Part shown: one piece after another, positions 1 through 64,000 of the stretch
Position numbering within the stretch: position 1 is the first letter of the stretch
How the letters are laid out: the number at the start of each line of letters is the position of its first letter
Assembly (NCBI RefSeq): GCF_051622035.1
Contig: NC_135357.1
Location: 32,654,191-32,718,190 of the forward strand
Reading direction: 5' to 3'
Origin: Arctopsyche grandis
Lineage: Eukaryota; Arthropoda; Insecta; Trichoptera; Hydropsychidae
Length of the DNA stretch: 64,000 bases
Translations under genes and position numbers: made by a program
The notes under the pieces: model-generated
The model's input: only the letters and a program-made list of their open reading frames with translations
What the model was told of the DNA's origin: nothing
Database searches by the model: none

Positions 1-540
1 CTAAACAGTGTACTTGCACGCAATTCTAACGGTCCAAAAAAAGTGACCCAAGCCTAATCATCACCCAAAAAACACACGCCAAAGACTCAAGTCTTCATCT
101 GTCCACATCGGTCATCGACTAGACAAATAAAACGTGGTCCTTCAATGAAGAGGAGGAGGAGGAGGCTGCTCTCTCGTGCCGATTTCGATCGACTGTACTC
201 GCGTGCCTACGTACACACACGTAAGTATAATGCGATGTTTAATGGCACGTGTGTCGTGATATCGTCCTACGCAAAAATATTAAATAATGCATGGCGAGCA
301 TCATTATGTCGGCTTATCTTTTGGTCGATTTTCGGGGCGGTACCGACAGACTCTTGCATCCATCGCAAATTATGCGGAAACTCGTCGACGATGGTACATG
401 TTTTTAAATATCGTCGCTGTACGCACGTACCCCAATCATTTGATGATGATTCGGGTAAATGGTGCGAGACATCGTTTCAATTTGATTTGAATTTAAATAG
501 AATTTTGGTTCGATGGATAGCGTTTTGATTTTAGAATTAT
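1..540 (+). other. unassigned segment with one exon-like stretch
   Basis: No recognisable gene. An ATG at 145 opens a frame coding a run of arginines (AGG repeats), and a strong splice-donor match (CAC|GTAAGTAT) lies at about 221. The stretch before it is richer in GC than its surroundings, so it could be a 5' exon whose partner lies elsewhere. The frame continues past the donor to 528 but looks non-coding there. No domain is visible. Confidence 0.2.
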
Positions 541-1225
541 TGTAGAATCAATATGTGTAGGTATATATGTATGTATATGTACATATATCCCTCATTTGTG
601 CGGTCGTTGATGAGTTGAGATTGATAAGAGAGCGTATACTCGTTCTAAGTGGATGTAAATTGAGTACGATATCCGATATACATACATATGTAGATAGATT
701 CGATTTGAAGTTAATTATGTGGACTATAATGATTGAAATAATATTATATGATGTGTGTAATTACTTTTGAAATGAAAAGTTTCAAATGTTTTTAGAAAGC
801 TATTTTTCCAATGAGTAGTTTCTATTTGCCGTTTATTATATAGATAGATCTTAGAAGAGATTAAAAGCATTGGAAAACTAATAGCAAGACATTAAAAATA
901 TGAATTTTAATTGCTACGACGGTCAAAATTTGCTAATTAATATCAATTGAAATATTTTTTGTGGCCCACTAAATTTTAATGAACATGAGAAGATGAAACA
1001 GTTTTTTTTAATTGTATCTATTTAGTTGATTATAATCTTAAAGTAATTATTATTAAAAAATATTTAATAATTTCGAATCCAAAAAAGCACACGATGAATT
1101 AAATACATATATGGCAAATTTTCTTTTTAAATTTCAAAAAAGCAGCATGAAATTACATACCAAAGTCTATTATTATAGTTATAGTTCATAATATAGTCTA
1201 TTATTACGAGATTCAATGAACTTTA
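541..1225. other. AT-rich intergenic DNA
   Basis: Low-complexity AT-rich sequence with short TATG/ACATA runs. No gene, RNA or mobile-element end seen. Confidence 0.5.
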
Positions 1226-1566
1226 AGGGCGCAGCCACAATGAATCGTATGACACGGCTTGCCTAGGTAGACTCCAGCTGTGATGGGTGTATCCTCATGT
1301 CAATGTTATAATTCGTGCGATCTTATTATTTCGACAAATTTCTCTTACATTTCTTCAAATATGAGAATCATCGTTATCGACCACTGTCAAACCTATGTAC
1401 CTACATATATCAATACAAAGATGAAATATCGCCGAAATCACTCCAGAGAGTGAGTTTTGACCTGGATTTCCATAGCATAGATCAGGAATGCTTGCAGCTT
1501 TTTAACTTGTGTAAAACTACATATCTAAAAAAAAAAAAACACGCACCGCATGTGTATCTGCGCCCT
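1226..1566 (+). mobile_element. MITE, AGGGCGCAG termini
   Basis: Begins AGGGCGCAG after TTA and ends CTGCGCCCT before TAT, so the ends are inverted copies. The interior matches the left arm of the foldback at 26929-27460 (CCTAGGTAGACTCCA, then TATTATTTCGACA, then CACTGTCAAACCT). A run of 12 or more A lies near 1530. Non-autonomous; no transposase. Confidence 0.7.
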
Positions 1567-2640
1567 TATAAAATTCTTAAATAATTATTAAAGGACGGCT
1601 ATAAGTGGATGCTTTTTCAAATAATAACAGACCACTTCATTAGTGTACAAAGCTGCAAAGGTTTTTCTATGAATTTAACAATAGTGAATCATTTTTGTGC
1701 GAAAAGCAACTGCCCTTAGCCTAAGTCTGATCATCATATTATACATAGATAATTGTCACTATGTCACTCATTGATGATTAATGTAATTTTAAATAATCCA
1801 ATTAAAATTTGATTAGTTCCAAAAAAACAACACCAGAGCGCTTTCTTACTTTCCAATTACGTTAAATGAGCAAAAAATAATTGCCGATTACGTAAATTCG
1901 ACAAATAATTTGTCGATTGCGAGAAATCGACAACGGGCTTTGAATTTCCATGAATTAGACTTTTTTCGCGGATTAAGTGTAAAATGTGGACGTATGAATA
2001 AACAAATACACTGAATTTAAAATATAATATTTGTTTTATACATATGTACAATAATAAAAAAAACTTTTTCAAAACTGACACCACTTTATATCTTATACGA
2101 TCATCTTAAATTTATTTATATTCAAAAACTGTGCGACAAAAATCAAATCCTATTGCAAGAACGACGACTAAAGTCAATGTTACTTTTGAAACTTATTTCC
2201 AAATAAAAAAATTTATGAGTGAATTTTTAGATTTAGGTTTTTACACCTACTAATAATTACAATCAAACCACACACTCAACAAAATCCATTTTTTAAATTA
2301 GGTAAATAATTAAAAATACGGGTTGCACTGCATCGCTCTCGAAAAACACGTTAATAATATGATACGGTCATAATTCAATATTTCTCGGCATAATACTAAC
2401 GTAATAATAATCAATAAAGATTTCACATACATAAATAATAATGAAAAAAAAAATACACACACATCGTAAGTATAACAACGCTCATTTTTTTATTATAAGA
2501 ATAAATCAAAAATGACAAATTTCAATAAAGCACACATTAAACACTTCAACTGAGTACATAATAACATGTATTAAACCTAATACAAAACACGATAAAATCA
2601 ACCACCCAGAGAGTAAGTACGCAAAAAGGCAGACATTTGA
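1567..2640. other. AT-rich intergenic DNA
   Basis: No gene or clear repeat boundary seen. Short open frames occur by chance and have no family resemblance. Confidence 0.45.
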
Positions 2641-3030
2641 TAAGATATCTTATTTTAACCGTAACATTGCTTAAATGCATTTCATACTCGAGCCGTTAAA
2701 TTTTTAAACACATTTTATTTATTTAATCGATGGGAGAAGATTTTGAACTCGGGGCCACTTTGACCCTTGGGGTCCCCCGCCTAGCAGGAAAGAAATGTGT
2801 AAGAATTACGGGAAAATTTCAGTTTTGTCGAGGCAATATGCGTATCCCTGGGTCGAGAGCTGGTCTTCTCGGGTCCATGCCCGGGGCGACCAGCTCACCA
2901 TGTTATTATAACATTTAATAACGATATTCAATAAGTGCGGCTACGACCTCTGGGGCCCGATGTTTGTTTAATCCGCTAACCGGCCGACCGGTCAAACAGA
3001 AAGTCGCCGTACGTAAACAGGACGCACATA
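2641..3030. other. GC-richer segment, possible unknown repeat
   Basis: About 300 bases stand out as GC-richer inside AT-rich DNA (GGGGTCCCCCGCC, GGTCGAGAGCTGG and nearby). Read on the minus strand it ends in ATTTATTTA-like tails, as a retroposon might. I do not recognise it and see no coding frame. Confidence 0.25.
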
Positions 3031-3706
3031 TTTTATATATGTAGTTCGTTTCTCAAAATACGACGCAATCCAAGAAAAGAAAACTGAGAGGAGAAGAGTA
3101 AATGAAAGAGTTGTGAGGCGTGATCCCTCCGCTGACACCAAATTCCGTTGTCAACATGAAAAAGATCGGCTAATAAAAATAATTGCATCCATCCAAAGTC
3201 GTTAGACAAGAGGTGTTGAAAAGAAGTGGCGGGATAAGAAAAAGATCTGAAGACGGATCCCAAAAATGTCATTTTTATTGCAAAAATTCAATTTTATATA
3301 TACATATATAAAAATAACAAAATATCAAAGGCCGAGTGGAAATCGTCGAGCTTTCTAAAACTATCGATAATCGTTGCCCAATAACCCAATTGGTAGGAAA
3401 TAGTGTTTCGTCACATGACGTCATATCCTCATATACGTGCCACTTGTCTTAAACGTTACACTTCAACAAATAGTAGATGAAGTTAAGAGTCATTTGGTAT
3501 ATGAAGTTAGTCTTGAAATACTCCGTTTAGGGATCAATTCTCTTGAAGAAGAAAAGACAATCTACTGTTTTGTAAATCATCGTGATTGTGGCATGGAGGA
3601 AATAAGAAGCAGAAGCAAACCACCGACTATGAACTGACCAAATTCGTTCAAACCAGAACAGCTGAGTTTTGAGGCTGTGTAAATCAGGATGAGAAGGTAT
3701 TAAAAA
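3031..3706. other. intergenic, nothing recognised
   Basis: Short open frames on both strands at 3033-3272 and 3437-3637 show no domain, splice context or codon bias that would support a gene. Confidence 0.35.
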
Positions 3707-4150
3707 GTACTAAAAGGACCTACATACCTCTATTTTACATCCATTCACTATCCACTGCTGGATGAAGGCCTCTTCCATTCGTTTCTGTTTTTCGGATCTC
3801 ACGCCACACATTTTCCTAATTTCGTCTGCCCATCTTCCTTGCAGTCTTCTTTTTACCCTTTTACATTCTCTCGGGTTCCATTCTAGCACTTTTTTTTTCA
3901 TCTTTCGTCCATTTTTCTAGCTAGGTGACCCACCCAATGCCATTTCAATCTCTTCACTCTCTACACTATACCCACTACCCTTGTCATACATACTTCTCAC
4001 CCACCAATCCCGCTTTCTATCTTACCTCGTAACATAACTGCCAAGAGTAAACCTAATTTCATCACTCCACCGTGTAGAAGATTTTCCTCTACCTTTCTTT
4101 TCTCTTACGGCTTCAACCACAACAAGCTTTTCCAGACTACTGTCACCTCT
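3707..4150 (-). mobile_element. non-LTR retrotransposon 3' remnant
   Basis: Minus-strand translation gives a decayed reverse-transcriptase C-terminus: LEWNPRE, then GRWADEIRK, then EAFIQQWI. The 'R-x-GRW-DEI ... QQW' pattern is the usual end of a large arthropod LINE family. A second minus-strand copy lies at 55620-55990. Frames are broken; inactive. Confidence 0.6.
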
Positions 4151-4161
4151 TCTCGCCACAT

Positions 4162-4395
4162 GGCCAGCAGCGTACCTCAGTGGTCGCGTTGATACTAAGC
4201 ACCGACAGGTCTCCTGGTTCGATCCCGTGAGCTGACCTCGATTGAAACGAATTTATTCCGGGTATAATCTTTAATGCTGCTGGTCAGACTTGGATATCTG
4301 TGACTACAAGTCGATAGTTTCCCACCAGAGTTTGCCAATGTATCTGATTTCATTGTTGAAGCGGTTCCTCCATCAATTTGGCAAAAACCATCTTA
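4162..4395 (+). mobile_element. tRNA-derived SINE, head and body
   Basis: Starts GCCAGCAGCGTACCTCAG (A-box-like), with B box GGTTCGATCCC near 4218, then the shared SINE body (CTGCTGGTCAGACTTGGAT, CGGTTCC). The LINE-derived tail is absent; another repeat begins at once. Related copies: 6255-6672, 27827-28075, 38640-39006, 39419-39822. Confidence 0.8.
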
Positions 4396-4690
4396 TCCAC
4401 TGCTACCCAGGGCTGTCGAGAGGATCCCGGATCCTGGGAAAAAATCATTTCGGGCCCTATGACAAACTAAAAACAAAGATCTTATAGATATATTTTTAAT
4501 GTGCGAAAAATCTATCAGAACTATTATAAAATACCTATGTATATATTGGTTGCTATTTTTAAAATAATTAAATAAGAAAATATGATATAGCAGGTACGAT
4601 TTCCGACACGGGGTCTCTCGAGTAGTCTGGGCCCTGGAATTTAACCTCGGCTCTCCCCCCCCCCACCCTCTCATCGGCCCTGAATATATC
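4396..4690 (+). repeat. dispersed repeat R
   Basis: Segment from CCCAGGGCTGTCGAGAGGA to ATCGGCCCTGA. The same sequence occurs at 55038-55483, where a MITE interrupts it, and its last about 90 bases recur at 40548-40635. A poly-C run lies just before the end. Its class is unknown. Confidence 0.65.
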
Positions 4691-4769
4691 ACCACTATTT
4701 GAATATGATTTCAAAAATTTACTATCTATAACATAGATGTCTCGCTAATTCTTGTACATATACATATGT

Positions 4770-4832
4770 CTGGTCACAGTGACGCGTTTAAGTATTCTGT
4801 TCTATTTCTATTTCTAGTCACTGTAAAAAAAT
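4770..4832 (+). repeat. degenerate LINE-tail hairpin
   Basis: Contains CACAGTGACGCGTT followed by TAGTCACTGT, the same stem as the better LINE tail at 59776-59817 but with an enlarged, decayed loop. Confidence 0.5.
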
Positions 4833-4833
4833 T

Positions 4834-4998
4834 GTTATTGGATTATTAGTCACATTGCGATCGCCCAAAAGACAATTTATGCCATGAAAATCGCGATAGT
4901 TATCGTTAGTATGATGGACTTTTCGGCTGCCAGATGTTCCGCTATAGAGATTTTAGTGCCTTTTGGGCGAGCGCTTTGTGACCGATAATCACCGAACC
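4834..4998. mobile_element. hAT-like MITE (family G)
   Basis: Runs from GTTATTGGATTATTAGTCAC to GATAATCACCGAACC; the ends are imperfect inverted copies. The interior carries the family marker GCCAGATGTTCCG followed by GAGATTTTAGTG. Other copies: 44350-44550, 48989-49110, 55219-55414, about 56165-56345. Confidence 0.75.
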
Positions 4999-5774
4999 GG
5001 AAAAAATATGTAAATAAATAAATGAATAAATAAAATAAATAAATAATTGTCCAAAAAACTGGAGAATTCACCGCAAGCATAGTTTTGAGAGACGAGCTTT
5101 AATATGTAACTCCTTCAAAATTTATCTATTGGTTCGCTTTGCCGTCCAAGAGATTGTCTACATATACAATTGTCTATCTATGTATACCACCGACTAAAGA
5201 ATATTCTAGAATTTTACCAGAATTTACCATGTTTGCTTTTTGTAGAGAATCCTCAATCGTTTCGAACAAGACTAGGAATAGCATTTTAACCATAGTAAAA
5301 AGTGTTCTTTAAGATAAATAATACCTACATACGTACATGTCAAACAACCAAGTTTCCCACCGCACTCCGTTGGAACGGGGGACCCCGATAGTCTCGTGGG
5401 GCCCTCCCCCAGATCTGTGGCGGGTAATGGGGGCCCTGCGATTAACCACAATTTCATTAGGCCGGCTTATCTCGTAGCTCACGGTTAATCTGCCAGGAAA
5501 CCATACTCCGACTGGACCAGCCGACCGCGTTGCATAAGCCACAAGCGGTGAAATTTTACCCACTTTCACGACAAAATACCAAAACGCGACAAATCCGGCG
5601 ACGACACGTGACCAATTCGACCCAGGATACGACACAGACCACCAAAAAGAAGCGGTTCCCATTCAGAATTGCCCTATTCTATTCAAATTGAACGAGCCAC
5701 CGCATCCACTTCCTGGGATTTGGACAGAGAACTCCACGATCGCGAGATGGACTTACACCTACTACACATTATGA
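4999..5774. other. intergenic, nothing recognised
   Basis: TAAATAAA-type microsatellite near 5010-5045, then a GC-richer stretch at about 5340-5660 with overlapping short minus-strand frames that have no recognisable domain. Confidence 0.35.
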
Positions 5775-6958
5775 GGTGCTACTTTAGTATGCGGTCTACC
5801 TTTGAATCGCAGTCGACTATTTCATATACATACATAGTAACAATATATGAAGTTTTGTGATCATGCGAAAATTCGAACTCGAGATTTTGACTGATTCGAA
5901 ATCAGAATCGATCACTGATCACGTTTTCATGTTCTAGAAAGAAAATGTGTGTGCGTAGCTCTGTGTATTTTGGGGATTTTTTGAACACCGTTAGTCCTAT
6001 CAAACTGATTATTGTTTGTATCGTAGCAACGACCTGTTTATTATAATTTTTGTTTTTTTTATTACCGCCCCATAATGTTGTCGAAGCATTTCTATCAAAA
6101 TACCGTCAACAGCGGAGAAAATACCGACCCTACCAACTTAATCTTAAATTAATAGGGCCAACCCTATCTTAACCTAACCTAACCTGGCCCTTATATAAAT
6201 AGGTGTTTGCTGCTAAGATATATTTTTTTTTTTTTATTTATTTTTTATTTTTACATATATACCAGGAAGGCCTTACAGGTAAATCCCAATGCGCCTTCCT
6301 GGCCAATTACAAATACAAATACAGCATTTTTATTATAAGTCGTTGAATTGCGAGACACTGAAAAAACTCGCAAATTAACGAGACATCTATGAATTGTACA
6401 TAAATTTTTATTGTACATCAATCAAATTTTTCAAATAGTGGTGACATAGTAGGTAGGAAGGATTTTTAGCCAATTTTTTTTTCCGGGAACCGTTTCAACA
6501 ATGAAATCAGAGAAAATTGGCAAACTCCGATAGGAAACGATCAACCTGGAGTCACAAATCCAGGTCTGACCAACAGCATACTCTGAAAAATTCATTTTCA
6601 TTCAGGGATAGAACCCGGCACCTTCTTGACGGTAAGCAGAAGCTTAACGTCCGAGCTATGCTGCTGGCTTTATGTTTATATGTTTTTGTTTTAGTTTTAT
6701 TTCATCAATGTTTTAACAAAAAAAACATATCTTAGCAGCCAACACCTATTTATTTAAGGTTCAGGTTAGGTTAGGTTAAGTTAAGGTTGGCCCTATTCTT
6801 TTAAGATTAGGTTGTTAGTAGGGTCGGTATTATTCAGTCTCGCTGTCACACGCGAGTACTGAGACAGTGAGACCGCAAATTAAAGTAAAAACGTGAAGGT
6901 AGATCGCATACTAAAGTACATAGATATGTGGATGTAGACCGCATACTAGAGTGGCACC
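5775..6958. mobile_element. foldback element with telomere-like core (family F)
   Basis: Ends GGTGCTACTTTAGTATGCGG and CCGCATACTAGAGTGGCACC are inverted copies. The 8-bp direct repeat CATTATGA flanks both sides (5767-5774, 6959-6966), so both ends are exact. Inner arms carry AACCTAACCTAACCT and its complement, facing each other. A SINE (6255-6672) sits inside. The second copy is 29804-30670. Confidence 0.88.
6255..6672 (-). mobile_element. full-length tRNA-derived SINE
   Basis: Minus orientation. Head near 6672 (AGCAGCATAGCTCGG), B box complement GATAGAACCCGG near 6607, body with AACCGTTTCAACAATG, tail hairpin at 6262-6302 (CCAGGAAGGCC ... GCGCCTTCCTGG on the plus strand). It lies nested in the foldback 5775-6958 and is therefore younger than it. 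Confidence 0.85.
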
Positions 6959-6966
6959 CATTATGA

Positions 6967-7500
6967 ATTGATACGTTGTGGATGATGTGTCTGCACTCGC
7001 ATCCGACATTCCCGAGTGTGTAGACGAGAGACGAGCTCGTCAAAATCCACCCCATATTTTCGATGTTTGACATTTTTCCCGGGGCCGACTTCATTAATAA
7101 ACGTCAATGCCCCGAATCTATTCGCAGCGGGCGGCTTTAACGGACACAGTGACACGTCAGGGTGACCACGATTCGTCCGAGAAAAAAGTGGAATTACCAG
7201 ATAAAAATTTAAAAGAGTACCTACCCGTGTGTGCCTGTGGGCGTGAGTACAACGTCTCGTCATCGTTGGAACACTTCACTTTCTAAGAATTGTGTTCTGA
7301 AACTAAAAATTGAAAAAAAATTACAGATTGATTCAATGTCATCGATAAATATGTCAATGGTGATAGTAAAGGTCGTAAATAATACCGTTGAATATTTGTA
7401 GGTTCATAAATGACCACATTGTAAGTATTGCATAGGTACTTACATACACATTGTGTACGTAAATATGTTGTTTTAACTCAACCAATTTAACTTGTGTAAA
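6967..7500. other. intergenic, nothing recognised
   Basis: About 6980-7260 is GC-richer than the surroundings, with overlapping open frames on the minus strand but no recognisable domain. The rest is AT-rich. Confidence 0.35.
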
Positions 7501-8301
7501 CCAGAGAAATTTTATAATAATATAAGTGGTTTTAGTCGTAACATTGTTGTCAAGTGAGAACTGTCCGCAGACATTCCTAAATAATTTTAGCATCAGTCGT
7601 ATTTGATGCTTGGTGCTCGACGTACTTACATATGTCCGATAAAAACTTCTATGATTGTTTATATTACTCGCAAGATGGACAAGTGCATCGTTAAAAATTG
7701 CACAATGCATTCAAAAACACACAATAAACAACATGGGATACATTTTTATAAGTAAATGGATCATTCAAGTAACATATTATTCAATTAATATCGTAGTTTG
7801 ACAGTTTTTAAAAGTATCATGGCGATCGCCCGCATTCTACATAACATTTCAGGGTTGACACCAGAGAAATGTAAAAATTATTTTTAAATAAATGTAAAAA
7901 CATTTCTCTGTTGGTGGCGCCGAATACTCAATTATATTAATAACCAATTATTTAAGTTTAATTAATATGAACATCGTTCATTTTATATTATAAATATTTT
8001 TGTTGAAAATATACATTGCACGTTAATTTAAGAGTTCCCAAGGACAGACAATACAAAAAAGTGGATAAAAATAATCCGCCAACTGAGAAAAGAAACGGAT
8101 TGGCCACCAACGCCCAACACCACCATATACTCAAATTGTAAATACATCTATATCAAAATAAAACTTTAATTTCTGTAGTGAATATGTGATGACCCTGATT
8201 GTACTCCGTGCGTTTTAGCGTAGTTATGGAGACGTACCGCGTAATATTGACACAATTTATTTATTCATAAAGGCACTTATATTATTATAACATTTCTCTG
8301 G
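7501..8301. mobile_element. TIR element E, copy 1
   Basis: Begins CCAGAGAAATTTTATAATAA and ends with its inverted copy TTATAACATTTCTCTGG. The interior (GATGCTTGGTGCTCGACGTA, TTGCACAATGCATTC, GACGTACCGCGTAATATTGA) matches copy 2 at 37980-38640. An inner pair of the same termini near 7860-7912 suggests a nested or duplicated end. No transposase. Confidence 0.75.
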
Positions 8302-8559
8302 TATAAACCAACTAATTATAATCCAAACTTATATGTAGTACATACATATGTATTTATATGTATTATATGATATATTTTGAATGAACTATTTCATTTCAAA
8401 TGATCTGAAGCTGCAGCAGTATCCAATTTACGTATACATATGTATATACATATGTGAATCACTTTCATGTTATATGAGATTGAAAAGAATGAAGACGAGA
8501 AGTGATCTATTTGAAGTTTATATAAATATAAATAGCCATTACAATTGTCCTATGATAAA

Positions 8560-8780
8560 CCTCCTTACGTTTTCCAATGACACTCATCTGAGAGGTCATA
8601 CTCTCAGACTCGAAAAATATATTTACTAGAAAATAATTAGGGAATCCTTCTATTCAAATAGAGTGGCTAAAATTTGGAATAGTCTATCCCGGGTTTTCCC
8701 AAACTATGTTCCGCGACAATTTGGAAACGTTTTCATACACTGCAACACATTTAAAGATCTTCTACTTCATATTGAATAAT
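8560..8780 (+). mobile_element. LINE reverse-transcriptase C-terminal remnant
   Basis: Translation reads HLRGHTLRLEK, a stop, then FYSNRVAKIWNSL and FKDLLLHIE. This is the usual C-terminal 'RGH ... FFSNRVVNIWNSLP ... FK-LD' pattern of non-LTR elements. One in-frame stop interrupts it, so it is a relic. Confidence 0.7.
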
Positions 8781-10029
8781 TCAACAAAACAAAATAATTC
8801 AGGACAAAATTTTTTAAAAGGTTTAACAAATTCTTCATGGTTACATATTTGCAAATTTGACAAATTTTTTTACCAAGTGCAATGAAGTTAATTTATCATT
8901 ACAAGGAAAAAGAATTACAATTTTTAATTACAAAAGATAAAATTGCATCTTATGATAACAAAATCCAGTTTTGGATTTCATCTAGTTGAATCTAATAATT
9001 TTGATACTTTTCCTGCCTTACGTGAACGTTTGAAAGAATTAAATTTTAAAGTAGACGAAGAAGTTTCCAAACTATTTTTAGAACAACTATGTACATAACT
9101 TGAAAACAAGCAATATTTTCCGAAAACTATTAAGGAAGATTCCTGGGTTTGGAATCCATTTTTCGTGACAGCTAAACCAGTAGGATTAAGCGAAATGCAT
9201 CTTTTTTCATTGAAAAATACCAAAAACACATGAATCGAGTGAAGAGAAAAGAGCTCAGATTATTTGAATATGTATTTCCGAAGATCAGGATAGAAAGAAA
9301 ATTCAACAACTTTAACTTAAGTTGAATATAAAATGTTTTATGAGGCACGTGCTTAGCCTGCTGTCCCTTTGAGCCAACCCTGCATGCATGCCATAATCTA
9401 AACAAAAATAAAAATCATAAAAATTGATGGTTATGAAGATTTGGCATCAAAGACTGAAAATACTAATCAATAGTTATGTAATGAGATTTTTTTTATAAGA
9501 ATTATTGAAAATAGGTTTTTGAGCTTTTTTTCCCATTATGCTACATATAAACACTAACATTAATATTATAAATACTAACAAGAAAAATAGTGTGTAAAAT
9601 AGATAATGATCAATGGATAAGTGGAAATCAAAATAGACCTAAGATAAAATGTCTCTACATTATGAAAAGCAGTGGCGGCTCGTGAGAATTAAAATTGAGG
9701 AGGCTGCAGAGATGAATCAGGCTGTATGAATCAGGTGTAGTTGTGATTTCTCGACTTTTTTGATTCTCGAGATTTGAGAATCTCATTTTCTAGGAATATT
9801 TGAATCTCGAGAATTCGACATTTTCTTTTTTGTTTCTCGAGATTCCCGAGAATTCTCGAATATATATATATTTTTTTAATATAATGAATTTTTTTTCAGC
9901 TATATAAAATCGACAACATACAAAAATCAAAAGAACACAAAGATGTTATATTAGGGATTTTTAAATGTATTAAAGACATGATGAAAGAAAGATATAGAGA
10001 GATACAATAAAACATTGAATAGAAAAAAA
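8781..10029. other. AT-rich, possible hAT end at 9673
   Basis: No gene. CAGTGGCGGCTCGTGA near 9673 resembles the left end of hAT elements such as that at 18524, but no matching right end was found. A TCTCGAGAATTC-rich segment lies at 9750-9860. A weak frame at 8980-9230 has no recognisable domain. Confidence 0.35.
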
Positions 10030-10216
10030 AGTAAATTATGTACAAATCTAAACATTCATAAATGTCTCAATGGATTAATTCTGTAATTAATTAATTGTTG
10101 TTTGGTGTTCTTCAGCTTCTGGAAATACAATGATTTATGCAATAATAAAATGCTGCATTGTTTGTAATTAATTGTCCAGGAAGGCGCATTGGGGTCTTCC
10201 TGTCAAGCCTTCCTTC
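10030..10216 (+). mobile_element. SINE tail (subfamily 2)
   Basis: Matches the 3' half of the SINE at 39419-39822: GTCTCAATGGATTAATT, CTTCAGCTTCTGGAAATACA, then hairpin CCAGGAAGGCGCATTGGGG / CAAGCCTTCCTTCC. The head and body are missing (5' truncated). Confidence 0.8.
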
Positions 10217-11031
10217 CTTCAAATCTTCAATGCATATTCACATACGTATGTATGTATGTAGCTAGTATTTCAGCTCTCAGGTCAAAAACTCTCTCAGACA
10301 GGTAGATCCATTACGAAATTTATTCCCGATCATCGTTTAATATATCTGTCGAGTCTACTGTCACATTCTAAATGAAAACAGGAATAAGCCGAGAGTAAGA
10401 ATTCGCCTATATCTACCGAGCGCGCGCGTGCGTGCTTTTTTTGTATTATTTTCACTTCGTTTTGTTTTGTTTGTTTTCTGTCGTCTTTTTGTCCTTCTCC
10501 GCCTTGTTGAAAGTTCGCTCTCTGCGAAAGGTGCGTTTTTTATTCCCCCCGAGAGAGTGTCTTCGTTTTTTTCCCGCGCGGGGGAAAAAATTGAAGTTAA
10601 AGAAGCAGAAGCAGCAGAAGAAGTAGACGGGAGGGGGGAGGAGGGGGGGAGGCAGCGGGTCCGCGAGGCTGCATAAGAAACGGACGATTTATTGCGAAAA
10701 AACGTAAACAAAGACAGACGGACGGACATCTCGAAACGTATTTTAGGCCACCGTGTACAAACGCTCGGTGCTGCCAGGCCGACAAGTTTATATACCGCGG
10801 AAAACGAACATGCTTATAAAATTTAATTCTCCATCCCCACCCCCCACCCCCCAGCTTCATTTCTCGTTATCCACGAATGCACCATACCTATGCACATGTG
10901 CAAGTTCGTATATTTTAACTGCTTATATTTTGATCGCTTGTATGTACATATATATAGACTATATAGTATATTGAATTTTCTGTAACACTGTAACTCACTA
11001 AGAAGTTCTAGAACTAGATATATTAGCCTTC
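10217..11031. other. GC-rich island 10.4-10.7 kb, possible promoter or 5' exon
   Basis: About 10400-10700 is unusually GC-rich, with CGAGCGCGCGCGTGCGTGC, CCCGCGCGGGGG and GAGGGGGGAGG tracts and purine/pyrimidine strand bias. Open frames on both strands here come from composition. Such islands in AT-rich insect DNA often mark promoters or first exons, but no gene can be attached. The remainder is AT-rich. Confidence 0.25.
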
Positions 11032-11947
11032 TTCTTCTTCTTGTTAATGCCTTGTCCGCATCCGGACGTTGGCGACCACCTCGTCGATTATTTGAAGATA
11101 TCCGCATCGGTCTTCAGCGGCTCGGAACATCTCTTCGGCGCTCATATCGGTCCACATGCGCATGTCTCAAAGCCAAGATAACTTTATCCTGCCAATCCAT
11201 TTTCCCCATGGTTATCAAACGGAGAAATTCATATTTTGGACCCCGTATCATGTGTCCGAGGTACTCCATCTTTCTCCGCTTGATGACAGAAACAAATTCC
11301 CTGCCTCTCTCCATCGGATGCGGTGCATCCGCTCTAAAATCGCCAGACAAATTGAACGACAGATTAACGGACGGCTGCTTTAAATGCAATTCTCATCTTC
11401 TCGAATAATAGATTGCACATCAGATGACGGGTAACCTTTCGATGTGCACAGATGCAAATGGTAATTATTAAAATTGAGTTAGATCTTTCAGGCGAGTTTA
11501 ATAAGGCAAAGTTCCGAATCTTGCCTTATTAAACTCGCCAGAAAGATCCAACTCAATTTTAATAATTGCATCTGTGCACATCGAAAGGTTACTCGTCATT
11601 TGATGTGCAATCTATCATTCGAGAAAACGAGAATTACGTTTAAAGCTACCGTTCTGTTAATCTGGCGATTTTAGAGCGGATGCACCAAACCCCTCTCCAT
11701 CATGCCGAGGACAGCTTCGTTTGATATCTTTTTGGTCCACGGAATCTTCAACAGCCTGTGGACCCACATCTCAAAAGCTTCGATGCAGCTGATCATCTTG
11801 GTCTTCAGAGTCCACGTCTCACATCCGTCTAGTAATACTGTCCAGACGTAGCTCTTCGCGAATCTCAACCGAGTACGAAGATTGAGATGCTTGTTTGTAA
11901 GCGCCGCCTTAATTATGATAAATGCTGTTCTAGCCATCTCGATGCGG
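11032..11947 (-). mobile_element. RTE-like LINE 3' end, interrupted
   Basis: Minus-strand reading gives, in order, a reverse-transcriptase C-terminal part (VWTVLLDGCETWTL, FEMWVHRLLKIPW) at 11937-11700 and, after an insertion at 11316-11692, its continuation ERGREFVSVIKRRKMEYLGH, ending near a (CTT)n tail at 11028-11042. The same protein end occurs at 61080-61355 (+). Joining the flanks restores the reading of the family. Confidence 0.85.
11316..11692. mobile_element. Mutator-like foldback element
   Basis: Nearly the whole 377 bases form one inverted repeat: each arm is about 180 bases, with a few-base loop near 11520. Ends are GGATGCGGTGCATCCG and CGGATGCACCAAACCC. The 9-bp target duplication CTCTCCATC flanks it (11307-11315, 11693-11701), a length typical of Mutator-type insertion. 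It sits in the RTE-like LINE. Confidence 0.88.
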
Positions 11948-11987
11948 ATTCTTAGATCTTATTATTATTAGCTACATATGTATATAA

Positions 11988-12168
11988 TTCAACCAGCAGC
12001 GTGGACTAACAGTAAGCATATAATGCTTTCGAACGGAGCTATCACGGTTCGACTCTCACTAGTAGCTGTTGGCCAGACCTTGGTTTGTGACTACAGGTCG
12101 ATCGTTTTCTTTCAGAGTTTGACAATTTTTCTGATTTTCATTGAAACAGTTCCTGTAAATTAGCATTT
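11988..12168 (+). mobile_element. tRNA-derived SINE, second head type
   Basis: CCAGCAGCGTGGACTAACAG (A-box-like), then GGTTCGACTCTC (B-box-like), followed by the shared body (TTGGCCAGACCTTGG, GGTCGATCG, CAGTTCC). The head differs from the copy at 4162 and resembles that at 31461-31912. The tail is missing. Confidence 0.7.
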
Positions 12169-14818
12169 CTTTTCCAATGTCTCTTGCAAATCTCAAGTTA
12201 TTCCGCGTTTTGAGGTTCACTTATTTCTATAATAAAAATCCTGCAAAAATTTCTCCATATGCTCGTACATATGCCACTGTGGATGATGTTTGTATGAATT
12301 CGCATTGTTTAAAAAATGCTTGTTTCAATTGTATTGTATCTGTATTAGTACACTTGTCGCTTTGGAGCGATCTGTAAAGGAGAGTGTACATGTTCGATTG
12401 AAATAAAATAAATAAGGATTTGTAAGATTTAACAACGGTGCAAAAACTTAAAGTGATAATTGTAAAGATTGGTAACGATTTTAGATTTAGAAATTAAAAA
12501 TTGATTGAACAAATAATTAGGAGTAAAAACAAGAGTGAACGAACTGCAGCATACGGTGGTTGATTTTTGATTTTTTTTAATGCTTTTTGTTGTCCATATA
12601 CTATATTATCTTCACAATATTTACATATGTATGTACATATATCTTAACTCTTTGCTCGCATACTTGTTTTAGTGATTTTTCAAATTGAGTTTTTGACTGT
12701 TATTTAAATGAACTATGTCAATTGACGCCTTAAAAGTCTATATTTTTTTAAATAATGAATCACGCCTTATAGTACTTTGTTTACACGGTGAAACACGCCA
12801 TTACGTCTATAGCGGTCATCCGTGAGGTAAGGGTTAAGTATTTTTCAATAGCTACTAATTCATTGATCATTATCTATTTTATACGCTATTTTTCTCGTTA
12901 GCAAGGCTGACGAGGGGGAGGGGCAAATTTCCAGGGCTCGTGCTATTTAATTGACGCTGAGAGAAAATCATAGCAAAAATATATTTATAGAAAAAAAATG
13001 ACCCAAAATTACTCCCACATTAAAAATTACACAATTTTTAATGTAAAAATGAACTTTAGAAAGTTTAGAACTTTTGTCTGCGGCACATACTTTATATTTC
13101 ATAATTATTAACACATCGAAAAATAGGTGTGTATTATTTTCAAATTTTTAAAATATGTAATTCCCCCACTCCCTCCCACCACAATTTTTCTTCCCAGAAC
13201 CTCGAGGTCGCTTTTGACAGCCTTTTATTATTTATAAAATTATCTTATTTCAATGTTAATGTTTATGGTATAATCGTAAAAAAAAGCTCAAAAACCTAAT
13301 AATACAGTGGTTGGAAGTTGCTATAGTATGTACTTAATTACCTTAAGCAGTTATAGAAAAAAATCAACGATGCCTTCATTTGAAAAAGTTGCTCAAAACA
13401 GGCAGTAATAGAAAGAAGTCTAAGATCTTCAGATGAGCTGATAATTATTTGGTAAATGAACAAAGTACACTACCCAAGAAAATTCAGAGAACTGCAAGGA
13501 ATAGAAGCTATATAATATGTACGCATCTGTTAATAATTCTGGAATATATTAATTGAGCTTCTTGATCCCTTTGTTTTGACTAAACAAACAAATGAAAATC
13601 AGTTCACGTTTTTTTTTTAATTTTTACCTTCATTTTGATTTCATCAAAAAGAATATTGAACAGAATAAAAAATCAATGTGGCAACACTGATCCGTGCTCT
13701 GACATCAATCAATGACACACTAACTTCTGCGCATAGATCTCAAGGAAAGGATGGCTTTTGAATCCTTTTAAATTCAATTAAAACTATAACACAACGCCGT
13801 GTACGCGTCGAATGGAGCAAGCGGTCTACATAAGTAAAACCTTCGGGGATAATGATTAGAAACACCCCATCTATTACACAATATAAATGAAAGCAATATA
13901 CATATAATACATATGTACATACTAGCAATACGTAATACTATGAAGCAGTTCGTGCGTCAAATTATCTACTGACTAACAAATTGGAACTTAAAAAGCAACG
14001 AATTTTACAGCCGCCTCTTTTGTTTAGAAATATTTTTTATTTGAATGCGATTTTTGAATTTTATATCACTTATGGTATTTTGGATCGGAATTTTATAGCC
14101 GTGCCGCAATAATGGGTATTCATTTGATGCAATGACGCACGTTGACGCGTCAACTCGTCCAATCTCAGCCTTCTCAACTGGTCCACTGCCAGTTTTTCAT
14201 CTAAATTTATGTCTTCGCTCGTTCTTCAGCACATTCCCTATATAAAAAGGCATTCAAAATAACGTCTAACGTCACACATAAAAGGAGCAAAATAATTTGC
14301 ACAAATAAAATCGCGCCAAAACGGTGGAGGGACATTGGAAAATCTCAAATCCATTATTCAACATTCTTGATTCAGAACCATCATAAATTTCACCTCGTAT
14401 GCTTTGATCGTAATGGGCTTTGTTTTTGTTGTGAATTCGTTAAATTTAGCCTAAATTAGCGTGTCAGGGTTGAGTCAACTGCATCAGTACTACCAACTTC
14501 AACACCGTACTAGTTGATAGAAGTATGCAGGAGAAATGCTACAGCTGTTTGCCAGTGTATAGCTATTTGCCAATTGAACTGAAACATTCGCTAAATAGTA
14601 ATAAATAGTTATGAACAAGTTCTCAGTAACAACAATTGTAGTTTCCTTCATTTAAATATATGGACAATATTTATTTATACATTAAGAAAGTCGACATATC
14701 CGCAGGATCCAATATTTATATTTTCCCAAGATACCGTATTTGGCACTGAGCAACATCTTTGGTATTAAACTACACAAAGTATTTGAAATCATATTCAAAT
14801 AGTATTTTATTTTTACAT
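12169..14818. other. AT-rich intergenic DNA
   Basis: About 2.6 kb without a supportable gene or repeat boundary. Scattered short frames have no domain. TATAAAAAGGC at about 14240 resembles a TATA box but no transcript start can be defined. Confidence 0.4.
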
Positions 14819-15163
14819 AGATATATGTATACCAGAAAGTCTTGACAGGAAGACCCCAATGCGCCTTCCTGGACAATTAATCACAAACAATGCAGCATTT
14901 CATTATTAAATAAATCACTGTATTTCGAAGATCACTGTGAAGAACACGACATAACAATTAATTATAGAATTAATCCATTGAGACATCTATGGATGTTTAG
15001 ATTTTTGTACATAATTTTTACAAATTACACACACAATAAATACAGAAGATTTGTAACAACAGGAAATATGATTTTTCGCCAATGTTGATGAACCGTTTCA
15101 ACAATGATCAGATAAAATTGGCAAACTCTGATAAGAAACGATCGATTTGGAGTCACAAATACA
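14819..15163 (-). mobile_element. SINE (subfamily 2), head truncated
   Basis: Tail hairpin at 14832-14872, then subfamily-2 tail (GACATCTATGGATGTTTAG) and body (GAACCGTTTCAACAATG ... GGAGTCACAAAT). The tRNA head is missing. Confidence 0.8.
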
Positions 15164-15390
15164 TTGGCTATAAATCCTTCCTACCAACCGTGTCACCACT
15201 ATTTGAGTATGATTAATGTATAATAAAATGTATGTACAATTTATAGATGTGTCGTTAATTTGCGAGTTTTCAGTGTCTCGTAATTCAGCGACTTGTATAA
15301 TAAAAAATGCTGTATTGTTTGTAATTGACCAGGAAGGCGCATTTGGGTTTACCTGTAAGGCCTTCCTGGTATAAAAATGTAATATATGTA
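15164..15390 (+). mobile_element. SINE tail (subfamily 1), head-to-head with its neighbour
   Basis: Starts inside the body (CCTTCCTACCAACCGTGTC), with the subfamily-1 tail (GTCGTTAATTTGCGAGTTTT) and hairpin 15329-15369. It abuts the minus-strand SINE of the other subfamily without spacer DNA. Confidence 0.8.
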
Positions 15391-16561
15391 TGTATATACA
15401 ATTTTTAAATAAAAAAAGTCATTTGTTTTCCAATAAAAGTGCTTACTATGTATCTATTGTTAGCATAAAAATACGCTGTGTACCAATTTTTTTCCTCAAT
15501 CATCGCGTTTTCCACTGAATACCACTGAATACCACTACAAAACATAGTTTCAAATTGCGATCCAGATATAAAATTCTATGAAAATAAGTGTATTTTCCTC
15601 CAAAAATCCTGTCGAGCATTATTTTGAACTGACATTTGTAGAAAGGGAGTGAATGACATTTTTGAAACGTTAAACCGCAAGTTAAAAAATAAATAAAATG
15701 CACCAAGCACCGTCATATATTAAACTCTGAGAAATCAATAATGACGTTTCTCGCCTTAAAATAACATTTGATTTATTGCAAATACGAAAAATAAACATTT
15801 ATTACCGCAACGTTGCTCGCGCGCTCTACAGGTTATATGCACAGGTAAGTTCATACCTATGTAATATCGCTCGCAGATTCGCCATCGGCAATTACTAAAT
15901 TATACACCGCAAAAATTATCAAATTAAACTCAATATATTAACATCGATTTATTTATAATGTTTATAAAACAAACAACGTCTTAAACATCAACATGTAAAA
16001 TGTATATCGAACGACAGACAAAACAAAGTTAGCAATAATGACTTGTTTAACAACTCGAAAGGAAATTGATTTTTATACTGTCAATGTTATGAACGTAGAA
16101 CATGCACATCGGCTTATCAGAAAGAATACAATTATTAACATGCACATTTTTATCCCAGTTATTTGCCATTTTGAATTGAAATTACCCCTAACTATTAAAT
16201 GGAATTAAAATGGGTACTAATTTTGGACCCAATTTCCAGACTCAACATCCAACAAAGTCGCACGGCGTTGCCTGGGCGACCAACTGAGCAAAAAAATATA
16301 AACGTCTCTTACAATTGAAAGGCAATCGATATGTGTATGACTGTTAAGCTGGGAGATACGTAGGGGTGGCAGAAAGACGCGTCTGGATAGCCAACTGGCA
16401 CCATGTCGATCTGACGGATAATTCCGATATAATTTTTAATGATTTGTGACAAGTGATTAAATTCCGTCTACATTTTTGGAATTTGAACACCGCAAATAAA
16501 AAGTTTGGGGATATAACAAAATAAAATTATTGGGGATATAATGATTAGGTTAAAAAATAAA
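15391..16561. other. intergenic with one exon-like patch
   Basis: Mostly AT-rich. At 15806-15845 a short GC-richer patch (GCTCGCGCGCTCTACAG) is followed by CACAG|GTAAGTTC, a good donor. It could be a small untranslated exon; no gene can be assigned. Confidence 0.3.
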
Positions 16562-17210
16562 TCCAATATATAATTTCGAAAAAGACTTTGAATGTGTGTA
16601 TGTTTGTTTGGTTCGTAAAATCCGTGACGTTCAATTTAATAAAAAAACAAATAAATATTCAAAGAAATTTAAATAAAATAAATCTAATAAAATGTTTACT
16701 ATTAGATTGGCCATGTTTAAGCGGTTTATATTATATTTCAAATACCGAGCGAAGCTGGGTAAAAACACTAGTCTAATATATAATTTCGCAAAAGACTTTG
16801 TATGTATGTATGTACATATGTAAGTTTTGGTTCGAAGAATCCTTGATGTTAAATTTAATAAAACAAACTAATGAATATTCAAATTAAATAAAACTATTCA
16901 AATAAATTTAATAAAATGTTTACTATTAGATTAGCCGTGTTTGAGTGGTTTACATTACAAATACCGAGCGAAGCCGGGTAAAAACACTAGTCTAATATCT
17001 GTATATGTAATTTCGATAAAGACTTTGTATGTAAGTTTTGTTTTCCGTGAAATCCGTGACGTTAAATTTAATAAAACAAACAAATGAATATTCAAATTAA
17101 ATAAATTTAATAAAATGTTTACTATTTTATTAGATTATTAGTTTATTAGATTAGCCGTGTGTGAGCGGTTTATATTACAAATACCGAGCGAAGCCGGGTA
17201 AAACCAATAG
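16562..17210 (+). mobile_element. three tandem Helitron copies
   Basis: Units 16562-16771, 16772-16990 and 16991-17210 each start TC(T/C)AATAT with ATATAATTTCG nearby and end ACCGAGCGAAGC-GGGTAAAA followed by ACTAG or AATAG. Each CTAG end is immediately followed by the next TC start with no spacer, the arrangement expected of rolling-circle elements. Non-autonomous. Confidence 0.85.
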
Positions 17211-17946
17211 TATATTATATAATTTGAATATAAATTAATTATTACAAAACTTTGCACGTCCTCGGTGCCCTTTATCGAGCGATGTGCGATATTCCAGATA
17301 CATATTTATTATTATAATATTTTATTTACGGCGCATGCGAAAAGCTCGAAAGTCACGCACGTAGCGCATTACTCAACGATAAAACATTTATTTACCTCAG
17401 TGTCGTTTCTTACTCGGTTGATTTGAAGTGTCGCCTTACACACTCTGGAAGTCATTATTATTAAAGCGAATAAATAACAAGTCCTGACGGTATTGCGCAA
17501 TTCGATCTGCGAGCGAGCGACGGGAATGTGATCGAATTGCATCGCTCGCCCGCTTCGGTGATAAGATTGTTATGCACCGTATCGGGATAGTTCAATGACC
17601 TGGTGTTTGTTTTATTCATTTATTTATTTTTTGCCATATAAGAATATTTTTAAAAATTATTTCATAATACAAATATTAATTCGTAGGTTTGTATGGTGAG
17701 GGGATGTCATCTATTTTTCTTGTGTAAAATTTTTCGTAAATGAAGAAGTTTTAATTTGGTCTTAAGAGATGTCTCTCCATAGGTAACACTATTCATTATA
17801 TTTGTTTTATGTTCTGCTTTATAAAGATTATCGTCGTATGGGATAAAGCAGGGACCCGAACCGAAAAAGCCGTTATTTTTGACGGAACGAAAATCGAAAC
17901 CGAACCGATATTTTTTTCGGTTCGGTAAAATTAATATACATGTTGT
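17211..17946. other. intergenic, GC-richer patch 17250-17600
   Basis: The patch includes GCAATTCGAT ... ATCGAATTGC, an imperfect hairpin about 48 bases long at 17494-17541, and several CpG-containing words. No coding frame is seen. It could be an untranslated exon or promoter. Confidence 0.25.
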
Positions 17947-18060
17947 TTTACCCGGCTTCGCTCAGTATTCATAATATAAACAGCGTAAACATGGTGAATC
18001 TAATAGTAAATGTTCATTTGTTTTTTTATTAAATTTATTTGAATCGAAAAAAATATAATA
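17947..18060 (-). mobile_element. Helitron 3' fragment
   Basis: TTTTACCCGGCTTCGCTC begins the segment, the complement of the 3' end of the tandem Helitrons at 16562-17210, followed by the same interior (CATGGTGAATCTAATAGTAAA). 5' truncated. Confidence 0.75.
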
Positions 18061-18119
18061 TTCAACCGATTGAATTGTCGACATATAAACTTTCTTTTGA
18101 TTACGAAGTTCCCAACCAA

Positions 18120-18311
18120 AGATACTTACATGATTACAAGAAAACTGGTCACACCCTAAAATCGGTCAACCAGTTTTCTCGTGATCGATTTTAGGGTGTG
18201 ACCAGTTTTATCGTGACCAGTTTTAGTGTGACGGGTGATCACGTGTGACCGATCTAGAGCGACAGGTTGTCCTGTGACTGGTTCACATATGACTAGTAGT
18301 CCGTTTACCAT
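18120..18311 (-). mobile_element. GGTCAC-repeat element, short copy
   Basis: The complement begins GGTAAACGGACTACTAGTCA, as does 60143 onward, and continues with the same TCGCTCTAGATCGGTCAC stretch and a few ACTGGTCAC units. Positions about 18149-18215 fold into a hairpin (GGTCACACCCTAAAATCG / CGATTTTAGGGTGTGACC). It carries only a few repeat units, against eleven at 60 kb. Confidence 0.75.
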
Positions 18312-18319
18312 AATAATTT

Positions 18320-18382
18320 ATTTATTTATTCTAAACAGACCATTGTGGCATAACAGAAATTCCTAAAGCGCCACAATGGTCA
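18320..18382 (-). mobile_element. LINE 3' tail with hairpin
   Basis: CCATTGTGG ... CCACAATGG (18340-18379) encloses the conserved loop motif, and a TTTATTTATT tail follows on the outer side. Same tail type as at 44061-44101. Confidence 0.75.
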
Positions 18383-18523
18383 AAAAATATAACAAAAAAA
18401 AAACAAAATAACAATTAAACATAAATTAATACATAACGAAAATAATATACTCAATAATAATATAGACACGTTTTAATAGATATAATAATATAGCTACGAT
18501 ATGAAGTTTTATTTATTTGTAGA

Positions 18524-19905
18524 CAGTGGCGGACTGGGACTGAAATCAGTGCATGCCAGGAGTCAAAGGGGGCCCACCCAGGGTTAAAAAAATTTGTCCC
18601 CCCCCCCCCCCCATATAACAAAATTTTCTTCTTTCCATCACGCTAAAAATCAAGAGCAAAAAATAAATAAAATTTTCAAAAATGGGAATAAACAAATTTA
18701 GGCAAAAGCAAAATAGATCCATAAATTATATTGTATATTTCGTTTTAACCCTTTTCCTAGGTAAATAGAATGCATCATAAAAAAATGCGACATAAAAGCG
18801 GCTTTTACTTTCGGTAGAAAACAATCAGGGACGTCATTTCAGCTTTTTCTTGGGGGGGCAGGCAAAGATTGGTCAAATTGAATTTGAAAAAATAAGTTTA
18901 TTTTTGGAAAAAGAATTATAAAAAAATATTATGTAAAAAGCGAAAAAAGGGCCGCAGGCGAAAATTTTTTTCCAAAAATCTTCACATGATTAATAAAAAT
19001 CGACCAACAAAATTTATCACTATATCAAAAAATATACGAACTTTCGGAAAAATAAACGATATACATCTGTTTTTGAGAAAAAAAAGTAAAGGGGACCTTT
19101 CTAACGATTCGCTCCATGGGATGAACAATTTCTAAGAATGTTACCCAAAGCATACCACTTAAAAACCAAAATATACTTGCTTCAAAATAATAAAATCTTT
19201 TTTTTCAAAGCACATAGCTGCGATTATTTTATTAGTTACCCAAAAGTAACATACATAAGAAATAAACGCAGCAGTCATAGATCCATAGTATCTCATTAAT
19301 CATTAAATTCATAATATTTTCTAAATTCACACAATTCCTTAATTTAGGGGGGCGAGTGCCCCCTATGCCCCCCCCCCCTAAATTACGTCCCTGAAATCAA
19401 AAAATGCATATTTTCAATTAATGTTAATCAAAAATCGGGATTTTGGGGAGGGGGCCCCTATCCTATGTTTCTATATACATGGATGTGTCTAGATTAGGAA
19501 TAGATTTTATATTCGGAAACTGTTTAAAATTGTGTATTTAAATCTTACTATATCGTCGAAGTATAATAAAATGCTATTTTGAAAGTATGTATGAAGTAAA
19601 TTTAAATCGCTGGTTGATGATGAATAGTCCTATGCAAATGTTGAAACTTACATTTCGAGCCTTGTAAAAAAAGTTAACCGATCCTTGGGCTGTTAAAGCA
19701 GGTATTAGTTGTTTGTGTATATCGTAAGAAATTTGTTTTATTGAAATACCCAGACTCTAGGTCCCAAAGTGTAATATCCTATAAATTTTACATACGTGAA
19801 ATAGTTAAAAAGTTATTTAATTTTACTGAGGGCCCATATTTTCTAACGGATAGTGGGGCCCACATGCCATCGGGCATGTACGCTTGTATGGCCAGTCCGC
19901 CACTG
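18524..19905. mobile_element. non-autonomous hAT element
   Basis: Ends CAGTGGCGGACTGG and CCAGTCCGCCACTG are perfect inverted copies. TTTGTAGA is duplicated exactly on both sides (18516-18523, 19906-19913). The 8-bp duplication and CAG...CTG ends are hAT hallmarks. Poly-C near 18598. Another element is nested at 18826-19393. No intact transposase. Confidence 0.9.
18826..19393. mobile_element. second hAT-like element nested in the first
   Basis: Ends CAGGGACGTCATTT and AAATTACGTCCCTG are inverted copies. Flanking octamers AAAACAAT and AAATCAAA match at 6 of 8, so the target duplication is decayed. Contains poly-G and poly-C tracts and no coding capacity. Confidence 0.75.
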
Positions 19906-20074
19906 TTTGTAGATATTATGGTATGAAAATTACTCCCCTGACAATAGTCCGCGCCTCCCAGTTTGGAAACCGCTGTGTTACAGTGAAAGCATATTTCAAG
20001 TGAAAATATATTTTCAACAATTCAAGCAGTGAAAATGTATCAAACAATGAATTTACAACGTTACAACTCAATAA

Positions 20075-20165
20075 ATTTAACCCTAACAACCCAATCTTAA
20101 ATGAATAGGGCCAACCCTTACCTAACCTAACCTATCCTAAACCTTAAATAATACCAACCCTAACA
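20075..20165. repeat. fragment of foldback family F
   Basis: AACCCAATCTTAAATGAATA, then GGGCCAACCCTTACCTAACC, matches the inner part of the foldbacks at 5775-6958 and 29804-30670. The ends are not present. Confidence 0.65.
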
Positions 20166-20171
20166 GTATAA

Positions 20172-20346
20172 GGGCCGGGCCGCACCGTGCGACTTGCGAG
20201 CGACTTACTTGAGGGCGACCAGACCAATACATGCAGGTAGATGGGACATGACACACCCGTCAACTTGTTTGTCGCACACATTTCCATACATTTTTTCGTG
20301 TCGTACAACTAGTCGGCCGACAAAGTTGCACGGTGCGGCCCGGCCC
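20172..20346. mobile_element. MITE, perfect 19-bp TIRs, TAA target
   Basis: GGGCCGGGCCGCACCGTGC at the left and its exact complement at the right, flanked by TAA on both sides (20169-20171, 20347-20349). A 3-bp TWA target and GGGC-type ends fit PIF/Harbinger-like MITEs. 175 bases, no coding capacity. The perfect TIRs suggest a recent insertion. Confidence 0.88.
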
Positions 20347-21475
20347 TAACGTTATAGAGATATAGCACGACATGTGATATCACCTATTTCCCTCATCGAA
20401 CTTAATCTGTACAAATGACATATTCGCGTCCTCTTCTCGTACACGAAAGTTAGCCGTGGCCGAAATACTTCGTCCAGCTTACCCATAAAGGCGATTCGAC
20501 TCACTCCAGATACGCAATCACGAGTACACGGGAAATCCCAAGGAGCTACGCAACTACGCATCAAACATCGAACCCAAAGGAAGACCTCGACCCCGTCGGA
20601 ATCTTCCAGAACGTGATCTCACCAGCCCAGCTACGCGTTGCTCAATCAACACCTTTATAAACCAGTGCATCGTCCCCAGATGCCAGTGAGCTTCAGGAAC
20701 TCGACCTAGCTCGTTCCAGTGAATCCTTTACCTACATACTTCGCTGTACATACAAATACACCTGTATTAATCGAGTAATAAAGATCCTCTTCAAAATTCA
20801 ACTGAATTTCCATAGGCCGGGAAACGGTCCAAAACCTTCAACCCCCCTGAACGATAGCTGCAGGAGCTGTAATGTGTGTATACGTATGGGTGACCAGTGG
20901 CTGTGGATGTGTCGTCGTCTCGATCAGCTTGTTCTGGAACGGTGCGGGGTGGGGGAATTATACAAAAGAGTAACGGTTATGATCTCGTTTTTATTGATGA
21001 GTAGATGGCGCGCCGGGGAGTTTCTCGGCGCCTGTGCCCCTTTATGGCGGAGGCTGTGGATTGAGTAGGCTGTGGCTGGTCAGGAAGGGTAGACCAGCCA
21101 CGCCAAGACCTTCTCGGACGGCGTCTCACGAGCGTCTTAGAGCTCGCCGTGTTCGAGGCTTGGGTCGAACACGTGGTCGAGTATAGTCGGTAGACATAGT
21201 CGGTGAGGCACGACTATGGAAGAAGCCATACTCCTCGGAGGGCTTCTATGATGCCAATGAGCGCTCGCCGTGATCGCTTGGGTGGATCACGGGGCCAGCC
21301 TGCCTTAGTTCGAGGCCGGCTTTTACGAGGGACGCTGCATCTGACCCACGGGAGAATCTAGAGCGACTGACCGATGGTCAGTGTAAAAGAAAGAAAACAA
21401 AAGCCGAAGCCGTAAGAGGACAACCAACGGCCATGAGGGTTTTTGGCTCGGACACCCCCTATAAAACCAACCATG
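20347..21475 (+). other. unassigned GC-rich region, LTR-like features
   Basis: About 20640-20800 has TATAAACCAGTGC and, about 110 bases later, GTAATAAAGATCC, a promoter-then-polyA order seen in LTRs. From 20820 to 21470 the DNA is GC-rich without an open frame. No paired LTR or coding domain was found, so a retroelement remains a guess. Confidence 0.25.
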
Positions 21476-21639
21476 AATATGTAACTGGCTATGATTTCAA
21501 TGAAACGTCAGTGAAAATATATTTTCCCTTGAAATATAATTTGACTGTGACATATACACAGAATTACAATATTCACCACCTCTTTTAGAAAAACCTTCCA
21601 ACACGTTTAAAAATGGTAACAAACGCTTACAAAATTGCT

Positions 21640-21880
21640 CCGTCTTGAAAACCATTCGAAAAATGAAACTGAATCGGCACACAATTACGTAATTCGAATT
21701 AGCGGGAGGCCGCGAACAAAGTGTGACATAATATCGAAGCGCAGAGCGCGCATGGTCGTGGCGGAGAGCGCGTCGGCCAAACGTGTAGTGTCAACAAGAG
21801 ACAGCTGTAGGCGGAGCTGCGCCCCTCGACAGCCGCAGCCCCCGCGGCCCCCTCGCCCGCCACTTCGCCTCGTAAGACCC
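21640..21880 (+). promoter_or_regulatory. CpG-rich island, candidate first exon of the BSD gene
   Basis: CpG- and GC-rich sequence ending at CGCCTC|GTAAGACC, a good donor. The next plus-strand gene (25132) begins its first coding exon only 10 bases after an acceptor, so it needs an upstream non-coding exon. This is the best nearby candidate. Overlapping frames rich in proline or glycine here are compositional. Confidence 0.35.
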
Positions 21881-21928
21881 CACCCCACCCCACCCTCACC
21901 TCCCCGCATATGCGACACTTTTCGATAC

Positions 21929-21953
21929 ACACACACACACACACACACACACA
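21929..21953. repeat. (CA)n microsatellite
   Basis: About 12 CA units. Confidence 0.9.
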
Positions 21954-21959
21954 CGATAC

Positions 21960-23054
21960 AACATACAACTTGCTCCACTTGTTTTTGTGTACATGCAGGC
22001 ACTATGCTAATGTATGCGTGCGTCCAAATTGAAAATCAAAACAAAACAATACTAATCGTGTCCATTATTAACGACCGTATCAAATACATGTTTGGCATGT
22101 TTTTGTATCTAACAATACATGTTTCGTTATCTATCTAAGCCACAGCGCAACTCACTGATTAACAGATTATCTAAAAATCGCATCCCCCCTCCTCTCCCCC
22201 TTCCCCCCGCAAATTGGACTATTTTGAATTTGTTGATTGTTATAAGACATACATATGCTTGCGGTTTGTAATTAATATCTGTATATATCTACACTGTATA
22301 TGTTTGGATATATGCACACAGTGAGAGCCGTAATGTCAATTTATGTTGACCTGTCATACATATATAGAATTATATATGCAAAAAAAACCTACTCCCCCCA
22401 TTGTTTTTTCATTGTTATGTGCATACATATATAAAATATTAAAATTTCATTATATTATTGAACTGCCTTTGTATGAAAAAAATTTGCATATGAACATGTT
22501 CATATGTCGAATCATTATACGATTCATGTTTTTACTTTATTTACATATACATATAGGAGAGATCAAGAAAATGCACCTTCATATGACAGTCTGTGGTGAA
22601 TAAAAAATATTCAAAAATTGCTTCAAATATGGCTATTATGAAGCTGGTAAGCGAGTCATCGTCAAGATTTGCTTGATTTGCTGTTTCTAGTTCAAGATTG
22701 TAATAAGTAGGTCACGTGAATAATGTATAGCAGGATCTGCATCTTCCCTTGTGGCAAATGTGGTATTGATTTTGTTATTACACCACATTTTGGTATTGCT
22801 TTTTATGAAAAATTGATTATATCGAGTACCTATATACATATATACATATATTTCGTTTGAATGATACGTCATCCTCGTAATTATCGTTTAATGTTTATTT
22901 ATTTACAATTACGACGCATTAACGGGACATTTATCTTTAATTTCCCGCGATTAGTTCTGATAAGAAATTGCCTATATATAATGTCACATTGCAATTTTCG
23001 CGTTCAAACGAGGATTTTCGGTATTTTGAGCCATATGTTAAGCCGTATATACTA
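21960..23054. other. AT-rich intergenic DNA
   Basis: No gene or repeat boundary recognised; short frames only. Confidence 0.4.
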
Positions 23055-23430
23055 GTGAGGGTGAAAACACACTGAGTGGTACGCATGCGAAAAAAGCGCA
23101 GCACCCCTAGCCCACATACACGGTACACAGTCTCAAAAATCACCCCCTGGAGTGTTTTCGGTGATATTTTATCATTATATTCGTACTTGCTTGACAGTGG
23201 TCGATAACGGTATAAAATTGAATCGTGAAATAAAATTAAAATTGAACGGTGAATCCCATATTTGAAGAAATGTTGGAGAAACTCGTCGGTTGCATATGGA
23301 TATGCATACACGTGTGACCTCACAAACATATGCATTCTGCACGTGCAACTACGCCCGAATTCGGTTTGGGAAACACCCACTGTTTACAAGCCAGTGATGT
23401 CGCATACCACTCAGTGTGTTTTCGCCGTAA
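23055..23430. mobile_element. MITE of the 26929 foldback family
   Basis: GGTGAAAACACACTGAGTGG at the left and CCACTCAGTGTGTTTTCGCC at the right are inverted copies. The interior (TTGAAGAAATGTTGGAGAA, CTTGACAGTGGTCGATAACG) is the complement of sequence in 1226-1566 and 26929-27460. Confidence 0.78.
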
Positions 23431-24066
23431 TTTTTTTTATTCCAATTGAAAATTTTGATTTTCAACTATATTTGTCTTTGTGTTTGTGATATTTATCTTT
23501 TGTAGTGAATGTGTCCTCATTTTTCAAATGTTTTATTTGAATTTGTTGTTATTCTATAGGTTTTATGTCAAAAATTATTGATTGATGATCAAAGAATAAT
23601 AGTTGGATCATTATCATGGTGTTGATTGCAAAAATAATTATAAAAAATATTGCCATTTATGAGTCACGGGGCCGTTTTTTATGCTCGATCAAAATTGGGG
23701 ATGTTATGTGAATGTTACTATTTATGTGAATTTTTTAAAAACATATAATAAATTTAAATCAAACTCATAGCAGTTCTGAAACAAAACTGATACCAATCAA
23801 TTTTTTTTTACTCGTTCTTAATGGATTTTTTTAAAGATAATTCGTTTTTATTAACCATTTGCTGACGTCTGTTCTGTTGAATGCTCGCCACGCTGAAAAT
23901 TTCGCCAACATTTCCAATTATAATTATTTAGAAATCCAATATAGAAAGCAGGCATAAAAATTGTAGCTAATCCAAACAAACCCTAGTAAACCAGTCTTTA
24001 TAAACATTGACGCGGATTACACGACCCATGTTCAATGCTACCCGGAAAGGCTTAGCTTAATAGGGA
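23431..24066. other. AT-rich, piggyBac-like MITE fragment at its end
   Basis: From about 23855 (TTAACCATTTGCTGACGTC) to 24062 the sequence matches the MITE at 25777-26341 (GCTGAAAATTTCGCCAACAT, GACCCATGTTCAATGC). The rest holds nothing recognised. Confidence 0.55.
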
Positions 24067-24296
24067 TATTATATTAAACTGTCTTTATATAAGAATTAAA
24101 TAAAATTCCACTTAGAAAAATCACATTTCGACTATTCTTATGGATTAATAACCAAAATTCTATTGATAACTGGCTTACCTCGATAAAATAAACGAATTTT
24201 TGTTATTAATCCACAAGAATAGTCGAAATATAATTTTTATAAGTGGAATTTTATTTAATTCTCATTTAAAGACAATTTAATATATTATCCTTGTTA
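24067..24296. mobile_element. foldback MITE
   Basis: Two arms of about 100 bases pair over their length (AATAAAATTCCACTTA / TAAGTGGAATTTTATT; CGACTATTCTTATGGATTAA / TTAATCCACAAGAATAGTCG), with a loop near 24165-24205. The element ends near ATATTATATTAAA / TTTAATATATTAT. Confidence 0.75.
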
Positions 24297-24375
24297 ATTC
24301 AATTCAGATTCGTGTAAATACTAGTACGAGCTTTTAGCTCGCAATTTTACCGATTTAAAATTCAGCACACTTCCA

Positions 24376-24805
24376 ATTAACCCTTTTAAACGAAAACAAA
24401 AAATAGTGTGGCCAGAACACTATCCCAATAAACATGTTTCAATAGAAAATACTCAATATAAAATAGTATTAACAGTGGGGAAAAAATCCAAAGTGAAAAT
24501 ACGTACTTTTGACTTTTGATTTGAACTGGACGACTACTTAGAGAGAATTGAAAGCTGAAATGTACTACAAATGAAAGATAAAATACCCGACTATAGATTC
24601 CAATATTCATTTTGAACAGGAAATTAACAGATTTTGAGACATCGACCGAACAACACCAAGATATAGAAAAAATCGCGCGATTTAAAAAACACATCTCCGA
24701 ATCTCGAGCCAATCAACATTTTTTATAACCAGATTCGTGTTTACTGGGCATAGATCTATAAGAAAAGTCATATCTCGTCTCTGAACCATTTTTCGTGTCG
24801 AACAG
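24376..24805 (-). repeat. dispersed repeat D, inverted copy of 53350-53790
   Basis: About 430 bases are closely similar in the opposite orientation to 53350-53790: CGAAAACAAAAAATAGTG at one end, TTTTTCGTGTCGAACAG at the other. Conserved open frames in both are short and share no known domain. Confidence 0.8.
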
Positions 24806-25131
24806 CTTAATATTATTCTAATGTTAATGTACAGCATAATAGGAAAAAGAGCTCAAAAACCTATTTACGTACAGATTTTAATTTACAATTTGTCAAAGTT
24901 AGAGAATGTTGACATAATTGAAGAAAAAAAACAAAAACATAGATAATACTTTTTTTTTTTTTCACATGTTTATAAGTAATGATGACCGAGTGTGTCGAAA
25001 CGTTTACGTAATTCAATATCAAACCATTAACGCAATTAAATGATTCATTATTTTAACTGTTCGTACATATGTATGAGGTTACGCTTTATGGAAGTGTTGT
25101 ATGATTGAATTTATTTTATAGGTATGACAAT

Positions 25132-28100
25132 ATGGACGAAGAAAAGCGCAGTCAGACATCGGAGAAGGCCAGTCCCGTTGACAACATAGACGTGGACGAG
25201 GCGGTCGAGGCTTCCGAGTCGACGGACCTCCCCGACAGCGGCTGGTGGGGATCATGGATCACAGCGGCCAAGTCAAAGGTATGACACACGAGCACTAGAG
25301 TGAGAAAATCCTCCGAGTATATCGCTTGAATATTTTATGACGTTTGATTTTTGCGTTCAATTCCGTTTTTGGTTTTGTGTAATACATTGTTCACTTTCGG
25401 TTAATTCATGTTTGATTGATTTTACAGTCTGTCGAAGTTTTGGGAATGGTAAAAAAGGATCTGGACGAATTAAGTACGGCTGTAAAAAGTGAAGCTTCGC
25501 ATGTCATCAACACTACATCTTCCGCTATAGGAAAAACTTTTAAAGTATTTTTATTTTTAATTTTTCGTATACATTGTTTTATTTGTCACTTTTTATTATA
25601 TTATATTATATATTGTATTGTTAGAGATTAGAGTGTTTATATGTGTATTTAATTTGTAGATATTTATTTCTCATTGTAATTCGAGTAAAATGTAATCAAT
25701 AGGCAATTGAGGTATCTTAAAATATTCATTTATATTAATTACACTCACATAAATAGCATTGGACAGCAAATACGAACCCTTTGAGTGCTGACGTCTTTTC
25801 TGTTGAAAGCCCGCCATGCTGAAAATTTCGCCAACATTTAGAAATCTAATAGAAAGCAGGTATTAAAATTGTAGATAATTCAAACAAACCCTAGATAACT
25901 ACCACTGAGGATTTTGAGTTTTGTAAAGGTGTGTTTAGACGCACTAATATATCTTGCAACAATATAAAATAAACTTAATATGTCTATTAATGAATGTATT
26001 TTTCCAAAAATAGTTCCATCTTCTTCATTGTTGTTAAAATGTAATGCTCACAATCTAAATGCCAAGCCACAATCTAAAATACTCGGCAGTTAGGGATTTC
26101 CATCGAGAAATTCTGCTATGGTTATAAATTCAGAAATTCCGGTGTCTTTATAAACGTTTACACAGATTACACGACCCATGTTCAATGCATTTTTTTTTTT
26201 CAATGCTACCTGGAAAGGCTTAACGGATAGTATTCTTGTTTATTTTTTATTACATACTCAAAATACAACGTCTATTGGCGTATTTCGGGCTCATGGACTT
26301 GTTGTCAAAACGCCGATCGGCGTTGGTCAGCATTCAAAGGGTTAAGAAGTATGTATTAAATGTGACATAAAATTTTTGGTCCACCGGGTACAAATATGAT
26401 ATTGTTGCGTAGGGTTAGGTTCAGGATCTAAACTAAAGGCCAAAGTCGCTTCACAGCATTTATTCAACGATCCACGGAACCACCGCTCACTCAGGAATAA
26501 TCTTATCTACTGTGTGTACATATTTATAAAGGACAAGTTACACAGCACAGCTTCCCCGATCCATTAATGTCTCTTTTGTCTAGGCACTTAAAGGTCTATC
26601 CTGGCGAGTCTATTGTTTACGCACGCACTGGCCCAGGTCTGTGAGAAGTCCAGCGTATCCTTTGTTCAAGCACTTACTGAGTCCCGTTAGCCTAATCGGG
26701 GGTCTCTATTGTTCACCCACGAATGCACTTAGGCAGTGGACACCCTCTGTCATATTCCCACGTTACAATATTAAAATTAATTCAACAATATGATATATTA
26801 TAATAAATTACACAATTCTTTCATTCATATGCAACTTACTGAATTGTCTGGAGTTTCTCGTTCGAGTGAAAGTTGGAAAAAATTGTATTCGTTGAAATGG
26901 GCCTTTAGGATACCTTTAAGGCGCAGACACACTGAATTGTGTGGCACAGCTTGCTTAGGTAGACTCCATATGTGATGGGCGTATCCTCATGTCATTGTTA
27001 ATTCGTATGATCTTATTATTTCGACAGATATCTCTTATATTTCTTCAAATATGGAAATCATCGTTATCGATCACTGTCAAACCTGTGTCAATACAAGGAT
27101 AAAAGATCACCGAAAACACTCCCGGGGATGAGTTTTGACCTGCGTGCCAAAACATACATCAGGCGTGCTAGCGTTTTTTTACATGTTTTTTACTCTCCGT
27201 GTCTTTTTGCAGACACACAGAGTTTTGCACATGCAAAATAGCTGGTCCGCCAAATCTATAACATTGTGTCCCTTCGAAAAGCTCACCCTCTGGAGTGTTT
27301 TGAGTAATATTTTATACTTGTTTTGACTTATTTATAGAAATGTTGATGAAACTTGTCGAAATAATAAAATCGTACGAATTAAAAATTACATGAAGACACG
27401 CCTATCACATTTGGAGTCCACGTATGCGTCCCGTGCCGCACTTTTCAACGCGTTCTTAATATTAGACTATAATTATAAATCGTTTTTCATCTATTATAAC
27501 ATAAATTCTTGCTCAATGAATCCGGTATTGTTGTCCAATGTGATTTAACTGATTTTTACATACTTATATTTTCCACGTTTATTTTTATTCTACACTGCCT
27601 GATTTACATTGATGTGTGTGTGTGTGTGTGTGTGGGAATGTTTGTCAAATACATTATAATTGCGTATGAATAAGTTAAATATGCTATATTTTATTTTATT
27701 TTTTTAGCTTGATGAACCGGAATCGACGGCTAATGTAATGAAAAAGAGCTTCAGCACATTTTTAGGTAAACGTCGTGTGTATTTTGCTATCATTTAAAAG
27801 ATCAAAACTTTACAACCTTTTATATCAGCCAGCAGCCTAGCACCAAGAGGCGCCGGGTTCGATCCCGTGAGTTGACCTCGATTGAAAAGAATTTATTCCG
27901 AGTATATCTTTAATGCTGCTGGTCAGACTTGGATATTTGTGACTCCAGGTCGATCGTTTCCTATCAGAGTTTACCAATTTTTCAGATTTCATTGTTAAAA
28001 CGGTTCCTCGATTAAATTGGCTAAAAAACCTTCCAACCTACAATGTCACCACTATTTGAGTATGATTAATGTAGGGAACAATTTAAACGCTCCCTACATT

Positions 28101-31100
28101 AATCATATCATATCATTTTAAAAAAAAATTGTACATTAAAAAAAGTTTCTGTACATTACAAAAAAATTGTGTGCATTTCTAAACGACGATTGCAGATTGC
28201 ATTAGAAACTTTGCTTTGATCATTGAAAAAAATATTTGCTACTTACAAAGCGGATGAAATGTGTATTAAAAAAAAAAACCAGATGAACTGTATCGAAACG
28301 CGGCGAATACCTACAACGATCAACGCTTCTCTCTACTGGATTCCTTCTTTTTTACTCTTCGGCTTACGACCTTCGACACCTACGACCTTGGCTTCCACTC
28401 TACGACCTGACATCATCATTCATATTCATACGTAATCACTTTTGACAGTTGACAGTTGTCAATAGCAGAAGACGCAACGTTGCCACTTTTTTGTTGTATC
28501 TATTCTAATGCTAAAATCTATTTTTTCGAATGATCGTCTCGCATTTTTTTAATGGTCACTTTATAATGCCAAAATATTTTATTCAATGCACCGAAAACAA
28601 TGCACAAACATTTTTTTTAAAGATGCAAAGTATTTTTTATCAATGTACAGATAAATCGCACCCTTTAATGTACAATTCATATACACATGTCTCGTAATTC
28701 CTGTTAGGACTTCCTGGTATATATGTATGTATGTATATAATAAAAAAAAAATATTTTATTTTCGTCAATTTTCAGATCAAGTCAATACTGTTTTAAATCC
28801 ATCGCCGGATGACGATGACGCTGAAGCTATTTTAATAATTGACGGTGATTCTGTCACACTTACAAATTTTCAGGTTAGTTTCATACGTGCAATGATTGCT
28901 TAAATGTTTTGAATTTTTTGCTTTATTTATTGTTTTTGTTTATAGAGAGATCTGCTGTCGCTTCAAAAGCTCGACGCTACATATCTGATAGCTCCGGAAG
29001 GACCGGCTTTGGCTAGTATGCTCGCTTGGTTGGAGGCGACGACTCGTCCGTCGCCGACGATCCTCGAAAAGCACATACGTTCCTCTCCGGTATTGCAGGA
29101 GAAACTAGAACGTTTAGTACCGCATGCCGTGTCCAGAGACGACTTTTGGGAAAGGTCAGGATTTCCCCTTGCCGACGGAGACGTTTTTTTTTTTTGTGAA
29201 CGGGTGCTGATTGTCGTCGTTTTTTTGCATTTCAGATACCTGTTCCGCAGGGCCCTGCTCGAGGACAGGTTGGCGCAGACGAACAGGAACAGTCCGGAGA
29301 CTTGTTCGGACTCCATCGTGAACAGTATCGCGCTGTCGGTGGAGGAAAAGTCCCCGCCGGCTTCTCACGAATCCCCGTCTCACAGTAGCGTGAGCTCGGG
29401 CGATAGCGCACGCTCTAATTACGGCTCGTCCAAGAGCAGATCTATGGACTTTGAACCGTCCACCACGAAAGATTTAGACAAAATAGGTGATTACATTGAT
29501 GGTGTTGTATGGGAGAATGGTAAACACAATCAAATCATATAAATTAGGAGCAATTTTCCCTCTAAAATTTACGGACGCCCTGTGACGGCCACTCGTTGAA
29601 CGAAAACTCGTGTATGTGTTTGTTGGACGCATCGGCGGGGGCGGATCGGCGTTTAAATCAACCCCAAAGAATTTGGGATCCCATCGAAGAATTTGTTATT
29701 ATATAATATTTGAAATCACATTGAAACTACTTTAATTGGATTAATATTTAGATTAATTTTTCATTTGAGTATGCTGTTTTAAAAAGAAATACATACATAT
29801 AAGGGTGCCACTTTAGTATGCGGTCTATCTTAGCATGCGATCTACCTTTGAATCGCAGTCGACTGTTTTATTTTATTTGTATCGGAGCAACGACCTGTTT
29901 ATTATAATTTTTGTTTTTTTATAGGACCAACCCTAACTTAACCTAACCTAACCTGATCCTTAAATAAATAGGTGTTGGCTGCTAAGATATGATATTTTTT
30001 GAATCGCAGTCGACTATTTTATTTTATTTGTATCGGAGCAACGACCTGTTTATTATAATTTTTGTTTTTTTATAGGGCCAACCCAAACTTAACCTAACCT
30101 AACCTGACCCTTAAATAAATAGGTGTTGGCTGCTAAGATATCTTATCAGCCAGATATTATATTTTTTGAACACCGTTAGTCCTGTCGAACTGAAACTTAG
30201 TATTATTTTTGTTTGTATCGTAGCAACGGCCTGTTTATTATAATTTTTGTTTTTTCCTGCCGCCCCATAATGTTGTTGAAGCATTTTTTATCAAAATATC
30301 GTCAGCAGCGAAGAAAATACCGACCCTACCAACCTAATCTTAAATGAATAGGGCCAACCCTAGCTTAACCTAACCTAACCTGACCCTTATATAAAAAGGT
30401 GTTGGCTGCTAAGATAAGTTTTATTTCATCAATATTTTCACAAAAAAAACATATATTAACAGCCAACACCTATTTATTTAAGGGTCAGGTTAAGTTAGGG
30501 TTGGCCCTATTCATTTAAGATTCGGTTGTTAGGGTCGGTATCATTCAGTTTCACTGTCACTCGCGAGAACTGAGACAGTGAGACCGCATATTAAAGTAAA
30601 AACGTGAAGGTAGATCGCATACTATGTAAAGTAGATGTGTGGAGGTAGACCACATACTAAAGTGGCAACCAATATAGGAATCTCATTATTAATTTTTTTA
30701 ATAATATTTTTAGGATAGTGATGGGATAGGTTGCCCCAAATCGACACTAGTCGAACTTGTACTGTATAAAAGTTCAAATTTAAATCGTAATCAGGCTGGC
30801 AACGGGTAATTGTGAGCCAATTTTATTTGTGATTTGAATTCGCATGTTTACAAGTGATTTGAGTTCGCATGTTTGACCCGCATCTTAGAGCTTTCGCCGT
30901 TTCATAAGAAAATTTTGACTAAATAACGATTGGCAATGAAAAATTTTACCGCAGCCGAGATTATTCAATCTACTACGTTTGATCCACTGAATTCGAATGT
31001 GACAATGATTTTTTGTTGCTTTGCTCCAAAAAAATATTGAGATTGAAAATCAATCCTTGTAATCGTGGTGAAATATAAAACTGGCCCAATAAATGCTCGA

Positions 31101-33533
31101 GAAAAAAATGTGTAAAAATGTATGTTTGACTTTTAAAATTTGCTAGATAACACTGAGCAAAAAAAGTATTACCAGAGCGGAGACAATATTTATCAATATC
31201 AATTCATACTAAGTTTGATATTTCCAAATGAACGTTTAGAAAAGTGTGCAGTTTTTACAGATTTTTGACTTTTGAAGTCTTAACTCAATATCTAGAATGC
31301 CTGTGTCAAAAGTGAGGATTGGAATCTACAGTAAGATTTTTTTCTATTGATTGCGATTGCTTTAACATATTTATAATTAATTATCTAGCGAATTTTAAAA
31401 GTCAAAAATATTTTTTTTTCTCGAGCCGTAATTTATTTATTTATTTTACATACAAATATACCAGGAAGGCTTAACAGGTAAACCCCAAATGCGCCTTCCT
31501 GGTCCACATAATTATTACTTAGATACATGTAAATCTAATTAATATCTGACATCTATCGTCAGATATTACAAATATCGTATTAATACGATAAATAACGATG
31601 AATAACTTTCATGTAACAATACGAATTTTATATTTGATAAACAACCACAGAGACATCTATGGTGAGCAATATGGCGAAACCTAAGATATAACAATAACTA
31701 AAGGTTCGCAACAGAAAATTGGGAAGGAAACGCCAATTTTACAGGAATCGTTTCAATGAAAATCAGAAAAATTGACAAATTCTGATAAGAAACGATCGAC
31801 CTTGACAAATCAAGGTCTGGCCAATAGCGAGACTTAGCGGGAATCGAACTCGTAACATCAAGTACGAGATAATTCAACATTCACCACTAGACCACGCTAC
31901 TGGTTATGCAATTATTGGGCCAGTTTTATATTTCACCACATTTAAAAAGATTGGTTTTCAACCTCAATTGTATACTCGTACATATATGTTTTATTTGAAC
32001 GTACTAATTCGAGCGGCAAATGATTTTAAATTACATTATGTAATGCCATCGCTCACGAGTGCGCACATCTCTAGAGTAGGAAACTACATTCTTCACCTCA
32101 CTGCATACGGTCATCAACAACAGCATTTTTAACTCAATTTAAAATCATTTACCGCTCGAGTTAGTATGTTTTGATGAAAAAAAATATTATTATTAAAAAA
32201 ATATTGAAAATCAATTCTCGTAAACGTGGTTTTATATAAAACTAGCTCAATAGATTCATAATACCTAGAGATAAAAATATTTAACAAAAATAGTATATTT
32301 TAACTTTTAGAATTCACTAGGTAATTAATTATAACAATAAAACTTGATTCCAACCCTTACTTTTGGCACAGACATACTAGATTTTGAGTCAATACTGCAA
32401 AAGTCAAAAATCTGTAAAAATTGCGTATTTTTTTAAACGTTCATATCTATATAAATGAGAAAAACTAACAAAAACCATTATCATATTCGACCTCAACGGG
32501 TCAAATTTAGTTAATACTGATATTGATAAATATTGTCTCCGCTCTGGTAATGATTTTGTTGCTCAAACACACCTAGATATATATTTTTTACACATATTAC
32601 ATTTATTGGGTCAGTTTTATATTTCACTACGTTTACAAGGATTGATTTTCAATACTCACTTTTGCCACAGCAATACTACATACATAGATTTTGAATTAAA
32701 TACTGCAAAAGCATTTTTTCATACGCTCATATCTCATAAATGATTAAAAATCATTGTCATATTCGAATTCAGTGGGCCAAACTTAGTACAGTTTGATTAG
32801 TCTCCGCCCTGGAAAGAAAGAAAAGTGATTTTTTTGTTGTCATCGATTGAAACTTGTCCCTTATTAGACCCATTCGCCCCTGCCCATCATATCGGTGGAA
32901 CGACTTAGAGGGAAACTTGGTTCACGAGTGGCACAATTACCAAGCTTCGAAGCAGTGGTTTTTTGACGTGTCGTCCTTTTGTTTCCAGAAGACTTCGCCA
33001 GCAACATCGAACTGACTGAAGAGCAACAGATCAAGTTGCTTCAGGAGTATGAAAATGAAATAGCCGCCAACGAAAAGAACAAACGCCTGTTCGAGGACTC
33101 TGGCTCGCTCGACTCGCCGCAGGACTCGGCTCCGACCACACCCCAGATTCAATCGCCGGCGTCCCTCAAATCGAACAAATCGGCGCCGCAGATCAAAGCC
33201 ACCACCAAAGTCGACAAGACTAAGAAAGCCATCGCGAGCACGCGCTCCAAAAGCTCCGATACCATATCGAGTGCCGCGCAAAAGTCCGCGTCGAAGAAGA
33301 CCGTCACTAAAAAGGACGCCGCGTCGAAGAAGCTGAACGAGGTGACGAGCAACATGAAGGAGGATCACTTCGTCGCCGATTCCAAGACGGTCAAGAAGAC
33401 CAAAGTCAAGAGTCTGTCGGAGGAGATCGCCGAGAATGATCCGAAAATCATTTCCGACAGTGCGAGCAACAACTCGGACGAGAGTTGGGAGAAGGAGTTC
33501 GAAATAGACGATTTGCATATAAGTTCCAAGTGA
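25132..33533 (+). CDS. BSDC1: BSD domain-containing protein 1 (BSDC1-like), seven coding exons
   Basis: Exons 25132-25278, 25428-25544, 27708-27765, 28776-28873, 28946-29154, 29236-29486 and 32989-33533 all have AG/GT borders and compatible phases, giving 474 aa. The N-terminus is acidic, then GWWGSW (residues 38-43). The BSD domain lies at about 155-220, with its Phe-Trp signature in DDFWER (F207, W208). A Ser-rich stretch follows, then a Lys/Ser/Ala-rich, probably disordered region, ending WEKEFEIDDLHISSK. This order and the terminal acidic-hydrophobic motif fit animal BSDC1 (human about 430 aa), whose molecular role is poorly known. The start is the first ATG in an exon opening only 10 bases upstream, so an untranslated 5' exon must exist, or coding could extend upstream. 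Introns 2, 3 and 6 hold piggyBac-like, LTR, SINE and foldback insertions. A variant polyA signal ATTAAA lies near 33787. Confidence 0.87.
25777..26341. mobile_element. piggyBac-like MITE in BSD-gene intron 2
   Basis: Left CCCTTTGAGTGCTGACG and right CAGCATTCAAAGGG are inverted. TTAA follows the right end (26342-26345); the left flank is CGAA, probably a mutated TTAA. The interior shares sequence with 23855-24062. No transposase. Confidence 0.8.
26403..26767 (+). mobile_element. solo LTR in BSD-gene intron 2
   Basis: TGTTGCGTAGGG ... CCCACGTTACA, with TG/CA ends and ATAT duplicated at both sides (26399-26402, 26768-26771). Includes TTATAAAGGACAAG. No internal coding region, so it is a product of LTR-LTR recombination or an isolated LTR. 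A second copy is at 33964-34917. Confidence 0.8.
26929..27460. mobile_element. foldback element in BSD-gene intron 2
   Basis: Two arms of about 180 bases: GGTAGACTCCATATGTGATG ... TCATGTCATTGTTAATTCG pairs with CGAATTAAAAATTACATGA ... ATCACATTTGGAGTCCACG, and CACTCC motifs meet in the middle. The left end TTAAGGCGCAG resembles 1226-1566. Exact right end uncertain. Confidence 0.75.
27614..27635. repeat. (TG)n microsatellite
   Basis: About 10 TG units in intron 2 of the BSD gene. Confidence 0.85.
27827..28075 (+). mobile_element. tRNA-derived SINE in BSD-gene intron 3
   Basis: GCCAGCAGCCTAGCACCAAG head (shortened), B box GGTTCGATCCC, body GCTGGTCAGACTTGGAT to CACTATTTGAGTATG. The tail is broken: ATGATTAATGTAGGGA (28064-28079) and its complement (about 28097-28112) form a small inverted repeat, and a decayed tail reappears at about 28668-28735. 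Confidence 0.78.
29804..30670. mobile_element. foldback element, family F copy 2, in BSD-gene intron 6
   Basis: Left GGTGCCACTTTAGTATGCGG, right inverted copy ending CTAAAGTGGCAACC. Flanking octamers CATATAAG and AATATAGG agree at 6 of 8. A unit of about 150 bases (GAATCGCAGTCGACT ... GTTGGCTGCTAAGATAT) is tandemly duplicated at 29850-30140. CCTAACCTAACCT blocks occur on both arms. Confidence 0.82.
30960..32830. repeat. inverted dispersed repeat block in BSD-gene intron 6
   Basis: Sequence at about 30990-31400 (AAAATATAAAACTGGCCCAA, TATTACCAGAGCGGAGACAA, ACAGATTTTTGACTTTTG) reappears inverted at about 32290-32580 and partly again to 32830, with a SINE between. Related sequence lies at 53025-53060 and 53880-54070. 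It is an AT-rich element family of unknown class. Confidence 0.65.
31437..31912 (-). mobile_element. tRNA-derived SINE, third head type, in intron 6
   Basis: The complement has GTAGCGTGGTCTAGTGGTGA (clear A box) and GAGTTCGATTCCCG (perfect B box), body with CTATTGGCCAGACCTTGA and GAAACGATTCC, tail hairpin at 31461-31502. It is the most tRNA-like head in the window, but it is attached to a SINE body and is not a tRNA gene. Confidence 0.85.
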
Positions 33534-33963
33534 TTTACGGTGTTAGGTCGTACGTAAAGTTAATGTATATTCTTTAATGTTATATCTAAATTATACAGAT
33601 ATTATATATATATATATATTATATATGAGCGTCCATGGTGAATGTTTGTTTGTTCTTTACGTCAAGGTATCAATGTATTGAGAGATGTATAGGTTTTTAA
33701 TTTGTTACACCTTTGAATATTGGTTTTTTTTTTATACATTGCTACAACCTTGACTGTATTTGATTACGTTTACATTTTTTCTTTATTAAATTAAATTAAT
33801 GTTTTAGTCAAATTGGAAGATAATGATTTCGTTTTTGCTTAAGGATGGGTTTTATTTACTTACTGCTCGTTTTAAATCTCATTACGGTAGAGCACCACTT
33901 GATATTCATGATGAAGTTAAACCCATGTATGTCAAAGTAAGGCCTAAAAGATGATGAAAATAT

Positions 33964-34917
33964 TGTTGCGTAGGGGTGGGTTCAGGATCCAAATGAAAGG
34001 CCAAAGTCGTTTATTCAACGATTCCGGAGGTCCACACGGAACCACCGCTCACTCCAGAATAATTTGATTAACTGTGTGTACCTCCTTATAAAGGACAAGT
34101 TGCACAGCGCAGCTTCCCCGATTCATTAACCCTTTGCCCGCTGCAATAAATATAGCGAACAAGCCCTGTACGCGGCACCTTTTTCGCGAATTTGGCAATC
34201 GAGTTTTCGACCTTAAATACAAATTTTAATATTTCCTCTAGTAACCAGATATGTTAATTAACACATAAAGTATTATTTTAAACAATAAAATACATAATAT
34301 ATCTCGTAGTTTTGGATTAATTGTCAAATAATCATTCTTCATAATTGTATGAAGATGTGACGTCACATAGACGAGGTTTCAGTATGGTTCCAAAAAAACT
34401 AATTTTGACTGGTATATATTTATTTTAAGCAAATTGAATAGATAGCATTCAACTCTCAGTAATATATTCAACCAATTTTGAACCTTAAAACAGTTGAAAT
34501 AGGCGCATATAAGCCTCAAAATCCCGTGCAAAGTTCAGAAATTATATGGAGGACAGCCGCGCTACAGACTTGTCGCCCAAAGCTTTCATAGAAGACGGCC
34601 GCGGGCAAACGGTTAATGTATCTATTGTAAAGGTCTACCCTGGCGAGTCTATTGTTTACGCACGCACTCGCCCAGATCTGTGAGAACTCCAGCGTATCCT
34701 TTGTTTGAGCAGTTCGAGCAAGTTGCCCACCACAGCTTCCCCGATCCATTTATGTATCTATTTATGTAAAGGTATCGCCCTGGTATTTGAGAACTCCAGC
34801 GTCACCTTTGTTCGGGCATTTACTGAATCCCGTTAGCCTGATCCGGGGCTTATATTTTTCACCCATGAATGCATTTAGACAGTAGATACTCTCTCTCGCT
34901 CGTGTTCCCACGTTAAA
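33964..34917 (+). mobile_element. LTR copy with nested piggyBac-like MITE
   Basis: TGTTGCGTAGGGG ... TTCCCACGTTAAA, ATAT on both sides (33960-33963, 34918-34921). Same LTR as 26403-26767, enlarged by a MITE at 34130-34612 and by a partial repeat of CAGCTTCCCCGATCCATTTA and GAGAACTCCAGCG words at about 34730-34810. It lies downstream of the BSD gene. Confidence 0.8.
34130..34612. mobile_element. piggyBac-like MITE
   Basis: CCCTTTGCCCGC at the left and GCGGGCAAACGG at the right, TTAA on both sides (34126-34129, 34613-34616). The interior shares TGTGACGTCAC and CTTGTCGCCCAAAGCTTTC with 53085-53360 in the opposite orientation. Inserted in an LTR, hence younger than it. Confidence 0.88.
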
Positions 34918-34921
34918 ATAT

Positions 34922-36069
34922 GTATGCGAGACGAATTATGGTTGCTATGGGGCCTCGATGGTTGTTGTGTGAACCGTGTTAAAGTGGAGCTCTGCTGTAA
35001 GATTATAAATATATACACATCTGAATGCAAATTAGAAAATTGAAATGCTATTGAAAATAATTCGTTTGTAAAAACTAAATAGAAACATATAACATTCTAT
35101 CTGCGTAAGATAAGATATAATAAATATTTAGAACATTTTGTGATTGTCCTTATTAATATATATTTCAATTGTATCGAATCGACTTTCAATTTAACGTAAT
35201 CAAATTTTAAATTTCGCATAACGAAATGTACGTATGTATAAAATTGAAGCATTTATTTACATATTAACACTCGAAATTTTTCCAGATTTACATATAAACA
35301 TTTTCAATTTACTTATTTAATAATGTAAATGCTAATAATATCTACTTATGATATAAAATTAATAACAAAAAAAAAACTGCTTTAATATAGTCAACCTAAA
35401 GTAAGTTCCACAACTTGTACTTTTATTTTATTTTTCCATTTTATAATACATATGTATTATATATAAATAATTTAAAAAAAAAAAGTACCTAATTTAACGA
35501 AAATAATATTATATTTTCTTTATCGCATATGATGCATTCTTTTGCATACCAATACTAACACTTAACAAAAAATGATATGAAGTATATAAATTTGTCATTA
35601 AACTACTGCCGATCATCAGTATTTTAGATTGTATTCCGTTCTGTAAAATTCTGCTTCATTCAAGACTATGTACTGTTTTGAATAATATTGCTCAACTTTG
35701 ATTTTGTATCTCAAACTTTTGACAAATTTCAACACTTCCGCTCGTATATAAATATATATTATACAAAATAGCACACACGCCTAAAATGATATGATAAAAC
35801 ACACACACACACATATTATAGAACACATATTGTATTGTTGTATTATTTAGACTTTTATATATACATATATAATATATATATTTATAGTTTTTAAATTATT
35901 ATTATATTATTAATGTGAATCGCTTACCGCATACATAATATATTGCAAGCTTTCACTGAGAGAATTTGTACATAAGATTGTTATAATGATATATTTGTAT
36001 TTTACAATAATAATTATCATTTAATACAATGATTGTTGATTTATTTTTGGCAGTTCACCCGATGATGAT
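34922..36069. other. AT-rich spacer between BSD gene and LRR gene
   Basis: No repeat with definable ends. A possible acceptor TTTGGCAG at about 36046-36053 precedes the LRR gene and could bound its 5' UTR exon. Confidence 0.4.
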
Positions 36070-36204
36070 TGATTGTGGCTTCCGTTGAAATTCGTCTTGA
36101 CCCGTCTATCTTTGACCTCGTGTATATTTCGCTTGTTTATCTTCAACGGCACTTATTTAGTCGCCTATTATATTTGGAATCGTCCGCACGGCTATGATAA
36201 TCGA

Positions 36205-37800
36205 ATGATGAAGTGGCCCGTCGTTCAAGTTGTTATCGTCGCGTTCTTAGCCATCAGCTTTCAAAACGCCGATGCGGATCTGATATGCATATCGGAGAGC
36301 TGGAGAGCTAACTCCATAAGATGTAGGCCTACTGGGGGTCTCTTCAACAGTCTGTCCACTATTGAAGTCTTCGGCAGCAAGGGTGGTGGCAAAGTCAACG
36401 CACTCTACTTGAAGAATTGCAAGTTGATAAGCGTCAACCGAGGAGCTTTCTCAACCTTCCCCGACACTCAAGTGCTGGATCTCTCGTCGAATTCTATACA
36501 AATGCTCGACGGAGACGTCTTCAACAGCTTGACCAATTTACAAGCTTTGAACTTGTCGACCAACATGCTGGAGACTATCAGCCCCGATATGTTCAAATCG
36601 CTGACGAAGCTGAGGGACTTGGATCTGTCTTCGAACATGCTGACGATCAACTCCGTCGAAAGTCCGTTCAAAGGCCTATCGATGCTCCGGGGCTTGGATC
36701 TGTCGAACAATAACGAAGTGGCCGTCATACCGGATCTATTCCTCGGTCTAAACTTGAGGACACTCACCATGTCGGCGACCAATATGCAATTCCCCGACGC
36801 GTATCTTTTGGATCAACCGAGCCTGTCCTTCTTGGACCTGTCGAACAACGTTAACCTGTTCGACTCGGGATATTTAGGCACCGTGCTTCAGACGTGCGGC
36901 AATCTCATCCACTTGAAGATATGCCGGTCGAATCTTGAGATCATCGAGTCGGCTTCGCTGAGGGATAACAACCGTCTGCGAGTTCTAAATATATCCAACA
37001 ATATGCTTTCTAAGTTAGACAGTGATCTATTCTTCAAAAACGTTGTCCTGATGGACCTGGACCTCTCCCATAACAAATTGCAAACTTTGCCTAATAAAAT
37101 CTTCAGCAGAAACGTCGAAATCATAACGTTGAATCTATCATACAACATGATTGTAAAACTACTGACAAACGCCTTTGATACTTTGACTAAGTTGCAAGTT
37201 TTAGACTTGAAAGGCAACCGTCTTACGACTTTGCAGAACTCTATCTTCGTCAAGAACACTGCCTTAGGGACGATAGATCTGAGCAACAATCAATTTAAGT
37301 CCATCAGCGAGTTCATCTTCATCATGAACATCGAGTTGCGATTCTTGTACTTGAGGAACAATCAGATAGAGTCGTTCAGCTACGACGTGGTCAAGAAAAT
37401 GAATAATCTGATCTTGCTGGACTTGGACAACAACCGCTTGACTACCATTTCGTCTCAAATTATGAACATGGTGTCGATCTCCGAGCTGTGGCTGTCTTGC
37501 AACAACATCGTCTCGTTGCCGGAGAAGCTGTTCGCCAACGTGGACTCTGGCTATAAGACATTGAAACTGCACGGCAACCCTTGGAACTGCGGCTGTTTGA
37601 ATCGCCTGCTTGACTTCAAAAAGAACGCCCTCGATTACGATTACGTGGGTTTCACCGACGGCAACTTCATATCCTGCATCGTCGGAAGCAGTCCATCCGT
37701 ATGTGATAATTCGATCAACGCCGATGACCTGAAACAGTGGGAGGATACGCACAGGATTTATTCGAACGCTTGTCTCTCCAAACAAGTGAAAAATGTTTAA
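36205..37800 (+). CDS. secreted leucine-rich-repeat protein
   Basis: One uninterrupted frame of 531 codons. An in-frame TGA lies at 36070 and no ATG occurs before 36205, so 36205 (or the next codon, 36208) is the start. Residues 1-24 form a signal peptide (hydrophobic core VVIVAFLAIS). About 16 LRRs of 23-25 residues follow, with the L-x-x-L-x-L-S-x-N pattern (LDLSSN, LNLSTN, LDLSHN, IDLSNN). A C-terminal cap starts at about 458 (NPWNCGC) with later cysteines. There is no hydrophobic segment after the cap, so the protein should be secreted rather than membrane-bound, as in insect LRR proteins of the slit/acid-labile-subunit type. The ligand is unknown. The body is GC-richer than its flanks, and several antisense open frames are by-products of that. 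No polyA signal can be assigned confidently. Confidence 0.88.
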   Translation: MMKWPVVQVVIVAFLAISFQNADADLICISESWRANSIRCRPTGGLFNSLSTIEVFGSKGGGKVNALYLKNCKLISVNRGAFSTFPDTQVLDLSSNSIQMLDGDVFNSLTNLQALNLSTNMLETISPDMFKSLTKLRDLDLSSNMLTINSVESPFKGLSMLRGLDLSNNNEVAVIPDLFLGLNLRTLTMSATNMQFPDAYLLDQPSLSFLDLSNNVNLFDSGYLGTVLQTCGNLIHLKICRSNLEIIESASLRDNNRLRVLNISNNMLSKLDSDLFFKNVVLMDLDLSHNKLQTLPNKIFSRNVEIITLNLSYNMIVKLLTNAFDTLTKLQVLDLKGNRLTTLQNSIFVKNTALGTIDLSNNQFKSISEFIFIMNIELRFLYLRNNQIESFSYDVVKKMNNLILLDLDNNRLTTISSQIMNMVSISELWLSCNNIVSLPEKLFANVDSGYKTLKLHGNPWNCGCLNRLLDFKKNALDYDYVGFTDGNFISCIVGSSPSVCDNSINADDLKQWEDTHRIYSNACLSKQVKNV

Positions 37801-37960
37801 AATTTTTAATTTAACGTATCATTAACTCTCAGGTTAGTTAATTTTCTTTTCTAATATATAAAAATCAGTATGAAATTTACTACTACTTATTTATTTGGTT
37901 TGTATAAAACATCAACTTCTGGTTTCTGACTGATTTTGTTTTAAAAACATTGTTATTTTT
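37801..37960. other. 3' flank of the LRR gene
   Basis: AT-rich; no feature beyond a likely 3' UTR. Confidence 0.4.
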
Positions 37961-37979
37961 ACATATATACCAGGAAGCA

Positions 37980-38052
37980 TAGAAATGTTATAATAATAGA
38001 AGTGGCTTTAGGCGTCATATTGTTGTCAAGTGACGATTGTCCACAGACTATC

Positions 38053-38091
<39 letters not shown>

Positions 38092-38640
38092 GAATGTCTG
38101 TGTGTGTGTGTGTGTGTGTCTCGAATAGGCTGCTAAACCACTGAACCGATTACGATGAAACTTTCAGGATTTGTTGTGTGCATGTCCGGGAAGATTACTG
38201 TGAAAAAAAAACGGGAAAAACGGGAATGAGTGTCATTGCAACGCAATAATTTCAAATGTGTTCGCTACCTGCGTTTTTCCGACAAATGGGAACGGGAACG
38301 AGAACGGGAATTGCATGCGTTATTATGGCATTGCAACGCATGCCGGGGTTCAGCTAGTCCTAAATAACTTTAGCATCAGTTGTATTTGATGCTCGGTGCT
38401 CGACGTATGTCCGATAAAAACTTCTCTGTTTTTATTACTCGCAAGATGGGCAAGCATCGGTAAAAATTGCACAATGCATTCAAAAACACACAATAAAAAA
38501 CATGGGATACATTTTTATAAGTATGTAAATCGATCCGATTGTATTCCGTGCGTTGTAGCGTATTTATAGAGACGTACCGCGTAATATTGACAACAGTTAT
38601 TTATTCGTAAGGGCCCTTCTATTATTATATTAATTATCGT
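37980..38640. mobile_element. TIR element E, copy 2
   Basis: AGAAATGTTATAATAATAGA at the left, TTCTATTATTATA at the right. The interior matches 7501-8301. It is interrupted by a Helitron at 38051-38357 and itself interrupts a SINE. Confidence 0.75.
38051..38357 (+). mobile_element. Helitron, non-autonomous, complete
   Basis: Starts TCTACATATA after A, ends GGTTCAGCTAG before T. Near the end GGCAT-TGCAACGC-ATGCC forms the hairpin typical of Helitron 3' ends, followed by CTAG. A (TA)n and a (TG)n run lie near the 5' end. The uninterrupted relative at about 7567-7590 shows the empty AT site, so both ends are exact. Confidence 0.92.
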
Positions 38641-39125
38641 AAGGCCTTACAGGTAAACTCCAATGCGCCTTCCTGGACAATTACAAACAATGCAGCATTT
38701 TTATTACAAGTACAAGACACTGAAAACTCGCAAATTAACGAGACATCTATGAATTGTACATTAATCATACTCAGATAGTGGTGACATAGTAGGTAGGAAG
38801 GTTTTTTAGCCAATTTTAATCGGGAACCGTTTCGACAATGAAATCAGAATAATTGGCAAACTCTGATAGGAAACCATCTACCTGGAGTCACTAATATCCG
38901 TCTGACCAGCAGCACTACAGATATACTTGAGGTCAGCTCATGGGATCGAACCCGGCGCCTCTCGGTGATAGGCAGAAGCTTAACGACCGAGCTATGCTGC
39001 TGGTTATATATGTGATAATGACCAAAAGTCTCTTGAAATAATCCTCTTGGCCAAAATGGTCTATGTATAAAGCCTATTGCGCACTGTCGACCGGTCGTCG
39101 TCGACTGTAATTTATACAGTCTTAA

Positions 39126-39331
39126 GGGCGCTACAGACGCTCTGGAATATCGGAGCGGTATGTCTTGTAGTAGACCGTGCGGTGAACGAACAGAATTTGG
39201 TTCGATGTGCGGCGTACTGAATGCGCTTCGACCTGACGGTGAATGTTCCTACACACGCTACGGTCTGCGTCAACATCGGTCGCCGCAAGACATACCGCTC
39301 CGATATTCCAGAGCGTCTGTAGCGCCCTTTA
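39126..39331. mobile_element. MITE with long TIRs, TTA target
   Basis: AGGGCGCTACAGACGCTCTG at the left continues about 45 bases as an exact inverted copy at the right; TTA precedes the left end and follows the right. Harbinger-like MITE features. No coding capacity despite open frames on both strands. Confidence 0.82.
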
Positions 39332-39418
39332 GATGGGTGTTTACGCACTGGGTCGCCGGTCGCATGATCGACCAGCGAATTGCTGTGTCAGCAAGAGTTC
39401 GATCGAACCAAATGTTTA

Positions 39419-39822
39419 GCACCATTGGGTTCGATCCCGGGCTAATCTTTAACATACTGCTGGTTAGACTTGGATGTTTGTGAGTCCAAGTCGATCGTTT
39501 CTTATCAAAGTTTGCCAATTTTATCCGATCATTGTTGAAACGGTTCCCGAAAATTGGCAAAAAAATCATCCTACCTGCTGTCACAAATCTTCTGTATTGA
39601 TGTATGTATGTATGTACAATTTGTAAAAATTTATGTAAACGTCTAAAAATCCATAGATGTCTCAATGGATTAATTAGTTAATTGTTAATTTCGTGTCCTT
39701 CAGCTTCTCGAAATACAGTGAATTATGTAATAAAAATGTTGCATTGTTTGTAATTAATTGTCCAGGAAGGCGCATTGGGGTCTTCCTGTCGAGCCTTCCT
39801 GGTATATATCTATGTAATAAAA
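39419..39822 (+). mobile_element. SINE subfamily 2, nearly complete
   Basis: B box GGTTCGATCCCGG at about 39428, body, subfamily-2 tail, hairpin 39762-39802, then TATATATC and a poly-A stretch. The A-box part of the head is missing or replaced. Confidence 0.82.
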
Positions 39823-40109
39823 AAATTACAGTCGACGACGACCGGTCGCCCGTCAATAAATACAAGCTGAGCGATTTCATATATTATGAGAAAACACTTG
39901 AACCTTGAATTTATTATGGAGATCTCATTTCACCTGTGTCTCGCTATATATCAATAGTACCATTTTATTACAAGGCTATTTTATTGTATTTCTTCTCCAG
40001 ACTAAAATTATAACGAATTTATACCAAACTACGTAATCATAATATAATTTAGATATTACTCAAATTGCATATTATTTTTATTTGACATCCCACCTTTACA
40101 TAATTTATT

Positions 40110-40543
40110 GGTTGTGGCTATTTGCAGGTACTATATCTGCGACAGGCGCAAAGCCTTCTGCGTATGCGCGTGAACCGTCACTGTCAGCGTGTTTACTGTT
40201 AAAATTTTGTTTTAACTTCTTAAAATTTAGTTCGAACTCGTAAAGTGAACTCGTAGAGTAAAAAATATAATCCAAATTAGTTAATATTATTAATTGTTAG
40301 AAAATTATTATCATATACAACATATAATACCTACATACAAGTACAAGCCACGAACTAGCTAAATTATATAAATCTATTATAATAACGTGCGAAATTTATT
40401 TGCCTCATGTATAATGAACGATTGATTAAAAAAGTCTAGCATACATTAAATGTAAGAAATTATAATAGGATTATAAGTTCACGCGCATGCGCAGAAGGCT
40501 TTGCGCCTGTCGCAGATATAGTACCTGCAAATGGCCACAATCT
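40110..40543. mobile_element. foldback MITE with about 65-bp TIRs
   Basis: GGTTGTGGCTATTTGCAGGT ... ATATCTGCGACAGGCGCAAA at the left and its near-exact inverted copy at 40480-40543. The interior is AT-rich. Target duplication not clear. Confidence 0.8.
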
Positions 40544-40547
40544 ATTA

Positions 40548-40635
40548 AATATCCCGATATGGAGCCCCTCGAGTTGTCCGGGCCCTGTGACTTTACTCCA
40601 ACTTCCCCCCCCCTCTCTCGTTGGCCCTGACCACA
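40548..40635 (+). repeat. end fragment of dispersed repeat R
   Basis: CCCGATATGGAGCCCCTCGA ... CGTTGGCCCTGA, with a poly-C run, matches the last part of 4396-4690 and 55423-55483. Confidence 0.65.
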
Positions 40636-40741
40636 GACGATGTGTAGAGTCGGAATTGCTACCCAAAAACTAAAATTTCATCTTGCATTAAAAAATGTGG
40701 GTTGTCAGACAATGTGGATGATTTTAGCAGACATTTTATAA

Positions 40742-41220
40742 ATGAGATCGCCCGGTTTCGAAAGCAGGCTTGCAACTGTTAAGCGTTGCCAATTTGAAAG
40801 GTGCCGCTTCGTAGTCTCGATGGGCTTGCGCGCCTCAATTGATCTGGGGTGTAATTCAGCGCTTGCGCCCCTCTTCCCAGCATCCCCCTCTCCGCTGCCT
40901 GCCATCCCTTCATCCCCCATTGACGTCGGCCATCTTACCGACAGACAATCCGCCGAGATGGGAACCGCCTGAGCCTCCTCCATTAGACCACCACCTCCGC
41001 TCGGGGGAAACAAAACGTCCCCTTTCAAAAGCGACAACGACGTGGGGGGGGAGAAAATTCTATATTTTCGAAATAAACGGTAGTTTTTCGATCGGGGAAA
41101 AAAAGTCGCGAATCGATTTCGACGGTGCCATTTGCCAATTTTTTTTACGTCTCCAATCGCGAACCCATCTCGGCGGAAAATTATGTGAAGATCAACATTA
41201 GTAGTTTTAAAAAAAAAGTG
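40742..41220 (+). promoter_or_regulatory. GC-rich island, likely promoter/5' UTR region of VGAT
   Basis: A GC-rich block about 1.2-1.6 kb upstream of the VGAT start codon, with TGACGTCGGCC (CRE-like half) and CCGCTCGGGGG. Frames within it read by composition only. Assignment to VGAT rests on position and strand. Confidence 0.35.
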
Positions 41221-41706
41221 TTGAATGTGATAATATTTCAATAGATTAATTAGTACTATCGAGCGTGATCGAAGTCTTCCTTGTTGTCAATTTAGTCGAT
41301 TAAATTTTATTTCCGAGTGCTTCCATTAAATACTCGTTGGTGTTATAATTACATATATATTATAAATATTATGGTAATACATTATTTTTAATATATACAC
41401 TCACATACACACTTACACAATTTGAAATCGATAATTTTTTAAATTTTGATGTAACATTGCAATAATTTTAATTTAATTTTGAAAAACGTGGCAGTTTCTG
41501 GCCACGAGGATTTTATTATTAACAATTAGTCTTTTATATACTCAACGTTTTCTTGTTCATAAATTGGCCATAAATCAATATTTTTTCAGCAGGAGCATAA
41601 AATATTTTTTCTCTCATGTTGTAAAACGGTTTTATCATAATATTTAAGATTTATTTTATTGTTTTTTTAATAGTGGTAGAAACGCAAGGTACCCATTCAA
41701 AGTTTA

Positions 41707-41859
41707 GTGCGAAATCACACAGGGAAGAACGGCACGTCGTGTGCTTGGCTCCCCGCTGTAGGGGTTCTCCTACATTTCTTTAAATATATATTCACTTTCA
41801 AGCAAGGATAAAATTTTACAAGAATATGTGCCGCATTCCTTCCTGTGTGATTTCGCCCT
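41707..41859. mobile_element. MITE upstream of VGAT, TTA target
   Basis: GTGCGAAATCACACAGGGAA at the left, TTCCTGTGTGATTTCGCCC at the right, TTA on both sides. It lies between the presumed promoter island and the first coding exon of VGAT. Confidence 0.8.
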
Positions 41860-42396
41860 TAGTCGTCATTATAATTTTATAAAAGCGCTGTAACCTTACA
41901 CAGATGTTTATAGTTTTGTTCAAATTGTTACACGTATTTTTTCATACATCAGATGAAATCAGGAAAAAGTGATTACTTTAATTGTTGATTATTATGTTTA
42001 TGTTTTAAAAAATGACTGCAATTATTCACACATTTCTTGAATTTTCATTCTTGTTTAGTATTCATATATAAATATTTACTGTTTTTCTAATTTGGCTTAA
42101 TTATAACACATAACACAACACATATATCTATACTACTTAATATCTTTGGAAAACCCAACATAAAGTTTACTTGATTTCATTTTGTGCCAGCAATTAAAAG
42201 ATTAGAATTATAAGGTCATTTGTACGTGATAAAAGTTCTTCCAATTATACAAATATATAAATATAAAAAAAAAGTTTATTATACAATAACAATAAAATAT
42301 GATGCACGAAAAATATACAAAGTGAAACAAAAACTGATGCGGAGGAGCAGTTAGTATATTTGAGTAGATAAAACATATACACACAAGAAAGTAATC

Positions 42397-45300
42397 ATGA
42401 ATTTGGGTGGGTTTAAAGTACCTAGCCCTAGGGCTGCCATGGAAGTAGCCCTTCAGACAGTCAGGCAGCAGATTCCTGTAAAACCTGCTCCTCCACAGAG
42501 ACAAAATGTCCGATTCGCCAGGCAAAGTGAGTCTTCTTTTTCATATGTCGATTTCACCTCGTAAACAATGGGGTTTACTCATTCAGTATGCTTTCAGGCA
42601 CGGCTGAAAGTTGCGAGATGGCGGCCATGTACGAAGAAGGTGGTTCACCCACTTACCAGTCGACCAATCCCAACAATCCGTTCGCCAAAGGTAACGTAGC
42701 TGAAGAGAGCTTCATCGGAGGATACCAACAACAAGGATATCAACAGCAAGGCGAAAATGGACACAATAGGTACATTTTAATGGCCCAAAACCATAGAAGT
42801 AGAATGCATAGAATCGCTCTCAGCCTCCAAAAATGTTGCTACAAAAACTCTGCGCGGCAGAGTTGTTGGTTCATTGTTTGCTAAACTTCGTCTCTCTCTC
42901 TCTCTCTTGTCTCTCTTCTGACTTTCCGTCTCTCTCTTCGATGGCTCGCTTTTAGACGATACCTTTGTTAACAATGCCCAGCTATATATTCTACTTCTAT
43001 GCTTAAAACCCAAACTAACTGGCGAACATCCCTCGGTGACTCCCTCAATACTGGATCAGTGCTCGACAGTTAGTTTGTCCATTTAGTGTATCTATTTAGG
43101 TATGAATTGTATAATGAAATGATGTTTCAGGCAACCGAGTATGCAGAGTGTTGATTTCTATGCTTCTTCTGAAGAAGGTTGCGAGGGGGAAGGGGGAGGT
43201 CGACATGGAGCTAAAATTAATGAATATCAGGCTGCTTGGAACGTTACAAATGCTATTCAGGTATATTTTTCATTTATGAATATTTTCATTGACTACTTAC
43301 ATAATTGTTGCAACACATTTTCAAATCAACACAAGTATTTATTATATAACGAGAGTAAGATTTCCCAATCTGAGTTGCAAACTATTTTTTTTGTTGGTGT
43401 TTTAAAACATAGAAATCCTTTAAAAACTATTATCTAATATATATTGCGTGGTAATACGTCATGCCCGTTGTTGCTGGAACAGTTGGGAATTTATGTCCCT
43501 AATAATTATGTGCGTGGTAGACATCATCATTTGATGGTTGTACCTGCTGCTCGCACAGTTCTTTTTCGAATGGCTCCTATTCCAAGAGCTATTCGACTTC
43601 TCAATGAAATCGTTGCTGCTGTCCCTGAATGTGATATTTTCGACCTTGGGGAGCGTAGATTATCGGATATTATCTTAACATATTTATCTGGTAACCTGCG
43701 CTCATCATTACTTTCTTAATTTGAATGTGATGAATGAGTGGAATCTTAATCTACTCTCTTCCATTTGGGCCTCGCTGTGATTTTATTTTTTATTCATATT
43801 TTGTTTTATTTTATTTTACTTTTTCTTTCTCCTTTGTACATTTTTATATACTATTTTAATTTTGTTCAGTGTAAACAAAGAATGGGATTTATGGATTTTA
43901 TTTTTAATTTTTACACTTTTGTTATTTTTTTTTCTCTCTGAATGATGTATTATTTTCCTTTTGTTACTTTTTTTTATTATTTTATTTTACCATGTTTTCT
44001 GCTTTTGCTTTTTTCCTTTATTTACAGTTTACTTGTTTTTATATATTTTTCAAATGTAAGCCACTGTGGCGCATTAGGTTCTTCCTGTAATGCCACAATG
44101 GTCCAAAACTATTAAATAAATAAATAAATAAATATAATTTCGAAACATACTTTGTAACTGTTTTTGGTTCGTAGAAAAACAAATGAATATTCAAATAAAT
44201 TAAAATAAAATACAACTATTCAAATACATTTGATGAAATGTTTACTATTAGATTGGCCATGTTTAAGCGGTTTATATTACAAATACCGAGTGAAGCTGGG
44301 TAAAAATACTAGGTATATCATACGGAAGATTCAATAATATAATACATATGGTAAACGGATTATTTCGCACACGACAATCGTTTATACTATAATAATCGAA
44401 TATGGAATATCTGACTCTCGAGTTCTTGTTAATATGATAGTTCGCGTGGTTAACTCACGATGGATGGAGTTTCGGGTGCTAGATGTTCCGTGATTGAGAT
44501 TTTAGTGAATTGTGCGAGATCACTTTGTGCGAATTGTGTATTACCGAACCAATACATTCATATATAAATGTAGGATTTGATTCGCGAAAGGATACGTGGT
44601 ACAGGCAGCAATGAAACTCATTCAGCGCCTTAAATCATGTTTCGTTCTCGATGCGCCGAAATGATTTTTAACGTGTCGTTACGCAGTATACTACCTTAAG
44701 CATACACTCGACCCAATCATGCCAACTTAATCATAAATGCATGCCCTATTTTGGGCTTGAAAACTAAATTCTACATAAATTTCTGTTATTTGTTTAAATA
44801 CATATGTACATTTTTTATTATTAATGTATAAACATTCCAAACTAACCAAACCTCACTAATTAATTTTCAGGGAATGTTCATTGTATCCTTGCCATTCGCC
44901 GTGCTCCGCGGAGGATACTGGGCTATAGCCGCCATGATAGGAATAGCGCATATCTGCTGCTACACAGGCAAAATACTAGTCGAATGTCTTTACGAGGATG
45001 ACCCGGTCACAGGACAGAAGATCAGAGTCCGAGACTCCTACGTCAGCCTTGCCAAGGAATGCTTCGGCCCCAAATACGGAGCAAGAGCCGTCAACATAGC
45101 CCAGATCATTGAACTTCTCATGACGTGCATTCTATACGTGGTGGTCTGCGGAGATCTCATGATAGGTACATTCCCAGACGGAGCCATAGACACCAGATCA
45201 TGGATGATGCTGATAGGAGTCTTCCTGATACCCTTGGCCTTCTTGAAATCGCTCCAATCAGTCAGCATGCTATCTTTCTGGTGCACGATGAGCCATCTTT

Positions 45301-46055
45301 TCATCAACGCTGTCATTTTAGGGTACTGCATCCTCGAGATAGGTGATTGGGGCTGGGCTAAAGTCAAATGGACTATTGATTTTGAAAACTTCCCTATAAG
45401 TCTCGGCGTTATAGTATTTTCATACACGTCTCAAATATTCTTACCGACTTTAGAAGGCAACATGGAAGATAGATCCAAGTTTGATTGGATGCTTAACTGG
45501 TCCCACATAGCAGCAGCTGCTTTCAAATCTCTTTTCGGTTACATTTGCTTCCTTACTTTCCAAAATGATACCCAACAAGTCATCACTAACAATTTGCATT
45601 CGGCCGGATTCAAAGGCATGGTAAATTTGTGTTTAGTAGTCAAAGCTATTCTGAGCTACCCCTTACCCTACTATGCAGCTTGCGAGTTGTTAGAGCGTGC
45701 TATGTTCAAAGGCAAACCCAAAACTATATTTCCTACGATTTGGGCTTTGGACGGTGAGTTGAAAGTTTGGGGTCTCGCTTGGAGGCTGGGCGTGATAGTG
45801 TTCACAATAATGATGGCGATCTTCATCCCCCACTTCTCAATCCTGATGGGCTTTATAGGTAGTTTTACAGGCACCATGTTGAGCTTCATCTGGCCTTGCT
45901 ATTTCCACTTATGTCTGAAGAAGAACCTACTGAGCACCCAGACGATAGCCTACGACTATTTCATAATAGGGCTTGGAGTTCTGTTCGGAGTAATCGGCGT
46001 GTATGATTCCGGCTCGGCACTGATCAAAGCCTTCGAGATAGGATTGCCATTTTAA
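42397..46055 (+). CDS. VGAT: vesicular GABA transporter (VGAT, SLC32 family), four coding exons
   Basis: Exons 42397-42526, 42598-42769, 43131-43260 and 44871-46055 have GT/AG borders and matching phases, giving 538 aa. The start follows an in-frame TGA at 42361. The cytosolic N-terminus (about 135 aa) has a Gln-rich patch (GYQQQGYQQQGE). The conserved amino-acid/auxin permease-type core begins at AAWNVTNAIQGMFIVSLPFA and runs through 10-11 membrane helices, mostly in the last exon. The protein loads GABA and glycine into synaptic vesicles in exchange for protons; it should mark inhibitory neurons. Length and sequence fit animal VGAT. Intron 3 (1.6 kb) carries a LINE 3' end, a Helitron fragment and a MITE; intron 2 has a (TC)n run at 42893-42907. 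AATAAA at 46218 is a plausible polyA signal. Confidence 0.95.
43444..44130 (+). mobile_element. LINE 3' end in VGAT intron 3
   Basis: A frame to 43719 reads PNNYVRGRHHH, PAARTVLFRMAPIPRAIRLL, DIFDLGERRLSD and then stops: the C-terminal tail of a LINE reverse transcriptase. About 340 bases of T-rich 3' UTR follow, then the hairpin CCACTGTGGCGCATTAGG / GTAATGCCACAATGG (44061-44101) and a TAAATAAATAAA tail. Same family as 59106-59840. 5' truncated. Confidence 0.85.
44131..44312 (+). mobile_element. Helitron fragment in VGAT intron 3
   Basis: ATATAATTTCGAAACATACTT ends the LINE tail and leads into the family seen at 16562-17210; it ends ACCGAGTGAAGCTGGGTAAA followed by ACTAG. Confidence 0.75.
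44350..44550. mobile_element. hAT-like MITE G in VGAT intron 3
   Basis: GGTAAACGGATTATTTCGCA ... GTGTATTACCGAACC, with marker GCTAGATGTTCCG. AATACAT occurs on both outer sides, a likely decayed target duplication. Confidence 0.75.
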
Positions 46056-46615
46056 AAAAAAATTGTCTTAGACTATTTGTATAATCCTTTTCCTGGTAAT
46101 TCGTTGTTAAAATTGCTATTGTTTCAAAACGGAAGGGAACTGCGTTTAAAATCACTTTGATTTTTCACATGTTGAAAATAATAAAAAATAATATTGCCTA
46201 GTATAAATAATTCTCACAATAAATACATAGTACATAAGAAAAATTAAAATTTTAATTACCAAACAAAAAAGATTTTTATATTAAAATTTACAATTTTAAC
46301 CAATACTACATATTCTGTGGGGCTTTACAACGAAAGTGGTTTTTATCAATTCAAATCGTCTTCCAGTACGTTGAAGTATGCCGTTCTATTGCTAATTATA
46401 TTTTATAAGTTTTACTGATAATGAAATGTGTCTATTATATTAAAAATATGTCAATGGTAGTTATAGTGCAGTGGTTGGCAAACTTTTATGAAGCCAAATA
46501 AATCTACTATATTGGTAATTGGATTCTAAGTACTATAAATTTATTCTTTTTATAAAATGAATGACAATAATAGTATGGTTTAAAAGTTTGCATTATCGTG
46601 TACTATATTTATTAT

Positions 46616-47391
46616 CAGTGCCGGTTTTAGGGGGGGCTGGCTCGGGTAGCTAACGAGGGCACCAAATAAGTTAGGGCGCCGCTCGATGTGCCAAAGGCGC
46701 TTTAAAATTTAAAATTAGAGCACCAACGACCCTACAACATTTTAGTTTAGAGCACCAAAGGCGCCTGTACTTTCTAAACTCAAACATTTGGCAAATTGTA
46801 TTCATTGGGTGAAGGCGCAATCCCTTTTGTATTATAATTAACGTTTCCCTGTGGCAGCCACAATTTAAATCCTGTGTTATACGACGCTGCGAAATCTTCT
46901 GTAACATCGCAAACTTTTTTCGATATTCTCCAAAGATTGTTTACACTATTTTCAGCTTCTATATATCGCTGGAAGATTCTAACTGATTACTGATTAGATT
47001 CGAACAGTTAAACGAATATTCAAAGATGTGGGGTTTTTTGTATTTTGTAAACAATCTACTGGAAAGAGCCGATCTTCAAATTAAGCTCACCGAGAATTCA
47101 AAATCTGATATTATTAGCAATGAAAAATTATCAATTTAATAGCCTTTCTTTCAAATAAAGGCGAGGTGAAATTAATCCACTCATTGTATTAAATTTTATA
47201 AAACTGCATAATTTACAAAAATTATATCCAAACATTTGAGCTGCCAAGCTTTTGCTGACACTGCCTGAAACTGTAGCAAGGCCCCAAGCCCGGAAAAAGG
47301 AGGATGGTAATCCATTTTTTTTTATATTTTGTTTCTAAGGGTGTTTAGAAAAAATTGCCCGAGGGCGCCATTGGGTGTAAAGCCGGCACTT
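46616..47391. mobile_element. non-autonomous hAT-like element
   Basis: CAGTGCCGGTTTTAGG at the left and TAAAGCCGGCACTT at the right are inverted. TTTATTAT is duplicated exactly (46608-46615, 47392-47399). 776 bases; words such as GGGCGCC recur, no transposase. Confidence 0.87.
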
Positions 47392-47399
47392 TTTATTAT

Positions 47400-48988
47400 A
47401 AAACATAATTTGTCAATTCCTGTGCAAAATTTTACTAAAGAAAATATTTAAAATTAAATGTCAACCACGCACGATTCCAATTTGTTAAAATTTTGTTCAA
47501 AATCAAACTTAAATGATATATTTGTTGTGTGCGGATCGCGTCCCCCAGATTGTTTGTCGGTGGTTTAAGCTTTTGCTAAGTTTTACCTTGAATAATATCT
47601 AAATTCCGCAATAAATACAAAACAAAAATATACTCCTATTTCTATACATATACATACATATAGTTATTTAGTATGTAGAAAAATCAAAACCAAATTAAGT
47701 TGGTTTACTAAAAATAAAAAAAAAATGGTTGATTGATTTATATTTAAGCTTATATAACCATGTCTTCCAATTGGCCTTTGATCCATGAATATATATACAT
47801 GTATAAAAAAAATACAATATATAATATAAAATTATCATTGTAACAATGTATTTTATAGGTAAATTATTTTGAAATTATTTTTGAATATCATACGTATATT
47901 ATACAGTGTACTCACAAAAACACAATAAGTGTCTGTTATTATATTATACATATAAACTTATTGCTTTGTGAAAAAAAAAATGATATTGAACTACGTATCA
48001 CTATGTCAAAAGTCTTCCATGGAAAATTTTCAATTGATGTAAATTTTTCTTCCAAAAAAAAAAAAAAAAATTTAGTGTTATGATATTACGTATACATATT
48101 ATCTACATATATGGTAAAAGAAGTCTTCCAAAATGTAACGCATAATGTAATGACGAGAAAGAAATGTTATCGCTCGACTAATAGTTTGTAAGTAATATAT
48201 TACTATTATGTATTGCTTTTATAACTAGCTTGAAAAGACAATAAATAGAGAGTAAGAGGTTCGCGTGAAAATTTGTAAATGTAATTATTTACAAATAAAA
48301 AAATATTAGGGCAAAAAGCTTGAAATTAACATAAGGATTGTAATAGTTGGAGATGTTGGTTATTTTTGTGATAATAGAACGGATAAAAGAAGAATCTAAA
48401 CCAAAAACTATAGGTAGTGATTATAAAAAAAAAAAAAAAACAATTGTTAGCTAATACTGTAAATCAATTAAAAAAAACATTACCAAAAACTTTTGTATAA
48501 GTTAATTGCAAATTGCATATCATAAATATTTTAAAAATATATATATATATGTATGTATTTATCCCTAACATTGATCACAAAAAGAAAAATTTCAACAGAA
48601 TTCAATTTTATTTTAATTATTTCTAAAATAATCACACAAATATTCAATAAATTTAGTTTCAAATCCATAATTGTAAATATTGTGTGAATTTTTGTTCAAA
48701 TATTTTCACGTTTCATTGTTTTTTTTTTTAATTTAAATAATAATTATTATACTAAAATAAATAATAAATTGTTGTTGTTGAAATTGTAAGTGAATGTTTT
48801 ATGAAAAACGTTATATATAATATTTATGAAATCTAGATGTGAAAAAGAGTAATAATGATCAAATTATTTGAAATGAAAACAATAAATCAATAAACAGTAC
48901 TGAAATCTTATTATTCTTGTTGAAACAAAATGTTACTTTATTCAATTTTTTTTTTCAAAAACTATTCACGAGAAAGAACTGTAAAAAA
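47400..48988. other. very AT-rich DNA
   Basis: Poly-A/T runs at about 48053-48070, 48426-48440 and 48720-48730. No gene or element ends seen. Confidence 0.45.
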
Positions 48989-49110
48989 GGTAAACGGATT
49001 TTTCCGCAAAATGCGATCTCGATTGATGGAATTTTTCGGTGCCAGATGTTCCGTAATCGAGATTTTAGTGACGTGTGCGAGATCGCTTTTTGCGGAATAA
49101 TCACCGAACC
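48989..49110. mobile_element. hAT-like MITE G, compact copy
   Basis: GGTAAACGGATTTTTCCGCA at the left and TGCGGAATAATCACCGAACC at the right are inverted with few mismatches. Flanks GTAAAAAA and GTAAAAAC agree at 7 of 8, supporting an 8-bp target duplication. Only 122 bases. Confidence 0.82.
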
Positions 49111-49550
49111 GTAAAAACAGCCTTTAAGAAAATAGAATACTATACAAGTTTGCAGTCATGTGAATTGTTAGTACTTTTTTTAAACCCAGTGTAAATTAAT
49201 GGATTACATGCAAGGCGAAACATAAATAATACCATAAGAAGTATCAAAAACAATATTTTAAAGCTTTTATTTAGTTAGCATTTGTTTTTACAAGTTTTAT
49301 CCCAAAACAAACATTTATGTACATACAATATAAAAATTACAGTAGTGCACACTTTGTATGAAGATTTCATTTTATTGATCTTCCAAATCACTCATTTATT
49401 TCGGCGATGTGGAGTAAGTCTGGTCGTAAGATAAATAAATAAGAAATTATTCCCAGATGAAAAGTGCTGATTTATAAGGTAAAGACATCGATTCTTGAGG
49501 TACTCCAGAGTGATGAAATTGAAAAGTTATAAAACTTTAAACACTACATA
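49111..49550. other. AT-rich intergenic DNA
   Basis: Nothing recognised. Confidence 0.4.
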
Positions 49551-49663
49551 GTCTTGCCATAAGTTCTGTTACAAATATATTTTATCATAAAACAAAAACT
49601 AAAAGACATATTGACACGAAACAAATTTTATTTAATAGATAGATACATACACACAATATAAAA

Positions 49664-50557
49664 CTAAAAATTATTCAAAATGTCCACCCTTATTTTTAAT
49701 GCACTCCCGTAACCGTCTATCGAATCACACACAACTTCCATTGGAAATTCGTCAACTGCTTTGTTCAGGGACATCTTTAAAGCTTCTAACGAATAATGAC
49801 GTTTAGAGCATGCCATGCACTCCAGATGTGACCATAATTTATAGTCCAGGGGATTAAGGTCGGGGCTCCCAGAAGGCCATTCCGCCGTGCTGATAAACGC
49901 CGGAACGTTCGCCGCCGTTTTGCTTTGTGACCCGTTGCCGAATCTTGTTGAAATATCCAATGCTGATTATTGACCAATTCTGAGTTGAGGGGCTTTACGA
50001 CGCGTTCCAGGACATCTTCTTGGTAAACTTTGGCCAACGTTTTCAGCCCCTTTTCGCAGAAATGCAGCTTTGTCATCCCTTCGTAGGACACCCCCCACCA
50101 CACCATCACTGACGAGGGATGATGTCCACGCTGCACTCTCTCGACTACCTGATGAGCTTCTCGGGCACTTCTAGCATATACCCGTTGTAAGGATGTAAGA
50201 CGTTGTAAGGAGATGACCTGTGCATCTTTTATAAGCACCGAGACCAAGGTCACTTTTTATCATCCTAGACATTGATCTCGGTGATATTCCCATTTCTCGT
50301 GCTAATATTTTCTGTTTTCGAAGGGGATTTCTGCGAATTCGCTCTTGAACTGCATGAATTGCATTTGACGTTCGAATTGATCTCGGACGGCCACTTCTTT
50401 CAGCGTCAAGTAATGTGCTGGATGTGGTGAACCTTTTGATAGTTCGATGCACAAACATTCGTGAAATATTAAGCGTGTTGAAAATTTCGCTCGCACTCTG
50501 CCCCACCTTGTGCAACGCAATCACAGCCACATGGTTTTCGTAGTCGCCCCACTCCAT
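49664..50557 (-). pseudogene. broken mariner (maT-like) transposase
   Basis: From the start MEWGDYENH the N-terminal helix-turn-helix region is readable (IFNTLNISRMFVHRTIKRF, SGRPRS). After YKRCTGHLL the family's next segment is missing, including the part with the first catalytic Asp, and the frame shifts to VYARSAREA, SVMVWWGVSYEG, FQQDSATGHKAK. A second shift leads to SPDLNPLDYKLW and the end. The last two catalytic Asp are visible in QQDS and NPLDY contexts; the protein cannot be functional. Codons differ from the host zinc-finger gene next to it. Confidence 0.88.
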
Positions 50558-50573
50558 CTTAGGGCGGTTTCAG

Positions 50574-50810
50574 ACTAGCGTATTTTTCTGCGCGTTTCAA
50601 AAAACCGAACTCACGTACACGGGCTTATTCCAGCGTGTTAGCTCCAACCGGTAGTGGTGATTTAGTATCAACATGGATAATACGAGCTTATAAGCGCGTC
50701 TACGCTCGTACGAGTTGCGCGTATGGAAAACGACGCGCCTATACGCGCCTACATGCACTTCAAAAAACGAGATTATACGCGCGTATAAAACGCTAGTCTG
50801 AAACCGCCCT
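50574..50810. mobile_element. MITE nested in the mariner, TTA target
   Basis: GGGCGGTTTCAGACTAGCGT at the left and ACGCTAGTCTGAAACCGCCC at the right are perfect inverted copies; TTA lies on both sides (50571-50573, 50811-50813). The interior is rich in ACGCGC words. Confidence 0.88.
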
Positions 50811-50984
50811 TAACCGCACGAAAGATTGACGCAAAACTAATCCACCGATACACCCCCAATAGAAAGCGAAAAAAAAAACTTCCTGGAAATTCATATTTAC
50901 GAATAAAGCGATCGCAAACCTTTGTAACAGAACTTTTGGCTAGTCTAGGTATATAGTGATAAAGCATCCTCAAGAAATAGTTTG

Positions 50985-53900
50985 TCATTTTATCGTAGCA
51001 TGAGTTAATAAATGTCTCTGTAAGCTACACTTATAAGCGAACGACTTAAAGCAGACATCGCAATGGTGTGATTTTGTCCCATTGTGACTACTTATGTGTC
51101 TCTTTAGAGAAGATTTGAGAGAATACCCTTTCAAACAAACGTCACATTTGTACGGTTCATCTCCAGCGTGACATTGCATATGTACCAAGAGCGTAGACTT
51201 CTTGGTGAACCTCCTGAAACAGACACCACATGCGTAGCGGTCATCCACACCGTGAGACTTAGCATGTCTATTCAAATTTGACTTATCGACGAACGATTTG
51301 AAGCACACGTGACATTGGTACGGTTTGATCCCGTTGTGCGAGTTGATATGATCTGCAAGGCTAGCCTTGAAAGCATAAGACTTGGGGCAAATTTCACACT
51401 TGTAAGGTTTTTGGTCGCCATGCCGCTCCATATGCTTCGTCAGATAGCACCTGTGAGTGAACACTCTCGAACAAACACCGCACTTGTGCGGTTTTATTTC
51501 GGCGTGGCATTTCAAGTGAACAGAAAGTGCCGAGTAGTAAGTGAACGATTTCGAACAGACTTTGCATTTGTGCGGTTTTATCCCGCTGTGTGAATTTATA
51601 TGCTGCGCGAGGAATAATTTGCTCCTATACGACTTGAAACAGATGTCACAAGTGTGCCGTTTCTGTCCCGAGTGCCTTTTCACGTGTGCCACGAGACTGC
51701 ACTTGAGTTCGAACGATTTCAAGCAAACGTTGCATTGATGCGGTTTTGTCCCGTTGTGAGAGTTGAGATGATCGTCAAGGCTAGTCCTGAGCGCATAAGA
51801 CTTTGAGCAAATGTCACACTTGTACGGCTTGTGGCCTTCGTGCCGTTTCACATGCTTCATCAGATGACACCTCTGAGCGAACACCTTCAGACAAATGTCA
51901 CACTTGTGCGACTCCACCACGGTGTGACACTTCAAGTGAGCCGCAAGTGTAGAATAGTGCGTGAACGATTTTGAGCAGATCTTGCATTCGTGCGGTTTTA
52001 TCCCGCTGTGTGAGTTCTTATGCTCGGCAAGGTTTGATCTGCGGGTGTACGATTTGAAACAAATGTCACAAGTGTGCAGTTTCTCCCCCGAATGCCTATC
52101 CAAGTGTCTCACGAGATTGTACTTGCTAGCGAACGACTCGGTGCAAACGTTACATTTGTGCGATTTAATGCCGTTGTGATGTCTCAAGTGTGCCGAACGA
52201 GAAGACAAATAGGTGAAGGATTTCGAGCAAATCTTGCATTTGTACGGTTTTATTCCGTAGTGAGAGTTTATGTGTGCCGTGAGGGCGAACTTTACCGAAA
52301 ATGACTTTGAACAAATGTCGCACGTATACAAAGCATGACTCTTTACATGTTCGGCTAGAGCGGACTTGGTTGAAAACGACTCTGTACACGTCTTGCAATT
52401 GTACCAGTCGTTGACGGTGTGCGTTTTGATGTGTTTCCTCACGTTAGATTTGTTGTGGAATGATTTCGAGCACACGTTACATTGGAACGGTTTGGTTTCG
52501 TCGTGAGTGTTTATGTGCAGAACGAGCTCGTATTTGTAATTGAAGGATTTCGAGCACGTGTCGCACATATACGGCCTGATTCCGGTGTGCAAATTCAAGT
52601 GTTTTCCGAGGTTGAATTTGCGTGCGAATGACTTTGAGCAGATTTGGCACGTGTGCGGTTTCTTGTCGGCGTGCGTTTTCATGTGTCTCTTCAGGCCGAA
52701 TTCATGAGTGAACGATCTTGAGCAAATGTTACAACCGTGTTGAGTATGAGTCTTCGCGTGGACTACCAATTCGGATTTGAATGGGAACGATTTCATACAA
52801 AGTTCACACTTGAACGATCGCAATTTGGATTCGCCGTCTAAGCTTTTCGTCAGTGTAAATTTTCCTCCGTGAATCTGCAAAATAAAGCGACGGTTATGTA
52901 ATTTCAAATGTACATAATACAGTAGTGTCATCCAACAGGTTTCCAAAAAACTTATTTCTTCACAGTAAAGATATGTTAAATAACACTTAGCAACGTAAAA
53001 ATTATCCGAACGGAGGTTGATCAAACTTTACTAAGCTTCGCCCACTGAATTCGAATATGACAATAATCTTTGATGTCTTGCTCCCTTTTAACCGTTTCTA
53101 TGGAAGCTTTGGGCGACAAGTCTGTAGCGCGGCTGTCTTCCATAGAATTTCTGAACTTTGCACGGGATTTTGAGGCTTATATGCGCCTATTTCAACTGGT
53201 TTAAGGTTCAAAATTTGTTAAATATATTACTGAGTTGAATGCCATCTATTCAATTTATATATACCAGTCAAAAATTAGTTTTTTTTGGAACCATACTGAA
53301 ACCTCGTTTATGTGACGTCACGTCTTCATGCAATTATGAAGAATGATTACACTGTTCGACACGAAAAATGGTTCAGAGACGAGATATGACTTTTCTTATA
53401 GATCTATGCCCAGTAAACACGAATCTGGTAATAAAAAATGTTGATTGGCTCGAGATTCAGAGATATATGTGTTTTTTAAATCGCGCGATTTTTCTATATC
53501 TTGGTGTTGTTCGGTCGATGTCTCAAAGTCTGTCAATTTCCTGTTCAAAATGAATATTGGAATCTATAGTCGGGTATTTTATCTTCCATTTGTAGTACTT
53601 TTCAGCTTTCAAATATCTCTAAGTAGTCATCCAGTTCAAATCAAAAGTCAAAAGTACGTATTTTCACTTGGGATTTTTTCCCACTGTTAATACTATTTTA
53701 TATTGAGTTTTTTCTATTGAAACATGTTTATTGAGATAGTGTTCTGACCACACTATTTTTTGTTTTCGTTTAAAAGGGTTAATTGGAAGTGTGCTGAACT
53801 TAATTATATATCATAATTCGATAGATAATTAATTATACATATTTTAAAGCAATAAAAACTCATAATCAAAAGCAAAAACATTTAACCATTGATTCCTATA

Positions 53901-54839
53901 CTCACTTTTAGTACAGCAATTCTAGATTTTAAATTAAACACTGCAAAAACCAAAAATCTGTAAAAATTACACATTATTTTAAGTCGACAAAATCATTGTC
54001 ATATTCGAATTTAGTGGGTCAAACTTGGTATAAATTGATTTGTTTCCACTCCGGTAAGTAAAAAACATGATTTTTATTTGTCGCTCAATGTAATCAATTG
54101 AAAACGGAGCATCATCTGTAAAATAAATTTGGTTGTCAAGGATATTTATATATAATATTATTATAGTAATATCAATAAAATTTAGCTATGATTTAATTCT
54201 AAATTATAATAAAAAATTAGCTGTACGGTTTAAATAACTACAAAATATATTGTGAGAATTTTTCTGTTGGAAATTTTTGCTATGAAAATGGAATGACACC
54301 ACTGAATTTATTCAATCAACATTTTAACAATACAGATTATTAACCTGTGAATTATCTTCAATTACATGGATATTTTGATTTGAATCACTTTCGGCTTTTA
54401 ATGCAGTCGACTTCCGTATATTACTTTCATCGTTTGCGGAAGAGTCGATATCAATTTCATTCGACCATATTAAATCATCAAGTAAAATTTCTTCCACTTT
54501 CAAATCTGAACACTTGGCAAATCTCAGCTTTTGCGTTCTGTCACTCTGTACACAAATGCTCCTAAAATTGCACAACAATTTCAGATTGTCTTCACATTTT
54601 AAGCATATCATTTCTGGAAAACGGTCGTCTTCTTTAATCTGCAAAACAAACATAGATGACATGAAGTCTTGATTGCATCAGCGATTATTGAAATACTATA
54701 TGTATATGTATGTGCATAGGTAGATACGAACTTGCAGATGACAACAGGTCGAAATGCGTTGAACTAGTGGATGAGGAATGTCATGAATGGAGATGGAAGA
54801 ATCGGCAGGAGCAAAACAGAGACACAGCCTACACTCCAT
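50985..54839 (-). CDS. ZAD domain protein with 22 C2H2 zinc fingers, three coding exons
   Basis: Exons (minus): 54839-54732, 54638-54345, 52874-50985; all phase 0, total 763 aa. The first ATG in the frame starts MECRLC. The ZAD dimerisation domain spans exons 1-2, with zinc ligands C3, C6, C48 and C51 (CLKC). An acidic linker (ILLDDLIWSNEIDIDSS) follows. From residue 157 to the C-terminus come 22 C2H2 fingers with C-x2-C-x12-H-x3-H spacing and mostly SKSF-type cores. Such proteins are nuclear DNA-binding regulators that dimerise through the ZAD; many insect members are fast-evolving and lack individual names. Fingers 10-14 and 15-19 are a tandem duplication of a five-finger block. The first donor (CAA|GTTCGT) is weak. 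The stop codon is 39 bases from a mariner insertion. Intron 2 contains repeats D and related AT-rich repeats. Confidence 0.93.
53025..54130. repeat. repeat cluster in zinc-finger intron 2
   Basis: 53085-53360 matches the piggyBac-like MITE at 34130-34612 in inverted orientation (CTTTGGGCGACAAG, ATGTGACGTCACG). 53350-53790 is repeat D (inverted copy at 24376-24805). 53880-54070 matches the intron-6 repeat block of the BSD gene (CAAAAATCTGTAAAAATTAC, ATTCGAATTTAGTGGGTCAA). Confidence 0.75.
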
Positions 54840-54899
54840 GGTACTGCTGTCACTACTAAATAGTGCGATTAAAAAAATGTAAACAAACGTCAAAGCTAT

Positions 54900-55037
54900 G
54901 ATTTGGTCCTAGCTAAACACAGTTTATAGCCATGTGCTCTTTCTGGGTACTCTTCAGTAAATAAAACGGACCATTCGGAAGTATTATTTCTTGTATAAAT
55001 GTATATACTAGGTCTATCCAAGTATTTGATGTATTCG
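54900..55037. other. 5' flank of the zinc-finger gene
   Basis: Short AT-rich segment upstream of the minus-strand start; probably holds its promoter, but no motif is distinct. Confidence 0.3.
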
Positions 55038-55483
55038 TAGTGGACCCAGGGCAACCGAGAAAAATCCTGGGCCATGGGAAAAAAAATTCTAATCCTGAGA
55101 CAAACTAAAATTAAAAGACATTTTTAGTATGCGAAAAATCAATCAAAGATATTAGAAAAATACCTTTATTTTGATTGCTATTTTTTTTAAATAATTGAAT
55201 AAGAAAGTATGATATAACGGTTCGGTGATTATTGATCACAAAGCGCTCCCCCAAAAGTCATTAAAATCTCTATAACGGAATATCCGGCAGCCGAAAAGTC
55301 GCATCATACTAACGATAAATATCGTACTAACGAAAACTCAAGTGCCAAATATTCGGTTTTCATAGCAAAAATTGTCTTTGTGACCTTCGCAATGTGACTA
55401 ATAATCCAATAACCGATATAACAGGAATGATTTCGAGTAGTCAGAGCCCTGTAACTTCCCACCTCTCGTCGGCCCTGGGTAGA
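55038..55483 (+). repeat. dispersed repeat R, interrupted copy
   Basis: CCCAGGGCAACCGAGAAAAA to GTCGGCCCTGGG, as at 4396-4690, split by a MITE at 55219-55414. Confidence 0.75.
55219..55414. mobile_element. hAT-like MITE G with exact target duplication
   Basis: GGTTCGGTGATTATTGATCA at the left, inverted relative TAATAATCCAATAACC at the right. GATATAAC is repeated exactly on both sides (55211-55218, 55415-55422), and the uninterrupted repeat at 4396-4690 shows the empty site. It carries internal inverted words (ACTAACGATA / TATCGTACTAACG). Confidence 0.9.
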
Positions 55484-55619
55484 CCTTTATGTTTTTTCTT
55501 AATTTATTTATCGTCATACGGTAAACGGTTTATTTACAACATTGTGTCGCGCACATGATAATCGTCATAATCATCATCTACAGCTGCTCGATGATGATTA
55601 TGACGCTACACTGATGGAT

Positions 55620-55990
55620 GAAGATCTCTCCAACACACTTCTACTTGTCTCTGTTTTGCGCAACTCTCGTCCATCTCACCCCATACATTTTCTTGATTTC
55701 GTCTACCCATCTTTTCCGCGGTCTTCCTTTAACCTTTTTATTATATATTCTCTCGGGTACCATTCTAGCACTTCTTTTGTCCATTATTTTAGCCACGTGA
55801 CCCGCTCATTGCCATTTCAATCTCTTTACTCTATTCACTATGTCCACTACCCTTATCATACTTCTCACCCACGTGTTCCGCTTCCTGTCTTTCCTCGTTA
55901 TGCCGAGCATACAGCATTAAATACTTCTTTGAGTGCATTAGACTTTATGTAGAATCTTGGCGCTCAATGTCCAAGTTTCACATCCATACG
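55620..55990 (-). mobile_element. LINE 3' remnant
   Basis: The minus strand has the same decayed reverse-transcriptase end as 3707-4150 (TCTCGGGTACCATTCTAGC, CATTGCCATTTCAATCTCTT on the plus strand). Frames are broken. Confidence 0.6.
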
Positions 55991-56164
55991 TCATCGAAGA
56001 TCTTTTTCTTCAAGCAGAGTGGCATTTTTGATTTAAAAACAACATTCATTCGTCCAAATCCACTCCATCCTAATTTCACTCATCTTTATTTCTTCTTCTT
56101 TACTACCGAACATATCTATTATTTGACCTAAATATAAATACTTATTTATTACTTCTACTATTTT

Positions 56165-56345
56165 TCGTTGCCACGAAAATCGCGTAAACGGAATATCTGG
56201 CACTCGAGCTTTCGTTAGTATGATAGTTCACGTTGTAACTCTCGATGGATGGAATATTCGGGTGCCAGATGTTCCGCGATAGATATTTTAATGCGTGTGT
56301 GCGAGTGTGCGAGATCTCTTTGTGCGGAATAATCACCAAACCTTT
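56165..56345. mobile_element. hAT-like MITE G, diverged copy
   Basis: Marker GTGCCAGATGTTCCGCGAT, GCGGAATAATCACCAAACC at the right. The left end is altered (GCGTAAACGGAATATC). Confidence 0.7.
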
Positions 56346-56350
56346 GTGTT

Positions 56351-56390
56351 TATTTTGTGCCTCGATACATATGTATCGAGGCACAAAATA
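56351..56390. repeat. 40-base perfect palindrome
   Basis: TATTTTGTGCCTCGATACAT is followed directly by its exact reverse complement with no loop. It sits at the junction of MITE G and the Tc1 relic. Confidence 0.95.
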
Positions 56391-56715
56391 CGATAGACAA
56401 GATGGATTGATAACACGTTTATCTTTACAACAGCGATTTAAAACTGCTGTAGAGATAAGAAGAGACCTCTCCAGTGAATTTCCGATCGAAATAAGTGGCC
56501 AGAAAGTAGTCCCGATTCGAACCCGATAGAAAACCTCTGAATGGCCATTAAGTGCCGGATTAATAAATATAACATAACATCTGTACACTCATTAAAGAAA
56601 ACAATAGAAAAGGTGTGGTACTATGAATTGCCAATTGAAATTCTGAGAGTTTTGATAGATTCCATGCCTAGTGGAATAAAAGCTGTGATAAAAGCAAAAG
56701 GAACCAAATATTAAT
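56391..56715 (+). pseudogene. Tc1-type transposase relic with internal deletion
   Basis: The first part reads LITRLSLQQRFKTAVEIRRD, a Tc1 helix-turn-helix region; after a shift follow DSNPIENL and MAIK, then LKKTIEKVW, RVLIDSMPSGIKAVIKAKGT and a stop. This is the conserved Tc1 C-terminal end. The middle of the catalytic domain is missing, so the N-terminal DNA-binding part is joined almost directly to the last catalytic region. Confidence 0.82.
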
Positions 56716-57943
56716 TTGTAAATAGTATATTTGATCGAAATAAAATTAAAAATGTACATGTAAACTGTTATTTTAATTCCAAATATCATTCTTGCGCGAC
56801 ATAGACACATCGTCTTTAAAATCAAATAGCCATAAAACTTGTCTCGCCCCCTTTCTGTAATATATTTTTAATACTTCTCTTTTTTAAATAGTGCACTGCG
56901 ATATCATCTACTATTTTAACGACTTTGGGTGCTGGTTTTAAGTATGTTACACACAGGACCGGCGCGTCATATTTTTCTTGTATGTGCGGTTCAATTTTTA
57001 TTAAAAAAAATCGTTTTTAACAAAAAGAATCATATTTTAAAAATATAACCGTTATTTTCGGTGAATAGTTTGTCTGAAGACCCTCTAAATGCAGTTTTTT
57101 CTGAGGCCATCGTTAAAATAATTTAAATTATTCTTTTTTATCCCAATGTTTGACCTCGCTCAAATATAAATTATTTATACAATCGATAGTTTGATTTGAA
57201 CAAATCAAACTATACAATCGATAGTTTGATATGTTTAAAGCCTCTTTGGTAAATCACACCACTTCTAATAAAAATCAACATGATGACTGCTTCCCTTGTG
57301 TCCCTTTAATAAAGGCGTCATATGTCTTCAATCGTTCTTCAATCAATCTTAAAATTCGCCTTTACTAAATATTTCGCAACAAAAACAGTACACTCGATCT
57401 TTTTGGTTGAATAAACAAGTCATGTTCTATCCACTAATTCACCATTTGCTGTTCTTCGTTGCAAATATATTTTGTTAATAGATCGCCCTACAGTGTCTTT
57501 TGGGTAATAATGAATTAAAACTCGTATTGGTCCTTTCAAAACTATAGTTTCAATTTGATTATTCTGTAGTTATATTATCAAAATCATTACAATCTGTAGT
57601 CTCCACTTTATTTGTTGAAATGTCTGGACTGCTCGTCGATTAGATATAATTTCATTCTCGCGCCCATCCCACAAATTATGTAGCATTTTTTGGTTGTTAA
57701 TTTGCTCCTTGGATCTCTTTAACGTATAGACGGCGCGCAAATCTCGGTCCATTTAAAATTAACACTTTTTTTTAACAATATGTTAAGAACGCCTCTGTGC
57801 CAAGCACCGTTTGCAAAGGCCACGCGCCGTCCCTGGGCATACATAATCTCGGTGTTCCACTTTCCATGAACGCGACACGGAAAGTGGAACATAGTCCATT
57901 TTACGACTTTTGGGCAATAAAATTTATGTGCTTTGATGCAGAG
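56716..57943. other. intergenic, a few hairpins
   Basis: No gene. TACAATCGATAGTTTGAT is repeated around an inner palindrome at 57177-57232. A 12-bp perfect stem (GTTCCACTTTCC / GGAAAGTGGAAC) lies at 57854-57890. A 60-codon minus frame at 57570-57752 has no recognised domain. Confidence 0.4.
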
Positions 57944-58319
57944 CAGCGTTTCCCTACCTGTGGTACGCGTACCACTTGGTGATACGCGAAAAAAAATCAG
58001 TAATGGCGGACATGCAGGAATAGAAATATTTTTTATATAATTAATAAACAGTATCTTAATTAGACATCGTCGACGTCAATATGTACAGTTGATGATCGAA
58101 AATCTGGCAATCGATACGTTTTCCTCAGATCCGGCATAGTTTTTGAACTGTATTTTAAAATTTATCGCGTTAAAGCTCCAATAAATAAATAACTTGAATT
58201 TGACACTTGAGAACAGCTCGATAATGATCTTTAATGTTGCAGATAAAATTGAAAGTATGATTAGAAAATTAGATTTTTGGCATCTACATACATACATATG
58301 TATCGAAAATGATCAAACT

Positions 58320-58770
58320 GAAGTATTTGGAACTTTACATAATTTCTTATCTGAAAACAAGAATATGTGAAAAATAATTGAACATTTAATAGGGATGAAA
58401 TCGTTTTTTACACAGTGCTTCTCCAAACTTTAAGAAGCAAATAATTGGATTTCAAACCCCTTTGATAACGAACATTTTCGGACAGCTACCAAGGAAAAGG
58501 TGAACTAGATATAACTTTCAAATTATAGCATTTAAAAACCGAATTCGAAATAAATAAGGTTATTAATTTTTGGCTAGGTATTAGTGAAGAATATGAACAG
58601 CTTTCTGACATAGCGCTTAAGTTTCTGTCGCCGTTTACTAGCACTGAACTGGTTGAGAGAGCTTTCTCTTCATATATTTTAATAAGACAAATATATAAAT
58701 AGATTGAATGCAGTTCCAGATTTAAGGGTACATCTCGCATCATTTGAACCAAATTTTAAAAAACTATACT
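58320..58770 (+). pseudogene. hAT transposase C-terminal relic
   Basis: Across several frames: NWISNPFDNEHF, then VINFWLGISEEYEQLSDIAL, KFLSPFTSTELVERAFSS, and after a shift NRLNAVPDLRVHLASFEPNF. This is the hAT C-terminal dimerisation region as found in ZBED-like transposases. In-frame stops and shifts make it a relic. Confidence 0.82.
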
Positions 58771-59105
58771 CCTCGAAACAAGTACAAGGATCTCATTAAA
58801 TTTATTTTGTAATGAGATTTAATTAATGAAAAGAAAATATATTATATGTACTTTGTAATTTTGTGTTTTTATTAAAACCATTTATCAATAATATAAGTAT
58901 GGGGGATGAACGAATGAGACGACTGGCATGTTAATGCACGAGTTTTATTTATGACAACTGAAGGCAGAGTGAGGTAGCTAGCTCCGAACACAATCGAGTT
59001 GGTCCCCACTCGCAGGAAGGTGACCAAACTCGACCATGTCGTATAACGAGCCGCCGCAGAAGTATGACAAAATAGTAGATAAATATATTAAAATTTGAGC
59101 ATATT

Positions 59106-59840
59106 ATAATTATGACTCCGCAAATAACTTTTTTCCACAAAATTTCTTACCAAAGCAGATCTACGTATTGCGTGTATCCTGTTTTCACATTCCTTACAAT
59201 GCTAATACTATATAGCATTCTAGAATTTTCTTCCATTATATGGAATCCTACCCATATAACTCATTCATTGAAGATTGAGAGAATCCAAAAACGGTTTCTC
59301 AGATATCTTCATATGAAACGGTATGGTTATTATCCTTGGCTATATCCTAGTGCATTCCTATTAGGGGCGTTAGGTTTCAACTCATTGGAGTCTCGTCGGA
59401 ATATGTTACTGGGAAGGCACTTTTTTAAGCTGTTGAATGGGATAATACACAATCCTCAGGTTCTTAATGAATTTAGGTTTTATGCACCTAGTAAATTCAG
59501 GGACTTGAGGAATCGTGATTTCTTTGTTCCTCCTGTGGCTCGCACAAATATGTTGGGAACGGCTCCTATATCTAGGGCGATATATCTGCTCAACCGGATT
59601 GCTGGTGAAATTGACCTCTTCGATATAAAATATGCTAATCTGGTTGAGTGGTTGTTGAGGAATGCCAGTGGTTGATTTGATTAATATGAATGATTGTTAT
59701 TTTTTATGATTTTAATGGTGTTGTGTTAATATTGTTATTATTATTGTTATCATGTTATTATTATTGAATGACTGGCCACAGTGACGCGTTGGAGCTCTCT
59801 GTAATGTCACTGTGGCTAATATGTTAAAATAAAAATATAA
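59106..59840 (+). mobile_element. LINE 3' end nested in the hAT element
   Basis: An open frame to 59675 reads ILYSILEFSSIIWNP, IERIQKRFLRYL, then a C-terminal tail ending SGG-type and stop: the last 185 residues of a LINE reverse transcriptase. After a 100-base 3' UTR comes the hairpin GCCACAGTGACGCGTTGG / GTAATGTCACTGTGGC (59776-59817) and an AAATA-rich tail. The frame is intact, so the copy is fairly young. Confidence 0.88.
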
Positions 59841-60223
59841 TAATTATACTTGCAAAAACAAATTTCATGAAATACAATCATTTTTATATAGTGGTACAAT
59901 TTAGCGTTAACCAAGTGGTACGCGAGTCAAAAAAGGTTGCGAGCCGCTGATGCAGAGCATCGTAAAGTGAATGCCGTGGCAGCATAGAAGCGTATAGCAC
60001 TATAGCATATTCCCATAAGTGATACGAGAATCACCACTCATATACACCTCTCACTCGTGCACATAGTGAGAGAGTGAGATGCGCTATATGCGTTCCGCTA
60101 TTCACCAACAGGCGTTCTAGTGGCGCGCTGTCGGTCATTTGACGGTAAACGGACTACTAGTCAAATGTGAACCTGTCACAGGACAACTGTTCGCTCTAGA
60201 TCGGTCACTCGTGATCATCCGTC

Positions 60224-60575
60224 ACGCTAAAACTGGTCACGAGAAAACTAGTCACACGCTAAAACTGGTCACGAGAAAACTAGTCACACGCTAAAACTGG
60301 TCACGAGAAAACTGGTCACACGCTAAAACTGGTCACGAGAAAACTGGTCACACGCTAAAACTGGTCACGAGAAAATTGGTCACACGCTAAAACTGGTCAC
60401 GGGAAAACTGGTCACACGCTCAAATTGGTCACGGGAAAACTGGTCACACGCTAAAACTGGTCACGAGAAAACTGGTCACACGCTAAAACTGGTCACGAGA
60501 AAATTGGTCACACGCTAAAACTGGTCACGGGAAAACTGGTCACACGCTCAAATTGGTCACGGGAAAACTGGTCAC
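60224..60575. repeat. 32-bp minisatellite, 11 units
   Basis: Exactly 11 units of 32 bases (352 bases), each made of two related halves, ACGCTAAAACTGGTCAC and GAGAAAACTGGTCAC. Units 4-7 and 8-11 share the same series of variants (GAG, ATTGG, GGG, CTCAAATT), i.e. a 128-base higher-order repeat. A shorter inverted relative is at 18120-18311. Confidence 0.93.
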
Positions 60576-60863
60576 ACCCAAAAATTTAAAATTGGTCACA
60601 CAAACAAAAATATTCTCAAATACTTTTTATTTACGAAATTTTTACTATTATCGACTAGAAATTTTCTTACAGAAAACATTATAAATGCCAATTCAGCAGT
60701 AGAAAAAAAAATTTTTTGACTGTTCAGTGTCTATTAAAATTATAGTGAAATATACTAATAAATATACTAGATATCGATACCAACACGTGAAGGTAAAAAA
60801 TACAAAATATTTAATACTTTTATTAAAAAAAAATTATTTATATTACTTTTTTGTTTATTTTAG

Positions 60864-61085
60864 GATAATTTGCCTGCCATAATAACCACTAATTTACATC
60901 ATTCCCATGATACGGAGAGTGCCGAAGCTCTCACTTCGTTAGCTCCGTCTTCTGCCACATTTGATAGATTTCAATGCTATTTTCACAGCAAAATGGGTGT
61001 GGCAGAAGCAATTCGAGAGCATGCTACATTTTTTAAAGAAGAATTTAGGGATGATGATAAATTAATGGTGAATTCAACTAATGTT
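60864..61085 (+). pseudogene. unknown open frame fused to an RTE fragment
   Basis: After TTTATTTTAG (acceptor-like) a frame reads DNLPAIITTNLHHSHDTE, SAEALTSLAPSSATFDR, FQCYFHSKMGVAEAIREH, and passes without stop into the RTE-like end VIKRRKMEYLGH. I do not recognise the first about 70 residues. They could be a piece of a transposase of the surrounding element or a captured exon. No start codon context or function can be supported. Confidence 0.35.
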
Positions 61086-61362
61086 TCTGTCATCAAGCGG
61101 AGAAAGATGGAGTACCTCGGACACATGATACGGGGTCAAAAATACGAATTTCTCCGTTTGATAACCATGGGGAAAATAGAAGGAAAAAAATGGATTGGCA
61201 GGAAAAAGTTATCTTGGCTTCGAAACATGCGCATGTGGACCGATATGAGCGCCGAAGAGCTGTTCCGAGCCGCTGAAGACCGATGCGGATATATTCAAAT
61301 AATCGACGAGGTGGTCGCCAACGTCCGGATGCGGACAAGGCATTAAGAAGAAGAAGAAGCTG
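61080..61362 (+). mobile_element. RTE-like LINE 3' end
   Basis: VIKRRKMEYLGHMIRG ... YEFLRLITMGKIEGK ... RNMRMWTDMSAEELFRAA ... ANVRMRTRH, stop, then (AAG)n. Same family as 11032-11947. 5' truncated. Confidence 0.85.
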
Positions 61363-61927
61363 TGCAAAATTTATCCTCATAGCTAAAAAAATGACAGCAT
61401 TACGTTGGATAATATTTGTCTAAAAATCTGCAGGCTAATGTCATTCCCTTTAACTAAGTAAACATGCTGCATATTAATGTTGATAGAAGCGCTCATCCTT
61501 TTAAATTTCGATTAGCAGCTAAAGTTGTTCTATAAACATACTGTGGAATAGAACGAGCATACATATGGACATCGTGAGAGTATTGATTGAAGCCGACAGT
61601 TCATGCTAATGGCCAAATCGCAAAATAAACATTTGGCACAGTTCTCGCACCAAAACAAACCTCAAACGGTTGAATGCTATAAAATAACCACCACCCAGTG
61701 TGGTGGTTATTACACCCTACACCACCGCATATAAATGCATGGCTATATTTGCACGTTGAGGTTGGTTAACAAAGGGACGAATATGCAACAACCCGCCTTA
61801 CATATCTCTGACTTCCCCTACAATGTGACAGTGACAGATGACAAGGCGGCAAAAGTAGCCGACAGCGCCACTAGAATGTCTGTGGCGAATAGCGGAAACG
61901 CATATAACGCATCTCACTCTCACTATG

Positions 61928-62189
61928 GCATATATCCGTAACCTCCACGGAATTGTCATGCTACTACTCGCCACCGGTGTCGCGTCGATAGCTCACACAC
62001 ACACACTAACAGACATTTGTTTACGTTTTTACATTTCACATTTGACGTGTGTGCATTCATACCTACCGCGACATATATAATCCATTCATGACTCAGTCAG
62101 TCAGTCAGTCACTTTTCTTCGAAGCCGCTGATATAGCTGAACGCATATCTAACATCTACTGCCCCTCCTCTATCATGTCCAACTTTTAT
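61928..62189. other. intergenic
   Basis: CAGT microsatellite (CAGTCAGTCAGTCAGTCAC) at about 62094-62112; nothing else recognised. Confidence 0.4.
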
Positions 62190-62800
62190 AAAGAATACAA
62201 ACATAACATATGGTGGAGGCAGTTATCATATATAATGCAATTGTCCGACCACATTTTATGTGTTGTGGATCTTTTCTGTAGGCTAGGCTAAGATAGGCTA
62301 CAAACATTACAGAATAGAGCCACGAAGAGTATCTTAGATGCACATAAATAGGTATATTAGTATAAGATCCTTGTTAAAGTATTTTATAAATTTGATGATA
62401 CTCTGAAAATATATATGTCGGTTTTTATTTATAAGTTAGATAAGAAAATGTTACCTAGGTATTTCGATAGATATTTTATTAGAGGTATGGGGGAAGGCGA
62501 GTGCAACAGTGACGGTGTTGTTTATTCTGACGAAGAGAATGCTTCCCGCAAAACGGTGACTGACCGTGCATCGCATTGGTACTGCCAGAACCCCGGCGGT
62601 CACCACAGAGGGTTACATTTATATAAATATAGCATTAGAGGTAGCAATAAATCACAGAATTTAAAATTAAATAAGAGTAGGAAAAATGTGTATGTATGGA
62701 AGTGTTGTTACTTATAATAAGCTGCCAGATGAAATTACAAATATACTTGTAATATTGATAAACTTATGGTAGCTGTAAGGTAACATCTCAAACAGTGTGT
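62190..62800 (+). mobile_element. LINE reverse-transcriptase remnant
   Basis: Across shifting frames: YNAIVRPHF, LQTLQNRATKSILDAH, KVFYKFDDTLKI, VFIYKLDKKMLPRYF, SIRGSNKSQNLKLNKS, NKLPDEITN. This matches the end of CR1/L2-like LINE proteins. A stretch at about 62495-62612 (GDGV...CQNPGGHH) breaks the pattern and may be an insertion. Confidence 0.65.
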
Positions 62801-64000
62801 ATGTATCTATGTACATATGTGAATGTATGTGTATATATTAATACATTATTATTTGTGTGATTGAATATAATTAGTTATTAAGCTTGGCTATATCTTAAAT
62901 AAACAAATAAAACCTTTATTGTTTCAACACTCTACAATCACACATCCTATTCAAATCTAAACTGTCAAATATCATTCTGATTGTATAGATACTCCTTTCA
63001 AAATTTCAAAACTTGTCTACCTAAATCTTGTTTACACAAAACTGCTATTTGGAAAATATAATATAAGCATTTGAGAATAATTGTTATAATTTTTATCATC
63101 TCTTCCTCCTCCCTGTAACAAGCTATTCGCTCCACAAAATAATTTTATTTCAGAAAAGCTCGCCAGCCGCTACACACATGAATTGTCATCGTAGTATATT
63201 CTGCTTACAATCTACTATTTCTGCTTTTTAATTTACATGTTATATTTAAGAAAGAAAATAACTGTATCATAATGCAATTTTATAGAGTTATAATTACTTA
63301 GGTATGTTTCGAAATCTTAATTCATTGAAATAAATCCCAATTTATGATTGATCGTGTAAATACAATATGACTCGGAATTCCCAAACATTGGCTATTTTTT
63401 TTTTTTTTTTTTGATGCTTGACCATTTCTCGTCCACCTTGATTTTTCGGTTTTAAATTGATATAAGAGTCAGGTAATTGGGTTTATATATGGGCCACTCA
63501 AGCAACAGAATAGCATTTATTCATATAAAAGCATTAAAATATAATTTTAATAACATTTAAAACAATCGTAACAAAAAATATATATTCATTAATGTAAAAC
63601 ACAAAAAAGACACATGAAATAAGTGATTTCAACATTGAATCATTGAAGAATCACCAAATAAAAAAAAATCAGATATCTCCGTTCTTCGGTGAATTCTTTT
63701 CATGAGTTTTAAGACACAATATCGATAATGGACTTTTCGCAAGAGAATAGGTAAAAGACAATGATTACAACTATTAAATTATTTGAATTAAAAGAGATAA
63801 ACTTTATATGGTGAGTGATTGGCTGATTAATATTAAAGTCATATATGTAATTATGAGAATAACAGAATTAAGAAAAGAATCTTAAGAAAAATTGCTTTTA
63901 ACAATATAAATAAGTAATAAAGGTAAAACATTATAAACAAACAATATATGTAAAACATTAATTATTTAGAAAAGTTAAAAACATATATACATAATTTAAA
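62801..64000. other. AT-rich DNA to window end
   Basis: Poly-T at about 63395-63412. No gene, repeat end or RNA recognised. Confidence 0.45.

What the first reader, a model, noticed from the sequence alone, without database searches (positions are those of the whole stretch)
59776..59817. A paired but sequence-variable 3' hairpin shared by LINE ends and SINE tails
In sense orientation each tail reads stem, GCGC-(A/T)TT or ACGCGTT, a short loop ending C-TGT, stem complement. The stem is CCAGGAAGG/CCTTCCTGG in SINEs (6262, 10176, 14832, 15329, 31461, 39762), CCACTGTGG or CCATTGTGG/CCACAATGG at 44061 and 18340, and CACAGTGA/TCACTGTG at 59776. Stem bases change together while loop words persist. 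Two copies directly follow a LINE reverse-transcriptase stop codon. This suggests an RNA structure bound by the LINE enzyme, with SINEs having acquired one version. SINE-LINE tail sharing is known in general; this loop family is not one I can name.
Basis: partly seen in the sequence, partly recalled or inferred. Interest (0 to 1): 0.8.

Follow-up and report, generated by a model that had tools for sequence, protein, structure and literature searches.

The report
Shared RNA tail of jumping genes
Several different jumping genes in this stretch of DNA end in the same small folded RNA shape, whose stem changes letters in matched pairs while its core stays nearly fixed, which is most likely the handle by which a copying enzyme recognises both its own RNA and that of shorter hitch-hiking elements.

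Summary
Eleven alignable tail hairpins (and a decayed twelfth) share an 11-bp lower stem, a 4x4 internal loop (GCNU/UNNN), a 4-bp inner helix (URGR/YCUG) and a 4-5 nt loop, so the "persistent loop words" are partly paired. In the 11 copies, 10 of 15 pairs change on both sides; none of 500 shuffles reaches that. Five rows covering four stem types give 97% of cells paired, again 0 of 500. A covariance model built only from the three LINE-type tails finds 6 of 7 SINE tails at E 1e-8 to 5e-4; the matching sequence-only profile reaches 0.03 at best. Two LINE relics 37% identical in protein precede such tails. Two SINEs 74% identical over 218 nt of head and body have quite different stems on the same core. 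One SINE tail carries the stem of the 59776 LINE.

Best reading: a stringent-type LINE 3' recognition element, its core read by reverse transcriptase, its stem free to drift or be swapped, and used by tRNA-type SINEs. Such elements are known in kind (UnaL2/ZfL2, monocot L1), so this is a new member. A LINE with the CCAGGAAGG stem could not be sought: no genome is held.

The parts
59774..59817 (+). LINE 3' tail hairpin, stem GCCACAGTGA/TCACTGTGGC (the given finding)
   Evidence: (z -4.68)
59079..59675 (+). Open frame holding the C-terminal part of a LINE reverse transcriptase protein, 5' truncated; stop 98 nt before the hairpin. No Pfam family covers it; the RT/LINE label is recalled, plus homology to 43441-43716
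44059..44103 (+). LINE 3' tail hairpin, stem CCACTGTGG/CCACAATGG
   Evidence: z -4.46; E 6.6e-6 with SINE-only model
43441..43719 (+). Relic of a second LINE C-terminus, 36-37% identical to the first, stop at 43717
   Evidence: (tblastn E 4.9e-9)
18338..18381 (-). LINE-type tail hairpin, stem CCATTGTGG/CCACAATGG; called LINE-type by its stem, no LINE protein match upstream
   Evidence: z -6.74; E 1.7e-3
12347..12390 (+). SINE tail hairpin with stem GTACACT/AGTGTAC and the same core
   Evidence: z -2.37; E 0.09
11991..12346 (+). SINE head and body assigned to the 12347 tail by position (B box at 12047; core 12061-12202; the last 150 nt before the hairpin do not align to other copies)
4772..4828 (+). 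SINE tail, decayed, stem ACAGTGA/TCACTGT as in the 59774 LINE, longer loop
   Evidence: z -1.79; E 0.8; E 0.066
4164..4771 (+). SINE head and body of the 4772 tail, interrupted by an insert at about 4388-4684
31459..31905 (-). Full-length SINE with CCAGGAAGG tail hairpin (31459-31504), tRNA-like head with A/B-box words
39370..39804 (+). Full-length SINE with CCAGGAAGG tail hairpin (39760-39804)
6260..6667 (-). SINE with CCAGGAAGG tail hairpin (6260-6304); 5' end approximate
38634..39003 (-). SINE with CCAGGAAGG tail hairpin, 3' arm decayed (38634-38678); 5' end approximate
14830..15160 (-). 5'-truncated SINE with CCAGGAAGG tail hairpin (14830-14874)
15157..15371 (+). 5'-truncated SINE with CCAGGAAGG tail hairpin (15327-15371)
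10033..10218 (+). 5'-truncated SINE with CCAGGAAGG tail hairpin, outer 3' arm lost (10174-10218)
27857..28073 (+). SINE head (from the B box) and core; a 3'-half tail remnant lies at 28698-28719

Best explanation
These are 3'-terminal RNA recognition elements of stringent-type LINEs, borrowed by tRNA-type SINEs. In the RNA, an 11-bp lower stem presents a nearly fixed module: closing C-G, 4x4 internal loop GCNU/UNNN, inner helix URGR/YCUG, 4-5 nt loop. It is followed by a short A-rich AAATAA-type repeat. The LINE protein most likely binds the module, with the stem read mainly as a helix. It then starts target-primed reverse transcription in the terminal repeat, for its own RNA and for any SINE RNA with the same module. 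Shown here: the structure by covariation, its place downstream of two LINE relics and at SINE ends, and different stems on related SINE bodies. Inferred: binding by the LINE protein, the start point, and that stems are exchanged between elements.
For: Covariation: 11 copies, 151 of 165 cells paired (91.5%), 10 of 15 pairs changed on both sides, 0/500 shuffles; slid registers pair 38-52%. Five rows (three LINE-type tails, the 12358 SINE, one CCAGGAAGG SINE): 97.3% of 75 cells, 10 of 15 pairs, 0/500. RNAalifold finds the same fold unprompted. The SINE-only model finds the three LINE-type tails at E 6.6e-6, 1.4e-4, 1.7e-3. The LINE-only model finds 6 of 7 SINE tails at E 1.4e-8 to 4.8e-4, the decayed seventh at 0.3 and the 12348 tail at 0.09. 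The LINE-only sequence profile gives the seven SINE tails E 0.03-0.35. 56 decoy loci chosen for the core words score at most 24.1 bits (LINE model) and 18.5 bits (SINE model). LINE relics 37% identical in about 80 aligned residues share 14 of 18 core bases. AAATAA-type repeat within 60 nt of 9 of 12 tails, against 10% of random places in the window. Precedent: ZfL2 LINEs retrotranspose with a swapped stem but not with a swapped loop (PMC4176376, section 13).
Against: All copies are in one window, most look old, none is shown to be active, and neither LINE relic is full length, so no RNA-binding region can be examined. No LINE with the CCAGGAAGG or GTACACT stem was seen. The SINE-only sequence profile alone already finds the 44059 tail (E 1.8e-4). 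In one search two antisense matches of training sites (20.5 bits) outscore the 18338 tail (19.5), which is only just above the best decoy (18.5); the 10178 SINE tail (23.3) is below the best decoy of the LINE model (24.1). Decoy searches used default filters, window searches none. Among LINE-type tails the stem is not more variable than the core (59785/44070: 14 of 20 stem, 14 of 18 core bases). In UnaL2, changes of stem sequence lowered retrotransposition strongly (PMC4176376, section 19), which speaks against a free stem. The 12347 hairpin is tied to its SINE body by position only, and its single fold differs in the inner part. No convincing target-site duplications were found for six SINEs.
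Confidence: 0.82

Rival explanations
1. The hairpin is a generic 3'-end element (RNA stability, 3'-end formation, Pol III or Pol II processing) rather than the enzyme's recognition site.
For: Such a role would also conserve a fold at the 3' end; nothing here measures binding.
Against: It is shared by elements with different promoters (LINE mRNA and SINE with a B-box head) and is mostly followed by a simple repeat (9 of 12). In the tested zebrafish LINEs such tails are bound by the LINE protein (PMC4176376, abstract and section 13).
Confidence: 0.1
2. The stem is not neutral: each stem version is a lineage tag co-evolving with its own LINE, so that each SINE subfamily depends on one LINE.
For: At least four stem types coexist; the 4772 SINE shares its stem with the 59774 LINE (14 of 14 bases of 5' arm and core start); the 44059 and 18338 tails share 18 of 20 stem bases. 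In UnaL2 stem changes lowered retrotransposition (PMC4176376, section 19).
Against: In zebrafish LINEs the stem could be swapped with retrotransposition kept (about half the wild-type rate for ZfL2-1) while the loop could not (PMC4176376, section 13). Stem sharing also follows from simple descent.
Confidence: 0.25
3. Only shared ancestry: one old tail inherited by all, with stem differences accumulated by chance.
For: Seven of the 11 aligned copies share one stem, and relatedness inflates shuffle tests.
Against: With five rows for four stem types the result is stronger, not weaker (97.3% paired, 0/500). The 12358 and 31493 SINEs are 74% identical in head and body while their stems share 1 of 20 bases and 0 of 10 pairs, yet both still pair.
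Confidence: 0.04
4. A DNA-level feature: inverted repeats of a MITE or cruciform, or an artefact of palindromic sequence.
For: The models also score the opposite strands of several of the same sites, as any near-palindrome would.
Against: The core is asymmetric: sense exceeds antisense by about 33-54 bits for training copies and by 22-24 bits for the two SINE tails that the LINE-only model scores on both strands. The tails sit at one end of SINE bodies and downstream of two LINE relics. Terminal inverted repeats were not searched for separately.
Confidence: 0.02

Closest known systems
UnaL2 / ZfL2-1 / ZfL2-2 (L2-clade LINEs of eel and zebrafish) and SINE partners
   Same: LINE and SINE share a 3' hairpin; in ZfL2 the loop gives specificity and the stem can be exchanged if it still pairs; short terminal repeats follow (PMC4176376 sections 3, 13, 19; PMC2653535 and PMC3747384 passages)
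   Different: No GGAUA in any of the 11 aligned tails; no Rfam match. Here the fixed part is an internal loop plus inner helix, and two LINE C-termini 37% identical share it, whereas ZfL2-1 and ZfL2-2 each need their own loop
Monocot L1-clade LINE / monocot SINE tail hairpin (Ohshima)
   Same: Compensatory stem changes, variable stem, fixed loop and flank bases, shared by LINEs and SINEs (PMC3747384, passages)
   Different: L1-clade plant elements with UCU in the loop and a CGAG 3' flank; here the fixed letters and fold differ
Insect SINE/LINE pairs: HaSE1-HaRTE1.1, PxSE5-PxLINE1, ZenoSINE-Zenon
   Same: Insect SINEs (tRNA-headed HaSE1; 5S-derived PxSE5; ZenoSINE, head of unknown origin), some with a conserved central domain, whose 3' tails resemble a LINE tail (PMC3272025, PMC8010984, PMC6685494, passages)
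   Different: The words hairpin and stem-loop occur 0 times in the main texts of all three; supplements and figures were not seen

Membership tests
Stringent-type LINE with SINE partner (kind of system) | LINE and SINE in one genome share a 3' tail | tested here: met
   same core and fold downstream of two LINE relics and at SINE ends. Identical stem only for the decayed 4772 SINE
Stringent-type LINE with SINE partner (kind of system) | The tail folds into a stem-loop kept by compensatory change | tested here: met
Stringent-type LINE with SINE partner (kind of system) | Short terminal repeats after the tail | tested here: met
   9 of 12 tails have an AAATAA-type repeat within 60 nt; background 10% of random places, not matched for A+T content
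Stringent-type LINE with SINE partner (kind of system) | Tail needed for retrotransposition and bound by the LINE protein | not testable with these tools
   needs a cell or binding assay
UnaL2 LINE 3' element | GGAUA loop | tested here: not met
   0 of 11 aligned tails hold GGATA
UnaL2 LINE 3' element | Match to an Rfam model | tested here: not met
   0 matches in the window at gathering score; no LINE-element family at E up to 10 in 59700-59900. That Rfam holds an UnaL2 family is recalled
tRNA-derived SINE | Pol III B box in the head | tested here: met
   exact GTTCGAYYC (consensus recalled) in 6 of 7 full-length heads; 6 of the 8 matches in the window lie in these heads, 1.18 expected in all
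tRNA-derived SINE | Head recognisable as a tRNA by covariance model or ARAGORN | tested here: not met
   0 tRNAs in the window; no tRNA hit on two SINEs at E up to 5; other heads were not scanned at that threshold
tRNA-derived SINE | Target-site duplications | tested here: inconclusive
   none convincing in six SINEs checked; copies are diverged and ends uncertain
CR1/Jockey-group LINE | RT phylogeny | not testable with these tools
   only the C-terminal piece remains; no Pfam match; the group name is recalled from the look of the sequence

The most novel reading that the evidence does not exclude
One nearly fixed RNA module (internal loop plus inner helix) acts as a common currency across LINE lineages that have otherwise diverged to 37% protein identity. 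SINE bodies move between these LINEs by swapping stems while keeping the module, so the stem would record which LINE last copied each SINE.
Probability: 0.3. Interest if true: 0.6.

Novelty: new member of a known kind. Interest (0 to 1): 0.45.

Why it matters
It gives an RNA recognition module defined by covariation in LINEs and SINEs of an insect-like genome. In the three insect papers looked at in passages, LINE/SINE pairing is described from tail sequence similarity. Because several stems coexist on one core in one genome, it is a natural experiment on what the LINE enzyme reads, and it yields search models for partner LINEs in whole genomes. If diverged LINEs really share one module, the strict one-to-one recognition shown for the zebrafish L2 elements would not be general.

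Tried and rejected
Own-genome search: no genome is held. Relatives elsewhere: the SINE-tail pattern in viral contigs gave 2 stretches, L001 and L002, both 63-64% GC, without the 3' arm and without a match to the LINE-type model, so chance. LINE protein in viral contigs: no relative; two-sequence LINE profile: no relative. SINE core pattern in viral contigs and genome contigs: 0 and 0. LINE-type core pattern: 10 viral and 46 prokaryotic stretches; of these 56, none pairs 7 of 7 in the flanking stem, best 6 of 7 (L007). They were kept as decoys; a few are near-copies of one another (such as L003/L008 and L009/L011). Metagenome contigs was not used, because its cap is 0.

Alternative fold with a CG bulge and a C-N-U-U-R helix: it also beats 500 shuffles but pairs fewer cells (85.6% of 187 against 91.5% of 165), and its pair 15-34 is unpaired in 8 of 11. 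It remains possible for some copies, notably 12358, whose own minimum-energy fold uses part of it.

Target-site duplications: none convincing. The host was not identified; insect-like is an impression from gene content and repeats, not a tool result. The SINE central domain was not compared with published domains.

Papers: PMC4176376 was seen as abstract and sections 3, 13, 19; PMC5135761 as abstract and section 7; PMC8010984, PMC3747384, PMC2653535, PMC3272025, PMC6685494 and PMC6401454 as passages; PMC6740152 only in a search listing. PMC5786205, PMC1370625, PMC1636434 and PMC3472496 are not held. No paper describing this loop family was noticed in the rows listed by ten searches, which cover open-licence papers only; most listings were cut at 12-20 rows.

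Full report
What was claimed and checked. All nine named sites are present. A scan for the core words added three: 38634-38678 (-), 12347-12390 (+) and 4772-4828 (+). Core words with at least 8 of 9 pairs occur 11 times in the window against a mean of 0.6 and a maximum of 2 in 60 dinucleotide shuffles. Nine of the 11 belong to the family; two (25082, 61848) do not look like members. The scan was designed after seeing the sites, so this checks chance pairing and is not a blind discovery.

Structure. Eleven copies were aligned (A2); the twelfth, 4772-4828, was left out because its loop carries extra bases. RNAalifold returned, without being given a structure, an 11-bp lower stem, a 4x4 internal loop, a 4-bp inner helix and a loop of 4-5 bases. 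In letters: stem - C - GCNU - URGR - loop - YCUG - UNNN - G - stem complement; one copy (31459) has an extra base in the internal loop. The inner helix is complete in 9 of 11 rows and the lower stem in 5 of 11, with 10 of 11 pairs in three more; the rest have lost two to four pairs. Folded singly, seven of nine sequences have z-scores from -3.8 to -6.7; the 12347 copy reaches -2.4 and folds partly otherwise, and the decayed 4770-4826 stretch reaches only -1.8.

Covariation. On A2, 151 of 165 cells are paired; 10 of 15 pairs have a change on both sides; none of 500 shuffles reaches any of the five measures; slid registers pair 38-52% of cells. Because seven rows share one stem, the count was repeated with five rows (59774, 44059, 18338, 12347, 6260): 97.3% of 75 cells, 10 of 15 pairs, 0 of 500, slid registers 35-52%. 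The top pair of the inner helix is G-C, A-U or G-U and its second pair G-U or A-U. An alternative fold with a 5' CG bulge pairs fewer cells (85.6% of 187).

Cross-detection. A covariance model from the seven SINE tails finds the three LINE-type tails at E 6.6e-6, 1.4e-4 and 1.7e-3; two antisense matches of its own training sites (20.5 bits) lie above the third (19.5 bits). A model from the three LINE-type tails finds six of seven SINE tails at E 1.4e-8 to 4.8e-4, the decayed seventh at 0.3, the 12348 hairpin at 0.09 and the 4772 one at 0.8. Sequence-only profiles: LINE to SINE E 0.03-0.35 for the seven; SINE to LINE finds 44059 at 1.8e-4 and neither of the other two at E up to 10. E-values of the two programs are not strictly comparable. 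As decoys, 56 viral or prokaryotic loci that hold the core words were scored: best 24.1 bits with the LINE model and 18.5 with the SINE model (default filters), against 28.2-39.3 bits for five SINE tails and 27.4, 23.1 and 19.5 for the three LINE-type tails (filters off). The damaged 10178 copy (23.3) falls just below the best decoy and 18338 (19.5) is barely above it; the decoys were, however, the pick of two very large collections.

LINE side. The frame 59079-59675 ends in a stop codon 98 nt before the hairpin. It has no Pfam match but resembles the C-terminal part of LINE reverse transcriptases (recalled). A relic at 43441-43716 is 36-37% identical to it over about 80 residues (tblastn E 4.9e-9) and stops at 43717, about 340 nt before the 44059 hairpin. 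So the hairpin lies downstream of two LINEs that have diverged far. The 950-nt stretches around the two hairpins share no match at E 1e-4; within the hairpins 14 of 18 core and 14 of 20 stem bases agree. For this pair, then, the whole hairpin is kept, not the core alone.

SINE side. Full-length copies start with a CCAGCAGC-type word and a tRNA-like head: an exact GTTCGAYYC B box occurs in 6 of 7 full-length heads. ARAGORN calls no tRNA in the window, and Rfam none on the two SINEs scanned. A common central domain follows, then an AT-rich part, the hairpin, and an AAATAA-type repeat in 9 of 12 tails against 10% of random places (the background is not matched for A+T). The 12358 and 31493 SINEs are 74% identical (162 of 218) in head and body, yet their stems share 1 of 20 bases and 0 of 10 pairs while the cores share 14 of 18. 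Uniform drift at the rate of the body gives 0 of 10 unchanged pairs with probability 0.0004, so exchange of tails or much faster stem turnover is indicated. The caveat is that the last 150 nt of the 12358 body do not align, so its hairpin is assigned by position. The 4772 SINE tail has the 14-base word CACAGTGACGCGTT of the 59774 LINE; these are its only two exact places in the window.

Mechanism. Established knowledge: stringent-type LINEs need a 3' hairpin that their protein binds; in zebrafish L2 LINEs swapping the stem is tolerated (about half the wild-type rate for ZfL2-1), swapping the loop is not, and breaking the stem is not (PMC4176376, section 13). In UnaL2, however, stem changes lowered retrotransposition strongly (section 19), so the stem may not be wholly free. 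A nearly fixed core on changing but paired stems is what the zebrafish rule predicts. Binding, start site and tail exchange remain inferred.

Comparison. The kind is known. UnaL2-type tails carry a GGAUA loop (PMC2653535, passages), absent from all 11 aligned tails, and no Rfam family matches. A monocot L1/SINE hairpin with compensatory stems and fixed loop bases is the closest parallel in pattern (PMC3747384, passages). Insect LINE/SINE pairs with shared tails are published (PMC3272025, PMC8010984, PMC6685494), with no mention of hairpin or stem-loop in those main texts. This is therefore a new member of a known kind. Its unusual points are an internal loop plus inner helix as the fixed part, four stem types in one 64-kb window, and sharing between much-diverged LINEs.

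Limits. No genome is held, so the LINE with the CCAGGAAGG stem could not be sought. The scans of viral and prokaryotic collections gave no relatives. The host is not identified.

Noticed in passing
60159-60648: Tandem array of a 32-base unit (11 register positions). Sequence just 3' of the 18338 tail is 91% identical to 60144-60232 at the edge of this array.
   Followed up: no
58562-58702 (+): Fragment resembling the C-terminal dimerisation region of hAT transposases (Pfam E 0.024, below its cut-off) just upstream of the LINE relic.
   Followed up: partly
49786-50569 (-): Two overlapping frames that look like a broken Tc1/mariner-type transposase (name recalled); the frame 50171-50569 matches a winged helix-turn-helix family at E 4e-11.
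   Followed up: partly
6127-6198, 20080-20151, 29896-29967, 30047-30118, 30323-30394: A dispersed repeat containing CCTAACCTAACC-like words, reminiscent of insect TTAGG telomere repeats, five copies.
   Followed up: no
4276-4401, 12061-12202, 27913-28049, 31693-31828 (-), 38781-38912 (-), 39454-39584, 6479-6579 (-): The SINE central domain (GGTCAGAC...CAGGTCGATCGTTTCCTATCAGAGTTTGCCAATTTT) is shared by SINEs with different heads, like a SINE conserved domain; not compared with published ones.
   Followed up: partly
28698-28719 (+), 37950-37977 (-): Fragments with only the 3' half of the CCAGGAAGG-type tail.
   Followed up: no
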